From Pseudomonas fluorescens (GTDB lineage: Bacteria; Pseudomonadota; Gammaproteobacteria; Pseudomonadales; Pseudomonadaceae): 64,000 nucleotides of DNA. Positions 1-64,000 of the stretch are shown piece by piece. Position 1 is the stretch's first letter. Every line of letters begins with the position of its first letter. The stretch covers positions 1 to 64,000 of the forward strand of contig NZ_CABVIX010000005.1 in assembly GCF_902498185.1 (NCBI RefSeq), written 5' to 3'. The translations under genes and the position numbers were made by a program. The notes beneath the pieces were generated by a model, which was not told the DNA's origin, ran no database searches, and saw nothing but the letters and a program-made list of their open reading frames with translations.

Positions 1-2
1 GG

Positions 3-269
3 GATCGCGTGATTCCCTTCTTTGTGTTCCCGCCCGCCATCCGGAAGGTGATCTACACCACCAATGCCATCGAGAGTATCAATGCTCAGCTGCGCAAGAT
101 CATCAAGACCCGTGGCCACTTCCCGAATGACGACGCGGCCACCAAACTGATCTGGCTGGGACTTCGAAACATCACAGCGAACTGGGGCTCAGCGGCGCAT
201 GATTGGAAAAGTGCGATGAATCAATTTGCGGTTCTGTACGGAGATCGGTTCATCAGGCCGACCTGGTGA
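3..269 (+). pseudogene. IS256-family (Mutator-type) transposase, C-terminal fragment cut by window edge
   Basis: The frame is open from the first bases, so this is the 3' end of a gene that begins outside the window. The fragment carries the family motif TNAIESINAQLRKIIKTRGH followed by FPNDDAATKL, typical of the C-terminal part of IS256/Mutator transposases, and it ends in a short tail after a tryptophan-rich stretch (ANWGSAAHDWKSAMNQF). These enzymes cut and paste insertion sequences with a DDE active site; the catalytic aspartates would lie upstream of the window. Whether the element is intact cannot be judged here. The family call is firm; the exact IS is not identifiable. Confidence 0.85.
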
Positions 270-305
270 ATCAAGGCCTGCCTGACGGCAGGCCGTTACC
301 CGCCT

Positions 306-329
306 GCACACAAAAAATCTGACAGTCCC
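306..329. repeat. Putative right terminal inverted repeat of the IS256-family element
   Basis: Read inward from the right, the sequence is GGGACTGTCAGATTTTTTGT and onward, the usual style of an IS256-family end. It lies about 40 bases past the transposase stop, where the family keeps its right inverted repeat. The left partner is outside the window, so the boundary is an inference. Confidence 0.5.
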
Positions 330-920
330 GCCCTTGCCGGCGCACAGGATCATCGCGTTGCAGGATGCACCCAGGCAACACTCGATAAATCACAGAAACG
401 ATCGGACGAAGCACTCGCCAAAAAATCGTACCCTAATGTTCCGATTCTCTCTCATCTTTGTAGTCCATTTCCCAAAGACACTATCGCCGCCTTCAAATCG
501 TTGCAGTGGGCTCGCAAGAGTACTAGTCTCCGCCAGTCGTTGAGGTTTCAACGACCGGGCATGCGAGCCCGCTAGCATCGAAATGTCAGCATCCCAGAGT
601 TCTGCTTGGTGCGGCGAAGGCGAGGGCTCTCTGACGCGGTTGTTCCGGATAATGACCGGCGCGCGGATCGACTACCCACTGGGAGCAGGCGTCACTGCTA
701 GGTAACTGCGTGCACCGGATGACGTTGACCTAGCCGAAATCTGAGGGGTAATAGTGAGGCGATGCCGGACGGTTCCGGTCTCCAGCGGACCGCTGCAGTA
801 ACTGACTCGCGGCCCGGTGGAACACGTCCAATCGGCACCTACAGCCATATGGTACACTCAGGATCAACAGAAAACCCAAAAGTGTGGACGTTATGGGTTG
901 CCGTCCCAATCAGAGGATCG
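330..920. other. Gene-free accessory stretch; possible group II intron 5' remnant in its second half
   Basis: No convincing gene is seen; the short open frames have unlikely composition and no ribosome-binding site. From 608 the text begins GTGCG, the usual first bases of a group II intron. It continues through stem-forming, GC-rich blocks (TAGGTAACTG near 699, TGACCTAGCCGAAATCTGAG near 727, TAGTGAGGCG near 752) that resemble domain I of bacterial group II introns. No reverse transcriptase reading frame follows, so if it is an intron it is a truncated piece. This is pattern memory, not a covariance-model result. Confidence 0.3.
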
Positions 921-1106
921 ATGATGCTCGGACTGCTTTGGAAGCGGAGTAAGCGAGAAAAAGACCTGGCTGACGCGCTGCGTGGTATGCGCACGCTCCG
1001 AGTTGGCCAGCGTGGTGGGATTTCGATCGATTCGCAGGAAATCTTGAGTGATCAGCATTTCATTGAAGCAAGTAAGAAAGCGAAAAAAATCGTGGCCAAC
1101 GCCTAA
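921..1106 (+). CDS. Small hypothetical protein
   Basis: A 61-residue reading frame starting MMLGLLWKRSKREKDL. It is basic at the N-terminus and then largely helical and charged (DALRGMRTLRVGQRG, EASKKAKKIVANA). No known domain is recognised. A longer upstream extension of the frame is possible, but this start follows a GAGG-like site. The stop codon overlaps the ATG of the next frame (TAATG), so the two are probably translated together. Base composition is clearly lower in GC than the catabolic operons, in keeping with an accessory origin next to an IS end. Confidence 0.5.
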   Translation: MMLGLLWKRSKREKDLADALRGMRTLRVGQRGGISIDSQEILSDQHFIEASKKAKKIVANA

Positions 1107-1847
1107 TGGCGTTACTTCTCATCCTGCCGATTCTTGTCAGCGGCTATATTTTTTGCAGTGGTAGCGTTTACCGGCAAGCTACGATAAGCCGATATGACGG
1201 TCAGCTTCTTTATATGCTGATCGCGAAGACCGGAATCTTTATCTTCCTCGTCGCAGCGTTGGTAAGCTTTGTTCTCATGTATGGGAGCAAACATGAGTTC
1301 TTTTTACCGTTCCTTGCTGCAGCTAAGCATATTGAGCACTTCGCCTTTTTTAGGTGATGAGCACGCAGACTATGTGAAATTCTTGCGAGCGTTTCTGTTT
1401 CGCAACGGCATAGTAGAGGAACGACAGACGGCGCTGTGGGTTTTCCTCGGGCAGGCATCGATTCTCTCATTCGTTTTTGCATGGATATCCCCTAAGCTCT
1501 ATCTACTAGGCGTCATAGCTCGACAGCGGCTGTGGGCTACACCAGCCAAGGCTTTCATCCTGAATCTTATGGTGCCCAGCCGACCTCTGACTAGCCAGCT
1601 TCTGGCATCCATCAATGACAAGACAAGTCAGTATATGTTCTCCATGGATGATCGTAAGGTCTACGTTGGGCGTGTGTCGTCTATTGGGGACTTGCACGAA
1701 GCAGGTAGTATGGACGAAGACTTTGAGATCGTCCCAGTCATGAGTGGTTTTCGGGACAAGGATACTCTCAAAGTTACTTACACTACGGACTACTCAGCGG
1801 TGGTGGAGAAAATGGCAAATAGAGGTCGAGATGTCGGGTTACGATAG
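1106..1847 (+). pseudogene. Hypothetical two-TM membrane protein, apparently frameshifted at a T6 run
   Basis: Frame one (from 1106) encodes two hydrophobic segments (MALLLILPILVSGYIF and TGIFIFLVAALVSFVLMYG) and stops at 1357. A second frame, open to 1847, continues with a third hydrophobic stretch (QASILSFVFAWISP) and a soluble, strand-rich tail with KVYVGRV and FEIVPVMSGFRD. The frames meet at a run of six T at 1346-1351; one T fewer would join them into a protein of about 245 residues. The layout (N-terminal membrane helices, then a KVYVGxV beta domain) resembles the DUF6338-like class of small membrane proteins, but this is a weak call. Two separate genes, the second starting at 1269 or 1293, are also possible. 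Confidence 0.45.
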
Positions 1848-1978
1848 CCCTTTCCCAGAAAAATATCGTCTCGATCAGTCGTTTCGAGTACGACATATGG
1901 GAGCGTTTCAAAGCAAGGCAAGAGGAAAGCGAAAAAGCTAATAGTGATCTAGTGGAGCGATGGTCCGAGGTGCTCTAA
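1831..1978 (+). pseudogene. Small hypothetical protein with an apparent second frameshift
   Basis: An ATG inside the end of the preceding frame starts MSGYDSPFPEKYRLDQSF. That frame then becomes an unlikely basic string. From about 1886 another frame gives a far more protein-like sequence (EYDIWERFKARQEESEKANS, ending WSEVL at 1978). A one-base slip near 1884-1890 would join them into a protein of about 49 residues with a charged helical C-terminus. No function is recognised. Together with the T6 slip upstream this suggests a decaying accessory cluster, or sequencing errors in both places. Confidence 0.35.
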
Positions 1979-2053
1979 GTATTCACAAAGGTATGCAACA
2001 GCGGATTACAAACGTACTCCGCGCGCAATTCTGTTTTCACGCCAATCAGTGCT

Positions 2054-3232
2054 TCAAATCGCCGCCAACGCCTGCGCCAGATCCGCGCGCAGGTCCTCCA
2101 CATCCTCGACCCCCACCGAAAGCCGCACCAACCCATCCCCAATCCCCAGCCTCGCCCGGTTTTCCGCCGGGATGCTCGCATGGGTCATGATCGCCGGATG
2201 CTCGATCAGGCTCTCGACCCCGCCCAGGCTCTCCGCGAGCGCAAACAGCTGCACCTGCTCGAGGAAACGCCGCGCGCCAGCCAGGTCGGTGGCGAGATCC
2301 AGCGAGATCATCCCGCCAAATCCACGCATCTGCCTGCATGCCAACGCATGCTGGGGATGAGAAGGTAGCCCCGGGTAATACACTCGCGCCACTTGCGGCT
2401 GGCGCTCCAGCCATTGGGCAAGCTCAAGCGCGTTGCTGCAGTGCCGCTCCATGCGCAACGCCAATGTCTTCACGCCGCGCAGGGTCAGGAAGGCATCGAA
2501 CGGCCCGGCGATGGCGCCGACGGAGTTCTGCAGGAAGCCCAGGCGCTCGGCCAGCTCCACGTTCTGACCGACGACCGCGATCCCGCCAATCACATCGGAA
2601 TGTCCGTTGAGGTACTTGGTCGACGAATGCACCACGATGTCGAAACCCAGCGAGAGCGGGTGTTGAATCCACGGACTGGCGAAGGTGTTGTCCGCCACGC
2701 TGATGATCCCGCGTTCGCGACAGAGGCGGGCGATCACTGCCAGGTCAGTCAAGCGCAGGAGGGGATTGCTAGGTGTCTCTACCCACACCATTCGAATGTC
2801 GTCCTGCAGCGCGGCTTCGAACGCCGATAGATCGGTCATGTCGACGTAGCTGTAGCGGTGGCCCGCACTGCGGCGGCGTACGCGGTCGAACAGTCTGTAC
2901 GTACCACCGTACAGATCATCCCCAGACAGTATGTACGAACCGGCGTCGAGCAGCTCAAGCACCGACGAAATGGCCGCCAGCCCGGAGGCGAAGGCGAACG
3001 CCTGGGTGCCACCCTCCAGGTCCGCGACGCAACGCTCCAGCGCCCAGCGGGTCGGATTGTGCGAGCGTCCGTAATCCAGGCCTTTATGCACGCCAGGGCT
3101 TTGCTGCAGGTAAGTGGAGTTGGCATAGATCGGTGGCATGAGTGCACCGGTGGAAGGATCTGGCGCCTGTCCGGCATGAATCACGCGGGTCGAAAAGGCG
3201 AGGGGAGGGCTGGTTTTGTCGTGCTGACTCAT
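2054..3232 (-). CDS. Cystathionine gamma-lyase / gamma-synthase-type PLP enzyme
   Basis: Cytoplasmic PLP enzyme of the Cys/Met metabolism family, 392 residues, the normal length. The PLP lysine is K206 in VHSSTKYLNGHSD, and the cofactor-pocket motifs ASGLAAISS (about 82-90), YGGTYRLF (108-115), ETPSNPLLR (152-160) and VADNTFASP (179-187) are all present. Together with the upstream cystathionine beta-synthase, whose stop overlaps this ATG (ATGA), it most likely cleaves cystathionine to cysteine, 2-oxobutyrate and ammonia in reverse transsulfuration. Gamma-synthase activity cannot be excluded from sequence alone, because the two activities share a fold and motifs. Confidence 0.9.
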   Translation of the reverse strand: MSQHDKTSPPLAFSTRVIHAGQAPDPSTGALMPPIYANSTYLQQSPGVHKGLDYGRSHNPTRWALERCVADLEGGTQAFAFASGLAAISSVLELLDAGSYILSGDDLYGGTYRLFDRVRRRSAGHRYSYVDMTDLSAFEAALQDDIRMVWVETPSNPLLRLTDLAVIARLCRERGIISVADNTFASPWIQHPLSLGFDIVVHSSTKYLNGHSDVIGGIAVVGQNVELAERLGFLQNSVGAIAGPFDAFLTLRGVKTLALRMERHCSNALELAQWLERQPQVARVYYPGLPSHPQHALACRQMRGFGGMISLDLATDLAGARRFLEQVQLFALAESLGGVESLIEHPAIMTHASIPAENRARLGIGDGLVRLSVGVEDVEDLRADLAQALAAI

Positions 3233-4605
3233 GCAAGGGATCTCCGCAGGTGATTGAGCAGGTCCATCCGGGTAATCAAGCCGTGGAAACCCGAAGCATC
3301 GGCAATGATCGCCACCAGCCCGCGGTCGAGTTCCGCCTGAAGCTCCGCCAGGCCGGCGTCAGGCGCCAGGGTTTCCAGCTTGACGGTCATCACGGTGTCG
3401 ACGGTGGTACGAAAGTGCGAGGCGTCCTGGTGCAGGCCGAGGAGGATATCGGATTCGTCGATGACACCGACCAGCCGGTTGCCATCGACCAGCACGGGCA
3501 ATTGCGAGACATCCGCCAGACGCATGCGCTGGAAGGCCGTGAGCAGGGTGTCGTCTGGCGCCACGCTGATGACCCGGCCGTCTTCGAAACGCCGGGCGAT
3601 CAGGTCACGCAGGTCGCCGTAGTGGGTGCGTTGCAGCAATCCCTGGTCAGTCATCCACTGGTCATTGTAGACCTTCGACAAATACCGGGTGCCGGTGTCG
3701 CAGACAAAGCTGACCACCCGCTTTGGCTCGGTCTGCTCACGGCAGAACCGTAGCGCCGCTGCCAGCAGCGTGCCCGTAGAGGAACCGCCGAGAATACCCT
3801 CGGCCTTCAACAGCATACGGGCGTGGTCGAAACTCTCTTCATCGCTGATCGAATAGGCGTGGCGCACGGTGGAGAGGTCGGCGAACGAGGGTATGAAATC
3901 CTCGCCGATGCCTTCGACCGCCCACGAGCCAGGCGTGGGTAGCGTGCCGCTGCGGCTGTATTCAGCGACGACCGAGCCGATCGGGTCGGCCAGCACCATC
4001 TCAAGCTCCGGTTGAACACGCTTGAAGAAGCGGGTGAGGCCCGTGAGCGTACCCGCCGAGCCTACGCCGACCACGATGGCATCCAGGTCATGTTGCGTCT
4101 GCGCCCAGATCTCCGGCGCTGTGCTGCATTCATGGGCCAGGGGATTGGCGGGGTTGTTGAACTGGTCCGCGAAGAACGCATCCGGGATCTCTGCCGCCAG
4201 CCGCGCCGCCACGTCCTGGTAATAGTCGGGATGGCCCTTGCCGACGTCCGAGCGGGTGATATGCACCTCGGCGCCCATGGCCTTGAGGTGCAGGACTTTC
4301 TCGGTGGACATCTTGTCGGGGACCACCAGGACGACCCGGTATCCCTTGGCACGGCCGACCAATGCCAGGCCCAGGCCGGTGTTGCCAGCGGTGGCTTCCA
4401 CGATGGTGCCACCGGGGGAGAGGCGGCCGTCGCGTTCGGCGGCGTCGATCATGGCCAGGCCGATGCGGTCCTTGATCGAGCCGCCGGGGTTTTGCGATTC
4501 GAGCTTGAGGAAGAGGGTGCACAGGCCGGTGTCGATGCGGCTGACGCGGACCAGGGGCGTGTTGCCGATAAGTTCGAGGACAGCGGGGCGGGAAGCGGTG
4601 GACAT
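3229..4605 (-). CDS. Cystathionine beta-synthase with C-terminal CBS domain pair
   Basis: PLP-dependent enzyme condensing homocysteine and serine to cystathionine, the first step of reverse transsulfuration. The N-terminal 310 or so residues are a cysteine synthase fold with the PLP lysine K45 in NPGGSIKDRIGL, the substrate loop EATAGNTGLGL (about 70-80) and the phosphate-binding GVGSAGTLTG. Residues from about 335 to the end form two CBS motifs (VISVAPDDTLLTAFQRM and a repeat ending GLITRMDLLNHL), the regulatory Bateman module of true beta-synthases. At 458 residues it matches this bacterial class rather than the shorter CysM. A GAGGG ribosome-binding site precedes the ATG. It is the first gene of a two-gene operon. 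Confidence 0.9.
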   Translation of the reverse strand: MSTASRPAVLELIGNTPLVRVSRIDTGLCTLFLKLESQNPGGSIKDRIGLAMIDAAERDGRLSPGGTIVEATAGNTGLGLALVGRAKGYRVVLVVPDKMSTEKVLHLKAMGAEVHITRSDVGKGHPDYYQDVAARLAAEIPDAFFADQFNNPANPLAHECSTAPEIWAQTQHDLDAIVVGVGSAGTLTGLTRFFKRVQPELEMVLADPIGSVVAEYSRSGTLPTPGSWAVEGIGEDFIPSFADLSTVRHAYSISDEESFDHARMLLKAEGILGGSSTGTLLAAALRFCREQTEPKRVVSFVCDTGTRYLSKVYNDQWMTDQGLLQRTHYGDLRDLIARRFEDGRVISVAPDDTLLTAFQRMRLADVSQLPVLVDGNRLVGVIDESDILLGLHQDASHFRTTVDTVMTVKLETLAPDAGLAELQAELDRGLVAIIADASGFHGLITRMDLLNHLRRSLA

Positions 4606-4942
4606 GGCTTATCCCTCGGGGCAGGCAATGTGTGCGACCTCAGACTAGCAGAACGCACATGCACTCCTCGAAGCGCATCTGTATTCCGGTGCAAATCTGG
4701 CAGTCAGCAGGCGATTCATGTGTCTGGAACGCGCTTTCCAGGGCGACATGCAGACGTGGCTGGTGGCCGCCATTTTCATATGCCGCAACACTTTATAGTC
4801 CGCTCATCCCCGGCAAGCGTAGTGCTTTGAGCCGTATCCACGCCCCATAATGGCACCCCCTTGAAACCGTGCTCCACGCCGTTGGCAGGGCCCCAGGTTC
4901 GAAGATTCATCCCTCAGTCGCCCATCTTTCAAGGTGTTTCAC
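4606..4942. other. Divergent intergenic region between the transsulfuration operon and the ter operon
   Basis: About 337 bases with no reading frame worth calling. It must hold the promoters of two divergent operons. A TTTATAGT block near 4792 could be a -10 for the ter direction, but no well-spaced -35 is evident, so no promoter is claimed. The AAGG at 4931-4934 serves as ribosome-binding site for the ATP-grasp gene. Confidence 0.4.
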
Positions 4943-5974
4943 ATGATCTGGTTTCTAGAAGGGCAAGCCTCTCAGCGCGACATCATCATGGGTGCCCTGG
5001 ATGCGCTGCCGCCGGGTCTGCGCGTGTTTGCATCGCACCGGCATGACCGGCCAGAGATCACGGGTGTCGCGCACATTGGTCTCAGGGAACCCGAGGCGCA
5101 CGCCGAGAGAATCGACTGGGTGATCCGGACTGCCCTGGAGCACTCCATCCGCGTGGTCGTGGCAGGTCGCGCCGGCGGCGCATACGAGGCGCATCGCGCG
5201 CAGTTCGAGGCGGTGGGGATCACGCTCGTGACCGGCGGCGTCAACGCCAGGACGTTCGAACTGGTGGACGACAAAAGCAAGTTCACGGCGCAAGCCGAGC
5301 GGGCGGGGCTGGCTTGTATTCCGGCCATCACGGTCGTCGACGCGGATGAGCTGCTAGGCGCGTACGAAACCTTCAAGTCCATGGGGGAGGTGTGTATCAA
5401 GCCGGTCGTTGGGATCTATGGGCAAGGCTTCTGGCGGTTCAAGGCAGGCGTCGACCCATTCCGCTGCCTTGCAAACCCCGATGCCCGGGAGGTCGACTTC
5501 GGGACCTATCACCAGCTCTACGCCGCAGGCGCTGCCCGTGAGCCCATGCTGGTGATGCCTTACCTTCCCGGGCCGGAGTGCTCCGTGGACATGGTCTGCG
5601 AAGGAGGCAAGGTGGTGGAGTACGTCGGCCGTCGAAAAACCGGTATCCACCAGACCTTCGAGCGTGGGACGGCTGCAGCGCACCTAGCGATCGCCGCAGC
5701 CGAGCATTTTGGCTGCGACGGCATCGTCAACGTGCAGACGCGCGACGACGCTGCAGGCAAACCGCACCTGCTCGAGATCAATCCGCGCTACTCCGGCGGC
5801 ATCGGGTACACCCGAGCCACGGGCGTGAACCTGGCCGGCATCTTCGCGACCCGGCGCCTTGGCCTCCCCGCGCCACCGAACGACTGGGTCGACGGTGTAC
5901 GGGTCAAGCCAATCACGGTTGCCGTGTCTGTCCAGAGCACTGCGTTCGAAGGAGTCCTGTCTTCGCGCGGCTAG
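4943..5974 (+). CDS. ATP-grasp enzyme of the ter-associated biosynthetic module
   Basis: A 343-residue ATP-grasp ligase. It has an N-terminal pre-ATP-grasp domain (MIWFLEGQASQRDI), the DDKSKFTAQAERAG helix that opens the central domain (about 105-120), the nucleotide-binding strand EVCIKPVVGIYGQG (about 150) and the metal-binding LLEINPRYSGG near residues 276-286. ATP-grasp proteins join a carboxylate to an amine or thiol through an acyl phosphate. Comparative work on ter systems by Anantharaman, Iyer and Aravind linked such a protein to phosphoribosyltransferases, HAD and CitE-like proteins, proposed to make a nucleoside-like metabolite. ATG at 4943 is preferred over the GTG at 4934, because AAGG lies 8 bases before it. 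First gene of the long operon. Confidence 0.85.
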   Translation: MIWFLEGQASQRDIIMGALDALPPGLRVFASHRHDRPEITGVAHIGLREPEAHAERIDWVIRTALEHSIRVVVAGRAGGAYEAHRAQFEAVGITLVTGGVNARTFELVDDKSKFTAQAERAGLACIPAITVVDADELLGAYETFKSMGEVCIKPVVGIYGQGFWRFKAGVDPFRCLANPDAREVDFGTYHQLYAAGAAREPMLVMPYLPGPECSVDMVCEGGKVVEYVGRRKTGIHQTFERGTAAAHLAIAAAEHFGCDGIVNVQTRDDAAGKPHLLEINPRYSGGIGYTRATGVNLAGIFATRRLGLPAPPNDWVDGVRVKPITVAVSVQSTAFEGVLSSRG

Positions 5975-6090
5975 TGCCAGATGCAAGTCTCGAACCGTGC
6001 CACATCCCGATCGCCCGCAATACTTCTGATCATCGAAACATTACGTGCGCACGTCAGGTTGACAACCAACGGCCACAGGAACCGGAACAC

Positions 6091-7227
6091 ATGGAACACA
6101 GTGTAGTGGATCAAAGCTCGACAAAACTCAGTGCATTCCTGATGAGGGGCGTGCTTGAGGTCGACGTCCATCGGAGCTCGGTCCCGCCGGAGTCTCTGTT
6201 CGGCTTCGCCGAGCGGCGCAATCCCAAGCGGGCATTTCTTTTTGTTTCACGAGTGCTCGGCAAGCATATCCCGGTCAGACCCTCGGTGATGCAATCCGCC
6301 TACGAAACCCTGGCGGCGAAGATTCCGGCCGACCTGCCCGGGCCGGTTCTGGTCGTTGGCATGGCGGAGACGGCCGTAGGCCTCGGCGCCGGCGTCCATC
6401 GCGCCTACAGTGCCAGCCGCGAGGACACGCTCTACATCGTCAGCACCCGTCACCCAGTGGGGGAAGACATCTTCGCCCGATTCGAGGAGGAGCATAGCCA
6501 CGCCAGCGCTCACCTGATCCACGAACCCGCCAGCGCGCAGCTGTCGGAGATGATGCGCAGCGCCAGGTCCCTGGTGCTGGTTGACGATGAGGCCTCCACC
6601 GGCAAGACGTTCATCAATCTTCATCGCGCGTTGATCGACGCCGGGCTGAGCCAGATCGAGCGCGTCGTGACCTGTGTCCTGACGGATTGGTCTGCTGGCG
6701 CTGTATCGACCTGCATCGGCCACACCGCAGACCAGGTATCGCTGCTGCGCGGTGCCTACCAGTTCATCGAGAATCCCGACGCACCGTTGCCCGAGATGCC
6801 AGACACGGGTGCCGTCGCTGTGGGTGAGTGGCCGGTCGATCCTGCGAACGACTGGGGGCGCCTTGGCGTCCGCGCGGTTGCCGATACCCTGGGCCGGGAC
6901 ATCGAAGTGAAACCTGGTGAACGTATCATCGTTCTCGGCACCGGCGAGTTTGTCTGGAAGCCGTTTCTCCTGGCTGAGCGTCTGGAACGCGCGGGAGCCG
7001 TGGTGCACTTCAGCTCCACCACTCGCTCTCCGATCGCGATCGGTCATTCGATCGAGCATGCATTGAGCTTTTCGGACAACTACGGGCTGGGAATCATCAA
7101 CTTCCTCTACAACGTCGCCCCCGGGCAGTTCGATCGCGTGCTCATCTGCACTGAAACCGACGCGCGGGCAGTGCCGCGGACATTGATCGAAACTTTGAAT
7201 GCGGAGGTCATCGTCGATGGCAAGTAA
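6091..7227 (+). CDS. Phosphoribosyltransferase with C-terminal TRSP-type domain
   Basis: A 378-residue protein of the ter biosynthetic module. The PRPP-binding signature is VLVDDEASTGKTF (about 162-174): two acidic residues after hydrophobics, then a small-residue loop, as in type I phosphoribosyltransferases. The C-terminal half contains GTGEFVWKPFLLAERLERAG (about 284-303), a hallmark of the TRSP domain fused to these enzymes in ter operons. It probably attaches a base-like group to phosphoribose; the substrate is unknown. ATG at 6091 follows a CAGGA box; longer upstream extensions of the frame lie in the spacer after the ATP-grasp gene and are not protein-like. The 3' end overlaps the next gene by 11 bases. 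Confidence 0.85.
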   Translation: MEHSVVDQSSTKLSAFLMRGVLEVDVHRSSVPPESLFGFAERRNPKRAFLFVSRVLGKHIPVRPSVMQSAYETLAAKIPADLPGPVLVVGMAETAVGLGAGVHRAYSASREDTLYIVSTRHPVGEDIFARFEEEHSHASAHLIHEPASAQLSEMMRSARSLVLVDDEASTGKTFINLHRALIDAGLSQIERVVTCVLTDWSAGAVSTCIGHTADQVSLLRGAYQFIENPDAPLPEMPDTGAVAVGEWPVDPANDWGRLGVRAVADTLGRDIEVKPGERIIVLGTGEFVWKPFLLAERLERAGAVVHFSSTTRSPIAIGHSIEHALSFSDNYGLGIINFLYNVAPGQFDRVLICTETDARAVPRTLIETLNAEVIVDGK

Positions 7228-7975
7228 TCGCCCCCTGGCGCTGGTCGACCTGGACGACACGCTGTTTCAGACCGCTCGGAAGATGGCCGAAGGCGCCGTG
7301 CGCTATCCCGCCTCATTCGACGTCAACGGCGAGGTGAGTGGCTACCAGACCGAGGTCCAGAAGACATTTGTCGAGTGGCTGCTGCGCACTACGGACGTAG
7401 TGCCGGTCACTGCCCGCAGCGCTGAAGCGTTCAGTCGCGTGCGACTGGACTTCACCGGAGGTGCCGTCTGCTCCCATGGCGGACTTATCCTGAACCCCGA
7501 CCGCAGTGTGAACGAGCAGTGGCATGGGGTAATGACGAGCGTCCTCGCCGGCTTCCATGACCGCCTGCCCACGCTGTGTGACACGGCGCTGCAGATCGGC
7601 GCTGACCACGGCATGTCCCTGCGCGGGTGGGTCGTTGAAGAAGTCGACCAGCGCCACTATGTAGTGGTCAAGCACAACAACGGCTCCGATGCCGACCTGG
7701 CCTTTGTCCTCGGCAAGCTGCGTGAGGCGGGCTTGCTGGAAGGCATGCACACGCATTCCAACGGTAACAATCTCGCGCTGCTGCCAGCCGGGCTCTCCAA
7801 GCGTGTGGCCGTCGAGCATTATCTGAAACTTGACCGCGAGCTCCATGGCGAACGCCCTGTTCTTGGGTTTGGGGACAGCATCACCGACCTGGGCTTCATG
7901 AACCTGTGCCATTTCTGGTCGACGCCTGCCAGCAGCCAGCTCGCGGCGCTGGTGAAGGGCGGTCCGGATGCTTGA
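7217..7975 (+). CDS. HAD-superfamily phosphatase of the ter biosynthetic module
   Basis: A 252-residue haloacid-dehalogenase-fold protein, Cof/sucrose-phosphatase-like in layout. Motif I is LVDLDDTLF with catalytic aspartates D11 and D13; motif IV is GFGDSITDLGF near residues 217-227. A large cap domain lies between them (about 80-190). It probably dephosphorylates the sugar-phosphate intermediate made by the neighbouring phosphoribosyltransferase. That is inferred from context, not shown by motifs. The start inside the preceding gene gives the natural N-terminus MASNRPLALVDLDDT. The stop overlaps the next start by 8 bases, so translation is likely coupled. Confidence 0.85.
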   Translation: MASNRPLALVDLDDTLFQTARKMAEGAVRYPASFDVNGEVSGYQTEVQKTFVEWLLRTTDVVPVTARSAEAFSRVRLDFTGGAVCSHGGLILNPDRSVNEQWHGVMTSVLAGFHDRLPTLCDTALQIGADHGMSLRGWVVEEVDQRHYVVVKHNNGSDADLAFVLGKLREAGLLEGMHTHSNGNNLALLPAGLSKRVAVEHYLKLDRELHGERPVLGFGDSITDLGFMNLCHFWSTPASSQLAALVKGGPDA

Positions 7976-9059
7976 TCCTACTCTGGCTTCACTTACTGTC
8001 GGCAGCGGGAGCTATTTGCCAGAGGACGTTCATTTCCTCTTGCGCCCGGTCAGCATCGAGCTCACGGATGTTCTGGAAAAAGAACGGCTGATCCAGACGC
8101 AGCAGAAGCATTATTCGGAAATGATCAGCCAGGAAGACGCCCCGACCAGCACCCATGTGGCGCTGTTCGAGCAGGCCATGCGCCAGAACGGCCTGCGCAT
8201 GGCCGCTGACGTCCAGTCCCTGGCGCTCGCACTCGAGGACCGCTGCCAGGGCCCGACCATCGCGCTGGTGTCCTTCGTGCGCGCAGGGCTGCCGCTTGGC
8301 GTCCTGTTGCGGCGCGCACTCATTGGTCTTGGGCGGGACGCGCACCATTACGGGATCAGCATCATCCGCGACCGGGGCATCGATAGGCAGGCGCTGGAGG
8401 CCATCATTGCTGCGCACGGTGCCGAGAATATCGTGTTCGTCGATGGCTGGACCGGCAAGGGGGCTATCTCTGACGAAGTCCAGCGGTGTCTGGCTGGCGA
8501 CACTCGCTTCCCGCAGGAGCCGCGCCTGGTGGTACTCGCGGACCCGTGTGGCCGAGCGTGGCTGGCCGCCTCCGCCGAGGACTGGATCATTCCCTCCGGG
8601 ATTCTCGGCGCGACGGTTTCGGGCCTTGTTTCCCGGTCTATCTGGCCAAGTGACGGTGGCCTGCATGGATGTGTCGTCTATGACCACCTTCAAGCCCATG
8701 ACGTGACCCGCGCGTTCATCGACCGTATCGAGGCCGCCCGGACGGCGGTCCAGGTGAGTCCGGCCGTTCCATGGACTGCTGAGCAAGCCGCCGTTCTGCG
8801 AGGAAGCGCCCTCGAGGTGGTGCACCGCTTGGCCGAACGGTTCGGAGTGACGAATCTCAATCGCGTCAAGCCGGGTATCGCCGAGGCTACCCGCGCAGTA
8901 CTGCGCCGCGTTCCGGACCAGGTCCTGGTGCGTGACCGTACCGACGCCGACGTGCAGTTGCTGATCCACCTGACTGATCGAGCCGGGATCGAGGTCCAGG
9001 AAGCTGGCGGCGAACTTGGCCCCTACCGCGCGGTGACCATCATCCGGGAGGTCAGCTGA
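7968..9059 (+). CDS. StiP-family protein: phosphoribosyltransferase-like domain plus PELOTA RNA-binding domain
   Basis: A 363-residue protein matching the family often named cysteine protease StiP (formerly DUF2983), found only in ter-type operons. The core is phosphoribosyltransferase-like: ALVSFVRAGLPLGVLLRRAL (about 101-120), HHYGISIIRDRGID and the VFVDGWTGKGAI loop (about 155-166), which aligns with a PRPP loop. The last 60 or so residues (DVQLLIHLTDRAGIEVQE, YRAVTIIREV) look like a PELOTA-type RNA-binding domain. The proteolytic function in the family name is poorly supported; a transferase acting on an RNA-like or nucleotide substrate fits the sequence better. It overlaps its neighbours at both ends. 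Confidence 0.82.
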   Translation: MLDPTLASLTVGSGSYLPEDVHFLLRPVSIELTDVLEKERLIQTQQKHYSEMISQEDAPTSTHVALFEQAMRQNGLRMAADVQSLALALEDRCQGPTIALVSFVRAGLPLGVLLRRALIGLGRDAHHYGISIIRDRGIDRQALEAIIAAHGAENIVFVDGWTGKGAISDEVQRCLAGDTRFPQEPRLVVLADPCGRAWLAASAEDWIIPSGILGATVSGLVSRSIWPSDGGLHGCVVYDHLQAHDVTRAFIDRIEAARTAVQVSPAVPWTAEQAAVLRGSALEVVHRLAERFGVTNLNRVKPGIAEATRAVLRRVPDQVLVRDRTDADVQLLIHLTDRAGIEVQEAGGELGPYRAVTIIREVS

Positions 9060-10006
9060 TGGGCAGGATTTCTCCATACGCGCTGGGTGCCACGCTCTAC
9101 ATGCCCGCCACCCGGGCCGATATTCTTGAAGTCATTCGCGGTGAAAAGCTGCCTGGGCTGCGGTCGCTGGTGATCTGCCTGGAGGATGCTGTTGCCGCCA
9201 CGGATGTGGAACACGGGCTGCGTTCGTTACGTACGGTGCTTACCGCCATCGGCCAGCCCGGTGCCCGGCCTGGGGCTGGGCCGCTGGTCTTCGTGCGGCC
9301 CCGCGACGCCGAGATGGCGGCGGCATTGAATGACTGGCCGCAAATGGCCTGCGTGGATGGATTCGTCGTACCCAAGCTGTCGCTTGCCACACTGTGCCAG
9401 TGGGGCCGGGCCATATCCAGGCCTGAACTGCTCCTGATGCCCACTCTTGAAACCAGTGATGTTTTCAGTCCGGGGGCAATGGTGGAGCTCGGTTCGGCAC
9501 TGCGCAGCGAATTGGGCGAGCGGGTTCTCGCCTTACGCATCGGGGGTAATGACCTGATGGGCTGCCTGGGATTGCGGCGCAATCCGTCCACCACCCTGTA
9601 CCAGACGCCGATGGGCTATGTGATTCCGATGCTCGCCGGGGTCCTGGGGGCGCAAGGCTTTTCCCTTACCGCGCCGGTCTTCGAGCAACTTGCGACCCCA
9701 GGCGTGCTGGCGCAGGAACTGGAGCTCGACATCGCACACGGCCTGGTCGGCAAGACCGCGATCCACCCGAGCCAGATTGCCCAGATACACGAGGGTTTCC
9801 GCGTTTCGATCGAGGATCTGAACTGCGCCAGGATGATTGTGAACGACGCAGCCCCGGCGGTGTTCAAGCACAACGATGCGATGGTTGAACCGGCGACTCA
9901 TTACAACTGGGCGGTGAACATCATCGAGCGAGCCCAGTGGCATGGGGTCAAGCCGGCCGACAACGGAACGATAGAGCCCGTCCGGCTGGCCGAGGTGTGC
10001 CGATGA
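9059..10006 (+). CDS. HpcH/HpaI aldolase / citrate lyase beta-subunit (CitE)-like protein
   Basis: A 315-residue TIM-barrel protein of the CitE-like family. Visible family motifs are LVICLEDAV (about 38-46), the arginine strand PLVFVRPRD (about 78-86), GFVVPKLS, the metal-ligand region LLLMPTLET and the C-terminal GLVGKTAIHPSQIAQI. Members cleave or form carbon-carbon bonds of acyl-thioesters or 2-keto acids. In ter operons this protein is part of the presumed metabolite pathway and its substrate is unknown. The start codon overlaps the previous stop (TGATG), and the last bases overlap the next ATG (ATGA). Confidence 0.85.
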   Translation: MGRISPYALGATLYMPATRADILEVIRGEKLPGLRSLVICLEDAVAATDVEHGLRSLRTVLTAIGQPGARPGAGPLVFVRPRDAEMAAALNDWPQMACVDGFVVPKLSLATLCQWGRAISRPELLLMPTLETSDVFSPGAMVELGSALRSELGERVLALRIGGNDLMGCLGLRRNPSTTLYQTPMGYVIPMLAGVLGAQGFSLTAPVFEQLATPGVLAQELELDIAHGLVGKTAIHPSQIAQIHEGFRVSIEDLNCARMIVNDAAPAVFKHNDAMVEPATHYNWAVNIIERAQWHGVKPADNGTIEPVRLAEVCR

Positions 10007-10758
10007 CACAAGAAATGCTCGAGGCGGGACCGCCAGGCGGGGACGTGCTGTCGGTATTCGATTTCGACGGCACGCTGACGCGTCGCGACAGCTTCGTTCC
10101 GTTTCTGATGTTCGCGTTCGGCAAGAAGACATTCGTGCTACGCATCGCGCGCATGCTCCCTGCCTGTATCCGCTATGCCGCCAAGGGCATGAGCCGTGAC
10201 GAGTTGAAGGCTGCTCTGATCGCATCGTTTCTGGCGGGCGTGGAGGCGCAGTGGGTTGAGCGCAAAGCCGCTGAATTCCGCAAGGCTTTCTGGAAACGGC
10301 TCATGCGTCCGGCAGGTTTGCGCTCTGTCGCCGCCGAAATCGCGAGCGGCGCGCAAGTAACCCTCTGCTCGGCCTCGCCCCGCCTTGTCCTCCAGCCCTT
10401 CGCAGAACAGTTGGGCATCAAGCTGATAGCCACCGAACTCGAGGTGGTCGACGGAAAGCTGACGGGAAACATCACCGGCAGCAACTGCAGGTGCGAGGCG
10501 AAAGTCTTGCGCCTGGAAGCCGTGTACGGCCCGCTCGACCAGTACCGGCTTCGTGCATGGGGCGATACCCGAGGGGATCACGAACTGCTCGCGGCGGCCC
10601 ATGAACCTCATTGGCGGCATTTCCATCCACGCTGGCAGCGCGGGCGCATGAGCATCGAAAAGATTGGAGCGCGTGTCCGTGAGGGCGAGGCGGTCAAGAA
10701 TTCAGTAACAGGGGTCGCGGGCGACCGCCGGACCCATGATGATCAACAAGGAGCGTAA
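10003..10758 (+). CDS. HAD-IB family (SerB-like) hydrolase of the ter module
   Basis: A 251-residue HAD-IB hydrolase. Motif I is VFDFDGTLTRRDSF with aspartates D20 and D22, followed by a helical cap, motif II LCSASPRLV (serine near residue 124) and motif III/IV around RAWGDTRGDHELL. This arrangement is that of phosphoserine-phosphatase-like and CicA-like proteins. It is the second phosphatase of the biosynthetic block. It ends only 2 bases before the terZ ATG, so the biosynthetic and ter halves share a transcript. A terminal tail rich in charged residues is not part of the HAD core. Confidence 0.85.
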   Translation: MTQEMLEAGPPGGDVLSVFDFDGTLTRRDSFVPFLMFAFGKKTFVLRIARMLPACIRYAAKGMSRDELKAALIASFLAGVEAQWVERKAAEFRKAFWKRLMRPAGLRSVAAEIASGAQVTLCSASPRLVLQPFAEQLGIKLIATELEVVDGKLTGNITGSNCRCEAKVLRLEAVYGPLDQYRLRAWGDTRGDHELLAAAHEPHWRHFHPRWQRGRMSIEKIGARVREGEAVKNSVTGVAGDRRTHDDQQGA

Positions 10759-10760
10759 CG

Positions 10761-11348
10761 ATGGCACTTACTCTGTCGAAGAATCAGACGATTTCATTGG
10801 AGAAAACGGCTGGCGCGGGTCTGACTCAAGTAAGGCTGGGCCTGGGCTGGGACCCTGAGAAAAGCGGGCTGTTGGGGAAGCTGTTTGGCAGCGGCGGCAG
10901 TATCGACCTGGACGCCTCCTGCATTCTGTTCGATGCCAATCTCACGGCTGTGGATGTCGTGTGGTTCCGTCAGCTTGAATCGCGTGATGGCTCCATACGC
11001 CATTCTGGCGACAATCGTACCGGCGAAGGTGATGGCGATGATGAGTCCATCTCGGTGGACCTGACCGCGCTGCCGTCCTCGGTAGTTCACCTGGTCTTCA
11101 CGGTCAACTCGTTCACCGGGCAAACCTTCGAGCGCATCCAGAACGCATATTGCCGAGTCATCAACCCGTCAAGGAATGACGAACTGGCGCGCTTCAACCT
11201 CTCCGAGCAGGGCAAGCACACGGGTGTCGTTATGGCCAACTTGACGCGCGGACCCTCGGGCTGGGACTTCAAGGCCATCGGGCAGACCACCAATGGCCGT
11301 ACGGCCGAAGACCTGGTCAATCTGGCTGCCCAGGCGGTGCGCGGATGA
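10761..11348 (+). CDS. terZ: Tellurium resistance protein TerZ (TerD domain)
   Basis: A 195-residue TerD-fold protein, a calcium-binding cytoplasmic beta-sandwich. Typical motifs are GLGWDPEKSG, SIDLDASCILFD and the acidic loop HSGDNRTGEGDGDDE that binds calcium. Compared with terD and terE in this operon it has an insertion (LLGKLFGSGG) before the IDLDAS strand, the pattern of TerZ, the first of the canonical terZABCDE genes. TerD-family proteins are thought to be metal- or calcium-sensing stress proteins associated with the membrane protein TerC; the mechanism of tellurite resistance is unresolved. The last 4 bases overlap terA. Confidence 0.9.
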   Translation: MALTLSKNQTISLEKTAGAGLTQVRLGLGWDPEKSGLLGKLFGSGGSIDLDASCILFDANLTAVDVVWFRQLESRDGSIRHSGDNRTGEGDGDDESISVDLTALPSSVVHLVFTVNSFTGQTFERIQNAYCRVINPSRNDELARFNLSEQGKHTGVVMANLTRGPSGWDFKAIGQTTNGRTAEDLVNLAAQAVRG

Positions 11349-12508
11349 CAACCTTGGCCCCTGGGGGTAACGCACCGGTAGCGACCAGCGGCCTTCGCGT
11401 GGAGGTGAGCTACTCGCCCATCCCCGGTGCCGACATCGATGTCTCTGCCTTTGCCCTGGCCGCCAGCGGCAAGGTAAGGGGCGACGACGACATGTGCTTC
11501 TATGGCCAGCCAAGCGTACTGGGCGGGGCGGTGCAGATGGTCGATTCAGCGAACGGCCGTGCTGCATTCACCCTGGATCTGGGCCGTGTGGAGGCTGCAG
11601 TCGAGAAGATTGCCCTGACGGCGACGATCCATGAGAACAAGGCCAGCTTCGATCGTGTATCAAGCCTGGCCGTTACCCTCACAGGCGGCATCGAGGCTCG
11701 GATCCCGACGTCGGGCATGAAGGAAACCGCGCTCATTCTCGGCGAGTTCTATCGTCGGCAAGGGGAGTGGAAATTCCGCTGTGTCGGGCAGGGCTTCGCC
11801 GGCGGGCTCGCACCCTTGGCCACTCATTTTGGCGTGGAGGTCGCGGCCCCCGGGCCTGCTCCGAGCCCTGCTGCGACGCCGGCTCCTGCTCCGCCGCCAC
11901 CACCCAGGCCGTCCTTCAGCCTGAGCAAGGTGACCCTGGACAAGACCCGGTCATCAATCAGCCTTGAAAAAACCGCCGCCGGCTTTGGTGAAATTCGGGT
12001 CAACCTGAACTGGAACCGGGGCAAGGCTGGCTTCTTCGGTCGTAGCAAGTCCATCGACCTGGATGTCGGCTGCCTCTTTGAGTTGCAGGACGGCCACAAG
12101 GGCGTTGTGCAGGCCCTGGGTAATGCTTTTGGCGAACTTGAGCACGAGCCGTTCGTTCAGCTGAAGGGCGATGACCGCACTGGCGCGGTGTCCGGTGGCG
12201 AGTGGCTACACATCAACGGCAACAAGTGGAGCCAGATCCGCCGGATCCTGGTGTACGCGTTCATCTACGAAGGCGCGCCCAACTGGGCCGAAACCGACGG
12301 TGTGGTGACCATCTTCGTGCCCGGGCAACCGGAGATCGAGGTTCGTCTGAACGAGGAGGGGGGGCGTCTGGGCTGCTGCGCCATTGCTCTGCTCGAAAAC
12401 GACAACGGCGCCGTCAAGGTGACTCGCAGAGTGGACTTCCACAAGTCTCAAGCCCCCATGGATCAAGCCTACCGCTGGGGCATGCGCTGGGGCGCGGGCT
12501 CCAAGTAA
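11345..12508 (+). CDS. terA: Tellurium resistance protein TerA
   Basis: A 387-residue protein, the usual TerA length. The first half is a TerD-like domain lacking the full acidic calcium loop (GADIDVSAFALAASGKVR, then a fold ending [18 protein letters not shown]). A proline/alanine linker follows at about residues 167-192 (PGPAPSPAATPAPAPPPPPR), then a second, more divergent TerA-type domain (ISLEKTAAGFGEIRVNLNWN, KSIDLDVGCLFELQDG). It is expected to act in the cytoplasm with other Ter proteins. Its ATG overlaps the terZ stop. A stable stem-loop follows in the spacer before terB. Confidence 0.9.
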   Translation: MTTLAPGGNAPVATSGLRVEVSYSPIPGADIDVSAFALAASGKVRGDDDMCFYGQPSVLGGAVQMVDSANGRAAFTLDLGRVEAAVEKIALTATIHENKASFDRVSSLAVTLTGGIEARIPTSGMKETALILGEFYRRQGEWKFRCVGQGFAGGLAPLATHFGVEVAAPGPAPSPAATPAPAPPPPPRPSFSLSKVTLDKTRSSISLEKTAAGFGEIRVNLNWNRGKAGFFGRSKSIDLDVGCLFELQDGHKGVVQALGNAFGELEHEPFVQLKGDDRTGAVSGGEWLHINGNKWSQIRRILVYAFIYEGAPNWAETDGVVTIFVPGQPEIEVRLNEEGGRLGCCAIALLENDNGAVKVTRRVDFHKSQAPMDQAYRWGMRWGAGSK

Positions 12509-12519
12509 CCCACTTTTCC

Positions 12520-12537
12520 GCGGGGCTACGGCCCCGC
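12520..12537 (+). promoter_or_regulatory. Stem-loop with C(UACG)G tetraloop between terA and terB
   Basis: GCGGGGC and GCCCCGC form a perfect 7-bp stem closed by a UACG tetraloop, an exceptionally stable RNA hairpin type. No T-tract follows, so it is not a classic terminator. In the 46-base spacer between terA and terB it is more likely an mRNA stability or partial-attenuation element. Confidence 0.5.
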
Positions 12538-12554
12538 CATTCGAGGTATTACCG

Positions 12555-13004
12555 ATGTTGGCATGGCTTAAAACCAACGCTGCGAAAGCGCGTGAAACGC
12601 TTACAACCGAAGTGGCGAAGCACAAGAATCGCAAGTTCATGGATGCCACGACCGCATCCTGCGCGATGGTCGCTGCTGCAAGCGGTGGAGTGACATCGGA
12701 AGAAAAACAGAAGATGACCGGTTTCATCTCCCACTCGCCGGAGCTGAAGGTCTTTAATCTTGGCGATGTCATTGCATCGTTCAACGATTCGGTCAGCAAG
12801 TTCGAGTTCGATTTCCACATCGGCCAGGCGGAAGCGCTGAAGACGATCAGCAAGATCAAAGGCGACGACGGTGCGGCTCGCCTGCTGGTGCGCGTGGCCT
12901 GCGCGATTGGCGCGTCGGATGGTGATTTCGACGAGAAGGAAAAGGCGGCCTGCCGTCTGATCTGCACGGAGCTGGGCCTGCCCCCGGCTGATTTCGAACT
13001 CTAA
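12555..13004 (+). CDS. terB: Tellurium resistance protein TerB
   Basis: A 149-residue all-helical acidic protein, the normal TerB size. Family features are the helical core MDATTASCAMVAAASGGVT, the tandem acidic element ASDGDFDEKEKAACR and the C-terminal ELGLPPADF. TerB proteins bind metal through their acidic helices and are reported to associate with TerC at the inner membrane. It lies between terA (46-base spacer with a stem-loop) and terC (11 bases), in canonical gene order. Confidence 0.92.
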   Translation: MLAWLKTNAAKARETLTTEVAKHKNRKFMDATTASCAMVAAASGGVTSEEKQKMTGFISHSPELKVFNLGDVIASFNDSVSKFEFDFHIGQAEALKTISKIKGDDGAARLLVRVACAIGASDGDFDEKEKAACRLICTELGLPPADFEL

Positions 13005-13015
13005 GGTATTGCACT

Positions 13016-14065
13016 GTGGAAATTACCCAACTTGGTTTTCCCCCGCTGACCATGGCGGTTTTCGTCGGCATCGCTGTAGGCGCCCTGCTGTTGGACATGG
13101 TAACCCACCGGGGCAACAAGCCGGTTTCGCTGATGAAAGCGTCCATCTGGTCGATATTCTGGATCGCGATTTCCCTTGCATTCGCCGGCTTCCTGTACGT
13201 TGAGCACGGTGCCCATGTGGCCAGCCTGTTCGTGACCGGCTATGCCCTCGAAAAGGTGCTGAGTGTCGACAACCTGTTTGTGTTCATGGCCATCTTTGCC
13301 TGGTTCAAAGTGCCGGAAGGCCTGCGTCACCGCGTGCTTTACTGGGGCATCATCGGCGCGATCGTCTTCCGGGGCGTCTTTGTCGCGATCGGTACCGGCC
13401 TGCTGGCCTTCGGACCATGGGTCGAGATCGTGTTCGCCGTGATAGTCGCCTGGACCGCCGTCATGATGCTCAGAAGCGGCGGCGATGAGGAGGAAGAGGA
13501 AGACTATTCCAAACACATGGCCTATCGTTTTGCGAAAAAACTGTTCCCGGTGTGGCCGAAGCTGCACGGCAACAAGTTCTTTGTCCGCCGCAAGGAGCTG
13601 GAAGTCGAGCTGCTCAAACCTGAGAACAAAGGGATGAGCCTGGCGGCCAAGGGCGGCCTGTTCGCCACGCCTCTGTTCCTGTGCCTGGTAGTTGCGGAGG
13701 TCTCCGACGTTCTGTTCGCCTTCGACTCGGTTCCAGCAGTCATCGCGGTGAGCCGTGAGCCTCTTATTGTCTACTCGGCGATGCTGTTCGCGATTCTTGG
13801 CCTGCGCACCATGTACTTTGTTCTCGAAGCACTGAAACGCTACCTGGTGCACCTGGAGAAGGCAGTGATCGCATTGCTGTTCTTCATCGCGATCAAACTT
13901 GGCCTAAACGCCACGAACCACATGTTCCACCATGGATACAACATCGACCCTAACACCAGCCTGCTAATCGTGATGGTGGTACTGATCATCGGTATCCTTG
14001 CCAGCGTGATCTTCCCCGCAAAGGAAGAGCCCAGGCAGAATCCAACTGAAACATCAGTAACTTAA
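13016..14065 (+). CDS. terC: Integral membrane tellurium resistance protein TerC
   Basis: A 349-residue multi-spanning inner-membrane protein with about nine hydrophobic segments. The TerC hallmark is ALEKVLSVDNLFVFMAIFAW (about 76-95), and the acidic EVSDVLFAFDSVPAVIAVS (about 228-246) supplies further in-membrane acidic residues. A charged cytoplasmic loop (EEEEEDYSKHMAYRF) lies between. TerC is the membrane anchor of the ter system, related to TerC/Alx manganese exporters. The best start is a GTG at 13016, preceded by AAGG at 13003-13006; no in-frame ATG gives a full-length N-terminus. Confidence 0.93.
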   Translation: MEITQLGFPPLTMAVFVGIAVGALLLDMVTHRGNKPVSLMKASIWSIFWIAISLAFAGFLYVEHGAHVASLFVTGYALEKVLSVDNLFVFMAIFAWFKVPEGLRHRVLYWGIIGAIVFRGVFVAIGTGLLAFGPWVEIVFAVIVAWTAVMMLRSGGDEEEEEDYSKHMAYRFAKKLFPVWPKLHGNKFFVRRKELEVELLKPENKGMSLAAKGGLFATPLFLCLVVAEVSDVLFAFDSVPAVIAVSREPLIVYSAMLFAILGLRTMYFVLEALKRYLVHLEKAVIALLFFIAIKLGLNATNHMFHHGYNIDPNTSLLIVMVVLIIGILASVIFPAKEEPRQNPTETSVT

Positions 14066-14080
14066 CAAGGAGTTTGAACA

Positions 14081-14656
14081 ATGGCATTGTCTCTGCAAAA
14101 GGGCGGCAATCTTTCCCTGACCAAGACCGACCCTTCGCTGACCAGGATCATCGTAGGCCTGGGCTGGGATCCACGTGCCACCGACGGCACTGAATTCGAC
14201 CTCGACGCCAGTGCGTTTCTGTTGAACGCGAGCGGCAAGGTCCGCGGTGACACCGACTTCATTTTCTACAACCAGCTAAAAAGCACTGACGGTTCTGTCG
14301 AGCACATGGGCGACAACCGTACGGGCGCCGGCGATGGCGACGACGAAATCGTCAAGGTCGACCTGAGCCGCGTCCCGGCCGACGTCGACAAGGTAGTGTT
14401 CACCGTTACCATTCACGATGCAGACACCCGCCGCCAGAACTTTGGTCAAGTCGGCGGTGCCTTCATCCGCATTCTCAACGAAGTCACCGGTGCGGAGGTC
14501 GTTCGCTACGACCTGGCCGAAGATGCGTCGACCGAAACCGCCATGATCTTTGCGGAGCTGTACCGCAATAACGGCGAATGGAAATTCCGCGCCATCGGCC
14601 AAGGTTATGCCGGTGGCCTGAAGGCGGTAGCCAACGGCTACGGCTTGAACTTCTAA
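14081..14656 (+). CDS. terD: Tellurium resistance protein TerD
   Basis: A 191-residue canonical TerD protein. Motifs: [20 protein letters not shown], the FYNQLKS strand, the calcium loop [14 protein letters not shown] and [14 protein letters not shown] near the C-terminus. An AAGGAG ribosome-binding site precedes the ATG. It is about as long as, and closely similar to, terE just downstream, consistent with tandem duplication in the family's history. TerD is required for tellurite resistance in enterobacterial ter systems. Confidence 0.95.
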
Positions 14657-14686
14657 CCACTCATTCACTGAAGAAGGAATTGACTC

Positions 14687-15265
14687 ATGGCTGTAAGTCT
14701 GTCGAAAGGCGGTAACGTAAGTCTGTCCAAGGAAGCGCCGGGCCTGACCGAGGTCATCGTGGGCCTGGGTTGGGATCCGCGCGTCACCGATGGCACCGAG
14801 TTCGACCTCGATGCCTCGGTTTTCATCACCGGTGAAAACGGCAAGGTGCTGACCGACGCCAGCTTCATCTTCTACAATAACCAGAAGTCGGCCGATGGGT
14901 CCGTCGAGCACCTGGGCGACAACCGTTCCGGTCAAGGTGCTGGCGATGACGAGCAAGTCAACGTCAAGCTGAACGGCCTGGCTGCTGACGTGAAGAAGCT
15001 GGTCTTCGCAGTGACCATTCACGATGCCGATGCTCGCAAGCAGAGTTTTGGCCAGGTGAGCAACGCCTATATCCGCGTCCAGAACAAGGCCGACGGTAAA
15101 GAACTGGCGCGCTACGACCTGAGCGAAGACGCTTCGACTGAGACCGCGATGATCTTCGGTGAGCTGTATCGCCATGGCGACGAGTTCAAGTTCAAGGCTA
15201 TCGGCCAGGGCTTTGCCGGCGGTTTGAAACCGCTGGCCGAGGAGCATGGCGTCAGCATCGGCTGA
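14687..15265 (+). CDS. terE: Tellurium resistance protein TerE
   Basis: A 192-residue TerD-fold protein, the last gene of the operon. It has [20 protein letters not shown], the calcium loop [14 protein letters not shown] and [18 protein letters not shown]. It differs from terD mainly in the acidic loop and in a lysine-rich middle part. The order terZABCDE is complete and uninterrupted. A strong hairpin terminator starts about 20 bases after the stop. Confidence 0.93.
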
Positions 15266-15282
15266 CCCATGGCGCTGTCATG

Positions 15283-15313
15283 AAAAAGCCCCTGCTCAGC
15301 AGGGGCTTTTTTT
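15283..15313. terminator. Bidirectional intrinsic terminator between terE and terF
   Basis: GCCCCTGC and GCAGGGGC form a perfect 8-bp stem with loop TCA, flanked by five A on the left and seven T on the right. It can therefore end both the plus-strand ter operon and the convergent terF transcript. Confidence 0.92.
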
Positions 15314-15329
15314 GTTCAGTGCCCACGAC

Positions 15330-16586
15330 TCAGGCGATGATGCCCTTGGCCTTGGCTTCTTCAAGCCAGAAGGGGAACTCTTCCATAAGCCTGTCGTACA
15401 GGTCCTCCTCCGAGAAGTCGTGCAGGTCATCCATTGCGAAAAAGCTGCAGTTATCGACAATCCGTCCGGTCATGTTGTCCAGCTTTTCCAGGATCCCGTA
15501 GCTGGAACCACCCAGGCCCACGAACTGCCAGAAGAAAGGCTGGCCGGCAGCTTCTGTCATCAGTTTTGTAATCGCCCGGTTTTCATGCACGCCACCGTCG
15601 CTGAGGAACATGATATAGACCGGCGTTTTGTCACCAGACTGGCGATAGTAGTCCATGACCATCCGCATGGCCTTCGGCTCGTCATTGATCCTTGAACCGA
15701 CATTCCATTTACGCCAGCCACCGTGGTCGGTGTCGATGTAGTCGTTGTAGTTCGCCAGCGTAGCGGGGGAGAGGTGTACAGGCTCGGCGCCGAAAGCGAA
15801 GACATCGAGCTCGGAGTCATCATCGAACGCAACGGCCATGGGCAGCAGGCGGTTCAGTACTTCTTGAACGCGTCCGCGGCTGTATTGGCCGTTCATCGAG
15901 CCGGAGACATCGAGAACAACCGCGACTTTCGCCCTGACCTGCGCCAGGTTGTTCTTTTCGAGGCTGATTTGCGCTTTCTTGGCAAGGCTGATCAGCGCCG
16001 GAGCCGCAGCGGCTATCTTTTTCTCGAGAGAAACGGTTGCCTGGACGGGGGGTGGAGGTGCTGCAGGGGCTGGAGCCTCGGCTACTTCACCGCCAAAGTG
16101 GCGTACGAGGGCAGCCAGGCCTTCTCTGAAGCCTTGCAGGTTGGCCTGGAGGCGCCATTCTCCGTTCTTGCGGTAGATATCGGCCACCATGATCGCTTTC
16201 TCGACGCTGAATGTACTGCCGGAGAACTCACAGGTTGCCGCGTGGCGATTACCAGGGCCGTTGATGACAAAGCGGCTCGGAGCAATGTCCTTCATCGCGC
16301 CTGCGCCATCGATAGCTGCCGTGAACACCAACCGATCGATCGTGGGCGGCAACGCGCCAAGGTTGATCTCGAACTCGCCTTGGCCGACCTGCTTGACGGC
16401 ATCGGCAGGTGCTGCGGGCTGATTGAAAAAGACCATGTAGCGATCGTCGGAAAGCTTCGAGTTGGCATCCAGGCCAAAGCAGACGATATCGATCTCATGG
16501 GCAGATTGAATTGAAATCTCCATGTTGAGACGTTCGGAGATCTCGATACTGGCCAGCGGCAGTCGCTGGCCCTGGGAAATGTGCAT
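15330..16586 (-). CDS. terF: TerF-like protein: TerD domain fused to a von Willebrand factor A domain
   Basis: A 418-residue protein. The N-terminal 170 or so residues are TerD-like (IDIVCFGLDANSKL, FFNQPAA), followed by a short Ala/Pro linker (APAPAAPPPPV). A VWA domain follows with the MIDAS motif VVLDVSGSMNGQYS near residue 225 and the supporting MFLSDGGVHEN. VWA domains bind divalent metal and mediate protein contacts. The frame extends upstream to 16625, but the ATG at 16586 is preferred because AAGGA lies 6 bases before it. It is convergent to terE, so it has its own promoter, perhaps with the DUF1523 gene upstream. Confidence 0.88.
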   Translation of the reverse strand: MHISQGQRLPLASIEISERLNMEISIQSAHEIDIVCFGLDANSKLSDDRYMVFFNQPAAPADAVKQVGQGEFEINLGALPPTIDRLVFTAAIDGAGAMKDIAPSRFVINGPGNRHAATCEFSGSTFSVEKAIMVADIYRKNGEWRLQANLQGFREGLAALVRHFGGEVAEAPAPAAPPPPVQATVSLEKKIAAAAPALISLAKKAQISLEKNNLAQVRAKVAVVLDVSGSMNGQYSRGRVQEVLNRLLPMAVAFDDDSELDVFAFGAEPVHLSPATLANYNDYIDTDHGGWRKWNVGSRINDEPKAMRMVMDYYRQSGDKTPVYIMFLSDGGVHENRAITKLMTEAAGQPFFWQFVGLGGSSYGILEKLDNMTGRIVDNCSFFAMDDLHDFSEEDLYDRLMEEFPFWLEEAKAKGIIA

Positions 16587-16628
16587 AGTGCGTCCTTGTG
16601 CTGTTCCAGACAGGGCGTGCTTCATGCT

Positions 16629-16648
16629 GCCAGGGCATTTGCCCCGGC
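16629..16648. other. Imperfect stem-loop between the DUF1523 gene and terF
   Basis: GCCAGGGC and GCCCCGGC pair with one mismatch around a 4-base loop. There is no T-run on either strand, so it is not a convincing terminator. Confidence 0.3.
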
Positions 16649-16685
16649 ATAACCTGCTACCGCCGGATTGTGCTAGCGGTTGGTG

Positions 16686-17246
16686 TCAGGAGCGAGGAGG
16701 GTTGCTCGGCACCATCGGCCGGGACCTGCGACGCACCATACGGCGAACAACGAGGCCAGCGGCGACCAGGATGATCAACAGGACACTGAAGAAGATCGTA
16801 TTGAAGACAGGGAAGGGCTCGCTGCGGCTGGTGGTCGCCTTTATGTCAGTAATGTTGGGAAACATCGAAAACATCTGGAAGCGCCACCCGTAATAGCGAA
16901 TCACGGCCAGTTGGTTCGGATCCCTGGAGTAGTCCTGTGCTTTGGCCTGGATGTCTGCAGAGTCGAACTTGAAATACCAAGGGAAGCCCCAACCTGTGTC
17001 CTCGTTTCGGTAGACCGTTACTTCCTTGTTTGCGGGTGAAACGGAGTTGATGAAATAGACGTCCCGTGTAGGCCCGTCTGCAGGATTTTCAGCGCTGATC
17101 ACTCCGTCCGCATCCATACGCTTCACCTCGACACCGGTGACGAGGACAACGTCGTGGCGGGGAAGATAGTAGTGGAAGCACAGCGCGGCTGCGGCGATCA
17201 AGCCCAGACTGAGGATACCAATGGAGCGTTTAAGCCAGCGCATCAA
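16686..17246 (-). CDS. DUF1523 family membrane protein
   Basis: A 186-residue protein with an N-terminal transmembrane or signal-anchor segment (IGILSLGLIAAAALCFHYYL), a soluble domain containing RDVYFINS, RNEDTGWGFPWYFKFDSADI and YYGWRFQMFSMFPN, and a C-terminal transmembrane helix (FNTIFFSVLLIILVAAGLVV) ending in a basic tail. The FDSADIQA and YGWR patterns are those of DUF1523 proteins, of unknown function. It lies 99 bases upstream of terF on the same strand and may be co-transcribed with it. Confidence 0.75.
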   Translation of the reverse strand: MMRWLKRSIGILSLGLIAAAALCFHYYLPRHDVVLVTGVEVKRMDADGVISAENPADGPTRDVYFINSVSPANKEVTVYRNEDTGWGFPWYFKFDSADIQAKAQDYSRDPNQLAVIRYYGWRFQMFSMFPNITDIKATTSRSEPFPVFNTIFFSVLLIILVAAGLVVRRMVRRRSRPMVPSNPPRS

Positions 17247-17653
17247 GTCATCACCTTAGGAAAATTGGCCAATATGCAGGCAAATCGAAACCGCTGCGAG
17301 GACAGTTGTTGCAAATCAATTCAGCCCGCCCACGGCGCGAGATCAATGCTGCCACATCCACCAATCGGGCGCCAAGGCAGCTCGGTAGTTTCTTTATACC
17401 ACCCCTGTACGGGGCGTTTAAAATAGGGCACTCCCCTCGACATCTCCACCATCCACTGTATCGCTAAAATATACGGTGCTACTGATTGCCCGCTCAATCA
17501 AATTGCGTAGCGAGACTAAAATCAAAGTTGATCAATACGCAGAGGTTTAACCACTGAGCTTGCTGGGTAGGGGAAAGTTGATGGCCAGAAAGAAGGTTTC
17601 TAAAGAATCAACCTCATTTTATGGTGGTATAATTAATTCAAAAGGGGGTTCAC
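17247..17653. other. AT-richer intergenic region upstream of the Tus-family gene
   Basis: About 407 bases with no credible gene. Composition shifts to visibly lower GC from about 17430 onward, unlike the flanking operons, which suggests an insertion boundary. It must contain the divergent DUF1523 promoter and holds the tus-family promoter at its right end. I looked for a Ter-like site (core GTTGTAAC) and did not see one. Confidence 0.5.
17625..17648 (+). promoter_or_regulatory. Extended -10 promoter and ribosome-binding site of the Tus-family gene
   Basis: TGGTATAAT at 17625-17633 is a perfect extended -10 (TGnTATAAT); the -35 region is poor, as is common for this class. AAAGGGGG at about 17640-17647 is a strong ribosome-binding site before the ATG at 17654. 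Confidence 0.65.
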
Positions 17654-18631
17654 ATGTATGACGATATAAAACGATGCTACAAGCAACTCATCGATGCAGT
17701 GCGCGAGTTCAATGCGACATGGCCTTCACTTGTTATCGATGGCAAGGTCTGGCAACTACCCTTGCTGCATGAACAGCGCACACCCGATGTGATCGAAGTA
17801 AAAGCCTTGGCTGGGCAGCAGGCGATCGATGCAACAGTCGATGCGATCGGCACCTTCGAGCGCGATGTCGGACAGGCCCCCGGCACGGTCATGCGTTTGC
17901 CAGGCTATTTTCACTTGAGCGCATCCGTGTTGCCACTTGCCCTGGATATGAATAACGCCAAGCTTCAACTCATGGCAGCGATCGAAGCGGAGCGTATCGC
18001 CCAGAACCTCACCCCCGAAATGCGTCCCAGGGTAATGCGCAGGGCCTTGGGGGCCGCCACATTCAGCACAAAGCAGCTGCAGCGGACACTGCATGTATTT
18101 GACGGAGCGCCACGGCGTATGTCCTTCACCTGGGCAGGACATACAACAAGTAATGAGCGGATTGCCGTCGCGAAGATTCGCGAAAAATTGACTGCCGCGG
18201 CGCTGGCTCGTGCCGAGAGCGAACATATTCCCGTTCAACAGACACCGGAATATCTCGACCTGAAGATGATTGTGCACCTGGATGACACAGACATCCTGGT
18301 GAAGCACAAGAACATCGCGCCGCATCCTCGCTGCACGATCTGGTTCGGGCCTACAGGTGAGCGTTGGGACGCGCAGCCGAAGGCGAACTTGCCGGTTTTT
18401 GTACTGGCAGGGGAGACACCCATGAAATTGAGCGAGCTCAGGACCTTCGACAAATCAGCCAGGGGAGAGCGCCGCAGTGACACCAAGCCGCGTGAAGCGG
18501 TATGGGCACAGCGTGATATGTACCTGCCCACTGTTGCGGCCGGACATGAGCAAAACGAGGAGAAACCGTCGACGGAAAAACAGGTCAGCTCGACTTATCG
18601 TATAGGTGGGGCGATGTACCAACCGTCCTGA
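17654..18631 (+). CDS. tus: Tus-family DNA replication terminus site-binding protein
   Basis: A 325-residue protein that I align by eye with E. coli Tus (309 residues). Shared blocks in the same order and spacing are: a LP core strand before an IEVK block (DVIEVKALAGQQAIDATVDA against [20 protein letters not shown]), VMRLPGYFH against AVRLPGVLC, ALDMNNAKLQLMAAIE against ALVSHIQHINKLKTTFEH, and TLHVFDGAPRRMSFTWAGHT against [20 protein letters not shown]. Tus binds Ter sites and arrests replication forks in one direction. The C-terminal 40 or so residues are extra and low-complexity. Tus genes are typical of Enterobacteriaceae and some plasmids; one here suggests plasmid or island origin. It is a stand-alone gene with its own promoter and terminator. 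Fork-arrest activity is inferred. Confidence 0.75.
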   Translation: MYDDIKRCYKQLIDAVREFNATWPSLVIDGKVWQLPLLHEQRTPDVIEVKALAGQQAIDATVDAIGTFERDVGQAPGTVMRLPGYFHLSASVLPLALDMNNAKLQLMAAIEAERIAQNLTPEMRPRVMRRALGAATFSTKQLQRTLHVFDGAPRRMSFTWAGHTTSNERIAVAKIREKLTAAALARAESEHIPVQQTPEYLDLKMIVHLDDTDILVKHKNIAPHPRCTIWFGPTGERWDAQPKANLPVFVLAGETPMKLSELRTFDKSARGERRSDTKPREAVWAQRDMYLPTVAAGHEQNEEKPSTEKQVSSTYRIGGAMYQPS

Positions 18632-18714
18632 AAATCCGTAGGTCGACACCCGTCCTCAACCCGAGGGGGCAAGCCAGAAGCTCCGGCACACTGAGCTATT
18701 TGCATATCACGAAC

Positions 18715-18735
18715 GCCCCTCAGGGGCTTTTTTTT
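18715..18735 (+). terminator. Intrinsic terminator after the Tus-family gene
   Basis: GCCCC and GGGGC around the loop TCA are followed by eight T. It lies 84 bases after the stop. Confidence 0.85.
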
Positions 18736-18984
18736 CATTGAGGGATCCCAAGCGTACCTATGACGACAGGTCACAGCAGGTGTGAAACGTTAACGGTATG
18801 AATGCGCCCGCGGCAGCTTTAGTCTCTAGCCGTGTTCACACGCTTGCTTGAACCGCTGGTTAATTACAAATCCAATAATTGAATCGTCGAAAAACTGCTT
18901 GTTACGTTGATTGTGTTTCGTCCGGGCAGATTTGCTATCGATTCATGGCGCACTGTACGCCACGCGCCAAACCAGGAGATAACA
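18736..18984. other. Promoter region of the liv-type catabolic operon
   Basis: About 250 bases without a gene, and 353 with the terminator and tus tail. It contains GTGTGAA at 18780 and its reverse complement TTCACAC at 18835, and a short inverted repeat CGTGT-TC-ACACG at 18831-18842, all candidates for a regulator site. No clear sigma-70 pair was found. AGGAGA at 18974-18979 is the ribosome-binding site of the next gene. Confidence 0.4.
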
Positions 18985-20196
18985 ATGATAAAGAAGCACT
19001 GGGCTTCATCCTTCTGCGCCGTCCTGACCTTGAGCGTATCCATGGCATCTCTTGCAGATGTAAAAGTGGGTGCGCTGTATCCTTTCAGTGGTGCACTGGC
19101 GTTGCTGGGCGATGAAAGTTTTCGCGGATTGGAAATCGCGGTGGCCGAGCGCAACGCTGCCGGTGGTTTGAAGGGCGAGAAAATCGAGCTGCTCAAGGCT
19201 GACGCGGTTGACGCCGGCCAGGCCGTTGGCGCTGCCCGTAAACTGACTTCTGTGCAGAACGTCACAGCGGTCTTTGGCAGTTACTCCTCAGCGCTATCGT
19301 TTGCCGCGACGCAAGTGACCGAAATGGCCGGTGTGCCTTTCTTCGAGCTTGGGGCTGTGTCGGATGAAATCACCGAGCGTGACCTTAAATTCGTGATGCG
19401 CAGCAATCCGACGGCTAAAAACTTTGCAGAAGGGACTATCACTGCGATTACCAAGATCGTCGCGCCTTCACTCAAGCTCGACCCCAAGCAGCTGAAAGTT
19501 GCCATTATCCATGAGGACGCGCTCTACGGGACCACCATTGCCGGGTTCCAGAAAAAGCTCGCCCAGGAACAGGGGCTCAATGTAGTTGAAGTCCTGCCCT
19601 ATTCCGCCAAGGCCGTTGACCTGTCCTCGCTGATCTTGCGGCTCAAGGGCGCGCAGGCTGACGTGGTGCTGCAGACCAGCTACCAGAACGATACGACGCT
19701 GTTCTTCCGCCAGATCCGCGAGGCGGGCTTCAAGCCCAAGGCCCTGATTGGCGCGGGTGGTGGTTATTCGATGCAGGACACGCTGAAGGTGGTGGGCGCG
19801 CAAAACATGGAAGGCGTCCTGGACGTCGACTTCCCGCAGTTCCAGACCAACGAAGCAGGGGCCCCGGGCATCAGTGACTTTGCCAAGGCCTACAAGCAGC
19901 GCTACGGCACCGAGCCGCGCTCCGGGCACAGCCTGATCAACTACGTAGGGGCGAAGATCTTCCTCGATGCCATGGACAACGCCAGCTCGCTGGAGGCGGA
20001 TGCGCTGCGCGAAGCGGTTGCCCGCGTCGATATCCCGTCCGGCCAGACCGCTGCCGGCATCGGCGCCAAGTTCGCCGCCAATGGCCAGAACGAGCGCGCC
20101 CATACCTCGGTCATGCAGTGGCAGAACGGCGTGTTGAAAACCATCTATCCCGAATCGGCGGCCGTTACCCAAGCGCGCTTTACCGATCACCCTTGA
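18985..20196 (+). CDS. Periplasmic substrate-binding protein of a branched-chain amino acid-type ABC transporter
   Basis: A 403-residue LivJ-like protein of periplasmic binding fold type I. The N-terminus MIKKHWASSFCAVLTLSVSM with cleavage after SLA is a Sec signal peptide. The mature start VKVGALYPFSGALALLGDES is typical of the HAAT family, as are GAARKLTSVQNVTAVFG and VAIIHEDALYGTT. The ATG at 18985 is chosen for its AGGAGA box; the open frame continues upstream but is not protein-like. It captures the substrate for the LivHMGF-type system encoded next. Members of this family transport amino acids, but also aromatic acids, amides and urea, so the ligand is open. Confidence 0.9.
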   Translation: MIKKHWASSFCAVLTLSVSMASLADVKVGALYPFSGALALLGDESFRGLEIAVAERNAAGGLKGEKIELLKADAVDAGQAVGAARKLTSVQNVTAVFGSYSSALSFAATQVTEMAGVPFFELGAVSDEITERDLKFVMRSNPTAKNFAEGTITAITKIVAPSLKLDPKQLKVAIIHEDALYGTTIAGFQKKLAQEQGLNVVEVLPYSAKAVDLSSLILRLKGAQADVVLQTSYQNDTTLFFRQIREAGFKPKALIGAGGGYSMQDTLKVVGAQNMEGVLDVDFPQFQTNEAGAPGISDFAKAYKQRYGTEPRSGHSLINYVGAKIFLDAMDNASSLEADALREAVARVDIPSGQTAAGIGAKFAANGQNERAHTSVMQWQNGVLKTIYPESAAVTQARFTDHP

Positions 20197-20263
20197 ACTG
20201 TCGGTTCGTTCGGGGCTGTCGCATCAGCCTCGCGAACCCGTTTGCTCGTCAAGAGGGCGCATT

Positions 20264-21139
20264 GTGGAAATTTTTATTCAGCTTGTTCTGAACGGCCTGC
20301 TGCTGGGCGGCACATTGGCGATCATCAGTATCGGACTGACACTGATCTTCGGCATTGTGCGGGTGGTCAACTTTGCCCATGGCGAGTTCCTGATGATCGG
20401 CTTGTATGCGGTCTACCTGATGAACAGCACGTTCGGCATTCACCCCTACATTGCAATCATCCCGGCTACGCTGCTGCTGTTCGCCGCCGGTGCCGTGATG
20501 CAGCGTTTCATCATCCAGCCGCTGCTCAGCGCTGAAGGGCACATCCAGATCTTCGCCACTGTCGGTGTCTCGATCGCCTTGATGAACGGCGCGTTGCTGC
20601 TGTTCGGCGCCGACGTCAAAACTGTCCAGGGCATCACCTTGGGCACCTCCTCGGTGGCCCTGGGGCCGTTTCGTGCCAGCAGCGGGCAGTTGATCACCTT
20701 TGCCGTGTCATTGCTGATGGTCGCAGGCCTGCACTGGTTCCTGCAGAGCACTTTCCTCGGCCGCGCCGTGCGCGCTACCGCCCAGCATCGCAATGCCGCG
20801 CAGCTGATGGGCGTCGACGTGAAGAAGATCTACATCTTCGCCTTTGGCCTGGGCTGCGCCTGCCTTGGCGTTGCGTCAGGCCTGATCGCCCCGCAGTACC
20901 CGGTGTTCCCTACCGTGGGGACGTTCTTTGTGCTGACGGCCTTTGTCATCGTCGTGCTCGGCGGGCTGGGCAGTTTATCCGGTGCACTGCTGGGCTCGAT
21001 GGTCATCGGCATCGTTGACAGCCTGGCGGGCTACTACATCGCTCCAGACCTGAAGGAAGTCGTCTACTTCGTGATCTTCCTGGCCATCTTGGTGTTCCGT
21101 CCGACCGGCTTGTTCGGTGCCGGCCGCGGGTCTGAATAA
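20264..21139 (+). CDS. Branched-chain amino acid-type ABC transporter permease (LivH-like)
   Basis: A 291-residue inner-membrane permease with about eight transmembrane segments. Family motifs are LNGLLLGGTLAIISIGLTLI at the N-terminus, VNFAHGEFLMIGLYAVYL (about 36-53) and the cytoplasmic loop ATAQHRNAAQLMGVDVKKIY that contacts the ATPases. LGGLGSLSGALLGS is the LivH C-terminal signature. The start is a GTG at 20264 with AAGAGGG 7 bases before it. It forms the channel together with the fused LivM part downstream. Confidence 0.92.
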   Translation: MEIFIQLVLNGLLLGGTLAIISIGLTLIFGIVRVVNFAHGEFLMIGLYAVYLMNSTFGIHPYIAIIPATLLLFAAGAVMQRFIIQPLLSAEGHIQIFATVGVSIALMNGALLLFGADVKTVQGITLGTSSVALGPFRASSGQLITFAVSLLMVAGLHWFLQSTFLGRAVRATAQHRNAAQLMGVDVKKIYIFAFGLGCACLGVASGLIAPQYPVFPTVGTFFVLTAFVIVVLGGLGSLSGALLGSMVIGIVDSLAGYYIAPDLKEVVYFVIFLAILVFRPTGLFGAGRGSE

Positions 21140-21150
21140 GGAGAATGGTC

Positions 21151-22932
21151 ATGAATATCTTGCATCCACGTGTTTACGTAAGCCTGGTCATCCTCGCATC
21201 GCTGCTGCTGATCCCCATCAGCGTCGGCTCACCCTTTGTGTATCACCTGTTCATTCTGATCTGCAGCTACGCCGCGCTGGCGAGCGCCTGGAACATCGTC
21301 GGCGGTTTTGCCGGCCAGTTGTCGCTGGGTCACGCGGTGTTCTATGGCGTAGGCGCCTACACCACCACCTTGCTGATGATCAATTTCGGCTTGAGCCCAT
21401 GGTTTGGCATGTTCGTCGCAGCGGCGCTGTCTTCGCTGGTGGCCGTGGTGATCAGCTGGCCGTGCTTCCGTCTGCGCGGGCCGTTCTTTGCGCTGGCGAC
21501 CATCGCCGTGCTGGAAGTGGTGCGTCTGGTCACCATCAACCAGCACGACATCACGGGCGGTGCGGCCGGCATTGGCGTGCCGTTGAAGCTGGGTGTCGAG
21601 TGGATGCTGTTCCGCCCGCGCTGGCCCTACCTGCTGATCGCCTTCGGTTTTCTGATCATCACTCTGGCGGTGTCCTGGAAGATCAAGACTTCCCGCCTGG
21701 GCTACTACCTGATCGCGGTCCGTGAGCGGGAAGATGCTGCGCATGCGGTAGGCGTCGATTCGGTGAAAGTGAAGCTGATCGCCGTGGTGTTGTCGGCGTT
21801 CCTCACCAGCCTGGTGGGCAGTTTCCACGCGATGTACCTGACCTTCATCGAGCCAGGCTCGGTGTTCTCGCTCGACCTGTCGATCCAGATCGCGATGTTT
21901 GCCTTGATCGGTGGTCTGGGCACGGTATCGGGCCCATTGATCGGGACCATTCTGGTACTGCCGTTGGCTGAGCTCGCCCGGGGCTGGCTAGGTGATATGG
22001 GTAGCGGCGTGCACGGCCTGGTCTACGGCATCGTACTGGTGGCCGTGGTGCTGACCATCCCGCAGGGGCTGGTGGGGCGCTTTGGCGGGCGCGTGTTTGG
22101 CTGGATCGATGCTTTGCCCGGCGCCAGCAAGCCATTGGCCAAACCCATCCCACCGAGCACGGCCCAGATGCAACCCGTGGTTTCGGCTACCAGAGGCGAA
22201 CCTGTTCTGGTTGCCGAAAACCTGCATAAGTTCTTTGGTGGCCTGCACGCGACCAACGATGTCTCGCTGAGCCTGGCCGAGGGCGAAATCGTGGGCGTCA
22301 TCGGCCCCAACGGGGCGGGCAAGACGACCGTGTTCAATCAGCTTTCCGGTTTCCTGGTGCCGTCCAAGGGGCGGGTGAAAGTGCGTTTGCCTGACGGTGA
22401 GTGGGTCACTCCGCGCAGCCCGGCCGAATTTGCCAAGGCTGGCATCGGCCGCACCTTCCAGATCGTTCAGCCGTTTGCTGATCTCAGCGTGAGCGAGAAC
22501 ATCATGCTCGGCGCGTTCATGCACACCGCCGATGCCCAGCAAGCACGGGAGATTGCCGCTCAGGTAGCGGAGTTGACCGAGCTGACGGCGCTGCTCGATA
22601 CCCGCGCGCGCAACCTCACGGTGGGGGGCATGAAGCGTCTGGAAATGGCACGTGCGCTGGCTACCCGGCCGCGAATCCTGTTGCTGGATGAGGTCATGGC
22701 GGGACTCAACCCTACCGACGTGGTCAAGGCCATCGAAGTGATTCGCCGGGTACGCGACTCGGGCGTCAGTGTGCTGATGATCGAGCATTTGATGCAAGCC
22801 ACCATGAGCCTGTCGGACCGGATCATCGTCATCAGTTCGGGCGCACTGCTGATGCAGGGCGCTCCGCAGGATGTCATCAGCGATCCGCAAGTCATCGAGG
22901 CCTACCTGGGCAAGGAGTACAGCCATGCTTAA
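21151..22932 (+). CDS. Fused ABC permease-ATPase (LivM-LivG)
   Basis: A 593-residue fusion. Residues 1 to about 315 are a LivM-type permease (ASAWNIVGGFAGQLSLGHAV, AVREREDAAHAVGVD, FALIGGLGTVSGPLIG). A linker rich in Pro/Ser follows. From about 350 to the end is a LivG-type ATPase with Walker A GPNGAGKTTVF, Walker B ILLLDEVMAGLNP and an atypical signature LTVGGMKRLEMARAL in place of LSxGQ. The ATG at 21151 fits AAGGAGA at 21138-21144 better than the ATG directly abutting it at 21145. Energises import with LivF. Fusion of these two subunits occurs in some proteobacterial transporters for aromatic or amide substrates. Confidence 0.92.
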   Translation: MNILHPRVYVSLVILASLLLIPISVGSPFVYHLFILICSYAALASAWNIVGGFAGQLSLGHAVFYGVGAYTTTLLMINFGLSPWFGMFVAAALSSLVAVVISWPCFRLRGPFFALATIAVLEVVRLVTINQHDITGGAAGIGVPLKLGVEWMLFRPRWPYLLIAFGFLIITLAVSWKIKTSRLGYYLIAVREREDAAHAVGVDSVKVKLIAVVLSAFLTSLVGSFHAMYLTFIEPGSVFSLDLSIQIAMFALIGGLGTVSGPLIGTILVLPLAELARGWLGDMGSGVHGLVYGIVLVAVVLTIPQGLVGRFGGRVFGWIDALPGASKPLAKPIPPSTAQMQPVVSATRGEPVLVAENLHKFFGGLHATNDVSLSLAEGEIVGVIGPNGAGKTTVFNQLSGFLVPSKGRVKVRLPDGEWVTPRSPAEFAKAGIGRTFQIVQPFADLSVSENIMLGAFMHTADAQQAREIAAQVAELTELTALLDTRARNLTVGGMKRLEMARALATRPRILLLDEVMAGLNPTDVVKAIEVIRRVRDSGVSVLMIEHLMQATMSLSDRIIVISSGALLMQGAPQDVISDPQVIEAYLGKEYSHA

Positions 22933-23629
22933 GCTGAACAATGTGCATGCCGGCTACGGTGGCACGGAGATCCTGCGCGGCGTCTCGTTCGAAGTGAATG
23001 CAGGCGAGGTGATTACCATCGTCGGCGCCAACGGCGCCGGCAAGACCACGACGCTGCGCAGCCTGTGCGGCATCGTCGAACCTTCCCACGGGACAATCGA
23101 GTTCGAGGGCCGGCGCATCGTCGGCAGCCGGCCGGACGAAATCGTTGCCGCCGGCATGACCCTGATTCCAGAGGGGCGCCAGCTGTTCCCGTTCCTGAGT
23201 GTGCGCGACAACTTGCTGATGGGCGCCTACAAGCGCAGCGCCCGCCGGCACTACAAGAAACGCCTGGATGACATTCTGGATCTGTTTCCACGGGTGCGCG
23301 AGCGCCTGGAGCAGAACGCCGGGACCTTGTCGGGGGGCGAGCAGCAGATGGTCGCCATCGCCCGCGGGCTGATGGCCGAGCCCAAGCTGCTGATGTTCGA
23401 CGAGCCCTCACTGGGCCTGTCCCCGCTGCTGGTGTCCCAAGTGTTCGAGATCATCGACAAGATCCTCGCGCTGGGCACCACGGTGCTGATTGTCGAGCAG
23501 AACATTGTCCATACCTTGCGTATCGCCAACCGTGGCTATGTGTTGGAGAACGGGGAGGTGGTGCTCAGTGGCACCGGGCAGGAGCTGCTCGACAATCCGC
23601 ACGTCAAACGTGCCTACCTGGGTCTCTAG
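22925..23629 (+). CDS. ABC transporter ATP-binding protein (LivF-like)
   Basis: A 234-residue ATPase. Walker A VGANGAGKTTTLRS (about 34-47), Q-loop region TLIPEGRQLFPFLSV, signature LSGGEQQMVAIARGL and Walker B LLMFDEPSLGLSP are all intact, with the D-loop LSP and switch histidine region IVEQN following. The PEGRxLFP motif is characteristic of LivF. It starts 8 bases inside the end of the LivM-LivG fusion, so translation is coupled. It completes the transporter. Confidence 0.93.
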   Translation: MLKLNNVHAGYGGTEILRGVSFEVNAGEVITIVGANGAGKTTTLRSLCGIVEPSHGTIEFEGRRIVGSRPDEIVAAGMTLIPEGRQLFPFLSVRDNLLMGAYKRSARRHYKKRLDDILDLFPRVRERLEQNAGTLSGGEQQMVAIARGLMAEPKLLMFDEPSLGLSPLLVSQVFEIIDKILALGTTVLIVEQNIVHTLRIANRGYVLENGEVVLSGTGQELLDNPHVKRAYLGL

Positions 23630-23673
23630 CCGTGCCCGCACTTTCAGCTCGACAGCTCACCTCAGAGGTAACC

Positions 23674-24444
23674 ATGAACACACTCCGGCATGCTGACCGC
23701 GTCGTCCTGATCACGGGCGCTGGCGGTGGTATTGGTGCGGCGATCGCACAGCTGTATTGCGAGGAAGGCGCGCGTGTCGCACTGCTCGATTTCGATCAAC
23801 AGAAGCTCCAGGAACAGGGCGAGCGGCTACGCGCCGCCGGCCACGACGTCGCCTGGGCCACTGCCGACGTGGCTGATCATGCCCAGTGCCTGCACGCCTG
23901 TGAGCGCTTGACCGCTGCACTCGGCCCGATTGACACGCTGATCAACAATGCCGGGGTATCGCCCAAGCATGACGGGGCACCTGCGGCCATCTGGGAGATG
24001 GATCCGCAGGAGTGGCAGCGCGTGGTCGGCATCAACCTCAGCGGGCCGTTCAACCTGGTACGCGCTTTGACCCCGTCCATGGTGCAGCGGCGTTTTGGGC
24101 GCATCGTCAACATGTCCTCGGTAGCGGGCAGTGCGTTCCTGCCGATAGTGGCGGCGCACTACAGCGCGACCAAAGCGGCGGTGATCGGGTTTACCCGGCA
24201 CCTCGCCGGTGAACTGGGACCTTACGGCATAACCGCCAACGCGCTTGCGCCCGGCCGCATCGAGACGCCGATGCTGATGAGCGTATCGGCTGAAGCAAAC
24301 CAGGCCGTGGTCGAGCAAACACCCTTGCGCCGGCTGGGTACGCCCTTGGAGGTGGCACGCGCGGCCTGCTTCCTGACCTCGAATGAAAGCGAGTTTGTCA
24401 CCGGACAGGTGCTCGACGTGGCGGGCGGCTGGTTGATGCGCTAG
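23674..24444 (+). CDS. Short-chain dehydrogenase/reductase (SDR)
   Basis: A 256-residue classical SDR. Cofactor motif TGAGGGIGAAIA (about 11-22), an acidic residue after strand 2 (LLDFDQ) suggesting NAD(H), NNAGVSP, and the catalytic set with VNMSSVAGSAFLP and HYSATKAAVIG (Tyr/Lys). The C-terminal PGRIETPM and VTGQVLDVAGGWLMR are typical. It probably oxidises a secondary alcohol or beta-hydroxy acid of the imported compound. ATG at 23674 has CAGAGG before it. It is 44 bases downstream of the LivF-like gene. Confidence 0.9.
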   Translation: MNTLRHADRVVLITGAGGGIGAAIAQLYCEEGARVALLDFDQQKLQEQGERLRAAGHDVAWATADVADHAQCLHACERLTAALGPIDTLINNAGVSPKHDGAPAAIWEMDPQEWQRVVGINLSGPFNLVRALTPSMVQRRFGRIVNMSSVAGSAFLPIVAAHYSATKAAVIGFTRHLAGELGPYGITANALAPGRIETPMLMSVSAEANQAVVEQTPLRRLGTPLEVARAACFLTSNESEFVTGQVLDVAGGWLMR

Positions 24445-24569
24445 TTCGGAACCCATTTCCGGCCGCCATGGCGGACAAGTAGCTGGCAATACGTCATCGG
24501 CCAAGTAAGTCATGCCGGGCGGACACGCTCGCGCTCAAGAAATGGAAAAAGTGAATCTCGGGAGCGAAC

Positions 24570-26003
24570 ATGAAGAACAATTTTATCGCTGGAGAATGGA
24601 TCGAAGGTGTCGATATCAATGTGAATATCAACCCCTCCGATACCAATGACGTTGTCGGCGAGTATGCCCGAGGGGATGCAGCCCACGCGCTGATGGCCGT
24701 CGAGGCGGCGTCGGCGGCGGCAGGCGCGTGGGGCCGAGCGAGTGCCGAAGTGCGCAGTGACGCGCTTGACCGTATCGGCAGCGAGATCTTGAACCGCCGG
24801 GAAGAACTCGGCTGCCTGCTGGCCCGGGAGGAGGGCAAGACCCTGCCTGAAGCGGTCGGCGAGGTCGTGCGTGCCGGGCGTGTGTTCAAGTTCTTTGCCG
24901 GCGAAGCACTGCGTCTGTCCGGCGAGCGGCTTGCGTCGATCCGCCCGGGCGTCGAAGTTGATGTGCGGCGCGAGCCTGAAGGGGTGGTGGGCATCATTAC
25001 CCCGTGGAACTTCCCTATCGCCATTCCGGCCTGGAAAATCGCTCCAGCGCTGGCCTTTGGCAATGCCGTGGTGTTCAAGCCGGCTGATCTGGTCCCGGGC
25101 AGCGCCTGGGCATTGGCCGAAATCATTGCCCGTGCCGGCGCGTTGCCGGCCGGTGTGTTCAACCTGGTCATGGGACCGGGGTCGAAGGTCGGCGATGTCC
25201 TGGCCACATCCGCCAAGGTACGTGCGCTGAGCTTCACCGGTTCGACCGCGACCGGCCGCAATATCGGTATGGCCTGCATGGCGCGCGGCGCCAAGGTGCA
25301 GCTGGAAATGGGCGGCAAGAACCCACTGATCATTCTCGATGACGCCGACCTGCAACACGCGGTCGAGGTGGCGGTGAGCGGCTCGTTCTTCTCGACCGGA
25401 CAGCGTTGCACGGCGTCAAGCCGGTTGATTGTCCAGGCCGGCATTCACGACCGCTTTGTCGAGGCGGTCACCCAGCGTCTGCGCTCGCTCAAGGTCGATC
25501 ACGCCTTGGCCGACGGTTGCGAAATGGGCCCGGTGGTCTCCGAGGCGCAGCTGCAGCACGATTGCGACTACATCCAGGCCGCACAGCAGGAAGGCGGTCG
25601 GCTGGTGTTTGGCGGTGAGCGGCTGCAGCGGGCTACGCCCGGCTATTACCTATCGCCTGCGCTGATCAGCGAAACCTCCAACCAGATGCGCATCAACCGC
25701 GAGGAGGTCTTCGGGCCGGTGGCCAGCGTCATTCGGGTCGGCGGCTACGAAGAGGCACTGACGCTGGCGAACGACACCCAGTTTGGCTTGTCGTCCGGCA
25801 TCTGCACCACGTCGCTCAAGTACAGCAGTGACTTCAAGCAACGTTCCACGGCCGGCATGGTGATGGTCAACGTGGCGACGGCGGGCGTCGATTATCACGC
25901 GCCTTTCGGTGGCCGCGGGAACTCGAGCTACGGCTCGCGTGAGCAGGGTGCCTACGCCAAAGAGTTCTATACCTCTGTCAAAACCTCCTACACAGTGGCC
26001 TGA
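24570..26003 (+). CDS. NAD(P)-dependent aldehyde dehydrogenase
   Basis: A 477-residue aldehyde dehydrogenase of normal length. It has ITPWNFPIAIPAWKIAPAL (about 145-163), SFTGSTATGRNIG, the general base in QLEMGGKNPLII (Glu near 252) and the catalytic cysteine in STGQRCTASSRL (near 286), followed by EEVFGPVASV. It is closest in pattern to semialdehyde/2,5-dioxovalerate-type dehydrogenases. It would oxidise the aldehyde made by the SDR or GMC enzyme in the same operon. Confidence 0.92.
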   Translation: MKNNFIAGEWIEGVDINVNINPSDTNDVVGEYARGDAAHALMAVEAASAAAGAWGRASAEVRSDALDRIGSEILNRREELGCLLAREEGKTLPEAVGEVVRAGRVFKFFAGEALRLSGERLASIRPGVEVDVRREPEGVVGIITPWNFPIAIPAWKIAPALAFGNAVVFKPADLVPGSAWALAEIIARAGALPAGVFNLVMGPGSKVGDVLATSAKVRALSFTGSTATGRNIGMACMARGAKVQLEMGGKNPLIILDDADLQHAVEVAVSGSFFSTGQRCTASSRLIVQAGIHDRFVEAVTQRLRSLKVDHALADGCEMGPVVSEAQLQHDCDYIQAAQQEGGRLVFGGERLQRATPGYYLSPALISETSNQMRINREEVFGPVASVIRVGGYEEALTLANDTQFGLSSGICTTSLKYSSDFKQRSTAGMVMVNVATAGVDYHAPFGGRGNSSYGSREQGAYAKEFYTSVKTSYTVA

Positions 26004-26007
26004 TGAA

Positions 26008-26838
26008 ATGAACAAGGTTAAGCAGATCAGTGGCAGCACCCGGGTCTACGCCATCATTGCTGACCCCATTCACCATGTGCAGACGCCCGAGGCCATCAAT
26101 CGCCTGTTCGTCGAGCGCGGTGACGACCGGGTGATGGTGCCGTTTCATATCCGCGCCGCCGACCTGCCGGGCGTGGTCGATGGGCTGCGCGGCATTCAGA
26201 GCCTGGATGGCTTCATTGTCACGGTACCGCACAAGACTGCGATGCTCGATCTGTGCGATTCGTTATCCGCGGCTGCGCGTATGGTGGGTGCCGTCAACGT
26301 CATCCGGCGTGACCCGCATGGCAGGCTGCACGGCGACATCCTGGATGGCGCGGGCTTTGTCGCGGGCCTGCGTCAGCGCCAGATCGATCCGGCGGGCATG
26401 TCGGTTTACCTGGCCGGGGCAGGCGGCGCGGCCAAGGCGATCGCGTTCGCGCTGGCCGAAGCGGGCGTGGCGAAGCTGACGATTTTCAACCGCACAGTAG
26501 ACAAGGCGCAGATGCTGATCAAGCGCCTGGCCGAGGAATTTGCCGGGGTCGAGCTGTGTGTCGGCAGTGACGATCCTTCAGGCCATGATCTGGTAGTCAA
26601 CAGCACTTCGCTGGGGCTGCGCGAGGGTGATGAATTGCCATTCGACGCCAGCGCGCTCAACCCATCGCAAATTGTTGCAGAAATCATCATGCAGCCGGCG
26701 ATGACGCCTATGTTGACGGCCGCGCTGGAAAAGGGCTGCCGTATCCAGGACGGCATGCCGATGCTACTCGGCCAGATCGAACTGATGGCCGCCGCCATGG
26801 CCGCGAACGAGGATGAGTTGAATCATGAGCACATTTGA
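26008..26838 (+). CDS. Shikimate/quinate dehydrogenase-like protein (AroE family)
   Basis: A 276-residue AroE-family protein. The substrate domain has IADPIHHVQTPEAINRLF and the catalytic-lysine motif IVTVPHKTAM (about 70-79). The NAD(P) domain has AGAGGAAKAIAFALAEAG followed by the strand-2 motif TIFNRTVDKAQ (the NRT form usually favours NADP) and NSTSLGLREG. Inside a catabolic operon it is unlikely to be the housekeeping AroE; a quinate/shikimate or other hydroxy-carboxylate dehydrogenase is more likely. The usual SxSxSP substrate motif of AroE is replaced by a HHVQTP stretch, which points to a different substrate. The last 14 bases overlap the GMC gene. Confidence 0.85.
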   Translation: MNKVKQISGSTRVYAIIADPIHHVQTPEAINRLFVERGDDRVMVPFHIRAADLPGVVDGLRGIQSLDGFIVTVPHKTAMLDLCDSLSAAARMVGAVNVIRRDPHGRLHGDILDGAGFVAGLRQRQIDPAGMSVYLAGAGGAAKAIAFALAEAGVAKLTIFNRTVDKAQMLIKRLAEEFAGVELCVGSDDPSGHDLVVNSTSLGLREGDELPFDASALNPSQIVAEIIMQPAMTPMLTAALEKGCRIQDGMPMLLGQIELMAAAMAANEDELNHEHI

Positions 26839-28420
26839 TTACGTCATCGTCGGCGGTGGCACTGCTGGCTGCATCCTCGCCAACCGCCTGACTGCCTCTG
26901 GCAAACACAGCGTATTGGTGCTTGAGGCGGGTGGAGAGCCCAATGGATTCTGGATTCCGATTCCGGCCGGTTTCAGCAAGCTGATGGTCGACAAACGCTA
27001 CAACTGGCGCTTCAAGACCCAGGCTGAAGACAATACCCAAGGCCGTGAAATCAGCGTGCCGCGTGGCAAGGGGCTCGGTGGTTCGACATTGATCAACGGT
27101 ATGATCTACGTGCGCGGCCAGCCAGCCGACTACGATGCCTGGGAAGCCGCAGGGGCCAAGGAGTGGAACTTCGCCACCCTCAAGCCCTACTTCAAGAAGC
27201 TCGAGACTTATACCCAGGGTGACAGCAGCCGCGGTGATCAAGGCCCGATGCACATCCACCAGGTCACCGAGCGATACCCGATCGCCGATGCGTTCCTCCT
27301 GGCCAGCGTCGAGGACGGACACCTGCACAACCCCGACTACAACGGCGACACCCAAACCGGCTTTGGTTACTACCAGGTTGCCCAGCACAAGGGACGGCGC
27401 TGGAGTGCGGTGGATGGCTACCTGAAGCCTGCGCGCGCCCGCGCCAACTTGCACATTCAGACCGGTGCCCACGTGCTGCACCTTGAATTGAAGGACAAGC
27501 GTTGTACGGGCTTGGCCTACCGCGTAGGCAACCAACAACGGAGCGTGACCGCACGCGTAGAGGTGATCCTCTGCGCGGGCGCCATCCAGTCGCCACAGAT
27601 TCTCGAGCTCTCGGGGATCGGCCGGCCCGATGTGCTGGGCCGTGTCGGCATTGAAGTCAGGCACCGCCTCGAGGGTGTCGGGGAAAACTACATCGACCAT
27701 TTCGCCACGCGGATGAACTGGCGCCTGAAGAACACCCTGACGCTCAATGAGATGGCGCGTGGTTGGCGCCTTGGACTGGCCGTAGCCGAATACTTCACTC
27801 GGCGTACCGGCATCCTCACGCTGGGTACCGGCCTGGTGCATGGTTTCGTCAAGACCGAGCCCGAGATGGCCACGCCGGATGTGCAGTACTTCGTGGTGCA
27901 CGCCAGCTACGCCAACGCCGCCAATCGCATCCTGGACCGGCATCCCGGTTTCACCATCGGCGTCAGCCAGTTGCGCCCAAAATCCAAGGGCAGCATTCAT
28001 ATACAGTCAAGCGATCCGCAGGTCATGCCCGCCATCCGCCCCAACTTCCTGACCGAGGAGCAGGACTGCAAAAGCCTGATCGAGGGGATGAAAATCGCCC
28101 GCAGGATCATGCAGCAGCCGGCTATGCAGGCTTTCGTCGAAGCCGAAACGAGCCCGGGCGCGGATGCGCGTACTGATGAGCAATGGCTGGCATTTGCCCG
28201 CGCAACCGGGCAAACCATCTATCACCCACTGGGCACTTGCCGCATGGGTGAGGACGACGAGGCAGTGGTCGACTCGAGCCTGCGTGTGCATGGGCTGCAG
28301 GGGCTGCGGATCGTCGATGCTTCGGTCATCCCGTCGATGGTGTCAGGAAACATCCAGGGCGCAGTGATGGCGGTAGCCGAACGCGCTGCCGATTTGATCC
28401 TCGGTACCGCGCCAGCGTGA
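26825..28420 (+). CDS. GMC-family FAD-dependent oxidoreductase (choline dehydrogenase-like)
   Basis: A 531-residue flavoprotein. N-terminal FAD-binding motif YVIVGGGTAGCILANRL, the GMC signature GKGLGGSTLINGMIYVRGQP (about 80-99), second signature CAGAIQSPQILELSGIG, and the active-site His near IYHPLGTCRMG in the C-terminal part. Such enzymes oxidise primary alcohols to aldehydes, often passing electrons to the respiratory chain. With the downstream aldehyde dehydrogenase logic, the operon could take an alcohol to an acid after uptake. It is the last gene of the operon, 21 bases from a convergent LysR gene. Confidence 0.92.
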   Translation: MSTFDYVIVGGGTAGCILANRLTASGKHSVLVLEAGGEPNGFWIPIPAGFSKLMVDKRYNWRFKTQAEDNTQGREISVPRGKGLGGSTLINGMIYVRGQPADYDAWEAAGAKEWNFATLKPYFKKLETYTQGDSSRGDQGPMHIHQVTERYPIADAFLLASVEDGHLHNPDYNGDTQTGFGYYQVAQHKGRRWSAVDGYLKPARARANLHIQTGAHVLHLELKDKRCTGLAYRVGNQQRSVTARVEVILCAGAIQSPQILELSGIGRPDVLGRVGIEVRHRLEGVGENYIDHFATRMNWRLKNTLTLNEMARGWRLGLAVAEYFTRRTGILTLGTGLVHGFVKTEPEMATPDVQYFVVHASYANAANRILDRHPGFTIGVSQLRPKSKGSIHIQSSDPQVMPAIRPNFLTEEQDCKSLIEGMKIARRIMQQPAMQAFVEAETSPGADARTDEQWLAFARATGQTIYHPLGTCRMGEDDEAVVDSSLRVHGLQGLRIVDASVIPSMVSGNIQGAVMAVAERAADLILGTAPA

Positions 28421-28441
28421 TCATCAATGGCTGAGAGGACA

Positions 28442-29338
28442 CTACCAAGGCCGCTCAGCCAGCTTTTGCTCAAGGAAGTCTCGGAACACCCGGATGCGTG
28501 GGCTGAGGTGCTTGCGGTTGGGGTAGACCATGTAGATGGGCTCTTTCTCATCCAGTGCATAGTCTTCCAGCAACGGTACGAGAGCTCCGCATTCGATGTC
28601 CTGGCCGATGTGAAAGCGGGCCAGTTTGACGATGCCGGCGCCCGACAGCGCCATCTGCCGCAGCAGGTCCCCCTGGGCGAACGAAGCCTTGGCGCTGACC
28701 GGTACCCGCGTGCGCTGGTTGTCGAGCAGAAACTCCCAGTTGTTCCAGGCACTCTTGAAGCTGAAGTTGAAGCAGTCGTGATGCGCCAGCTCGCCGGGGG
28801 CGGCAGGTACGCCGCGCCGCGCCAGGTAATCGGGAGAGGCGCAGATGATCCACGCGCTTTCGCCCATCTTCCTGGCAATACGTGAGGAATCCGGCAGCAT
28901 GCCGCTATGAATGGCGATATCCAGCCCTTGGTCAAAATGGTCGACGTATTGGGGCCCGACCTGAATATCCACGCTCAGGGCAGGGTAGCGGGACAGGAAC
29001 TCCGCCAGCCACGGGAGGATCTGGTGCTTGGCGAAGGTCGCCATGGTATGAATCCGCAGGGTGCCGCTGACCCGATTGGGGAATGCCTCGGCCAGCGAGT
29101 CGGCTTCGGCCATGGCATTGATCACCTCCCGCGCGCTGACCAGGTAGGCAGTGCCTTCCTCGGTGAGCGTCAGCGTACGCGTCCCGCGTTGAAACAGCCT
29201 GACCTGCAGGCGATTTTCAAGACGGGTGATGAGCTTGCTGATAGCGGAAGGGGTCATGCTGTTGGCGCGTGCTGCGGCGGAGAAGTTGCCGTGCTCCGTT
29301 GCCCACATGAAAGCGAGCATCTGCGAATAGTTGTCCAT
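28442..29338 (-). CDS. LysR-type transcriptional regulator
   Basis: A 298-residue LysR protein: N-terminal winged helix-turn-helix (FSAAARANSMTPSAISKLIT, then LEnRLQVRLFQRGTRTL-like linker) and an inducer domain with the usual two-lobe pattern (DIAIHSGMLPDSSRIARKMG). The frame extends to 29380, but MDNYSQMLAFMWATEHGNFS is the natural N-terminus. It is convergent with the GMC gene, so it does not share the usual divergent promoter with that operon. It could still control the liv-type operon or the cupin upstream. Confidence 0.88.
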   Translation of the reverse strand: MDNYSQMLAFMWATEHGNFSAAARANSMTPSAISKLITRLENRLQVRLFQRGTRTLTLTEEGTAYLVSAREVINAMAEADSLAEAFPNRVSGTLRIHTMATFAKHQILPWLAEFLSRYPALSVDIQVGPQYVDHFDQGLDIAIHSGMLPDSSRIARKMGESAWIICASPDYLARRGVPAAPGELAHHDCFNFSFKSAWNNWEFLLDNQRTRVPVSAKASFAQGDLLRQMALSGAGIVKLARFHIGQDIECGALVPLLEDYALDEKEPIYMVYPNRKHLSPRIRVFRDFLEQKLAERPW

Positions 29339-29402
29339 CCAGGTACCTTGTGCGCCCCCACGTTCGATGCAGCGTGTCATCTTTGTGAAGCCGAAACAAC
29401 AA

Positions 29403-29419
29403 GCGCGCCCAAGGCGCGC
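29403..29419 (-). terminator. Probable intrinsic terminator after the cupin gene
   Basis: GCGCGCC and GGCGCGC form a 7-bp stem with a 3-base loop; on the minus strand it is followed by the T-rich TTGTTGTTTC. It sits 19 bases after the cupin stop. Confidence 0.55.
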
Positions 29420-29437
29420 CGATTGGGTTATCAGGGA

Positions 29438-29974
29438 TCAGCGGATGAACTGTTCGATATAGTCGGCTGGCAGGCCCAGTGCCTGATAATGTTTGCGCGC
29501 CGCTTCCAGCTTGGTGAATACGTCCTCGTAACCGACGGCGACACCTTGTGGATCGACGTAGGTGTAGCCACCCTGAACGTGGAACCAGGTAATCATCTCC
29601 TCGACGTCTTCCGGAACATACAGCGTGTGGGTCTCGCCAGGTGGCTCGAAGGCAAAGGAGCCCTCGGTGGCGACCCAGTCATGTTCCAGGTAGTACCAGC
29701 GGCCTTTGAGCACGATCGCATGCACGCCGCCGCTGTGACGGTGCCTAGAGAGCACGCCTGCCTGGCGAACGCGCAACAGGTTGATGTAATAACCTCCCGT
29801 GACGCTGAGCAGCAACGGCTTGAATGACACCGTGGCGGTCACCGGCACCCACAGCTTGTCGTCATCGAGCCACTCACCCAGGACGCCGGGGTGGACCATG
29901 TCTGGCGACATGAAAGGGACTTGGGGCAGCTGATAAGGAATTGCCAGTTCATCGGGCTTGGCGGCGACGGTCAT
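29438..29974 (-). CDS. Cupin, 2,4'-dihydroxyacetophenone dioxygenase-like
   Basis: A 178-residue single-domain cupin. The metal-binding region is SRHRHSGGVHAIVLKGRWYY with three histidines, followed by EGSFAFEPPGETHTLYVPED, where the ETHT histidine closes the site. The pattern matches the family of 2,4'-dihydroxyacetophenone dioxygenase, an iron enzyme cleaving a C-C bond in an aromatic ketone side chain. ATG at 29974 (MTVAAKPDELAIPY) is preferred, with GGAG 9 bases upstream; a longer frame starts at 30034. It is divergent from the LysR gene at 30154, which is the likely regulator. Confidence 0.78.
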   Translation of the reverse strand: MTVAAKPDELAIPYQLPQVPFMSPDMVHPGVLGEWLDDDKLWVPVTATVSFKPLLLSVTGGYYINLLRVRQAGVLSRHRHSGGVHAIVLKGRWYYLEHDWVATEGSFAFEPPGETHTLYVPEDVEEMITWFHVQGGYTYVDPQGVAVGYEDVFTKLEAARKHYQALGLPADYIEQFIR

Positions 29975-30153
29975 GTTCAGAAGCTCCACGGTAAGTATAC
30001 GCAGGCCGAGGGTGATCTCGGGCTCTTGGTACAAGGCTAAAGTGCACCTGCCGGGAGAAAAAGACGCTGGGCTTCACAGTGTCTGTGAACAGGGATCACA
30101 AGGCTTAACCGATGCGGTCGCTGGCTTTGAACTTTCAAGGGTAGGGAGAGGGA

Positions 30154-31083
30154 ATGAATCGAAACGAACTGCGCAAGGCCGACATCAATCTCATGGTCGT
30201 ATTCGAGGCTTTGATGCAGGAGCGCAATCTCACGCGCGCTGCCGAGAAGCTGTTTATCACGCAATCGACCGTGAGCGCTGCGCTGGCAAGGCTCAGGACG
30301 ATGTTCAATGACCCGCTGCTGATTCGGGTAGGCAACCGTATGGAGCCGTCAGCCCGAGCTCAAGAGGTCATCAAATACCTTACGCCCGCGCTCGATGCCA
30401 TCTCGACTGCGCTCAGCCTGACCCATGACTTCGACCCGCCCACGAGCAAGATGACCTTCAGGATCGGCTTGTCTGACGATGTCGAGTCGGGGCTATTGCC
30501 TCCGCTCCTTCGGGCACTACGCATCGAGGCGCCCCACGTGGTGGTTGTCGTTCAGCATGTCGACTACTGGCGGATTCCTGATCTGCTGGCTTCGGGGGAT
30601 GTCACCGTAGGCATCAGCCAGACAAAAGGTCTGCCGGCAAACGCGAAGCGCAAGGTACTGCGGACCATGCAGGCACGGGTGCTCAGGGCGGATAAGTCGT
30701 CCCGGCCACTCACCCTGGACGAGTTCTGCGAGCGACCGCATGTGCAGGTCTCGCCCACCGCGAACATTCACGGCATTGCCGATGACTGGCTCAAGGACAT
30801 CGGGCGTTCGCGCAACGTTGTCTTGTCGATACCCCAATTCAGTTCACTGCCTGCGATCCTTGCAGGCACCGACCTGCTTGCCTGCTGCCCGGACTATGCC
30901 GCCCACGCCATGGCCGGCTGGGGCAATCTGCAGGCTGAACCGCTCCCTTTCCAGACCCTTCCCCTGGAGCTCGCCATGGTGTGGCTGAGCACGACGGACA
31001 GTGACCCCGCTGAACGCTGGCTGAGAGGCAGGCTGGAGCACTATATGGGGGGCGTTCGGGAAGAGCGGTCAGGAGGGCGCTGA
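30154..31083 (+). CDS. LysR-type transcriptional regulator (NodD/SyrM-like subgroup)
   Basis: A 309-residue LysR protein with the subgroup N-terminus LRKADINLMVVFEALMQERN, helix-turn-helix AAEKLFITQSTVSAALARLR and the linker FNDPLLIRVGNRMEPSARA, typical of the NodD-like branch. The sensor domain ends in WLSTTDSDPAERWLRGRL. The gap of 179 bases to the cupin on the other strand makes an arrangement where LysR proteins usually activate the divergent gene. Inducer unknown; an aromatic compound would fit the cupin. Confidence 0.9.
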   Translation: MNRNELRKADINLMVVFEALMQERNLTRAAEKLFITQSTVSAALARLRTMFNDPLLIRVGNRMEPSARAQEVIKYLTPALDAISTALSLTHDFDPPTSKMTFRIGLSDDVESGLLPPLLRALRIEAPHVVVVVQHVDYWRIPDLLASGDVTVGISQTKGLPANAKRKVLRTMQARVLRADKSSRPLTLDEFCERPHVQVSPTANIHGIADDWLKDIGRSRNVVLSIPQFSSLPAILAGTDLLACCPDYAAHAMAGWGNLQAEPLPFQTLPLELAMVWLSTTDSDPAERWLRGRLEHYMGGVREERSGGR

Positions 31084-31173
31084 AAACCGCTTGTGATCCC
31101 GGCGTCAGGTGCTGTACGAAAGGGGTTGGTGGAACCACTGCATGCGGCAGGCCAGCGTAATCGCTCGCGTGGC

Positions 31174-31827
31174 TCAGGGCACGAATCGCACCCCAATCGT
31201 ATCGGCCAGGTCCAGCAGCGCGTTATACACCGTCTCTTCGTCAAAGGCGTCCCGACTCAGGCCTGCCAATGAGAGCGCTGACTCTTGCACTCGGTCGCCA
31301 AAAAGAACCACCACCTCGGCGGTGTCATCTTGCCTGGACACCCAAGTGATACCGTGGGCGTCCGGCGCGTAGGCATGAAAAGCCTCAGCCCACTTGCGGG
31401 TCGTCGGGTACTGATCCCGCTCGGTATCGATCAACTCCTTACGCTCGATGTTCAAGGTGCGCAGAGACTTGGACGACAAATCGATCAGTTTGAGATCTTG
31501 ATCGACCGTGAGCAGGGAATAGGTGCTCCCGGCAAGATCTCCTTTGGAAAGGTACTTGGGTGGGGGCGTATAGGGCACATCTCGAAAAATCGTCTCCATG
31601 GCGGCGCAGTCGAATGTGCTGCCGCCATAGATCGTCGGGATGATCTCGCCAGCAAGGTCCCGTATAGGGCTGAAACGGGCATTCCCCATGGGGGTGCCAT
31701 TGAAGGCAGTGCCATGGAAGTCGCTGAGGTGAAATCGATGTAGTTTGCTGCCTGCTCCGAGTGTCTTGAACCGAAGATGAAGTGTCTCGCCAGGTACGGG
31801 CGGTAACTTAGGCAGTGCCTCAGCCAT
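31174..31827 (-). CDS. RES-domain toxin (NAD+ phosphorylase/glycohydrolase type)
   Basis: A 217-residue protein with the RES fold: LHRFHLSDFHGTAFNG, GNARFSPIRDLAGEIIPTIY, GGSTFDCAAMETIFRDV and later LKLIDLSS. The R...FNGT...FSPI...IPTIYGGST...E...FRD order supplies the Arg, Glu and Ser residues that define RES toxins, which destroy NAD+. The ATG at 31827 lies in the last bases of the upstream antitoxin gene (8-base overlap), the usual type II toxin-antitoxin arrangement with the antitoxin first. A longer frame to 31863 runs into that gene and is unlikely. Confidence 0.85.
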   Translation of the reverse strand: MAEALPKLPPVPGETLHLRFKTLGAGSKLHRFHLSDFHGTAFNGTPMGNARFSPIRDLAGEIIPTIYGGSTFDCAAMETIFRDVPYTPPPKYLSKGDLAGSTYSLLTVDQDLKLIDLSSKSLRTLNIERKELIDTERDQYPTTRKWAEAFHAYAPDAHGITWVSRQDDTAEVVVLFGDRVQESALSLAGLSRDAFDEETVYNALLDLADTIGVRFVP

Positions 31828-32491
31828 GCATGACCCCGGCGACACTATCCCGCGCAGCATCAAGCACCCGGTCAGGGCTCAACTGAAGGATGTCTTTGGG
31901 GCGCTTTCCCCCAAGGTAGCTATTTGGAGAGGCAAACCAGAATGCCATGCCCCAACCGTCCTTTTTGCTCGCCAAGGTAGAGATTACGGGCTCCAGCCCT
32001 GCAAATGGACGGTAACCGTGAGAAGGGTCTAGCCCGTACATAGGGAAGTAATCGACCGCTTCATGACGCAGAGCGAAAATCTTGCCGGCGAGCTTCCACT
32101 TGTTAGGCTGGGAACTTGGATTGCTGGATTTGAACTGAGCAAGGTCTGAAATTTCGCTCGCAGTTACCCAATCATTACTTTGGAGGATTTCCGTTTTGGC
32201 TGCCGCCAGCATCTTTGCTTCGCGCAGAAGGGTAGAGGGCACTGGCTTCTTCGGTACCCACATGGCGACGATCGTTGAGATGGTCTCCTCGCGCACTGGC
32301 TCCAGTTGCGCCTGAAAGGCGCGGGTGAGCATCTCAACCGAGCAGACGTACGCATCGGTAATGGCTTGGGAGTTCAAGTCAACCGTGATGACCAAGCGCT
32401 GCGGATGGGCATCGGAGCCATGGCTCGATTCGCTGGCTTGTACCCGTCGAGGCTCTCGGATGATTTCGATGGTATCGGCGGTGAGCGACAT
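31820..32491 (-). CDS. Antitoxin with MbcA/ParS/Xre-type toxin-binding C-terminus
   Basis: A 223-residue protein cognate to the RES toxin. The C-terminus WGMAFWFASPNSYLGGKRPK plus DILQLSPDRVLDAARDS is the DUF2384-like toxin-binding module (W...F...N..LGG..P.D.L....V..AA). A central helical segment (DWVTASEISDLAQFKSSNPS, NKWKLAGKIFALRHEAVDYF) may provide DNA binding, but no classical Xre helix-turn-helix is evident at the N-terminus. It is also longer than typical Xre antitoxins. ATG at 32491 has GGAGG 7 bases before it; the frame extends further upstream but with implausible sequence. It most likely neutralises the toxin and represses the operon. Confidence 0.75.
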   Translation of the reverse strand: MSLTADTIEIIREPRRVQASESSHGSDAHPQRLVITVDLNSQAITDAYVCSVEMLTRAFQAQLEPVREETISTIVAMWVPKKPVPSTLLREAKMLAAAKTEILQSNDWVTASEISDLAQFKSSNPSSQPNKWKLAGKIFALRHEAVDYFPMYGLDPSHGYRPFAGLEPVISTLASKKDGWGMAFWFASPNSYLGGKRPKDILQLSPDRVLDAARDSVAGVMHG

Positions 32492-32748
32492 AGCAACCTC
32501 CAAGGTTATTGGGGTGTCCACAAGTATTGCCATACCCAATCTAACTCTGAGCATGGATGTCCGCAAGGGATTTTTGCGGCTGGCAGAGCGCTGGCGCTCT
32601 TTGGCAAGTCTCAAGCAAGGAGGGTTGCCGGGCATGGAAGAAGGGGAAGAGAGCTGCCTTGGCTGGGGCAGCATCCACCGATGAACACCGGCAGGCCGGC
32701 GAAAAGCTGGGTAGACTGTTCAACCGCATATCAATCGTTGTCTGGAAA

Positions 32749-33378
32749 ATGAATCGTCCGCTGTTTGTCTCTCTGGATGGGCCCAAGGGCACCGGCAAAA
32801 CCACATTGCTGGAAGCCGTTACGAAAGCATTGAGGGCAGACAGCAAGAAAGTGATTCGGCTGAGCGAGAAAAAAAGCGACCCCTGCCGGGGTGAAACCAT
32901 GGCCCTGGTCAACAAATTCGTCAGACACCCCACCCGGGACCTGGAGTTGGGCGTGTGTGAGCGCCTTGCCGACAGCCGTACGTGGATTTCTCAGCACGTG
33001 CTCCCCAAACAGCCAGCGGACAGCATCATCCTGATCGATCGCTGGTACCCGTCCGATGCCGCGTTTCGCCGGATGGTCCCCTTTGCAGAGATCCTGCAGT
33101 TGAACATCGATCGAAACGTACGAGTTCCAGACTTGCATGTCGGGGTTGTCACCGCTCCTGATATTTCCTGGGAGAGGGCGGCGGCCCGGCCGCGAGGGCT
33201 GGGCAGCACGCTGCTCCTTGACCTGGAAGAGCAGGTCGCCTGTACCAGGGCGTTCGAGCGTGCGTTCGCGGATCACGGATGGTTTGTATGCCGCAATGAA
33301 GGCACGATCGAAGACGCGACGAAGCAGGTGGTTGCCGAAATCTACAGGCTGCTCGGTCCCCACCCTCAACGATCATGA
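32749..33378 (+). CDS. Thymidylate kinase-like P-loop nucleotide kinase
   Basis: A 209-residue P-loop kinase. Walker A SLDGPKGTGKTTLLEAVTKA with K17, a DRWYPSD motif (about 97-103) that matches the DRY/DRW base-binding and catalytic Asp of dTMP kinases, and an Arg-rich lid region (WERAAARPRG, about 137-146). It is similar in size to Tmk but diverged, so it is probably not the housekeeping enzyme. It is divergent from the antitoxin gene across 257 bases. ATG at 32749 is chosen because the P-loop must lie near the N-terminus. Its role is unknown; nucleotide salvage or a defence-related role are both possible. Confidence 0.72.
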   Translation: MNRPLFVSLDGPKGTGKTTLLEAVTKALRADSKKVIRLSEKKSDPCRGETMALVNKFVRHPTRDLELGVCERLADSRTWISQHVLPKQPADSIILIDRWYPSDAAFRRMVPFAEILQLNIDRNVRVPDLHVGVVTAPDISWERAAARPRGLGSTLLLDLEEQVACTRAFERAFADHGWFVCRNEGTIEDATKQVVAEIYRLLGPHPQRS

Positions 33379-33637
33379 GCGGCTAGCCCGTCTGAGGCAG
33401 TACAGACCTCCCGAAGGCTTCGATGAACGTTTCCTGCTGGCGATTGACGTTATGCAGGTAGAGGCGAGCGAAGCCTTGCCACACGGATATCGCATGTCTG
33501 CGAGACGCCCATGGGCATTCAAGTTGACCCCGAACACTGGCCAGCTCGCCGATTCCCACGAACATTTGACAGCCTTTGGAATCGACCCTATAAAGAACAT
33601 GTTCATAAATGATCAACAACAAAAAGGCTATGATCAT
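33379..33637. other. Intergenic region upstream of the amidohydrolase operon
   Basis: No gene seen. The right end holds a textbook sigma-70 promoter and an operator-like palindrome, listed separately. Confidence 0.5.
33566..33604 (+). promoter_or_regulatory. Sigma-70 promoter with overlapping GAACATGTTC operator-like palindrome
   Basis: TTGACA at 33566-33571, a 17-base spacer and TATAAA at 33589-33594 make a near-consensus promoter. The perfect palindrome GAACATGTTC follows immediately at 33595-33604, over the expected transcription start. The same layout occurs before the SDR gene at 37379. A repressor bound here would block initiation; the nearby TetR protein is the obvious candidate. Confidence 0.72.
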
Positions 33638-34477
33638 ATGCGTCGCATCGACCTGCATTGCTACCCCAATACTCAACGTTGGATCGATTGCCAGGGCCCC
33701 TACGTAGAAGCCTTGGCCAAGTACTGGCATCGTGAGTGGAAGGCCAAGACAGAAGAAGAGGTGGTGCGCGAATTCCAGAGTGCTGGCATCGAGGCGGTGC
33801 TGGTGGCGCTGGACTTGCGGGCCACGATCAACACAGTGCCTTGCGACAACGACTATGTGGCCGGGATGCGCGACCGGCATGACTGCATCATCCAGGCGTG
33901 GGGCGCTGTCGAGCCGGCCATGGGGCAGGTGGCGATCGACGAAGCGAAGCACGCGATTCGAGACCTGGACATGCTCGGCTTCCACTTCCATCCCATCATG
34001 CAGCACTTCAGCGTTGACGATCAGCGCTACTATCCGCTGTGGGAAGAGATCAATGCGCTGAAAGTGCCCGTGATGATCGATGTCGGCATGACGGGCATGG
34101 GGGCTGGCATGCCAGGTGGGATGGGCGCCAAGACCCGTCATGCGCACCCGTCCTCCATCGATAACCTGGCGGCGGACTTTCCGGATCTGACGATCATCAT
34201 GGCTCACCCCGGTTACCCCTGGATCGACGAGACCACGGTGTGCGCCCTGCATAAAGGCAATGTGTTCTGGGAGATGTCGGGCTGGGCTCCAAAATACCTG
34301 CCCGAGGCACTCAAGCGTGATATCCGCGGTCGTCTCAAGCATAAAGTGATGTTTGGCAGCGACTATCCCAGCATTCCCCACGAACGGTTGTTCAAGGAGT
34401 GGAACGAGCTGGGCTACTCCGAAGAAGTGCTCGAGCTGTTCTTCCACAAGAACGCCGAACGCGTGCTGGGGCTCTGA
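33638..34477 (+). CDS. Amidohydrolase family protein (amidohydrolase 2 / decarboxylase-like)
   Basis: A 279-residue metal-dependent TIM-barrel protein of the amidohydrolase 2 group (ACMSD, resorcylate decarboxylase, hydrolases). Visible ligands: IDLHCYPN at the N-terminus (His of the HxH-like site), FHFHPIMQH (about 109-117), IIMAHPGYPW (about 186-195) and the catalytic Asp in VMFGSDYPSIPHERL. The first of a probable three-gene operon with an enoyl-CoA hydratase and an MFS transporter. AAGG lies about 10 bases before ATG 33638; an upstream in-frame start at 33599 would overlap the operator and is unlikely. Confidence 0.8.
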   Translation: MRRIDLHCYPNTQRWIDCQGPYVEALAKYWHREWKAKTEEEVVREFQSAGIEAVLVALDLRATINTVPCDNDYVAGMRDRHDCIIQAWGAVEPAMGQVAIDEAKHAIRDLDMLGFHFHPIMQHFSVDDQRYYPLWEEINALKVPVMIDVGMTGMGAGMPGGMGAKTRHAHPSSIDNLAADFPDLTIIMAHPGYPWIDETTVCALHKGNVFWEMSGWAPKYLPEALKRDIRGRLKHKVMFGSDYPSIPHERLFKEWNELGYSEEVLELFFHKNAERVLGL

Positions 34478-34478
34478 C

Positions 34479-35282
34479 ATGGTCAGCGCGCTGCAGCATG
34501 TGCTGACCGAGCGGCGAGGGCATGTGCTCTATATACGCATCAACCGCCCTGAGCTCCGTAACGCTCTTGATCCGCTTGCTTACCACCAGTTGAGCCTGGC
34601 CTGCGACGAACTCGAGGGCGATCCCGAGTTATGGCTCGGCGTGCTGACCGGGGAGGGTGAGCAGGCATTCAGTGCCGGCCGCGACCTCAAGCAGCTGGCC
34701 GCCATGGCCACTGCCTCCCAGCAGCAAGTAGATGCCGAAGCCGCGTTATGGCAACGCACCACCCGCCTGACTGACCGCTTCAAGTTTTCCAAGCCGTTGA
34801 TTGCACGCCTCAACGGATCAGCCCACGGAGGCGGGCTGGAGCTGGCATTGGCGTGCGACATCATCGTCGCCGCCGAGCACGCCCAACTGAGCCTGCCGGA
34901 ACCCCGGCGTGGCCTTATCGCTACAGCGGGCGGGGTACACCGCCTGCCGCGGCAGATGGGTCTGAAGGTCGCCATGGGCTATCTGCTGACGGGCCGAGCA
35001 ATGACTGCACAACGCGGTTACGAGTTGGGCCTGATCAATGAGGTGGTGCCTGCACACTTGCTTGATGAAGCTGTAGAGCAATGGGTGGCCGACATCCTCG
35101 CCTGTGCACCCCTGGCTGTACGTGCCACGAAGGCCTGCGCCATGCACGGCCTGGACTTGCCACTGGCCGAGGCGGTCAGCCAGCGCTACGAGGCTGAGGA
35201 GCGACGCAAGGTCAGTGCGGACAGCCTTGAGGGGCCCCGCGCCTTTGCAGAGAAACGACGGCCACACTGGCGAGGATGCTGA
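34479..35282 (+). CDS. Enoyl-CoA hydratase/isomerase (crotonase) family protein
   Basis: A 267-residue crotonase. N-terminal strand VLYIRINRPELRNALDP, the oxyanion-hole turns FSAGRDLKQL (about 64-73) and GSAHGGGLELALACDII, and the active-site region LPEPRRGLIATAGG with Glu. The C-terminal SLEGPRAFAEKRRPHW is the normal crotonase end. It acts on CoA thioesters (hydration, isomerisation or ring opening). ATG one base after the amidohydrolase stop. It differs in sequence from the second crotonase at 39873. Confidence 0.9.
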   Translation: MVSALQHVLTERRGHVLYIRINRPELRNALDPLAYHQLSLACDELEGDPELWLGVLTGEGEQAFSAGRDLKQLAAMATASQQQVDAEAALWQRTTRLTDRFKFSKPLIARLNGSAHGGGLELALACDIIVAAEHAQLSLPEPRRGLIATAGGVHRLPRQMGLKVAMGYLLTGRAMTAQRGYELGLINEVVPAHLLDEAVEQWVADILACAPLAVRATKACAMHGLDLPLAEAVSQRYEAEERRKVSADSLEGPRAFAEKRRPHWRGC

Positions 35283-35308
35283 ACCCCTGCAACGGCTTTC
35301 ACCCGATA

Positions 35309-35331
35309 CGGTACCCTCACACGACGGTACC
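35309..35331. promoter_or_regulatory. Paired CGGTACC sites upstream of the MFS gene
   Basis: CGGTACC occurs at 35309-35315 and 35325-35331, each containing the 6-bp palindrome GGTACC, flanked by GATAC on one side of each copy. In the 85-base gap before the MFS gene this looks like a paired operator, but no regulator is known for it. Confidence 0.35.
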
Positions 35332-35367
35332 GATACCTGAATAACAATAATGCACAGGTAACAGGCA

Positions 35368-36672
35368 ATGAATACGTCGCGCATGTTTTATGGCTGGTGG
35401 GTCGTGCTCGCGTCGATCATGGGAATGATTGTCAGCCAAGGCCCGGTCCTGGTGTTCACCTTCGGTATTTTCATGAAGCCGTTGAGCGCCGAGTTTGGCT
35501 GGAGCCGCTCTCAGGTTTCACTCGGCCTGACCGTTGCAATTCTCTCGGCGGCCTTGTGCACGCCCTGGATGGGTCGCCTGATCGACCGCAAAGGCGCACG
35601 CCAGGTAGCGATTCCGGCATTGCTGCTGTTCGGCGTCGGGGTCATGGCGCTGGGGCTGCTGCCTGCCAACCTGATGTTGTTCTATCTAGCGTTCTGCGTG
35701 ATAGGCCTGCTGTCGACTGGAGGCACTCCCACGGCGTACGCCATGGCTGTGAGTTGCTGGTTCGTTCGCCGGCGTGGGTTGGCGTTGGGCTTGAGCATGG
35801 CCGGTATCGGCGTAGGCGCGGCGGTGATGCCGATGCTTGCCCAGCATGCCGTGGCTTCAATGGGGTGGCGCCTGGCGTATGCGGTGATGGGCCTGGTGAT
35901 TGTGCTGGGCGCCGCTGGCGTGGCCTGGCGGCTCAGGAACAAACCCGCCGACCTTGGCCTGTTCCCCGATAACCAGCCCACGGCCGATGGCTTGCCGCAC
36001 GCCCCGGACAAAGTCGGCTTGAGCGTAGGCCAGGCTGTACGCAGCCGTTCGTTCTGGCTGATCGGCAGTGCGTTTTTTCTGGCAGCGCTGGCCATCAATG
36101 GCTGCTCCGTGCACTTCGTGCCGTTGCTCACCGACCGTGGCGTACCTGCCGCCGAAGCAGCGAGCATCGCCTCGATCATCGGTATCGCGCTGATTGCCGG
36201 CCGCGTAGGGGCGGGTTACCTGCTCGACTACCTGTTTGCGCCTTTCGTCACGGTGTTTTTCTTTATTGGCCCGGTGATCGGCATCCTCCTGCTCCATAGC
36301 GGGGCCACTGGCGGCACGGCGATGTTCTGCGCCGCGCTGATTGGCCTTGGAGTCGGGGCAGAGGTGGACCTGATCGCCTACCTGATCGCGCGATACTTCG
36401 GTTTGCGGGCGTTTGGGGAAATATATGGCTACCTGTTCTGCCTGTTCTGCCTGGGTACGGCCTTCGGACCGCTGCTGATGGGCGTGGGCCAGACCCTGCA
36501 GGGCAGCTACGACAGCGTACTGCTGCTGTTCGCTGGCTGCATGGTGATGGCCTGCGTGCTGATGTTGTGTGTGGGTCGCTACCCGGACCTGCAGGCACAA
36601 GACAAGGCGTCTGGATTCAACTCGCCTGGAGCCCGTGCATTATCAGGTTCAGGCGCTTCATCAGCTCATTGA
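35368..36672 (+). CDS. MFS transporter (OFA/monocarboxylate-type)
   Basis: A 434-residue major facilitator with 12 predicted helices. N-terminus FYGWWVVLASIMGMIVSQGP, helix 2-3 loop MGRLIDRKGARQVAIPALL (the RxGxR-type motif), central loop with PADLGLFPDN typical of oxalate/formate-type MFS proteins, and second-half motif GRVGAGYLLD. It probably imports the substrate of the surrounding acyl-CoA pathway. The 3' end overlaps the convergent TetR gene by 56 bases, so the two mRNAs are antisense at their ends. Confidence 0.9.
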   Translation: MNTSRMFYGWWVVLASIMGMIVSQGPVLVFTFGIFMKPLSAEFGWSRSQVSLGLTVAILSAALCTPWMGRLIDRKGARQVAIPALLLFGVGVMALGLLPANLMLFYLAFCVIGLLSTGGTPTAYAMAVSCWFVRRRGLALGLSMAGIGVGAAVMPMLAQHAVASMGWRLAYAVMGLVIVLGAAGVAWRLRNKPADLGLFPDNQPTADGLPHAPDKVGLSVGQAVRSRSFWLIGSAFFLAALAINGCSVHFVPLLTDRGVPAAEAASIASIIGIALIAGRVGAGYLLDYLFAPFVTVFFFIGPVIGILLLHSGATGGTAMFCAALIGLGVGAEVDLIAYLIARYFGLRAFGEIYGYLFCLFCLGTAFGPLLMGVGQTLQGSYDSVLLLFAGCMVMACVLMLCVGRYPDLQAQDKASGFNSPGARALSGSGASSAH

Positions 36673-37246
36673 GGCCGTCTTGCGGCGTTTGTGAGTCACT
36701 GGCCAGCCACATGCGGATCTCCGCTGCCAGCAGGTAGAACATGGTCTTGGCGATCATGCCGTCGTCCTCCTGGCAGCGCACCTCACCCTGAGCGCGGGCA
36801 TGGCCCAGCAGGGTGGCGATGGAGTCGATGGTGCGCGCGCGGGTCGCCTGGAAGCGCTCACTTTGCATCCCCGTCGTATAGAAGGTGATCTCGCGGGTAA
36901 GGTCGCGCGCGATCACCTTGTCCTGTCCGTAGAACTCAAAGAAGTGCTGCAGCGCGTTACGCAGGTTTTCCAGCAACGGAGCCTCGGCGCGGCAGTCGGC
37001 GAAAGCGCGGGTGGTGAGGTCGTCCAGATCATCGTTGAACACCAGGAACAGCAGGTCGCGCTTGTCGGTGGCATAGAGAAACAGGGTCGAAAGGCCAACA
37101 TCCGCTTCCTGGGCAATTTGCCGCGTCGTCGTCGGCTCGAAACCGTTTTCGGTGAACAGTTTTTTCGAAGCGGCACGGATCCTCAGGAATTTGTCGAGCT
37201 TGTTGCGTTCACGCAAACCCAACGGCGCAGCCGGTTTCTCGTTCAT
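36617..37246 (-). CDS. TetR/AcrR-family transcriptional regulator
   Basis: A 209-residue TetR protein. Helix-turn-helix region FTENGFEPTTTRQIAQEADV, then LSTLFLYATDKRDLLFLVF (about 27-66). The ligand domain has no clear sub-family signature. It is divergent from the SDR-ligase-hydratase-thiolase operon, and the GAACATGTTC palindrome between the two genes is the probable operator. The second copy before the amidohydrolase operon suggests one regulon. A CoA thioester or the pathway substrate is a typical ligand for such regulators. Confidence 0.92.
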   Translation of the reverse strand: MNEKPAAPLGLRERNKLDKFLRIRAASKKLFTENGFEPTTTRQIAQEADVGLSTLFLYATDKRDLLFLVFNDDLDDLTTRAFADCRAEAPLLENLRNALQHFFEFYGQDKVIARDLTREITFYTTGMQSERFQATRARTIDSIATLLGHARAQGEVRCQEDDGMIAKTMFYLLAAEIRMWLASDSQTPQDGLNELMKRLNLIMHGLQAS

Positions 37247-37312
37247 GTCAGACCTTTGATTGTTCTGGTTTTGTCGGGGTTTGAGACCTCATCTTAAGTG
37301 ATGGCCTTGACG

Positions 37313-37352
37313 TTGACAAACATTCTGATCACGTCTAAAAATGAACATGTTC
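37313..37352 (+). promoter_or_regulatory. Promoter and GAACATGTTC operator-like palindrome before the SDR operon
   Basis: TTGACA at 37313-37318, a 17-base spacer and a weaker -10 TAAAAA at 37336-37341, followed one base later by GAACATGTTC at 37343-37352. The same order and spacing occur at 33566-33604. GAGG at 37369-37372 is the SDR ribosome-binding site. Confidence 0.7.
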
Positions 37353-37378
37353 TTTTAAAAACAACAACGAGGTAGAAC

Positions 37379-38143
37379 ATGTCCATAGCTCAAAAGGTCG
37401 CACTGGTCACCGGGTCCGCCTCTGGCATAGGAGCTACTGTCGCAGTTGCCCTGGCAACCGCCGGCTACGACGTGATCGTCAACTACAGTCGCAGCGAAGC
37501 CTCGGCCAGGGCCACCGTCGAGGCCTGCGAAGCAGCGGGTGCCCGCACCATGCTGCTGCAGTGCGACGTGTCGGATGAAACCAGCGTCAAGGCCATGGTC
37601 GCGGCCATCAGCGAGCGCTACAGCCATCTGGACGTGGTATGCAGCAACGCCGGTGTGTCGATCGATACGCCACCGAAGAAGTTCGATCTCATTGACGTGG
37701 AAGACTGGGACCGGGTTTTCGCTGTGAACGTGCGCGGGTTGTTCCTCATCGCCAAGCACACAAAGGCCTTGCTGTTCGAAGCCCCGCGCCCCTGCATGGT
37801 CAACACCGCGTCGATCGTGGGCATGCGCCCGGGTGCGCAGCCGCTGCCGTATTCCGCGTCCAAGGCGGCGGTCATCAGCATGACCCAGACCCTGGCCAAT
37901 GCCCTGGGCCCCAAAGTGCGCGTCAACGCCATCGCACCGGGCTGGATGGAGGGCGAGTGGATGGAGTGGATGCTTGGCGACAACTACGACAAGCTGATGA
38001 CCCGCCGCGCCCGTGCAACGCCGCTGCAGCGGTGCGTGACCATGCCGGACGTCGCCGAAGTGGTGCTGACCCTGATCGAGCACATGCACTTCGTCACCGG
38101 CGAAACCATCGTCATCGATGGTGGGTTCGCCAAGACCACCTGA
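37379..38143 (+). CDS. Short-chain dehydrogenase/reductase
   Basis: A 254-residue SDR. VTGSASGIGATVAVALATAG (about 10-29), NYSRSE after strand 2 (favouring NADPH), SNAGVSI, VNTASIVGMRPG with the catalytic Ser and LPYSASKAAVISM with Tyr/Lys. C-terminal VTGETIVIDGGF is standard. FabG-like in pattern. It is first in an operon with an adenylating ligase, crotonase and thiolase, so it probably acts on a beta-hydroxyacyl or ring alcohol intermediate. Confidence 0.92.
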   Translation: MSIAQKVALVTGSASGIGATVAVALATAGYDVIVNYSRSEASARATVEACEAAGARTMLLQCDVSDETSVKAMVAAISERYSHLDVVCSNAGVSIDTPPKKFDLIDVEDWDRVFAVNVRGLFLIAKHTKALLFEAPRPCMVNTASIVGMRPGAQPLPYSASKAAVISMTQTLANALGPKVRVNAIAPGWMEGEWMEWMLGDNYDKLMTRRARATPLQRCVTMPDVAEVVLTLIEHMHFVTGETIVIDGGFAKTT

Positions 38144-38221
38144 CCCTGCCCTTCGGGCCGTCGCTGCGCGTCGGCCCTGCGTGATCCTTCCGACAATAAC
38201 GACAACATCGAGGATTTCTCC

Positions 38222-39871
38222 ATGATGGGATTCGTGCCGTTTCCAGAAAATTTCGCTGCACACTACCGCGCCAGGGGTTACTGGCAAGACCAGACCTTGG
38301 CCAACACCTTCACCGCTGTGTGCCGCAAGTACGCCGAGCGCATTGCCGTGTGCGATGCAAGCCGGGAAGTCAGCTATGCCGAGCTCGACCGGATCGCCAC
38401 GCGCCTGGGACTGAACCTGCTGGATGCCGGCCTGGTGCCGGGTGACATCGTGGTACTGCAATTGGGTAACGTGCTGGAGTTCGTATTCGTCTACCTGGCC
38501 CTGCAAAAGATCGGCGTGCGTCCGATCCTGGCGCTGCACACCCATCGCTACCGTGAGCTGCGCCAGTTCGTCGAACTCTCGGGGGCCACCGCGACGATTA
38601 CCGCGGACCGCTCCAAGGACTGCGATTTCATCGACATCGTCAACCGCGTCCAGGCCGATACCGGCAGCATCCGCAGCAAATTCGTGCTCGGCGAAGTGGC
38701 CCAAGGCTTTGTCTCGCTGAGTGACCTGCTGTCCCGGGAGCCTGCGCGTGAATCCACCGAGATCGAGGCGATCCAGGCTGCCATCGATCCCTGTAGCCCG
38801 GCGTTGTTCCTGTTGTCGGGGGGCACCACCGGTATTCCGAAGATGATCCCGCGTTCGCACAACGACTACGTGTGCAACTCGCGACTGGCTTCGCGCTACA
38901 CCGGCATCGATGAGCATTCGGTACTGCTCGATGTCCTGCCGATCGCCCACAACCTGCCGTTGGCCTGTCCCGGCCTGCAGGGCTTCATGCTCTGCGGCGC
39001 GAAAGTGGTGCTGCATGGCAGCAGCCGCGCGGCCGAAGTATTCGCGCTGATCGAGCGCTTCAACGTCACGCATATACATGTAGTGCCGGCGCTGCTGATC
39101 ATGTGGATGAACGATCCACAGGTCCACGACTTCAATCTGGACAGCGTGCGGGTGATCCAGTCCGGTGGCCAGCGACTGCAACCGGAAACGCGCGCACTGA
39201 CCGAGCAGGTGCTGCGCAACTGCACCGTGCAGGAAAACTTCGGCATGGCCGAGGGATTGCTGATGTTCGTGCGCCTCGACGACCCGCTGGATGTGCGTCG
39301 CGAATCGGTGGGCAGGCCGGTGTGCGACGACGACGAGATCATGCTGCTGGGCGATGACGACCAACCCGTGCCGCTGGGCATGCCGGGTGAGTTGTGCTGC
39401 CGCGGCCCCTATACGTTGCGCGGTTATTTCAATGCGCCCGAGCACAACGCGCGTGCCTTCACCCCCGACGGGTTCTACCGCTCAGGCGACATGATGCGTG
39501 AGCTGCCCTCTGGCAACTACGTGGTCGAAGGGCGCAAGAAGGACCTGATCAACCGCGGTGGCGAAAAGATCTCCGCCGAAGAAATCGAAAACCTGGTGCT
39601 TGCGCATCCTGCGGTTACCAATGTTGCCTGCGTAGCCATGCCCGACCCGGTGCTGGGCGAGAAGATGTGCGCCTTCGTCATTCTCAAGCCAGCGGCGCAA
39701 CTGAGCCTGGAAGACCTGGTCGGCTACCTGCAGACCCAGGAAATCGCCCGTTTCAAGCTGCCCGAACGCCTGGAACTGGTCGACAGCTTCCCGTTGTCGA
39801 CCTTCGGCAAGGTGTCCAAGAAAGACCTGGTGGAGCGCGTCAGCGCAAAGCTCAAGGAAGAGGCCGCCTGA
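38222..39871 (+). CDS. AMP-dependent aryl-acid ligase (EntE/DhbE-like adenylating enzyme)
   Basis: A 549-residue acyl-adenylate enzyme. The N-terminus HYRARGYWQDQTLANTF is characteristic of the 2,3-dihydroxybenzoate/salicylate-AMP ligase group. Core motifs: P-loop LLSGGTTGIPKMIPRSHNDY (A3), QENFGMAEG (A5), YRSGDMMRE (A7), VVEGRKKDLINRGGEKIS (A8) and FPLSTFGKVSKKDL with the catalytic lysine (A10). Lying in an operon with beta-oxidation-type genes and no siderophore genes, it more likely makes an aryl-CoA thioester for degradation than an acyl group for a siderophore. The first codons hold two ATGs; the first is used here. Confidence 0.9.
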   Translation: MMGFVPFPENFAAHYRARGYWQDQTLANTFTAVCRKYAERIAVCDASREVSYAELDRIATRLGLNLLDAGLVPGDIVVLQLGNVLEFVFVYLALQKIGVRPILALHTHRYRELRQFVELSGATATITADRSKDCDFIDIVNRVQADTGSIRSKFVLGEVAQGFVSLSDLLSREPARESTEIEAIQAAIDPCSPALFLLSGGTTGIPKMIPRSHNDYVCNSRLASRYTGIDEHSVLLDVLPIAHNLPLACPGLQGFMLCGAKVVLHGSSRAAEVFALIERFNVTHIHVVPALLIMWMNDPQVHDFNLDSVRVIQSGGQRLQPETRALTEQVLRNCTVQENFGMAEGLLMFVRLDDPLDVRRESVGRPVCDDDEIMLLGDDDQPVPLGMPGELCCRGPYTLRGYFNAPEHNARAFTPDGFYRSGDMMRELPSGNYVVEGRKKDLINRGGEKISAEEIENLVLAHPAVTNVACVAMPDPVLGEKMCAFVILKPAAQLSLEDLVGYLQTQEIARFKLPERLELVDSFPLSTFGKVSKKDLVERVSAKLKEEAA

Positions 39872-39872
39872 G

Positions 39873-40643
39873 ATGAGCGACTTTATCCAATACCGCTTTG
39901 AAGACGGCATCGTCACCTTGACCCTCTGCGCGCCGGAGCAGCACAACGCGCTCAGCCACCAGGCGCAATTCGACGCCTTCGCCCAGGTCTGCGGGCGTAT
40001 CAACCGCGACCCGCAGGTGTCGGTGGTCATTCTCACCGGCGCCGGTAAATCGTTCTGTGCCGGTGGCAACGTCAAGGACATGAAGGCCCGCGCCGGGCTG
40101 TTCGCCGGCAGCCCTTATGAGCTGCGCGACAGCTATCGGCATGGCATCCAGCAGATTCCGCTGGCGGTGTACCACCTGGAGGTACCGACCATCGCGGCGG
40201 TCAACGGCGCCGCGATGGGCGCCGGTTGCGACCTCGCGCTGATGTGCGACATCCGCATCGCATCGACCCAGGCGCGCTTTGCCGAAAGCTTCGTGCGCCT
40301 GGGTATCGTGCCCGGCGACGGTGGGGCCTGGCTACTGCCGCGAGCGCTGAACAACCTGTCGCGCGCGTACGAGCTGTCGTTTACCGGCGAAACGGTGTCG
40401 GCGCAGCAGGCGCTTGAATACGGCCTGGTGTCGCGCGTTGTCGAGCCTGGCGAGCTGCTGGCGACCGCCCAGGACCTTGCCCTGCGCATTGCGGCCAATC
40501 CTGGCCACGCCCTGAGGTTGACCAAGAGGCTGCTACGCGAGGGGCAGCACTCGCGCCTGGAGCCGTTGCTCGAACTGTCGGCGGCCTATCAGGCGTTGTC
40601 CCATCACACCGAGGCCCACCAGGCCATCATCCAGGCGCTTTGA
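39873..40643 (+). CDS. Enoyl-CoA hydratase/isomerase family protein
   Basis: A 256-residue crotonase: ILTGAGKSFCAGGNVKDMKA (oxyanion loop 1), VNGAAMGAGCDLALMCDIRI (loop 2), FAESFVRLGIVPGDGGAWLL with an active-site Glu/Asp, then the helical C-terminus LTKRLLREGQHSRLEPLLEL. ATG one base after the ligase stop, so strongly coupled. It probably hydrates the unsaturated acyl-CoA formed in the pathway. Confidence 0.92.
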   Translation: MSDFIQYRFEDGIVTLTLCAPEQHNALSHQAQFDAFAQVCGRINRDPQVSVVILTGAGKSFCAGGNVKDMKARAGLFAGSPYELRDSYRHGIQQIPLAVYHLEVPTIAAVNGAAMGAGCDLALMCDIRIASTQARFAESFVRLGIVPGDGGAWLLPRALNNLSRAYELSFTGETVSAQQALEYGLVSRVVEPGELLATAQDLALRIAANPGHALRLTKRLLREGQHSRLEPLLELSAAYQALSHHTEAHQAIIQAL

Positions 40644-40685
40644 TCGCAGCCGAGCGCTGCGACCAGCGTTCGGCCGGAGGTTCTC

Positions 40686-41879
40686 ATGCACGACACGGTA
40701 ATCGTTGCCTACGCGCGGTCCGCCATTGGCAAGGCGTATCGGGGCGCGTTCAATCACACGCCGATGCCCAGCCTGGCGGCGCCGATCATTCAGGCACTGC
40801 TCGCACGTGCCGACCTGGAGGGTGCCGAGATCGACGAGCTCGTCATGGGCTGCGGCCGACCCGAGGGTACCCAGGGCAGGAACGTCGCCAGGCTCAGTGC
40901 CGCGCGTGCCGGGTTGCCCGACAGCGTCGCCGCGCAGACGGTCAGCCGCCATTGCGCGTCGGGGCTGCAGGCCATTGCCAGCGCTGCGCAGCGGATTCAG
41001 CTGGGCGAATGCACAGTGATGCTGGCGGTGGGCGGTGAATCCATCAGCCTGGTGCAGAACGCCCACACCAATGAGCACTACGGCCTGGATCCTTGGCTGT
41101 TGCAGCACAGGCCGGATGCCTATATCGGCATGCTCGAAACGGCCGAACGGGTTGCCCTGCGCTACGGCGTCTCCCGGACCGACCAGGATGACTACGCCTT
41201 GATCAGCCAGCAGAGGGCGGCCCAGGCCCAGCGCGATGGGCTGTTCGCACAGGAGATCGTGCCGCTGGATGTCATTTCGCGGGCCTTGGACAAGGCCAGT
41301 TACGAGTATTACGACAAGCCCGTGCGCCTGGACAGTGACGAATGCAACCGGCCTGGCACGCAGGCCGCTCAGCTGGCGGCACTTGCCCCCGTGCTGGAGG
41401 GCGGGCAGCGCACGGTCACGGCCGGCAACGCGTCGCAGCTCAGCGATGGAGTTGCGGGGTGTGTGCTGATGAGTGCTGATGAGGCTCGCGCACGAGGGCT
41501 CAAGCCGCTAGGCGTCTTCAAGGGGTTTGCCAGCGCTGGCTGTGCTCCGGACGAAATGGGCATCGGTCCGGTACTGGCAGTACCTCGGCTGTTGGCCCGC
41601 CATGGCCTGGGTATCGGCGATATCGACTTGTGGGAACTGAACGAGGCCTTCGCCTCCCAGGTGCTGTATTGCCAGCGCCAGCTGGGCATTTCACTGCAAC
41701 GTCTGAACGTCAACGGCGGTGCCATCGCCCTTGGACATCCCTATGGCATGTCGGGTGCGCGCATGGCGGGGCACGCACTGCTCGAGGGGCGCCGGCGCGG
41801 GGCACGGTTTGTCGTGGTGACCATGTGCGTGGGAGGCGGGCAGGGCGCCGCCGCGCTATTGGAGGTGTGTCATGACTGA
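40686..41879 (+). CDS. Acetyl-CoA acetyltransferase family thiolase
   Basis: A 397-residue thiolase. Nucleophilic Cys in [19 protein letters not shown] (near residue 91), NEAFASQVL, the catalytic His in [18 protein letters not shown] (near 350) and the second Cys in [16 protein letters not shown] (near 380). Length is normal for the degradative thiolase class. In this operon it would cleave the beta-ketoacyl-CoA to release acetyl-CoA and end the side-chain shortening. A GGAGG-type site precedes the ATG. Confidence 0.93.
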
Positions 41880-41939
41880 CGGCTGAACCCGGCATTACCC
41901 ATCGCTGCGTCTCTAAAACAACAAAAAGAGGGACTGTCC

Positions 41940-42878
41940 ATGAAGGTTGTTCACGCACGTGTACTGCAAGTTGCCGGTTTGCTGATCTGCCTGCAAGGCA
42001 CTGCCAGCGCCACTGAGGGCAATGGCAACTCCTACCCGCTGGGTGTGGAGACCAACATGTCTGGACTCATGCTGCCCGAGGGGCTCACTGCGCTGTTGTA
42101 CTACTCCCATTACGAGGCCTCTCACGTAAAGGCCAATGATGGTCGAGACAATCCCAATATCGCCCGCTACCGCCTGAAGTCCGACACGGTGTCCCTGCGT
42201 CTGAGCTATGTGTGGCCGGGCGTCAAATGGCTGGGCGCAAACGTCGAGACCCGCGCGGCGCTCGCGGTACCGACCATCGACCTGACCCTGGACGTCGCCC
42301 GCCCAGCGCCCTTGGCCCCGCTGGACAAAGGCGGGACGTCCACCGACCTGGGTGACCTCAGCTTCGCTCCGGTCTTGCTCGGCTGGCATGGCAGGACATT
42401 GCACCAGACTGCCGGCATCGAGACCTTTCTGCCTACAGGGGACTACGACAAGGATGAGCCCGTGAACACCGGGCGAAACTACTACCAGGCCGCGCCTTTC
42501 TATGCGCTTACCTGGCTACCCTCGGAACGGTGGGAGGCCAGTGCCAAGCTACGCTATGCAATCAACGCCAGGAACGAGAAGACCGAGTACCGGTCAGGTG
42601 ATGAACTGACCTTGGAGTTCAGTGGCGGCTATCGCTTCAACCAGGCGCTGAGTGCGGGCATCAATGGTTATCTCTACCGCCAGACCACGGACGACCGGCT
42701 CGACGGTGATGCGGTCAACGGCAACGGCAACCGCGGCTCGGTCAATGCGGCCGGCCCCTACGTGATGTACCGCTTCACCAAGGACTTCGCCGTGGTGGCC
42801 AAATTGCAGGAAGAATTTGGGGCGAAGAACAAGGCCGAAGGTACGCGGTTGTGGCTGCAGGCACGCTTGCCGTTCTGA
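41940..42878 (+). CDS. SphA-family outer membrane porin (phenol/meta-pathway-type)
   Basis: A 312-residue outer-membrane beta-barrel protein with signal peptide MKVVHARVLQVAGLLICLQG and cleavage after TASA. It has many alternating strands, ends in a typical LWLQARLPF (C-terminal Phe), and carries LLYYSHYEASHVKANDG near the N-terminus. The pattern fits the Phenol_MetA_deg / SphA group found beside aromatic degradation genes. It probably lets the hydrophobic substrate through the outer membrane. AAAGAGGG ribosome-binding site. It is the last plus-strand gene of this block. Confidence 0.82.
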   Translation: MKVVHARVLQVAGLLICLQGTASATEGNGNSYPLGVETNMSGLMLPEGLTALLYYSHYEASHVKANDGRDNPNIARYRLKSDTVSLRLSYVWPGVKWLGANVETRAALAVPTIDLTLDVARPAPLAPLDKGGTSTDLGDLSFAPVLLGWHGRTLHQTAGIETFLPTGDYDKDEPVNTGRNYYQAAPFYALTWLPSERWEASAKLRYAINARNEKTEYRSGDELTLEFSGGYRFNQALSAGINGYLYRQTTDDRLDGDAVNGNGNRGSVNAAGPYVMYRFTKDFAVVAKLQEEFGAKNKAEGTRLWLQARLPF

Positions 42879-42893
42879 GCGGGACAGTCAGCA

Positions 42894-43820
42894 TCAGTAC
42901 CCGGTGTTGCGCATGACCAACCCTCGCAGCGGTTCGCCGGCCTGATGCCGCCTGACATTGGCCAGCAACCCTTCGAATGCGCTCTCTGGTGCGGTCATCG
43001 CGCCCACATGCGGGGTCAGCCAGATCTGTGGGTGTTGCCAGAACAGATGGTCCGGCGAGGGCGGCTCTTCGTTGAGCACGTCGAGGATGGCGTGACTCAA
43101 GTGCTGGCAATCGAGTGCTTGAAGCAGAGCATCTTCGATCAAGTGACCGCCCCGGCCCAGATTGATCAGGCTCGCACCTCTTGGCAGTGCGGCCAGTGTC
43201 CTGGCGTTCAGTATGCCGCGGGTGTCATCGGTCAGCGGCAGCAGGCAGATCAGGATGTCGCACTGGTTGAGGAAGGGCTCGAGCTGGTCGTTGCCGAAAT
43301 GGCAGTGCACGCCATCGAGGGTCTTCGGCGAGCGTGCCCAGCCATGCAGTTCGAAGCCGAACGGGCGCAGGCTGTCCAGCACTGCAACACCCAGGTTGCC
43401 CAGGCCCATGACGCCGACGCGGCGTTGGGCCGCCGGGATCAGGAGGTGGTCTTGCCAACGCCTGGCCTGTTGTTGATGCAGGTACTGCGGGATCTGGCGA
43501 TGCAGGCTCAACACGGCAAAGCAGGCGTACTCGACTATGCCCTGGGCGATACCGGGGTCGAGCATGCGGACAACCTTGATGTGCTCCGGCAATTCACGCA
43601 GATCGAACTGATCGACGCCTGCCGAGGTGGCAAAGATCACGTCCAGATTGGGAAAGCGTTCATGCAGCTTCTGCGGCGGTTGCCAGGCCGCGAAGTAGCG
43701 GACGTGCGATGGGTCGCCAATATCGGGCCACAAGCGTACTTCGATGTCAGGCGCATGTTTGGCGAACAGTGATTTCCAGGCAGAGCCTCGGGCATCGTCG
43801 ACTTTGAACAGCAGGGCCAT
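42894..43820 (-). CDS. ghrA: Glyoxylate/hydroxypyruvate reductase A-like D-2-hydroxyacid dehydrogenase
   Basis: A 308-residue D-2-hydroxyacid dehydrogenase. Nucleotide motif GVMGLGNLGVAVLDSL, catalytic Arg in LINLGRGGHLIEDAL, Glu in DVLNEEPPSPDHLFW and His in IWLTPHVGAMTAP. The short N-terminal domain without the GxGxxG-preceding lobe and the HVGAMTAPES C-terminus are typical of GhrA, which reduces glyoxylate and hydroxypyruvate. It follows the tartrate dehydrogenase-like gene by 107 bases on the same strand, across a long palindrome. Both enzymes handle small hydroxyacids. Confidence 0.85.
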   Translation of the reverse strand: MALLFKVDDARGSAWKSLFAKHAPDIEVRLWPDIGDPSHVRYFAAWQPPQKLHERFPNLDVIFATSAGVDQFDLRELPEHIKVVRMLDPGIAQGIVEYACFAVLSLHRQIPQYLHQQQARRWQDHLLIPAAQRRVGVMGLGNLGVAVLDSLRPFGFELHGWARSPKTLDGVHCHFGNDQLEPFLNQCDILICLLPLTDDTRGILNARTLAALPRGASLINLGRGGHLIEDALLQALDCQHLSHAILDVLNEEPPSPDHLFWQHPQIWLTPHVGAMTAPESAFEGLLANVRRHQAGEPLRGLVMRNTGY

Positions 43821-43875
43821 GGGACGTCTCGCAAGTACTGGGAAGATGCTCTTACCATGTCAAGAATCCACGCAA

Positions 43876-43911
43876 CAATCTTCCGTATCACAGACTGTGA
43901 ACGGAAGATTG
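43876..43911. repeat. Near-perfect 36-bp palindrome between the two hydroxyacid genes
   Basis: Outer arms CAATCTTCCGT and ACGGAAGATTG are perfectly complementary, and the inner arms TCACAG and CTGTGA are too, with a single A as loop and one extra base. No T-run follows on the minus strand. It may be an RNA stem-loop at the end of the first message, an operator of the second gene, or both. Confidence 0.7.
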
Positions 43912-43927
43912 CATGTTTTCTGAAGGC

Positions 43928-45007
43928 TCAGACCGCAGCAGCGATGGCTTTGCCCAGGGCCTCGGTATTGCCGGTGCCGCCTATGTCGGCAGTCAATGGC
44001 GCGTTTTCCGGCCCCATCGCCAATACCGCTTCGATGGCGGCCAGTGTCGCGGCACCCGCCTCGGGGTGGCCGAGGTGCTCGAGCATCATTGCGCCGCACC
44101 AGATCTGTCCGATCGGGTTGGCGATGCCTTTGCCTGCGATGTCCGGCGCCGAACCGTGCACGGGCTCGAACAGGCTTGGGAAGTTGCGCTCCGGGTTGAT
44201 GTTGGCCGACGGCGCGATCCCGATGGTGCCGGTGCAGGCAGGGCCAAGATCGGACAGGATGTCACCGAACAGGTTGCTCGCGACCACCACGTCGAACCAA
44301 TCCGGGTGCAGGACGAAGTTCGCGGTGAGGATGTCGATGTGGTACTTGTCGACCTTCACTTCTGGATACTGTTTGCTCATTTCGGCAACGCGCTCATCCC
44401 AGTACGGCATGGTGATCGCAATGCCATTGGACTTGGTGGCGGAGGTGAGGTGCTTCTTCGGGCGGCTCTGGGCCAGGTCGTAGGCAAACTTGAGGATGCG
44501 GTCGACGCCGACGCGGGTCATGACGGTTTCCTGCAAGACGATCTCGCGGTCGGTACCCGGGAACATCTTGCCGCCGACGCTGGAATATTCGCCTTCGGTG
44601 TTCTCCCGCACGACCCAGAAGTCGATGTCGCCCGGCTTGCGGTTGGCCAGCGGAGCCTTCACGCCTGGCATCAGGCGGCACGGGCGCAGGTTGACGTACT
44701 GGTCGAATGCTCGGCGGAACTGCAGCAACGAGTCCCACAGGGAAATATGATCAGGCACTACATCCGGCCAGCCCACCGCGCCGAAGTAGATCGCGTCATA
44801 GCCCTTGAGAATGTCGAACCAGTCGTCGGGCATCATCTTGCCGTGGGCCAGGTAGTAATCGGCGCTGGCGAAATCGAACCAGTCCCATTGCAGTTCCAGG
44901 TTGTACTTGGCGGCCACGGCGTCGAGTACACGGACGCCTTCGGGCATGACTTCCTTGCCGATGCCATCGCCGGGGATCACTGCAATTCTGTATTGGGCGT
45001 TGCTCAT
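43928..45007 (-). CDS. Tartrate dehydrogenase / isopropylmalate dehydrogenase-family enzyme
   Basis: A 359-residue decarboxylating hydroxyacid dehydrogenase. It starts YRIAVIPGDGIGKEVMPEGV, has the family motifs DFWVVRENTEGEYSSVGG, SNLFGDILSDL and SLFEPVHGSAPDIAGKGIAN, and ends ADIGGTGNTEALGKAI. The INTRIN set DAIYFGAVGWPDVVPDH (rather than the LeuB pattern) indicates the tartrate dehydrogenase/decarboxylase (TtuC/YeaU) branch. It uses NAD and a divalent metal on tartrate or D-malate. ATG at 45007 has AGGAG 9 bases upstream; the open frame continues to 45061. The LysR at 45116 is divergent and is the likely activator. Confidence 0.88.
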   Translation of the reverse strand: MSNAQYRIAVIPGDGIGKEVMPEGVRVLDAVAAKYNLELQWDWFDFASADYYLAHGKMMPDDWFDILKGYDAIYFGAVGWPDVVPDHISLWDSLLQFRRAFDQYVNLRPCRLMPGVKAPLANRKPGDIDFWVVRENTEGEYSSVGGKMFPGTDREIVLQETVMTRVGVDRILKFAYDLAQSRPKKHLTSATKSNGIAITMPYWDERVAEMSKQYPEVKVDKYHIDILTANFVLHPDWFDVVVASNLFGDILSDLGPACTGTIGIAPSANINPERNFPSLFEPVHGSAPDIAGKGIANPIGQIWCGAMMLEHLGHPEAGAATLAAIEAVLAMGPENAPLTADIGGTGNTEALGKAIAAAV

Positions 45008-45115
45008 GGGTTCGACTCCTGGGATTGATATGGATCGGTTCCCAGTGTATGGAGTATTCAAGCATCAATAATTAGCCTTGTACGAAAGCCATTCTTAGTT
45101 TGAAGGAAAGAATCT

Positions 45116-46027
45116 GTGGCGATGATCGATGACTTGAGTTTCTTCCAGCAGGTAGCGACACGCGGCAGCCTTACCGAAGTCGCCCGCCACCTCGGTCTGT
45201 CATTGCCTGCGGTAAGCAAGCGCTTGAGCCAGCTTGAGGCGCGGCTGGGAGTGCAGTTGCTGCAGCGCACCACACGACGGCTATCGCTGACTTCGGAAGG
45301 CACCTTGTACCTGGAAGGAGGGCGGCCGATCCTGCAGCAGCTCGAAGAGCTGGAAAGTGCGCTCGACAGCCGAAAGCCGACGTTGCAGGGACTGTTGCGG
45401 ATCAATGGCACCCTGGGTTTCGGCCGGCAACACCTGGCGCCGGTGGTCTCCAGCTTCGCCCGATTGCATCCGCAGCTGGAACTGGCCCTGGAACTGTCCA
45501 GCCAGCCTTCGAGCCTCCTGGATGATCAGTTCGACATCAGCGTGTGCATGGGCGAGCCGCCTGATTCACGACTGATCGCCGTGCGTCTGCTGGAGAACCC
45601 ACGCATCCTCTGTGCCTCGCCTCAATACCTTGAAGCTATGCCTGCACCTACTTCGGTGGCTGATCTTGAGCGACATAACTGCATCGTTCTCCGCCAGTTT
45701 GGCAGCGACTACGCCATCTGGCGGTTCAGCAAGCAGGGCCAGGATTACTCGCACAAAGTCAGCGGCACACTGTCGAGCAATGACGGGGAGGTCGCATTAC
45801 GCCTGGCCCTGGACGGGCATGGGCTGATCCTGCGTTCACGCTGGGATGTCCATGAGCACCTGGAAAGTGGGCGGTTGAAAGCACTGTTGAACGACCATCA
45901 GGCACCCAGGGCCGATATCTACGCGGTGTATCAGCATCGCCGGCATATTCCCCAACGCATCTCGGTCTTCGCCCAGTACCTCGCCCAGGAGCTGTCGAAG
46001 CGCTTGCCGTTTGCGGCGCTCGAGTGA
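45116..46027 (+). CDS. LysR-type transcriptional regulator (DmlR-like)
   Basis: A 303-residue LysR protein: DDLSFFQQVATRGSLTEVAR, LSLPAVSKRLSQLEARLGVQ, LQRTTRRLSLTSEG. The sensor domain is of the CrgA/DmlR group. The GTG at 45116 is preferred because AAGGA at 45103-45107 is 8 bases before it; ATG at 45122 is the alternative. It is divergent from the tartrate/malate dehydrogenase gene with 108 bases between, the classic set-up for DmlR-type activation of a D-malate or tartrate gene. Confidence 0.9.
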   Translation: MAMIDDLSFFQQVATRGSLTEVARHLGLSLPAVSKRLSQLEARLGVQLLQRTTRRLSLTSEGTLYLEGGRPILQQLEELESALDSRKPTLQGLLRINGTLGFGRQHLAPVVSSFARLHPQLELALELSSQPSSLLDDQFDISVCMGEPPDSRLIAVRLLENPRILCASPQYLEAMPAPTSVADLERHNCIVLRQFGSDYAIWRFSKQGQDYSHKVSGTLSSNDGEVALRLALDGHGLILRSRWDVHEHLESGRLKALLNDHQAPRADIYAVYQHRRHIPQRISVFAQYLAQELSKRLPFAALE

Positions 46028-46233
46028 GTACTGCGGCGGGCGACGCGTACATGTCCTGAGGTTATGGCGTGCCTGACTATTGGTGCATTGCCCCGGGGCG
46101 TCATGCTCTTGTAACGTGGAAATGTCCCGCTCGGTCGAACAATAAAATCAAACCTGAGCAACGCGCGCTGGTACTGGGTGTTCAGTCGAGGTTTTAACGC
46201 TGCCGAAAAAATCTACGTCCAGGATGATTGCCC

Positions 46234-47283
46234 ATGAAAACCTTGTCTGTTGCTCAAGCTTTCGGCTCTGTCATATCCCTGTTGAGCCTTTCGGTAGCGT
46301 GCGCGATGCCCGCTGTGGCCGATCAGATCACATTTGTTTCCCAAGGGGGCACTTACCAGGAGGCCCAGACCAAAGCCATTCTGGATCCTGCGGCAAAGCT
46401 GCTGAACATGACCATCAAACAGGACAGTGCGCCCGACGCCTGGCCGATGGTCAAGGCCCAGGGCGAAGCGAAAAAACCGGTGTGGGACGTGATCGATACA
46501 CCACCGTCCAATTGTGTACGCGGTGGCAAGGAAGGGCTCATCGAACCGTTGGACCTTAGCAAGCTGCCGAACGTGCAGAGCATGCCTGCTGCCTACCGCA
46601 CACCCTATTCGGTGGCCTACGAGTTCTATTCTTCGGTGATTGGTTACAACAAGAAGAACCTGAAAAAAGTACCGCAGACCTGGGCCCAGTTCTGGGACGT
46701 GAAGAACTACCCAGGCACACGTGCCCTGCGCAACGATCCGATGAGCACCCTGGAGGCCGCGCTGTTGTCCGACGGGGTTCCTCGCGACAGACTCTACCCG
46801 CTGGATGTCGATCGTGCCTACAAACGTCTTGAGCAGATCAAACCGGACATTGCTGTGTGGTGGACCTCGGGTGGTCAGTCCGCGCAATTGCTCGCGGACG
46901 GCGAAGTCGACATGTTGATGATCTGGAACGGCCGCGCCAGCGCCGTGCAAAAGAGCAACCCGGACGTGGCCTTCACCTACAACGACGGTCTGCTGCAGAA
47001 CACACAGCTGTGCATCCTGAAAAACGCGCCTAACTACGCGGCCGCGCTGAAGTTCGTCAACGAAGCGGTATCGCCCGACTTGCAAGCCAACCTGCCGCTG
47101 TATATCGACTACGGTCCGGGTAACCCGGCGGCGTTCGACACGGGGAAAATCTCCGCCGAACGGGCCAAGGAGTTGCCAAGTTCGCCAGACAACGCGGCCA
47201 AGCAAGCACTGATGTCGGAAGAGTGGTGGGCATCGGCTGAGGGGATTGCCGCCAAGGATCGCTGGCTGAAGTTCATTCAGTAA
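46234..47283 (+). CDS. Polyamine-type (PotD-like) ABC transporter substrate-binding protein, orphan
   Basis: A 349-residue periplasmic binding protein of the extracellular solute-binding 1/8 class. Signal peptide MKTLSVAQAFGSVISLLSLS with cleavage after AVA; mature start DQITFVSQGGTYQEAQTKAI. WWTSGGQSAQLLADGEVDML and MIWNGRASAVQKSN are ligand-lobe motifs. It is very similar along its length to the binding protein at 62444-63496, yet no permease or ATPase lies beside it. It may feed the transporter at 60.4-62.1 kb. ATG at 46234 is taken as the start over the TTG at 46228. It is followed 14 bases later by a GMC oxidoreductase, suggesting an uptake-plus-oxidation unit. Confidence 0.88.
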   Translation: MKTLSVAQAFGSVISLLSLSVACAMPAVADQITFVSQGGTYQEAQTKAILDPAAKLLNMTIKQDSAPDAWPMVKAQGEAKKPVWDVIDTPPSNCVRGGKEGLIEPLDLSKLPNVQSMPAAYRTPYSVAYEFYSSVIGYNKKNLKKVPQTWAQFWDVKNYPGTRALRNDPMSTLEAALLSDGVPRDRLYPLDVDRAYKRLEQIKPDIAVWWTSGGQSAQLLADGEVDMLMIWNGRASAVQKSNPDVAFTYNDGLLQNTQLCILKNAPNYAAALKFVNEAVSPDLQANLPLYIDYGPGNPAAFDTGKISAERAKELPSSPDNAAKQALMSEEWWASAEGIAAKDRWLKFIQ

Positions 47284-47297
47284 GGTTGGATATCGGC

Positions 47298-49031
47298 ATG
47301 ATCGATTATTTGATTCTCGGAGGTGGCTCGGCGGGGTGCGTGCTCGCCGCCCGGCTGTCGGAGGATCCGAGCAAACAGGTGTGCCTGATCGAAGCCGGGC
47401 GTGATATCTCGGGACACACCATGCCCGCCGAGATTCGTGCCCGATACCCAGGACGAGCCTATCTGGATGTCAGCAATATCTGGCAGCGCCTGACGGCGTT
47501 GATGGGCAATCGCGCCAGTGCCGAGCGGCGCTACGAGCAGGCCAGGATCCTGGGTGGTGGTTCGGCCATCAACGCACTCATGACCAATCGCGGTGCGCCC
47601 GCGGACTATGACGAGTGGCAGGCGCTGGGGGCGCAAGGCTGGAGTTGGCAAACCTGCCTGCCGTATTTCCGCAAGCTGGAAAACGACACTGATTTTTCCG
47701 CACCGATGGACAAGCCGCTGCATGGCTGCGATGGTCCGTTGAGAATCCGGCGTACGCCATCCGAGCGGCTTTCGCCCTTCGTCAAAGGCGTGATGCAGGT
47801 CCTGGGCGCGCGTGGCCTCGCGCACAAGGCTGACCAGAACGGTCGATGGGAGGAAGGTGTGTTTGTCGGCGCCATTGGCGTCAGCGAGCAAGGGGAAAGG
47901 ATCCCCACATCGGTGTGCTACCTGAACGATGAGGTACGCAAGCGCACGAATCTGACCATCCGAACCCACTGCGTGGTGGATAGGGTATTGATCGAAGCCG
48001 GTCGCGCGACAGGTGCCGGGATTATCGGCACCGACGGCGTTGACGAACTGCTAACGGCGCGTGAAGTCATCGTTTGTGCCGGCGCGATCCACAGTCCGGC
48101 GTTGTTGCTGCGTAGCGGCATCGGCCCGGCGGACGACCTGGCTGCGCTGGGCATTGCCTTGGTGGCGAATCGTCCGGGCGTGGGCGGCAATCTGATGGAG
48201 CACCCTTCGATTGCGGTGTCGGCGCTACTCAACCGTGAAGGCCGTACGGCGTTTCCCGATGAACACCATGAACAGGCCATCGTGCGTTTTTCCTCAGGAC
48301 TGGCTGACACGGTGCCGTGTGACATGCATGGCGCAATCCTGTCGCGTTCAGGCTGGCATTCGATTGGATATCGATTGGGGACGATCTTTTTCTGGGTCAA
48401 CAAATCCTATTCAAGGGGGCGCGTTCGCCTGACGTCCAGCGATCCACACGACGAGCCGCAGGTGCGCTTCGACATGCTTTCCGATGCGCGTGATCTCGAA
48501 CGTCTCAAGCAGGCGCTGCGCTTCGGTGCCCAGACGTTATCGGCGAAGTCGTTGCGGCGTGAGTGCAGCGTGGTGTTTCCATCGAGCTACTCACCGCGCG
48601 TGGCCAGGGTTGCGATGCCCGGCTGGATCAATGCGTTGCAACGCGGTGCGCTGAGCCTGTTGCTGGACTTCGCAGGGCCGCTGCGGGGAATACTGATCCA
48701 TGGGTTGGTGACTCAAGGCATCACCTTGAAACACTTGCTCGCCGATGACAAGGCGCTGACCGAGTTCGTGCAGCGCAACGTCGGTGGCACTTGGCATCCG
48801 TCAGGCACCTGCCGCATGGGTCGCGTCGACGACCCACTGGCCGTCACCACGGGTGACGGCCGGGTGATCGGCGTTGAAGGGCTGCGGGTGTGTGACGCCT
48901 CGCTGATGCCTTCGATTCCCTGTGCCAACACCAACGTCCCGACCATCATGATCGCCGAGCGGATTGCCGATCTGATCAAGGCTGAGGCGAAGGTGCCGGG
49001 CTATCAGGCCAACACCCTGGAGCACCTGTAG
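47298..49031 (+). CDS. GMC-family FAD oxidoreductase
   Basis: A 577-residue flavoprotein: YLILGGGSAGCVLAARLSED, signature ARILGGGSAINALMTNRGAP, second signature VCAGAIHSPALLLRSGIGPA and the active-site region GTWHPSGTCRMGRVDDP. It is about 46 residues longer than the GMC at 26825 and only moderately similar. In a two-gene unit with the orphan binding protein and opposite an aldehyde dehydrogenase, it may oxidise an alcohol or amino-alcohol taken up by that protein. ATG 47298 has AAGG 12 bases upstream; a TTG at 47286 is possible. Confidence 0.9.
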   Translation: MIDYLILGGGSAGCVLAARLSEDPSKQVCLIEAGRDISGHTMPAEIRARYPGRAYLDVSNIWQRLTALMGNRASAERRYEQARILGGGSAINALMTNRGAPADYDEWQALGAQGWSWQTCLPYFRKLENDTDFSAPMDKPLHGCDGPLRIRRTPSERLSPFVKGVMQVLGARGLAHKADQNGRWEEGVFVGAIGVSEQGERIPTSVCYLNDEVRKRTNLTIRTHCVVDRVLIEAGRATGAGIIGTDGVDELLTAREVIVCAGAIHSPALLLRSGIGPADDLAALGIALVANRPGVGGNLMEHPSIAVSALLNREGRTAFPDEHHEQAIVRFSSGLADTVPCDMHGAILSRSGWHSIGYRLGTIFFWVNKSYSRGRVRLTSSDPHDEPQVRFDMLSDARDLERLKQALRFGAQTLSAKSLRRECSVVFPSSYSPRVARVAMPGWINALQRGALSLLLDFAGPLRGILIHGLVTQGITLKHLLADDKALTEFVQRNVGGTWHPSGTCRMGRVDDPLAVTTGDGRVIGVEGLRVCDASLMPSIPCANTNVPTIMIAERIADLIKAEAKVPGYQANTLEHL

Positions 49032-49057
49032 GATCCGCGTACTGGCGAACCAGCAGG

Positions 49058-49080
49058 GCTGGGGATCAGGCTCCCCAGCC
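49058..49080. other. Stem-loop at the convergent gene ends
   Basis: GGCTGGGGA and TCCCCAGCC pair perfectly around a 5-base loop, between the GMC stop and the last codons of the convergent aldehyde dehydrogenase. There is no T-run, so terminator function is uncertain. Confidence 0.4.
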
Positions 49081-50493
49081 AACGATTCCCTTCACTTCCA
49101 GAAACGCCTCCAGTCCCCATTCGGCATATTCGCGACCATTGCCCGATTGCTTGTAGCCACCAAACGGCGCCCCGGGATCCCAGCTCGGATAATTGATGTA
49201 GACGCTGCCAGCGCGCATTTGCAAAGCGACGTCCCGTGCGCGAGCCTGGTCCGCAGACTGCACGTAGGCGGCCAGGCCAAACACGCTGTCATTGGCCATG
49301 CTGACCGCTTGCGCTTCACCCTCGTACGCCTGGATGACCAGTACCGGGCCAAAGATTTCCTCGCGGGCGATGGTCATGTCCTGGGTGACATTGGCGAAAA
49401 TCGTCGGCTGCACATAGTAGCCGCGGTCCAGATGTTCGGGTCTGCCCAGCCCGCCGCACACCAGTTGCGCGCCTTCAGCGATGCCGATGCCGATCATTCT
49501 CTGGATACTGTCGTACTGGCGTTCGCTTATCACCGGTCCCAGGGTCGTGGCGGCTTCATCGGGCGCGCCGACGATGTGTTTTTGCACGGCGCGGCGGGCA
49601 ATGTCCACGGCCCGGTCATGCAGGGCGGCGGGCACCAGCATGCGCGTCGGCGCGTTGCATGACTGGCCGCTATTGCCAAGACAACTCTCCACGCCACTGG
49701 TTACCGCAGCTTGCAGATCGACGTCGTCGAGCAGAATGTTTGCGGATTTGCCGCCCAGTTCCTGGTGCACACGCTTAACCGTCGGCGCGGCAAGACGCGC
49801 GATCTCAGTACCCGCGCGGGTCGACCCGGTAAACGACACCATGTCCACTTGCGGGTGTGCCGACAGGGCGGCGCCGACTGTCGGGCCATCGCCATTGATC
49901 AGATTGAACACACCCGGAGGCACCTGCGCATCGTGCATGACCTCTGCAAACAGCAGGGCATTGACCGGCGCGATTTCGCTAGGCTTCAGAACCATGGTGC
50001 AGCCTGCCGCCAGGGCCGGTGCGACTTTGCAGACGATCTGGTTGATCGGCCAGTTCCAGGGGGTAATCAACGCAACCACGCCTACCGGCTCATGGGTGAT
50101 CAGCGTGGTGCCACGTGATTTCCGGAAATCGAATGTGTCGAGGGTGCGCAACAGTTGTTCAAGGTGGCGCTTGCCAATCCCGGCTTGCCAGTCATGGGAC
50201 AAGGCTTTCGGTGCGCCTACTTCCTGAACGATGGCTTCGGCGATTTCGTCATAGCGCTCCATGAAAACGTCCAGAACCTGCTGCAACAGCTGCTTGCGCT
50301 GTGCCGGTGAAGTGCTGGCGAACGCTGGGAATGCACGTCGGGCGGCCATGACTGCAGACTCGACATCGGCCAGGTCACCCATGGCGATCTCGCAGAACGA
50401 CTGCTCGGTGGCGGGGTTGATCACTGGCAGGCGCTCCCGGCTGTGGGGCTCCACCCAGCGGCCATCAATGTAGAACTTCAGGGTGTTTTTCAT
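49066..50493 (-). CDS. Aldehyde dehydrogenase family protein
   Basis: A 475-residue aldehyde dehydrogenase. Natural N-terminus MKNTLKFYIDGRWVEPHSRE; TPWNWPINQIVCKVAPALAA, SFTGSTRAGTEIARLAA, catalytic Glu in VHQELGGKSANILL and Cys in GNSGQSCNAPTRMLVPA, C-terminal PFGGYKQSGNGRE. Substrate class unclear; betaine-aldehyde or aminoaldehyde-like patterns are not specific. The ATG at 50493 lacks a purine-rich ribosome-binding site on this strand (upstream reads CCTCCTC), unlike its neighbours. It is convergent to the GMC gene and divergent from the LysR gene at 50633. Confidence 0.88.
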   Translation of the reverse strand: MKNTLKFYIDGRWVEPHSRERLPVINPATEQSFCEIAMGDLADVESAVMAARRAFPAFASTSPAQRKQLLQQVLDVFMERYDEIAEAIVQEVGAPKALSHDWQAGIGKRHLEQLLRTLDTFDFRKSRGTTLITHEPVGVVALITPWNWPINQIVCKVAPALAAGCTMVLKPSEIAPVNALLFAEVMHDAQVPPGVFNLINGDGPTVGAALSAHPQVDMVSFTGSTRAGTEIARLAAPTVKRVHQELGGKSANILLDDVDLQAAVTSGVESCLGNSGQSCNAPTRMLVPAALHDRAVDIARRAVQKHIVGAPDEAATTLGPVISERQYDSIQRMIGIGIAEGAQLVCGGLGRPEHLDRGYYVQPTIFANVTQDMTIAREEIFGPVLVIQAYEGEAQAVSMANDSVFGLAAYVQSADQARARDVALQMRAGSVYINYPSWDPGAPFGGYKQSGNGREYAEWGLEAFLEVKGIVGWGA

Positions 50494-50632
50494 GAAGAGG
50501 AGGGTCTCGTGGGGATGAGGGTGGAGCAGCGCCGGGCACACATGAATCGCCTGCGCAGCCACACAACAGGATAGGCGGGGGATTTTGCCCAGAACAATTT
50601 ACTAATAGTTGTGCCAGGCATAAACTCAGGTC

Positions 50633-51580
50633 ATGTCTAACCTGCGCCGTAAAGTCCCCAGCTCCAGTTCACTGTTCGTCTTCGAAGCGGCGGCCCGGTG
50701 TGGCAGCTTCACCCGGGCGGCGGATGAACTGTGTGTCAGCCAGCCGGCTGTGAGCCGTATGTTGTCGCGTCTGGAAGAGCACCTTGGCGTGCAGCTTTTC
50801 GAGCGTGTGCGTGGCGGGGCGAGGCTGACCGAGAGTGGCAGCATCTTGTATCGCCGGGTGCAGGAAGGCTTCAGTACCATCGAGTCGGCGCTCAGTGAAA
50901 TCGAAGCCAGGGCTACCGGTATGGAGACCGTGACATTATCGGTCTCCACTGCGTTCACCACCCATTGGCTGATGCCGCGCATGAGTCGTTTCAACCAGCG
51001 GTTCCCCACCGTCGACATGCGCTATCAGTTGATGTCCGGCAAGATCGGCGGCCCCTTGGTGGACGTCGACCTGGGCATGCGTTACCTGGAAGCCGGTAGC
51101 CTGAAGGCCACGGATACATTGGTCATTCCGGAAATAACCTTGCCTGTGTGCAACGCCCAGTACCTGGCCGATGTGGTCCAGGCCAAGGGTAGAAGACAGG
51201 TGGGGACGCTGATCAGCATGGACAACCAGGAGCGCGGCTGGGCGGCCGCTTTCGAGACGCCGGGACGTACGGACAATACGCTGGTGTTCTCCGATTATGC
51301 CGTAGTGGTGCAGGCCGCATTGCTGGGCCAGGGCATGGCGCTGGGGTGGTTGAACGTGGTGTCGAACTCGTTGTGCAAGGGTGAACTGGTCCCGGCAGCG
51401 GACGGTGTCCGGGTCCACTCCCGACGCTGCTGCCTGGTCGTCCGGGCCAATCGCCCGGTGCGCCCGATCGTGGAAAGTGTACGCGATTGGATCATCGAAG
51501 AGATGCGCGAAGACATGCTGCGGATCGACAAGCTTTACCCTCACCTGGGACTGGCTGCGACCCTGGAATCGACCCATTGA
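50633..51580 (+). CDS. LysR-type transcriptional regulator (GcvA-like)
   Basis: A 315-residue LysR protein with SLFVFEAAARCGSFTRAADE, LCVSQPAVSRMLSRLEEHLG and LFERVRGGARLTESG. GcvA-like subgroup by pattern. It is divergent from the aldehyde dehydrogenase at 49066-50493 with 139 bases between. That interval contains a TAATAGTTG near 50602 that could be part of a LysR box. The downstream neighbour on the same strand (HAD) is 140 bases away. Confidence 0.9.
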   Translation: MSNLRRKVPSSSSLFVFEAAARCGSFTRAADELCVSQPAVSRMLSRLEEHLGVQLFERVRGGARLTESGSILYRRVQEGFSTIESALSEIEARATGMETVTLSVSTAFTTHWLMPRMSRFNQRFPTVDMRYQLMSGKIGGPLVDVDLGMRYLEAGSLKATDTLVIPEITLPVCNAQYLADVVQAKGRRQVGTLISMDNQERGWAAAFETPGRTDNTLVFSDYAVVVQAALLGQGMALGWLNVVSNSLCKGELVPAADGVRVHSRRCCLVVRANRPVRPIVESVRDWIIEEMREDMLRIDKLYPHLGLAATLESTH

Positions 51581-51720
51581 GCACGGGTGCGGTACGTCGA
51601 GTAGAAAAACAGTAGGTTATGCCTCTGGTGTAGGGCAAAACAGAATATTGCGCGAGAAGGCGGGCAGATAATGGGCCTGTCCAGTCAGCTTCACCCTACG
51701 ACTATCTTGCGGAGCGCCCT

Positions 51721-52425
51721 ATGTCTTTCAAGCAGTTCAAAGCCCTGACGTTTGACGTTGTCGGTACCCTGATCGATTTCGAAGCCGGTATCCTCGCCCA
51801 TGTCCGTGAAGTCGCGGGTGAAGCGGGCAAGGCCTGCAGCGATGACGACATTCTCGCCGCCTATCGCGAAGCCCGCGCCTCCAGCGATTCGGGCTGGTGG
51901 CCGGATGACCTGGAACGTTGCTACCACATCATCGCTTCCAAGCTTGGCTTGCCGGACAACGACGACTATGCCAGAGGCCTTGCGCAGTCGGTGAAGAACT
52001 TCCCGGCGTTCCCAGACTCGATTGAGGCACTCAAGCGGCTGCGCAAGCATTTCAAGCTGGTGGCCACCACCAACTCGCAGATCTGGGCGCTGAACTACAT
52101 GGCAGAAACCCTCGAGCAGCCATTCGACGTACGGGTGACCGTCGACGATGTGCGTTTCGAGAAGCCTGATCCTCAGTTCTTCGCCTACACCCGAGGTGTG
52201 CTGGCGACCCAGGGCATCCTGTTCGAAGACATCCTGCACGTTGCCCAGAGCCAGTACCACGACATCGGTGTGGCGATGCGCCTGGGCTATCAGACCTGCT
52301 GGATCGAGCGTCGTTTTGCCCAGAAAGGCACCGGCGGCACCCTGGAATCCGAGCGCACCGAGCCGCATTATCACTTCACTTCGCTGGCACAGCTGGCCGA
52401 CGCGGTCGAGCAAGAACTGGGTTGA
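51721..52425 (+). CDS. Haloacid dehalogenase type II-like HAD hydrolase
   Basis: A 234-residue HAD protein. Motif I is ALTFDVVGTLIDFEAGIL with catalytic Asp near residue 11, motif II LVATTNSQIWALNYM, motif III lysine in VRFEKPDPQFFAY and motif IV region ILHVAQSQYHDIGVAMRLGY. The pattern is that of (S)-2-haloacid dehalogenase-like proteins often paired with amine oxidases. It is 58 bases before an FAD oxidoreductase. A paralogue with a lost nucleophile lies at 55126-55812. Confidence 0.85.
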   Translation: MSFKQFKALTFDVVGTLIDFEAGILAHVREVAGEAGKACSDDDILAAYREARASSDSGWWPDDLERCYHIIASKLGLPDNDDYARGLAQSVKNFPAFPDSIEALKRLRKHFKLVATTNSQIWALNYMAETLEQPFDVRVTVDDVRFEKPDPQFFAYTRGVLATQGILFEDILHVAQSQYHDIGVAMRLGYQTCWIERRFAQKGTGGTLESERTEPHYHFTSLAQLADAVEQELG

Positions 52426-52483
52426 TTCCCCCGGCGCTCGGGCCCTGGCCGTGAGCGCCAATCCTTTGAGTCGAGAGGCTGGC

Positions 52484-53767
52484 ATGACTGTTCAGAGCTT
52501 ATGGGCGGCTACCGCCCAACCCGCGCCTGCGCTGCAATCGCTGGAAGGCGAGCGCCAGTGCGACGTGGTGATCATCGGTGCGGGGTACACCGGCCTCTCG
52601 GCAGCCCATCACATCGCCCGCAGCGGCCGCGAGCCACTTATCGTCGAGGCCAATACGCTGGCCTGGGGCGCGAGCGGCCGTAATGGCGGCGTGGTGTCCC
52701 CCAAGTTCAGGGTGGGCTTTCCCGCGCTCATGGCGCGTTTTGGCCGCGATACGGCGCTGCAGATGTACCGCACCGGTTATGCCGCGGTGGACAGCCTGGT
52801 GGAAATGGTCGAAACCCTCGGGCTGACCGGTGCCCACCTGCACATGGGCGGACATATCGCAGCGGCGCATAACGTCCACGCGCTTGGCGGGCTGGAGGCT
52901 ACCGCTAACTGGATCAAGCGTGAAACCGGCGGCACATCATCACATATGATTTCGGCCGAGCAGGTACGGGAGATGACCGGCTCGACAATTTTCTGTGGCG
53001 GCTTGCTGACACCCAAGGCCGGCGGGATCCACCCCTTGAACTACGCGCGCGGCATTGCACGGCACCTGGTCGATCAGGACGTAAGGATATTCATCGACAG
53101 TCCAGCCCAACAGGTAAGGCGCGAGGGCGATCGAGTCATCGTGCAGACGCCGCAAGGACGGGTCAGTGCCAGGCAGGTGATCTATGCCACCAACGGTTAT
53201 TCGGACCAGACCCGGGTCACTGAGACGCTGCATCGGCGGCTGATTCCATTTCGCAGTGCGATCATCGCCACCGAACCGCTACCAGCGGACATCCTGGCAG
53301 CGATCATGCCGGGCGGGCAGGTGTGTGGTGACACCAAGCGCATGCTGCGCTGGTTCCGACTGATCGGTGACCGCCTGATTTTCGGTGGACGGGGCGCGTT
53401 CGGCAAAGGCGACTCGCAAAGCGCATTCGACGACTTGCAGCGCAGCATGAACGAAGTTTTCCCGACCCTGCGCGAGCAGAAAATTGCCTATCGCTGGTCG
53501 GGCCTGGTGGCGATGACCCTGGATTATCTGCCCCATGCCGGGCAGCTCGACGAGCGCAGCTTCTACGCCATTGGCTATAACGGCGGCGGCGTGGCGATGT
53601 CGACCTGGATGGGCAAGCAGCTGGCAGCCATGACCGCTGGCGAGAAGGTCGAGCTGGGCTTGCTCGCAGGCGACAACTTCAATCCCATTCCTCTGCATGC
53701 TTTCCGCGCGCCAGGCGTTCGCCTGGCGGCGGGCTGGCAGCAGTTCCTAGATGTCATCGGCCGATGA
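52484..53767 (+). CDS. FAD-dependent amine/amino acid oxidoreductase (DadA/PuuB-like)
   Basis: A 427-residue DAO-family flavoprotein: VVIIGAGYTGLSAAHHIARS (about 24-43), TLAWGASGRNGGVVSPKF, VIYATNGYSDQT, RSAIIATEPLP and C-terminal FYAIGYNGGGVAMSTWMGKQ, typical of gamma-glutamylputrescine oxidase and related enzymes. It deaminates an amine or D-amino acid, passing electrons to O2 or quinone. It is 58 bases after the HAD gene and 15 before a cupin, so the three form an operon. Confidence 0.9.
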   Translation: MTVQSLWAATAQPAPALQSLEGERQCDVVIIGAGYTGLSAAHHIARSGREPLIVEANTLAWGASGRNGGVVSPKFRVGFPALMARFGRDTALQMYRTGYAAVDSLVEMVETLGLTGAHLHMGGHIAAAHNVHALGGLEATANWIKRETGGTSSHMISAEQVREMTGSTIFCGGLLTPKAGGIHPLNYARGIARHLVDQDVRIFIDSPAQQVRREGDRVIVQTPQGRVSARQVIYATNGYSDQTRVTETLHRRLIPFRSAIIATEPLPADILAAIMPGGQVCGDTKRMLRWFRLIGDRLIFGGRGAFGKGDSQSAFDDLQRSMNEVFPTLREQKIAYRWSGLVAMTLDYLPHAGQLDERSFYAIGYNGGGVAMSTWMGKQLAAMTAGEKVELGLLAGDNFNPIPLHAFRAPGVRLAAGWQQFLDVIGR

Positions 53768-53782
53768 GCGAGCGTCAAGCCT

Positions 53783-54493
53783 ATGCCCCCGATTCTGCAT
53801 TACTCCCATCCCTACGCTGAGCGCCAGTTGCCCAGCGCCACCTTTGCCCTGCAGGGCGATCCGCTGGCGGCCGGGCGCACCATTCATTTCCATGACCCCT
53901 TGCAGGGCTATGCCGCCGGCAGTAGCGCCAGCACGGGCGCTGACTTTTTGATCGAGGCGTTTCCCTGGGTCGAGCTAGGTGTGATCGAAGCAGGAGAACT
54001 GCGTCTGCAGGGCGAGGGTTTCGATCTGCAACTCGTGGCAGGGGACTGCTTCGTGGTGCCCCGGGGAGTCCGCGTGCACTGGCAGCAGCGCGGGCAGCTG
54101 CGCCGGGTGTTCATGGCGTTCCCGGCACTTTCAGCCGGTACGCAGATGCCCGACGCCCCCCTCAGGATCGAGCTGTCCCAGCCCCTGGCGCAGTCGGATC
54201 CACCCGCTGCCAGCGTGCTGCTGACCGCGACGCCAAGGGCCTGGAGTGAAACCCTGTTCAGCGCCGGCAACCTGCGTATCGGACTGTGGCAATGCGAGGC
54301 GTACGCTCGAAAACAGGTCGAGCCGAGTTACAGCGAGTTGATGTATATCCTTGAAGGTGCGGTGTCTTTCCAGACTCCGCACGGTGAGGGCCCTCATGTA
54401 CGGGCGGGAGAAACGGTGATCGTTCCCAAGGGCGCCACCAACGCCTGGAGCAGCGAAGAGATCGTTCGCAAGGTGTTCTGCATCTTGTCGTGA
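53783..54493 (+). CDS. Cupin-domain protein (two cupin folds)
   Basis: A 236-residue bicupin. First fold near VELGVIEAGELRLQGEGFDL with CFVVPRGVRVHWQQRGQLR; second with SYSELMYILEGAVSFQTPHG and ETVIVPKGATNAWSSEE. The second fold lacks the clear His set of metal cupins, fitting the PuuR/EutQ-like binding class (DUF861 type). It is the last gene of the HAD-oxidase-cupin operon and is followed by a strong terminator. Function unknown; a role beside the amine oxidase is inferred from position. Confidence 0.8.
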   Translation: MPPILHYSHPYAERQLPSATFALQGDPLAAGRTIHFHDPLQGYAAGSSASTGADFLIEAFPWVELGVIEAGELRLQGEGFDLQLVAGDCFVVPRGVRVHWQQRGQLRRVFMAFPALSAGTQMPDAPLRIELSQPLAQSDPPAASVLLTATPRAWSETLFSAGNLRIGLWQCEAYARKQVEPSYSELMYILEGAVSFQTPHGEGPHVRAGETVIVPKGATNAWSSEEIVRKVFCILS

Positions 54494-54516
54494 GGTTTGA
54501 AACTGCGTAGACAGAC

Positions 54517-54552
54517 AACCTGTTGCCGTCCCGGACGGCAACAGGTTTTTTA
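54517..54552 (+). terminator. Intrinsic terminator after the cupin gene
   Basis: AACCTGTTGCCGT and its perfect complement ACGGCAACAGGTT form a 13-bp stem with a 5-base loop, followed by a run of T. It lies between convergent genes (cupin and Lrp). Confidence 0.92.
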
Positions 54553-54595
54553 TCAAGTGGCGCGTAAAACCCCTTCCTTCAGGGAGGGGAGGATG

Positions 54596-55087
54596 TCAAA
54601 CCGCCCGGACAAGACTGCGCAACGGCACGGTGCTCTTGACCACCGGCGATTTGATCACGATGTAGCTGAAGTACTTGTCGATGCCGATGTTCTTGTCCAG
54701 GATCGACTCCATCAGCTCCTGATAATGCTGGATGCTGCTGCACAGGAAGCGGACCAGGTAATCGTAACCGCCGCTGATCAAGTGGCACTCCAGCACTTCG
54801 TCGATGTTGCGGATGCTCGACTCGAACTTCACGAAGTCGGCACGCTTATGGTCAGAGAGGGTCATTTCGGTAAACACGGTTACCGAGTTGGCGAACTTGG
54901 CCAGGTTGACGTGGGCTTCATAGCCGCTGATGTAACCGGCGGCCTCAAGGCGTTTGACGCGTTGCAGGCAAGGGCTGGGCGACAGTCCAACGGCTTCGGC
55001 GAGGCTGACATTGGTCATGCGCCCGTCCTTCTGCAATTGGACCAGAATGTTGATGTCGATACGGTCGAGCTTGGTTGCAGCGTCCAT
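54596..55087 (-). CDS. Lrp/AsnC-family transcriptional regulator
   Basis: A 163-residue Lrp-type protein. N-terminal helix-turn-helix LDRIDINILVQLQKDGRMTN, SLAEAVGLSPSPCLQRVKRL, then the RAM ligand domain (ECHLISGGYDYLVRFLC). These regulators sense amino acids. It is the last gene of the minus-strand amine-utilisation block, 38 bases from the HAD-like gene, so it likely controls that block and possibly the convergent DadA-like operon. Confidence 0.93.
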   Translation of the reverse strand: MDAATKLDRIDINILVQLQKDGRMTNVSLAEAVGLSPSPCLQRVKRLEAAGYISGYEAHVNLAKFANSVTVFTEMTLSDHKRADFVKFESSIRNIDEVLECHLISGGYDYLVRFLCSSIQHYQELMESILDKNIGIDKYFSYIVIKSPVVKSTVPLRSLVRAV

Positions 55088-55125
55088 CGATCAGTCCTCG
55101 CAAAGTCAAATCAGGGCCGTCGTAC

Positions 55126-55812
55126 TCAGGCGTGCAATGCCTTCTGATGGGCATGGGCCAGGTCAGCGAGGCTTGCGTATTCACAGCGCTTGCCGTCCAT
55201 CGCCTGAGGCGAATGGTTCCACGGCTGGTCATGGCCGCGACGGAGTGTGCAGACCGGAAAATCCACCCGCTCGTTCCACGGGTCATCGCCTTCCGTGCTG
55301 CGCACGGGTAACAGTTGCGAACGCTCCAGTCCCAGGCGATGCAACTCGCTCTCCAGGCTGTTGTGCCAGTCCTCGTCGTGGGGTTCGACGATTGCATCGA
55401 ATTCGACCGGCAGACGACGGGCCAGGGCCAGCACATCGATACCCTGAGGTGGGGCGATCAGTATCAAACGGTAGAACTTGCTCAGGTACTGGAGAGCACC
55501 TGGAGCATCTTCGTACATGGGCCACAGGGATGAAGAGCTACTGAAGGCCACACTTTCATCCCAGCCCGCAATGGTGTGCAATTGTTGCGCCACACGTTGG
55601 TAGAGTTGACCGTGAAAAGCGGCTGCGCTCATCTGCGACGCGCTGCCGGCTAGCTCTTGCGCTACCTGTCGGTAGGTGCTGAGCAACTGCGCATCGCTGG
55701 TACTGGATTCGCTCTGCACTGCCAGTGGTCGCAGGCCTTCGAGAATGCCCCGTTCTCGGTCAACCAATGTGCCGAAGGACAGGCCCAACGCCTTGTAGTG
55801 GGTGACTCTCAT
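55126..55812 (-). CDS. Haloacid dehalogenase-like protein lacking the catalytic aspartate
   Basis: A 228-residue HAD-fold paralogue of the protein at 51721. Its N-terminus YKALGLSFGTLVDRERGIL aligns with FKALTFDVVGTLIDFEAGIL, and the nucleophile Asp is gone, replaced around LSFG. RLILIAPPQGIDVLALARR stands where motif II should be, also without the Thr/Ser-Asn pattern. It is therefore predicted to be catalytically dead or to have a new function, perhaps a regulatory partner. ATG at 55812 has CAGGAG 7 bases upstream. It sits between the transaminase and the Lrp gene in one operon. Confidence 0.75.
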   Translation of the reverse strand: MRVTHYKALGLSFGTLVDRERGILEGLRPLAVQSESSTSDAQLLSTYRQVAQELAGSASQMSAAAFHGQLYQRVAQQLHTIAGWDESVAFSSSSSLWPMYEDAPGALQYLSKFYRLILIAPPQGIDVLALARRLPVEFDAIVEPHDEDWHNSLESELHRLGLERSQLLPVRSTEGDDPWNERVDFPVCTLRRGHDQPWNHSPQAMDGKRCEYASLADLAHAHQKALHA

Positions 55813-55909
55813 GATTTGCTCCTGAGTAGGCCGTGCCGGTTGCAGCATGATTCAGCCGAAGGCCCGACACTGCCGGGACAGGTCGGGCCGGGTATTGCCG
55901 AGCTCGTGT

Positions 55910-57199
55910 TCAGCAGGCTGCCGCCAACGCTCGGTCGAGCATCTGCAAGGCTTCCGCCACTTGCTCCCGTGAGGTCACCAGCGGGGCAAGAAAGCGCACC
56001 ACATTGCGATGAACACCGCACTTGATGACCAGCAAACCTGCCTGCCGGGCCTCATCGATGACCTTTTGCGCCAACGCTGCATCGGCACTTTGCGCGGCAT
56101 CGTCGGCGACCATCTCGATCGCTTGCATGAAGCCCAGACCCCGCACGTCACCGATTCGCGGGTAACGTTCTTGCAGGGCCAGCAGACCTTCATGCAGTTG
56201 TGTCGCCAATGTCTCGCCTTGTGCCAGCAGATCCTGCTCTTCGAACAGGTCGAGCACGGCCAGCGCGGCAGCACACGCCACGGCGTTGCCGCCATAGGTC
56301 CCGCCCAGGCCGCCCGGGGTGGGTGCATCCATGATGTCGGCGCGTCCGACCACACCAGACAGCGGCATGCCTCCGGCCAGACTCTTGGCGACGGTCACCA
56401 GGTCAGGCTGGATACCTGCGTGCTGGTAACCGAACATCGTCCCGGTACGACCGAAACCGGCCTGGATTTCATCGAGGATCAGCACGATGCCGTGCTGGGT
56501 ACAGCGGGCGCGCAGGGCCTGCAGGAACTCCTTGGGAGCAGCGAGGAAACCGCCATCGCCCTGGACCGGCTCAATGATGATCGCGGCAACACGGTCCGGC
56601 GCCACGTCGGTGGCGAACAGCTCATCCAGCTCGGCCAGTGCATCGTCGCTGCTGACACCCCGGTAGGCGTTTGGGTAAGTGGCGTGATAGATCTCGGCGG
56701 GGAAGGGGCCGAAGTTCTGTTTGTAGGGTTGGCTCATGCCCGTCAGGGTCACGCCGAGCAAGGTCCGACCGTGAAAGCCGCCCCGGAAGGAAATCACCGC
56801 GGTGCGGTTGGTGTAGCCTCTGGCGATCTTCACCGCGTTCTCGACCGCTTCCGCGCCGGAGGTGAACAGCACGCTCTTGTAGTGCTCGGCGCCGCCGACC
56901 AGTTTGTTCAGGCGAGCCGCGACCTGGATGTAGTTCTCGTAGGCCACGACCTGGAAACTCGCGTGGGAGATCTCGCCGACCTGACGCCGCACTGCCTCGA
57001 CCACCTTCGGATGGTTGTGACCCACATTGAGGACGCCGATACCACCGACGAAGTCCAGGTAGCGCTTGCCATCGGCATCCCACAGTTCGGCCCCTTCTGC
57101 CCGTGCCGCGACGATCGGGTGGGCGGTGGCGATACCACGAGGTACATGTTGGTCGCGCAGGGCCAGCAGGCGTTGGTTTTCAGTAAGTGCGCAATTCAT
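55910..57199 (-). CDS. gabT: 4-aminobutyrate transaminase-type class III aminotransferase
   Basis: A 429-residue class III PLP aminotransferase of GabT length. YLDFVGGIGVLNVGHNHPKV, VLFTSGAEAVENAVKIARGY, FHGRTLLGVTLTG, ILDEIQAGFGRTGTMFGYQH and the PLP lysine in PDLVTVAKSLAGGMPLSGV (near residue 269). GGTYGGNAVACAAALAVLDL follows. It transfers the amino group of GABA (or 5-aminovalerate) to 2-oxoglutarate, making a semialdehyde that the dehydrogenase at 58711 would oxidise. No AroX-type fusion or truncation is seen. Confidence 0.88.
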   Translation of the reverse strand: MNCALTENQRLLALRDQHVPRGIATAHPIVAARAEGAELWDADGKRYLDFVGGIGVLNVGHNHPKVVEAVRRQVGEISHASFQVVAYENYIQVAARLNKLVGGAEHYKSVLFTSGAEAVENAVKIARGYTNRTAVISFRGGFHGRTLLGVTLTGMSQPYKQNFGPFPAEIYHATYPNAYRGVSSDDALAELDELFATDVAPDRVAAIIIEPVQGDGGFLAAPKEFLQALRARCTQHGIVLILDEIQAGFGRTGTMFGYQHAGIQPDLVTVAKSLAGGMPLSGVVGRADIMDAPTPGGLGGTYGGNAVACAAALAVLDLFEEQDLLAQGETLATQLHEGLLALQERYPRIGDVRGLGFMQAIEMVADDAAQSADAALAQKVIDEARQAGLLVIKCGVHRNVVRFLAPLVTSREQVAEALQMLDRALAAAC

Positions 57200-57464
57200 C
57201 TCGATCTCCGTGAGCGCCGAAGGTGGCGGCTGATGACATCAGAATAAGGACTGGCCGAAGCCACAAGCGCTGAACTTGGTGTGCAGGGCGCTCTGATCGA
57301 CTGTTTTGCAGGGGTGTTGCGGAATATTTCGCTGTGCACGGAAGAAGGCTTGTGCGGCAAAAACGACATCGGCCTGTGTCAGGACGGTCTGGCGGCGAAG
57401 AGTCAGAGATCGCTATCGCCAAAAGCCGTGCTGCTACAGGCCGAGGTGTTCCGGATCGGGCTAA

Positions 57465-58553
57465 TCAAGCCACGGCGCGTGGCACGACGATGGTGTCTTC
57501 CGGATGGAGGCGCATCATCATGGGCGCGCCAATCGGCGGCAGGCTGAGATTGCCTTCATGATGGCTGGGTTGGCGCAGGCTGACGGTCGGTCCGCCTTCG
57601 AGGTCGACGAAGACCTTGAGGCTTTCGCCCTGGAAGACGATGTCGGAGACCCGGCCACGCAGACGGTTCCATTCCGGACCCGAGCTCGCGTTGTCCAGGA
57701 GCAGCTTTTCCGATTGCAGGGCCAGGAACACATCCCCCGACGCCGGGACCGGGCGGGTCGTGCGCAAGGTCGTGGCACCCAGGCTCAAGGCGTTGCCCGA
57801 GCCGCGCTGCAGCGGCACCAGGGTGCTTTCGCCGATGAAGCTGGCGACGAAATCGTCAGCCGGATGATCGTGCAGGCGACGCGGGGTATCGACCTGCACC
57901 AGCTGGCCGCCGCGCATGATCGCAATGCGGTCACTCATGGTCAGGGCTTCGCGCTGATCGTGGGTCACGTAGATCATCGTGGCACCCAGGCGCTTGTGCA
58001 GGGCGCGCAGCTCGATCTGCATGATTTCGCGCAGTTGCTTGTCCAGTGCCGAAAGCGGTTCATCCATCAGGATCAGCTTGGGCTCGAAGACGATCGCGCG
58101 GGCCAGGGCCACACGCTGACGCTGCCCGCCAGACAGCGCCGCGATGTTGCGGTTTTCGTAACCGGACAGCTCGACGGTGGCCAGGGCGCTCTTGACCCGG
58201 TCGCGGCTCTTGCTGGCACTTTCGCCACGGGCGCGCAGTGGAAAAGCCACGTTCTCGCCGACGGACATGTGCGGAAACAACGCGTAGTTCTGAAACACCA
58301 CGCCGATTTCACGCTTGTGCGGTGGCATCAGGGTGACGTCGCGCGCACCAAACAAGATGCTCCCGGAACTGACCCGGATAAAACCACCCAGAATGCTCAG
58401 CAACGTGGTCTTGCCCGAGCCTGACGGGCCGAGCAACGACATGAATTCCCCGGCTTCGACCTTGAGGTCCACGTTGTCCAAAGCCTTGAGGCTGCCGTAG
58501 TGCTTGCACACCTTGTTAACGCTGACCGATTCAAAACCTTCAGTGAAATTCAT
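57465..58553 (-). CDS. Polyamine-type ABC transporter ATP-binding protein (PotA-like)
   Basis: A 362-residue ATPase. Walker A LLGPSGSGKTTLLSILGGF (about 38-56), Q-loop GVVFQNYALFPHMSV, signature LSGGQRQRVALARAIVF and Walker B LILMDEPLSALDKQLRE, followed by a TOBE-type C-terminal domain (about 285-360). It energises the permeases at 60394-62118, though it is separated from them by the dehydrogenase gene. The frame extends to 58604; ATG 58553 (MNFTEGFESVSVNKV) is preferred, with AGAGGA 10 bases upstream. Confidence 0.92.
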   Translation of the reverse strand: MNFTEGFESVSVNKVCKHYGSLKALDNVDLKVEAGEFMSLLGPSGSGKTTLLSILGGFIRVSSGSILFGARDVTLMPPHKREIGVVFQNYALFPHMSVGENVAFPLRARGESASKSRDRVKSALATVELSGYENRNIAALSGGQRQRVALARAIVFEPKLILMDEPLSALDKQLREIMQIELRALHKRLGATMIYVTHDQREALTMSDRIAIMRGGQLVQVDTPRRLHDHPADDFVASFIGESTLVPLQRGSGNALSLGATTLRTTRPVPASGDVFLALQSEKLLLDNASSGPEWNRLRGRVSDIVFQGESLKVFVDLEGGPTVSLRQPSHHEGNLSLPPIGAPMMMRLHPEDTIVVPRAVA

Positions 58554-58710
58554 GACGCGTCGTCCTCTGTAAAACCAGGGATTGCCGATAAGTCTGTTTG
58601 TCATCTGAACACAGGCGCAGCCCTGATCCGTGCCGTTTTGGGGTGCCGGGCCAACAGGATCTGCTGTCCGGCGCGGGCGGAGGGCTACAGGCTGCTTGCG
58701 CCGGCATCGA

Positions 58711-60171
58711 TCAGCCCAGGCCGCCGATGTGCCAGGCCTTCACCTCGAGAAATTCATCCAGGCCATACTTGGAACCTTCGCGGCCGGTGCCCGACTGCTT
58801 CATGCCGCCGAAGGGCGCCACTTCCATGGAGATGATCCCGGTATTGAGGCCGACCATGCCGAACTCCAGACGCTCACCGACGCGCCAGGCGCGGCGCATG
58901 TCCTGGGTAAAGTAATACGCACCAAGCCCATAGGGGGTGGCGTTGGCCAGGGCCAGTGCCTCGGCTTCATCCTTGAAGCGGAACAGTGGGGCGACCGGGC
59001 CAAAGGTTTCTTCGGTCGCCAGCAGCATGTCGGCGTTGGCGTCGCGCAGGACGGTTGGCTGCACGTACAGCCCCTCGCCTGAAGGCGCGCCACCGATAGC
59101 GATGCTCGCGCCCTTCTCCAGGGCGTCGTTTATATGACGGGCGACCTTGTCCACGCCGGCGGCATTGATCAGGGGTCCGATGGTGACACCGCTGTGCTGG
59201 CCGTCACCGACTTTCAGTTCGGCGACGGCAGCGCTCAGGCGTTCGGCGAACCGGTCGTAAATGCCGTCCTGCACCAGGATGCGGTTGGCACAGACGCAGG
59301 TCTGCCCGGCGTTACGGAATTTGCTCTGCATGACACCGGCGATGGCCAGGTCAAGATCGGCGTCGTCGAAGACAATGAACGGCGCGTTGCCGCCCAGCTC
59401 CAGACTCAGGCGCTTGATGGACGAAGCGCATTGGCTCATCAGCAGCTGACCGATCCGGGTGGAACCGGTGAACGAAAGTTTGCGTACATCCGGGTTTGCG
59501 GTCATCTCGCCGCCGACCCCGGCAGGCAGGCCGGTCAACACGTTGAACACGCCCGCCGGGATACCCGCGCGTTCAGCCAGTACCGCCAGCGCCAACGCAG
59601 ACAGCGGGGTCATCTCCGAAGGCTTGACCAGTACCGTGCAACCGGCCGCCAGGGCTGGCGCGCACTTGCGGGTGATCATCGCGTTGGGGAAGTTCCATGG
59701 CGTGATGGCCGCGACGACCCCGATAGGTTGCTTGAGTACCAGAATGCGCCGGTCGGCTGCGGGCGAAGGGATGGTGTCGCCATAGATGCGACGCGCTTCT
59801 TCGGCGAACCACTTGACAAAGCTTGCGCCGTAGGCGATTTCGCCGCGTGACTCAGTCAATGGCTTGCCTTGCTCGGTGGTCATGATCAGCGCCAGGTCTT
59901 CCTGGTTTTCCATGATCAGGCCAAACCACAGCTCCAGATAACGTGCACGTTCGGCCGCTGGCACTTCGCGCCAGCTGACGAAGCGTGCCTGGGCAGCCTC
60001 GATCGCGCGGCGAGTTTCAGCCCCTTGTAGAGCCGGGACCCGGGCGATCACGCTGCCGTCAGCCGGGTTGGTCACGTCGATGGTGGCGCCATCATCGGCC
60101 TCGATCCAGGCACCGTTGACATAAGCACGTTCGACAAGCAGGGAAGGGTCACGCAGTTGGTCTTTCAACAT
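58711..60171 (-). CDS. gabD: NAD(P)-dependent succinate-semialdehyde dehydrogenase-type enzyme
   Basis: A 486-residue aldehyde dehydrogenase matching GabD in length and pattern: ITPWNFPNAMITRKCAPALA, LSFTGSTRIGQLLMSQCA, the general base in SLELGGNAPFIVFDDADLDL and the catalytic Cys in RNAGQTCVCANRILVQDG. It oxidises succinate (or glutarate) semialdehyde from the GABA/aminovalerate transaminase. It lies between the permease genes and the ATPase gene on the same strand. Two direct repeats 30 bases apart lie upstream of its start. Confidence 0.88.
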   Translation of the reverse strand: MLKDQLRDPSLLVERAYVNGAWIEADDGATIDVTNPADGSVIARVPALQGAETRRAIEAAQARFVSWREVPAAERARYLELWFGLIMENQEDLALIMTTEQGKPLTESRGEIAYGASFVKWFAEEARRIYGDTIPSPAADRRILVLKQPIGVVAAITPWNFPNAMITRKCAPALAAGCTVLVKPSEMTPLSALALAVLAERAGIPAGVFNVLTGLPAGVGGEMTANPDVRKLSFTGSTRIGQLLMSQCASSIKRLSLELGGNAPFIVFDDADLDLAIAGVMQSKFRNAGQTCVCANRILVQDGIYDRFAERLSAAVAELKVGDGQHSGVTIGPLINAAGVDKVARHINDALEKGASIAIGGAPSGEGLYVQPTVLRDANADMLLATEETFGPVAPLFRFKDEAEALALANATPYGLGAYYFTQDMRRAWRVGERLEFGMVGLNTGIISMEVAPFGGMKQSGTGREGSKYGLDEFLEVKAWHIGGLG

Positions 60172-60229
60172 GATCAGGGCCTTGAGGGTTCAGACGATGG
60201 GCCATTGTAGGAAGCTCCGTTCAGTGGCC

Positions 60230-60275
60230 GATGCCGAGATGCGGCTGTCCACGGTCATAGATGCTGAAATGCGGC
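60230..60275. promoter_or_regulatory. Two 16-bp direct repeats upstream of the gabD-type gene
   Basis: GATGCCGAGATGCGGC at 60230-60245 and GATGCTGAAATGCGGC at 60260-60275 differ at two positions and are spaced exactly 30 bases apart, three helical turns. They end 59-104 bases upstream of the start, a typical regulator position. Confidence 0.55.
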
Positions 60276-60332
60276 GCGTGACGGCAGGCTGTGCTGGGCT
60301 GCCCGATCGGTTGCAATACTGCGTCAGACGCA

Positions 60333-60364
60333 AAAACGCACTTGCCCGCAATCGCGGGCAAGTG
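60333..60364 (-). terminator. Intrinsic terminator after the permease genes
   Basis: CACTTGCCCGC and GCGGGCAAGTG form a perfect 11-bp stem with a 4-base loop. On the minus strand it is followed by CGTTTTTG. It ends the permease transcript 30 bases past the stop, so the dehydrogenase gene downstream needs its own promoter. Confidence 0.85.
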
Positions 60365-60393
60365 TGTCGTACAGGTCGGGGATGCGTGAGTGA

Positions 60394-61188
60394 CTACTGC
60401 TTGTTGCGCCCCGCGACCACCACCAGGATCAGGGACGCCAGAATCAGTATCGAACTGATGGCGGCAATGGTCGGGTCGATCTCGTCTCGCAGCGCCGTGA
60501 ACATGCGTTTGGTCAGGGTCTGGTTGTCGCCACCGGAGATGAACAAGGCCACCACGGTTTCATCCAGCGAGGTGATGAACGCGAACAGCGTGGCCGAGAC
60601 GACGCTCGGCTTGATCTGCGGCAGGGTCACGGCCATGAACGCCCGGAAGCGATTCATGCCCAGGCTGCGCGCCACCATTTCCTGCGACATGTCGAAGTTA
60701 CGCAGACCAGCCAGCAGCGCGATGATCACGTAGGGCAGGGCGAGCATGATATGCGCCAGCACCAGCCCGGTCAGCGTGCTGATCAGGCCGATCCGGGCAT
60801 AGACGAAGAACACCCCGGCGGCGATCAGAATGATCGGCACCATCATCGGTAGCAGCAGGATGATCTGCAGGGTGCGCACGATCTTCAAGCTGGAATTGTT
60901 GATGGCGTAAGCGGCCGCCATGCCGATCGGCAGGCTGATGGCCATGGTGAAAAATGCCGTGATCAGGCTGACCCGGGCTGCCGACATCCATTGCGCGCTG
61001 TTGAAGAACGCCTCGTACCAATGGAAGGACCATTGCTTGGGCGGGAATTGCAGGAAGCGCGCTTCGGAAAACGACATCGGCACTACGATCAACACAGGGA
61101 TGATCAGGTACAGCAGGATCGCCGCGACCACAAGGGTGAACAGCAGGTGTGACAGGCGAAGGTGACGCAGGTTGGCAAGCAGGTTCAT
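60394..61188 (-). CDS. Polyamine-type ABC transporter permease (PotC-like)
   Basis: A 264-residue inner-membrane permease with six transmembrane segments (LLFTLVVAAILLYLIIPVLI first). The EAA-type loop is DMSQEMVARSLGMNRFRAFM with the conserved glycine, followed by VTLPQIKPSVVSATLFAFIT. IISFSEARFLQFPPKQWSF-like start and ISGGDNQTLTKRMFTAL near the end are typical of PotC/PotI. Starts immediately after the PotB-like stop (TAAATG). Confidence 0.92.
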   Translation of the reverse strand: MNLLANLRHLRLSHLLFTLVVAAILLYLIIPVLIVVPMSFSEARFLQFPPKQWSFHWYEAFFNSAQWMSAARVSLITAFFTMAISLPIGMAAAYAINNSSLKIVRTLQIILLLPMMVPIILIAAGVFFVYARIGLISTLTGLVLAHIMLALPYVIIALLAGLRNFDMSQEMVARSLGMNRFRAFMAVTLPQIKPSVVSATLFAFITSLDETVVALFISGGDNQTLTKRMFTALRDEIDPTIAAISSILILASLILVVVAGRNKQ

Positions 61189-62118
61189 TTAGCGCGCCCC
61201 CAGAATGCGTTCGATGGGAATGAAGCGATTGATGCCCCAGAAAATCAGGAACACCACGAACAGCAGCACCAGGCCGACTGCGCTGGCCGCGCCCCAGGCG
61301 TGATACAGCTCGACGTTGCGTTGCACCAGCATCGATACCAGGATCGTGCGGCCGCCACCGAGCAGTTCAGGGGTGATGAAGAAGCCCAGGCAGATGACGA
61401 ACACCAGGATCGAACCGGCCATGATCCCGGGCGCAGCCATTGGCAGGAATACGCGGCGGAAGGTGTAGAAGGGCTTGGCGCCGAGGCTCTCCGAGGCTTG
61501 CATGAGGTCCTGGGGGATCTTCTTCATCACCGAGTAGAGCGGCAGGACCATGAAGGGCAGCATCACGTGCAGGGTGCCGATCACCGTGCCGGTGGTGTTG
61601 TGCATCAGTGTCAGCGGCTGGTCGATGATGCCCAGGTCCATCAGCGTCTGGTTGACCAGCCCCCGGCGTTGCAACAACACCAGCCAGGCATAGGCACGCA
61701 CCAGCACGCTGGTCCAGAACGGCAGGATCACGCAGATCAGAATCAGGTTGGCCCAGAAGCCCTGCAGGCGCGAGGCAGCGTAGGCGATCGGAAAGCCCAT
61801 CAGGATAGACAGCACCGTGACCAGAAAGCTGATCTTGAAGGTGAGGGCGAAGGTGTCCCAGTAAATGGCTTCCTGGAAAATCCGGATGTAGTTGGCCAGG
61901 GAAAACCCTTCCTCGGTCTGTACCGACTGAAAGGCCAGCCAGCACAGCGGCATGATCAGCAGCACCACCACCATGACCAACGCAGGGGTGAGCAGCAACA
62001 GCATGGAGGTGTGTTCCCTGCGTTCTTCACGAGCCAGGGCATCTTCGCTGGTCAGCGGCGGCTGGTGCTGCTGGTCGCTGGAGCCAGGTATCGATTTGGC
62101 GAGGTAGGTATTGGACAT
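61189..62118 (-). CDS. Polyamine-type ABC transporter permease (PotB-like)
   Basis: A 309-residue permease with a cytoplasmic N-terminal tail of about 35 residues, then about six to seven transmembrane segments (LLLTPALVMVVVLLIMPLCW first). The EAA loop is PQDLMQASESLGAKPFYTFR with FLPMAAPGIMAGSILVFVIC. FFITPELLGGGRTILVSMLV is a PotB/PotH signature. It pairs with the PotC-like protein directly downstream. Confidence 0.92.
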   Translation of the reverse strand: MSNTYLAKSIPGSSDQQHQPPLTSEDALAREERREHTSMLLLLTPALVMVVVLLIMPLCWLAFQSVQTEEGFSLANYIRIFQEAIYWDTFALTFKISFLVTVLSILMGFPIAYAASRLQGFWANLILICVILPFWTSVLVRAYAWLVLLQRRGLVNQTLMDLGIIDQPLTLMHNTTGTVIGTLHVMLPFMVLPLYSVMKKIPQDLMQASESLGAKPFYTFRRVFLPMAAPGIMAGSILVFVICLGFFITPELLGGGRTILVSMLVQRNVELYHAWGAASAVGLVLLFVVFLIFWGINRFIPIERILGAR

Positions 62119-62286
62119 GAAGACCTCTCGTCATTGCGCAGGGCTGGAGGGAATCCAGCACCGGCGTGTAGCGCCGGCGGTGGCAATCGTCCTCGCGGAC
62201 TGCAAGGTGCGGTGCTCGGATAGTGTCATGTGAAGAACTCCCAATGGTGGGCAGGTACTTGAGGCGGTGGCGAACTGTCTGCACAG

Positions 62287-62339
62287 GTCACTCTGCGGGA
62301 CCCTCAGGCCTAATGTACCGGGATGCCAACGAATGAAGC
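62287..62339 (-). promoter_or_regulatory. Upstream regulatory block, copy 1 (before the permease genes)
   Basis: On the minus strand this block reads GCTTC.TTC, then CCGGTACATTAG and GTCCCGCAGAG, then GAC. The same sequence in the same order and spacing occurs at 63553-63606, before the binding-protein gene. TACATT could serve as a -10. Confidence 0.6.
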
Positions 62340-62400
62340 GGGTGGAATTGGCCGGTGCCGAAGTGCTTTATGTCGAAATCGGCGAGGCGGACGGCATGTC

Positions 62401-62430
62401 CTGCGCCGAGGCGTCTGGCCTGCGGCGCAG
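62401..62430 (-). promoter_or_regulatory. Stem-loop just after the binding-protein gene
   Basis: CTGCGCCG and CGGCGCAG form a perfect 8-bp stem with a 14-base loop. No T-run follows on the minus strand. A stem-loop right after a binding-protein gene often protects its mRNA, so more binding protein than permease is made. Confidence 0.5.
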
Positions 62431-62443
62431 CGACAGTCGGAGA

Positions 62444-63496
62444 TCACTTTTTCTGGACGAAGGCCAGCCAGCGTTCTTCGGCCTTGACCCCGGCTTCCGA
62501 AGCCCACCATTGAGCGGAGAGCAGGGCCTGGCGGGAAATGTTACCGGGAGAGGACGGCAATCTAGCCTCGCGATCGGCCGGTATCACGCCAGTCTTGAAT
62601 GCCTCGGGGTTGAGCGGGCCATAATCGATGATCATCGGCAGCGCGGCCTGGAGCTTGGCGTCGATGGCTTCGTTGACGAACTTCATCGCCGCCACCTTGT
62701 GCGGGGTACCCTTGAGAACGCACAGTGAGTTGGTTTCCAGCACGCCCTGGTTGTAATCGAACGCCACGGGCGCTCCGGCTTCCTGCACGGCGGTGATACG
62801 GCCGTTCCAGGCCTGGATCATGTCCACTTCGCCGTCGCTGATCAATTGCGCCGACTGCCCGCCGGATGTCCACCAGGTAGCGATGTCGGGCTTGATCTGC
62901 TCGAGCTTCTTGAAGGCGCGTTCCACGTCCAGCGGGTAGAGCTTGTCCATCGGGACGCCGTCCGCCAGCAAGGCGATTTCCAGGGTCGGGCGCGGCAAGT
63001 TACGCAGGGACCGTTGGCCTGGATACTTCGGGGTGTCCCAGAAATCGGCCCAGGTCCTGGGCACGTCCTCGCCTTTGAAGGCGTCCGTGCGATACGCCAG
63101 CACCGTGGAGTAGCTGATATAGCCGACGCTGTATTCATCCTTGAGGCTGTCGGGTAGTTGCGCGGCGTTTGGAATCAGCGACAGGTCGAGTTTCTCGAAC
63201 AGGCCCTCGGCTTCGCCCCGGATACAGTCACCGGTGGGCAGGTCGACCACATCCCACGTGACCTTGCCGCTCTCGACCTGGGTCTTGATGATCGGGTAGG
63301 CCTTTGGCGAACTGTCTTGCTTGAGCGTCAGGCCGAGTTTTTTGGCCGCAGGCTCGAGGATAGCCTTGCTCTGGGCTTCTTGATAGGCGCCGCCCTGGGA
63401 GACGAATGTGATGTCCTCGGCCATGGCCTGCGTGGCGCCACCGATGAACAGGGCGAGGCTTGCGAGTTTGAAGGCTGAAATACGCAACGTGCTCAT
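62444..63496 (-). CDS. Polyamine-type ABC transporter substrate-binding protein
   Basis: A 350-residue periplasmic binding protein. Signal peptide MSTLRISAFKLASLALFIGG with cleavage after AMA; mature part EDITFVSQGGAYQEAQSKAI. Lobe motifs WWTSGGQSAQLISDGEVDMI and PTGDCIRGEAEG. It is closely similar to the orphan protein at 46234-47283. It delivers substrate to the permeases downstream on the same strand. Its family handles polyamines, choline, GABA and related small amines, in keeping with the neighbouring transaminase and semialdehyde dehydrogenase. Confidence 0.9.
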   Translation of the reverse strand: MSTLRISAFKLASLALFIGGATQAMAEDITFVSQGGAYQEAQSKAILEPAAKKLGLTLKQDSSPKAYPIIKTQVESGKVTWDVVDLPTGDCIRGEAEGLFEKLDLSLIPNAAQLPDSLKDEYSVGYISYSTVLAYRTDAFKGEDVPRTWADFWDTPKYPGQRSLRNLPRPTLEIALLADGVPMDKLYPLDVERAFKKLEQIKPDIATWWTSGGQSAQLISDGEVDMIQAWNGRITAVQEAGAPVAFDYNQGVLETNSLCVLKGTPHKVAAMKFVNEAIDAKLQAALPMIIDYGPLNPEAFKTGVIPADREARLPSSPGNISRQALLSAQWWASEAGVKAEERWLAFVQKK

Positions 63497-63782
63497 GGAG
63501 AGACTCCGGATGGTTGGCAGATTTCTTGGGCGAGCTGTAGGTTTTGTTGTCGGTCGCTCTGCGGGACCATGGCGATCTAATGTACCGGCATGTCCCTGAA
63601 CGAAGCAGCTTCAATTCTGCTGGTGAAAAGCTGTTTATTGCGAAATTCGGAGGGGTTACGGTATTTCGTGCGTCGGGGGAAGGCTGGCGTGCTGCGAGGG
63701 CGTACCGAAAGGCTATGCAGTTCTACTTGAATTATGCGAAATGCCAATATAGATCAAAACGGTAGATGCATTAAGCTGATCT
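63497..63782. other. Region upstream of the binding-protein gene
   Basis: No convincing gene; an open frame at 63544-63765 on the plus strand starts inside the regulatory block, has no ribosome-binding site and ends in a lysine/arginine tail. GC content falls in the second half. Confidence 0.45.
63553..63606 (-). promoter_or_regulatory. Upstream regulatory block, copy 2 (before the binding-protein gene)
   Basis: Matches copy 1 at 62287-62339 over GCTTC, CCGGTACATTAG and GTCCCGCAGAG with similar spacing. It begins 57 bases upstream of the binding-protein ATG, where a promoter or operator is expected. Confidence 0.6.
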
Positions 63783-64000
63783 TCAAGGCCCGGAGCGGCC
63801 CCATTCCAGCCTCATTATCAGTAGTGTGCTGGCAGTACCAGCGGGGCCATGCCATTCGACCTGGTCCTTTATCTCGTCGAACCCCTCTAACCTCGGTAGG
63901 TCTATTTCAGTAATACCCCCTGGATTCGATTCTATGACCCCGCACCAGAGCCTTGTCTTGTTCGCCCGAAGTGGTTACGCCGCCCGAGGCGCGCTTTATC
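63783..64000 (-). pseudogene. Possible partial or frameshifted hypothetical gene running off the right edge
   Basis: One minus-strand frame, without a start codon, reads GGITEIDLPRLEGFDEIKDQ and VEWHGPAGTASTLLIMRLEW up to a stop at 63783; it looks like the C-terminus of a real protein. A second frame, open from the window edge (ASGGVTTSGEQDKALVRGHR), runs into it at a run of five G (minus strand; C at 63916-63920). Removing one G would join them. It is either a broken gene or a sequencing slip. No family is recognised. Confidence 0.3.

Follow-up and report, generated by a model that had tools for sequence, protein, structure and literature searches.

Gene content and boundaries of the cassette

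The window (the whole 64-kb stretch of DNA analysed, with 56 called genes) contains a group of nine genes that recur together in related genomes, arranged as follows.

33585-42878: portable cassette of about 9.3 kb and nine genes (79–88% blastn identity to five relatives; gene order)
33638-34477, plus strand: amidohydrolase (AMH), PF04909, by profile and homology
34479-35282, plus strand: enoyl-CoA hydratase (ECH1); nearest NCBIfam model DpgD, 347 bits, under the cut-off of 400
35368-36672, plus strand: inner-membrane MFS transporter, PF07690; overlaps the 3′ end of tetR by 56 bp
36617-37246, minus strand: TetR-family regulator of 209 aa, proposed repressor, PF00440
37379-38143, plus strand: SDR dehydrogenase, PF13561
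38222-39871, plus strand: AMP-forming acid ligase, closest to salicylate/2,3-dihydroxybenzoate-AMP ligases
39873-40643, plus strand: enoyl-CoA hydratase (ECH2), PRK09245, over the cut-off
40686-41879, plus strand: acetyl-CoA C-acyltransferase (thiolase, THL), TIGR01930, over the cut-off
41940-42878, plus strand: Phenol_MetA_deg protein (PMD), PF13557

The comparison set consists of the window genome and five named relatives that were found to carry the TetR gene (six carriers). In all five pairings with the window, blastn similarity sets in at the AMH promoter and breaks off at the last stop codon, and the cassette flanks are unrelated between carriers. AMH is 36% identical, over its full length, to a protein annotated as 4-hydroxyphenyl-beta-ketoacyl-CoA hydrolase that sits in a feruloyl-CoA-synthase/hydratase/MarR cluster, and it is this identity that leads us to read the pathway as one of hydroxycinnamate type. 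Ligase, hydratase, dehydrogenase and beta-ketoacyl-CoA hydrolase-type amidohydrolase, the families of such a pathway, are co-present at family level only, and the ligase is nearer to salicylate/DHB-AMP ligases than to 4-coumarate-CoA ligases. Judged from their sequences, the enzymes suit a side-chain pathway that is CoA-dependent and resembles beta-oxidation; its substrate and inducer we infer. The PMD protein we take to be an outer-membrane channel.

A shared promoter and operator layout

Transcription of the two operons appears to be controlled from the following features.

33566-33594, plus strand: promoter of the amidohydrolase operon (TTGACA 33566-33571, N17, TATAAA 33589-33594; ATG at 33638)
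33595-33604: candidate operator 1, GAACATGTTC; GAACRTGTTC in 6/6 genomes
37291-37319, minus strand: tetR promoter, TTGTCA-N17-TAAGAT, listed by the promoter scanner; its −35 overlaps the SDR −35
37313-37342, plus strand: promoter of the SDR operon (TTGACA 37313-37318, N17, TAAAAA 37336-37341), in 6/6 genomes
37343-37352: candidate operator 2, GAACATGTTC; GAACRTGTTC in 6/6 genomes; ATG at 37379

An earlier note on this DNA had claimed that both operons carry the same layout of TTGACA, a 17-base spacer, TA.AAA and GAACATGTTC, and that a TetR gene lies between them, divergent from the second; the layout is confirmed to the base, and the gene by PF00440 at 36617-37246. At site 1 TATAAA abuts GAACATGTTC, while at site 2 a single T stands between TAAAAA and GAACATGTTC; here the promoter scanner gives an alternative −10 (AAAAAT, with an N18 spacer), which the operator exactly adjoins. 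From the spacing to the −10, operator 1 would overlap the transcription start, predicted at about 33601-33603. Over 33300-43000 the scanner returned two matches, which is not above chance (shuffles give 2.6), and it omits the amidohydrolase promoter because it demands a T at the last −10 position.

On both strands of the window, TTGACA-N16-18-TANAAA occurs only at these two sites, each time followed by the palindrome, and the combination of promoter and palindrome arose in none of 100 simulated second-order Markov sequences. The repeated palindrome by itself was rejected as evidence, since 12 kinds of repeated 10-bp palindromes occur in the window against 9.4 expected from simulations (3 against 1.8 for repeats within 5 kb); with palindrome repeats so near the simulated numbers, only their conjunction with promoters is unusual. 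A LexA-type box of Gram-positive bacteria, GAAC-N4-GTTC, was likewise rejected as the identity of the operator, because its spacing differs.

Both promoters of the five relatives keep GAACRTGTTC, in which the centre varies between A and G across carriers. At the AMH promoter the positions invariant in all six genomes number 6/6 in the −35, 6/6 in the −10 and 9/10 in the operator, yet 2/17 in the spacer and 0/35 upstream. The flanks outside the 10-bp core are only partially symmetrical. We also note another conserved element, TGATCA, in the SDR spacer and in the AMH leader.

The 4.85-Mb genome that holds the window has GAACATGTTC at seven places and GAACRTGTTC at 18, and the 16 of the latter that lie outside the cassette promoters all fall within open frames of at least 151 codons. 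By the same mechanical test the amidohydrolase site also falls in an open frame (446 codons, from 33137); we place it ahead of a gene whose start is at 33638 because DNA similarity to the relatives starts only at 33585-33589 (33566 in one relative), because no upstream position is invariant, and because the annotated AMH homologues of L050 and L051 begin with that same methionine. A −10 joined to the operator occurs exactly twice in every one of the six carriers, each time in the cassette. Across the genus, the promoter configuration was found at nine places in 7 of 398 Pseudomonas genomes: four are the two promoters each of G000 and G387 (the genome of L011), and the other 396 genomes have it at five places, in five genomes, within open frames of 257 or 642 codons. 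The earlier note had held that a palindrome common at random genomic places would tell against its prediction of a local TetR regulon; the scan found the configuration just twice per carrier genome, and with these conserved sites the predicted regulon is well supported by comparison. An own-genome scan with ATGAACNNGTTC for further members gave 16 places, of which the 14 outside the cassette all lie inside open frames of at least 133 codons, and so no further member is proposed.

The TetR regulator

The regulator is by Pfam the sole regulator gene within the conserved cassette; its TetR_N helix-turn-helix (PF00440) scores 40.1 bits against a cut-off of 24, and its start codon lies about 97 bp from operator 2. 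Its orthologues in the five relatives are 87–98% identical, and the helix-turn-helix region is invariant across the six. Among its sequence neighbours with solved structures is a ‘fatty acid metabolism regulator protein’ (3whb), and the AlphaFold model is all helical (mean pLDDT 59). All of the closest NCBIfam regulator models are far under their cut-offs, among them PsrA (25.7 of 300 bits) and the Bacillus-type FadR (41.3 of 200 bits), so that the protein was placed in neither family.

The tetR promoter recurs in 6/6 genomes as TTGTCA-N17-TAA[GC]AT, and the −35 region that it has in common with the SDR promoter (TTGACAA/TTGTCAA) is likewise conserved in all six. It has no operator copy, and autoregulation of tetR is therefore not evident. 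On this comparison of sequences, the repressor encoded between the operons very probably binds GAACATGTTC at both promoters, although finding TetR and operator together is no independent evidence of binding, because the cassette is inherited whole.

A candidate Crc/Hfq layer in the leaders

Beyond what the earlier note had described, and besides the −35 shared by tetR and SDR, the A or G at the operator's centre and the limits of the cassette, we find a candidate layer of post-transcriptional control at four leaders.

33615-33625, plus strand: candidate Crc/Hfq CA motif (AACAACAAAAA), amidohydrolase leader; AANAANAA in 6/6 genomes
35340-35350, plus strand: candidate CA motif, MFS leader, in the loop of a TACCTG/CAGGTA inverted repeat; 6/6 genomes
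37357-37367, plus strand: candidate CA motif (AAAAACAACAA), SDR leader; 6/6 genomes
41917-41927, plus strand: candidate CA motif (AACAACAAAAA), leader of the outer-membrane channel gene; 6/6 genomes

AANAANAA is the CA motif (as given in part of PMC10617552), and Hfq binds an A-rich stretch from −26 to −8 of the amiE mRNA (from a portion of PMC4063720). The motif stands ahead of the start codon, within or adjoining the ribosome-binding site, in 24/24 leaders of AMH, MFS, SDR and PMD in the six genomes; its N positions vary among genomes and its A pairs are kept in all 24. It also precedes the ligase in 4/6 genomes, tetR in 1/6, the internal genes ECH1, ECH2 and THL in 0/18 and genes of the betaproteobacterial clusters discussed below in 2/16. 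Motif-bearing leaders in the window belong solely to cassette genes (4/9 against 0/47 for other genes, p = 3.4e-4, a count that uses the corrected AMH start; the uncorrected script count is 3/56). The window, read on both strands, has 17 further starting positions of AANAANAA, and the motif is less surprising in leaders because these are A-rich.

The genome encodes two CrcZ-family RNAs (RF01675; 335 and 318 bits against a cut-off of 95), which are present in 0/14 control genomes; its crc and hfq genes we assume from the genus. Three leader alignments allow stems and contain no pair changed on both sides; the inverted-repeat stem of the MFS leader is conserved, again without covariation. Scans of the window with Rfam at gathering thresholds and for tRNAs returned nothing. 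We conclude that the leader motif probably silences the cassette genes when better food is present.

A two-layer model and its alternatives

Taken together, we propose, with a probability of roughly 0.8, that this is a nine-gene catabolic cassette under two-layer control, by TetR at the promoters and by Crc/Hfq at the leaders. TetR would bind GAACRTGTTC directly past the −10 of both operon promoters, covering the transcription start and keeping RNA polymerase off; its release would come from a pathway intermediate, most likely an aryl-CoA thioester that the cassette's own ligase produces. As long as preferred carbon sources hold down the CrcZ/CrcY RNAs, Hfq with Crc would block translation at AANAANAA, at the ribosome-binding sites of each operon's first gene and of both transport genes. 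We expect the enzymes to import and activate an aromatic acid, probably hydroxycinnamate-like, whose side chain they would shorten in CoA-dependent steps resembling beta-oxidation. More tentatively, the cassette could be a self-reinforcing switch: because of the overlapping −35, polymerase could hold only one of the tetR and SDR promoters, so that repressor on the SDR operator would leave the −35 free for tetR transcription, whereas its release would let the SDR promoter win, starve tetR and lock the operons on; Crc/Hfq catabolite control would gate the output, at the two membranes as well as at the two first enzymes.

GAACRTGTTC might instead be bound by a regulator encoded elsewhere, the local TetR controlling other things or using other DNA, an arrangement that would suit the conserved TGATCA elements and the lack of an operator copy at the tetR promoter; we consider it improbable, as one would expect more sites for a global regulator and the configuration is absent from the remainder of all six carrier genomes and, as a promoter feature, from the 396 drawn Pseudomonas genomes without the TetR. 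That TetR binds here as an activator or dual regulator and not as a simple repressor is very improbable: TetR-family members can activate (excerpts of PMC13104628), but at both promoters the site lies directly past the −10 and over the expected +1, as suits steric exclusion, and with a perfect TTGACA as −35 both promoters should need no activator. It is hardly credible that the shared architecture reflects chance, which gave such a site in 0/100 simulations, or mere recent common descent of one DNA stretch; the carriers are indeed closely related and their cassette DNA is 79–88% identical to the window's, yet at the AMH promoter −35, −10 and operator are nearly invariant where spacer and upstream sequence are not.

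For the second layer, the conserved leader stretches could be only good ribosome-binding contexts or hairpins and not Crc/Hfq targets. The A-rich leaders and, for AMH, MFS and SDR, the potential stems around the motif speak for this reading, which we rate as unlikely though deserving of some weight, given that the A pairs of AANAANAA persist while its N positions vary, that internal genes lack the motif in 18/18 cases, and that the stems are without covariation.

If two-layer control by TetR and Crc/Hfq is correct, it makes exact predictions for a regulator that the literature searches found described nowhere: the operator would be 10 bp long and tolerate one change (central A to G), there would be two target promoters, and catabolite repression would act at four sites of the 9.3-kb portable cassette, which would then be a compact aryl-acid sensor for Pseudomonas engineering.

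Comparison with known systems

One close parallel is MbdR of Azoarcus sp. CIB, a TetR-family repressor of several aromatic-acid CoA pathway operons that responds to 3-methylbenzoyl-CoA from palindromic operators spanning +1/−10, with carbon catabolite repression on top; it differs in its operator (ATAC-N10-GTAT), in serving an anaerobic pathway, in having operators at its own promoter as well and in catabolite control via AccR (all from the excerpted text of PMC4424350). PsrA, a Pseudomonas TetR repressor, also uses a short palindrome, C/GAAAC-N2-4-GTTTG/C, between −18 and +20, but has a site at its own promoter (PMC13104628, in part), and the cassette core is GAAC-N2-GTTC, the PsrA model scoring far under its cut-off as noted above. 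At 10 bp the core is short for a TetR operator, set beside the 18 bp of MbdR and the PsrA palindrome as these sources describe them. Among the literature matches listed for the operator sequence with TetR, none, going by title or abstract opening, deals with a TetR operator of bacteria; one that does treat bacterial regulators is on Helicobacter ArsRS/NikR (PMC4464171). A search for TetR-run hydroxycinnamate pathways in Pseudomonas gave none on this cassette by the same measure, with the MbdR paper among the matches.

In pathway, the cassette resembles the hydroxycinnamate genes of Agrobacterium fabrum (HcaR and Atu1415/1416/1417/1421), which combine a CoA synthase, hydratase, dehydrogenase and local repressor and whose terminal enzyme releases the aromatic acid; Atu1421, called a beta-keto-thiolase, is known here by description and not by sequence (passages of PMC7797058). 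The repressor in those passages is of the MarR family, which is not strictly defining and was not found in the cassette, where the only regulator is TetR, and the cassette has an extra thiolase, second hydratase, MFS transporter and channel. The leaders recall the amiE model of Pseudomonas Crc/Hfq, with A-rich AANAANAA just ahead of the start codon (PMC4063720 and PMC10617552, each in part), except that here a single cassette has the candidate motif at the head of both operons and at both transport genes.

Plasmid clusters of Sphaerotilus (NZ_CP035710.1) and Acidovorax (NZ_AP029020.1) also combine SDR, AMP ligase, thiolase and two hydratases with an amidohydrolase 66–68% identical to AMH, but they have a LysR regulator, a tripartite tricarboxylate substrate-binding protein and a carboxylesterase, and no TetR is annotated in them. 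If our reading holds, comparison with these LysR-run betaproteobacterial versions would point to one enzyme set under different regulators by lineage. A search of 369 class genomes for distant TetR relatives at E 1e-15 or better returned none besides the regulator's own gene, and the cassette is in none of the five weaker hits (L013-L017), one of which, L014, has a thiolase 44% identical to that of the cassette.

A portable catabolic cassette

The earlier note had predicted a local regulon from two operons with like promoter-operator architecture and a TetR gene between them; its observation is correct, and sequence comparison among relatives gives its reading good support. The genes concerned (33585-42878) are ordered amidohydrolase (AMH), enoyl-CoA hydratase ECH1, MFS transporter, TetR (36617-37246, opposite strand), dehydrogenase (SDR), AMP ligase, a second hydratase (ECH2), thiolase and a Phenol_MetA_deg protein, read as an outer-membrane channel, and this nine-gene order is identical in all five named relatives. 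DNA similarity of 79-88% extends from the AMH promoter to the last stop codon in each of the five pairings with the window, while none of nine neighbouring window genes tested has a match at the relatives' loci, which extend only ~5 kb beyond the left end of the cassette and 2.3 kb beyond its right end. As the order is shared, the flanking genes are unmatched and the similarity ends at its borders, the unit is, by these comparisons, a portable 9.3-kb cassette. A tRNA scan of the window was negative. In P. endophytica (L010, reverse complement 3436-3752), two short stretches lying upstream of the cassette resemble pieces of AMH and ECH1, as though left over from a second copy.

Two promoters with a common putative operator

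The promoters of the cassette discussed here are as follows.

Promoters and putative operators in the cassette
33566-33604: AMH promoter and operator 1, TTGACA-N17-TATAAA-GAACATGTTC
37313-37352: SDR promoter and operator 2, TTGACA-N17-TAAAAA-T-GAACATGTTC
37319-37291, opposite strand: tetR promoter, TTGTCA-N17-TAAGAT, listed by a generic promoter scanner

Both blocks are present as first described; for the SDR -10, AAAAAT with an 18-base spacer is an equally good reading. The pattern TTGACA-N16-18-TANAAA occurs at only these two sites in the 64 kb (both strands), each is followed by the perfect 10-bp palindrome, and none of 100 second-order Markov sequences contained even one such combination. 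Sites within two mismatches of GAACATGTTC number 41 in the window versus 23.5 expected, above every one of 100 shuffles. The repetition of a palindrome was rejected as a signal by itself, as 12 kinds of 10-mer palindrome recur in the window versus 9.4 expected. The generic scanner performed at chance level across 33300-43000 (2 promoters found versus 2.6 expected), and left the AMH promoter unlisted because it requires T as the last -10 base. TGATCA is kept in the SDR promoter spacer (37326-37331) and in the AMH leader just past the operator (33610-33615), at unequal spacing from the operators.

Conservation and distribution of the operator

TetR is found at 87-100% identity in six genomes: the window's own, Pseudomonas sp. 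BP8, P. fluorescens C2, P. endophytica BSTT44, gamma proteobacterium L18 and P. reidholzensis CCOS 865. Across these, invariant columns at the AMH promoter number 0/35 upstream, 6/6 in the -35, 2/17 in the spacer, 6/6 in the -10, 9/10 in the operator and 20/24 in the following bases. Within the operator only the central A varies, being replaced by G in some copies; GAAC and GTTC on the outside are unchanged in all 12 sites (two promoters in six genomes). The -35, -10 and operator of the SDR promoter are also kept, and its spacer is unusually conserved (14/17 positions, counted from the alignment string).

The earlier note had proposed a genome scan for further operators at promoters. In the window's 4.85-Mb genome, GAACATGTTC occurs at seven places and GAACRTGTTC at 18, and the 16 of these outside the cassette all lie within open frames of at least 151 codons. 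By this mechanical test the AMH operator likewise falls inside an open frame (running from 33137). We nonetheless place operator 1 upstream of AMH (start 33638), because the relatives' similarity begins at 33585-33589 (at 33566 in one) and the annotation of AMH homologues (66-68% identical) from two betaproteobacterial plasmids uses the same start methionine. As for the palindrome being common at random genomic places, a scan of 398 Pseudomonas genomes with the -10 plus operator pattern TANAAAN{0,1}GAACRTGTTC found nine places in seven genomes. Four of them are accounted for by the promoter pairs of the window's genome and of G387, the only two of the 398 with the cassette TetR at E 1e-20 or better, and the remaining five fall within open frames 257 or 642 codons long. 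Each of the five named carriers has the pattern exactly twice. G387 is the genome carrying locus L011 and is counted once, giving six known carriers, from a search that may omit records very close to the window's genome.

A proposed two-layer control

Conserved in this comparison are the position of the operator directly behind the -10, its association with the TetR cassette, and leaders bearing the motif AANAANAA. We propose that the cassette TetR would bind both operators and repress by excluding polymerase, that a CoA thioester would release it, and that Hfq and Crc would act on the AANAANAA leaders. The sequence neighbours of TetR include a fatty-acid metabolism regulator and the cholesterol repressor KstR, both of which bind acyl-CoA-type ligands. 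These neighbours, the cassette's production of its own CoA esters and the precedent of MbdR, described as a TetR repressor with operators over +1 that is released by 3-methylbenzoyl-CoA (PMC4424350), are the reasons for suggesting this ligand class. PsrA provides a precedent in Pseudomonas, with a reported short palindrome between -18 and +20 (PMC13104628). The system is of a known kind, a catabolic cassette governed by a TetR repressor and by Crc/Hfq; in titles and abstract openings of the open-licence literature we found no description of this member, its operator or the two-layer layout.

The tetR promoter is kept as TTGTCA-N17-TAA[GC]AT in all six genomes, and its -35 overlaps that of SDR, so the two promoters should be mutually exclusive, judging from this overlap. 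No operator overlaps the tetR promoter, and we hypothesize from these two features a double-negative tetR/SDR switch. A further site, GAACATGTCC (37375-37384), differs from the operator by one mismatch, overlaps the SDR start codon and lies 32 bp from operator 2, centre to centre. It occurs in five of the six genomes (lost in L011); it may serve as an auxiliary site, or the start region may resemble the operator by chance.

The literature gives AANAANAA as the catabolite-activity motif of Crc/Hfq (PMC10617552), and in amiE mRNA Hfq is reported to bind an A-rich stretch from -26 to -8, blocking translation (PMC4063720). The motif begins 19-28 bases ahead of the start codon in the AMH, MFS, SDR and channel leaders of every genome (6/6 each, 24/24 in total), with its A pairs constant while the variable positions change. 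It also occurs in the ligase leader in 4/6 genomes and the tetR leader in 1/6, versus 0/18 for ECH1, ECH2 and thiolase, which are internal genes; in the two betaproteobacterial clusters, 2 of 16 leaders have it. Among 56 mechanically called window genes, including the nine of the cassette, three, all of them cassette genes, carry it no more than 35 bases from the called start; start correction adds AMH as a fourth (4/9 cassette genes versus 0/47 others, p = 3.4e-4, approximate because a script assigned the gene starts). Over both strands of the window, the motif starts at 25 positions, eight in the four leaders and 17 elsewhere. Two CrcZ-family RNAs are encoded in the genome. Taking the conserved leader motif, the literature on it and these RNAs together, we predict that catabolite repression targets transport across both membranes as well as the enzyme encoded first in each operon. 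One of the RNAs lies on the cassette's contig, outside the window (G000:C5:307170-307554). In the AMH (33609-33637), MFS (35334-35360) and SDR (37346-37382) leaders the motif is bracketed by short inverted repeats, which could pair into a hairpin; the stems are largely conserved, with no covariation.

Candidate pathway and related clusters

AMH is 36% identical, over its full length, to a Rhizobium protein annotated as 4-hydroxyphenyl-beta-ketoacyl-CoA hydrolase, whose gene adjoins those for feruloyl-CoA synthase, enoyl-CoA hydratase and a MarR regulator. Atu1421 of A. fabrum is presumably also of the amidohydrolase kind. In A. fabrum, ferulate is reportedly converted to vanillate by a CoA synthase, a hydratase, a dehydrogenase and Atu1421, there termed a 'beta-keto-thiolase' (PMC7797058), and four Rhodococcus enzymes converting piperic to piperonylic acid have been likened to that pathway (PMC12753220). 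The cassette has an additional thiolase and hydratase, and its ligase is closer to salicylate/dihydroxybenzoate-AMP ligases; for these reasons any exact substrate is a guess, although an ortho-oxygenated phenylpropenoid acid would suit. The betaproteobacterial plasmids (Sphaerotilus NZ_CP035710.1, Acidovorax NZ_AP029020.1) carry the same enzyme set, but their regulator is a LysR, their transporter is of another type, with a tripartite tricarboxylate-type binding protein, and they include a carboxylesterase.

After the Rhizobium hydroxycinnamate-like cluster (L074, 11930-16849) come type I-C CRISPR genes. In the window, the cassette is flanked by GMC oxidoreductase genes (26825-28420 and 47286-49031) and has LysR genes on either side (30154-31083 and 45116-46027). 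The P-loop protein adjoining it upstream (32557-33378) has borderline family matches only (thymidylate kinase, 26.8 of 27 bits; AAA, 21.5 of 21.2 bits).
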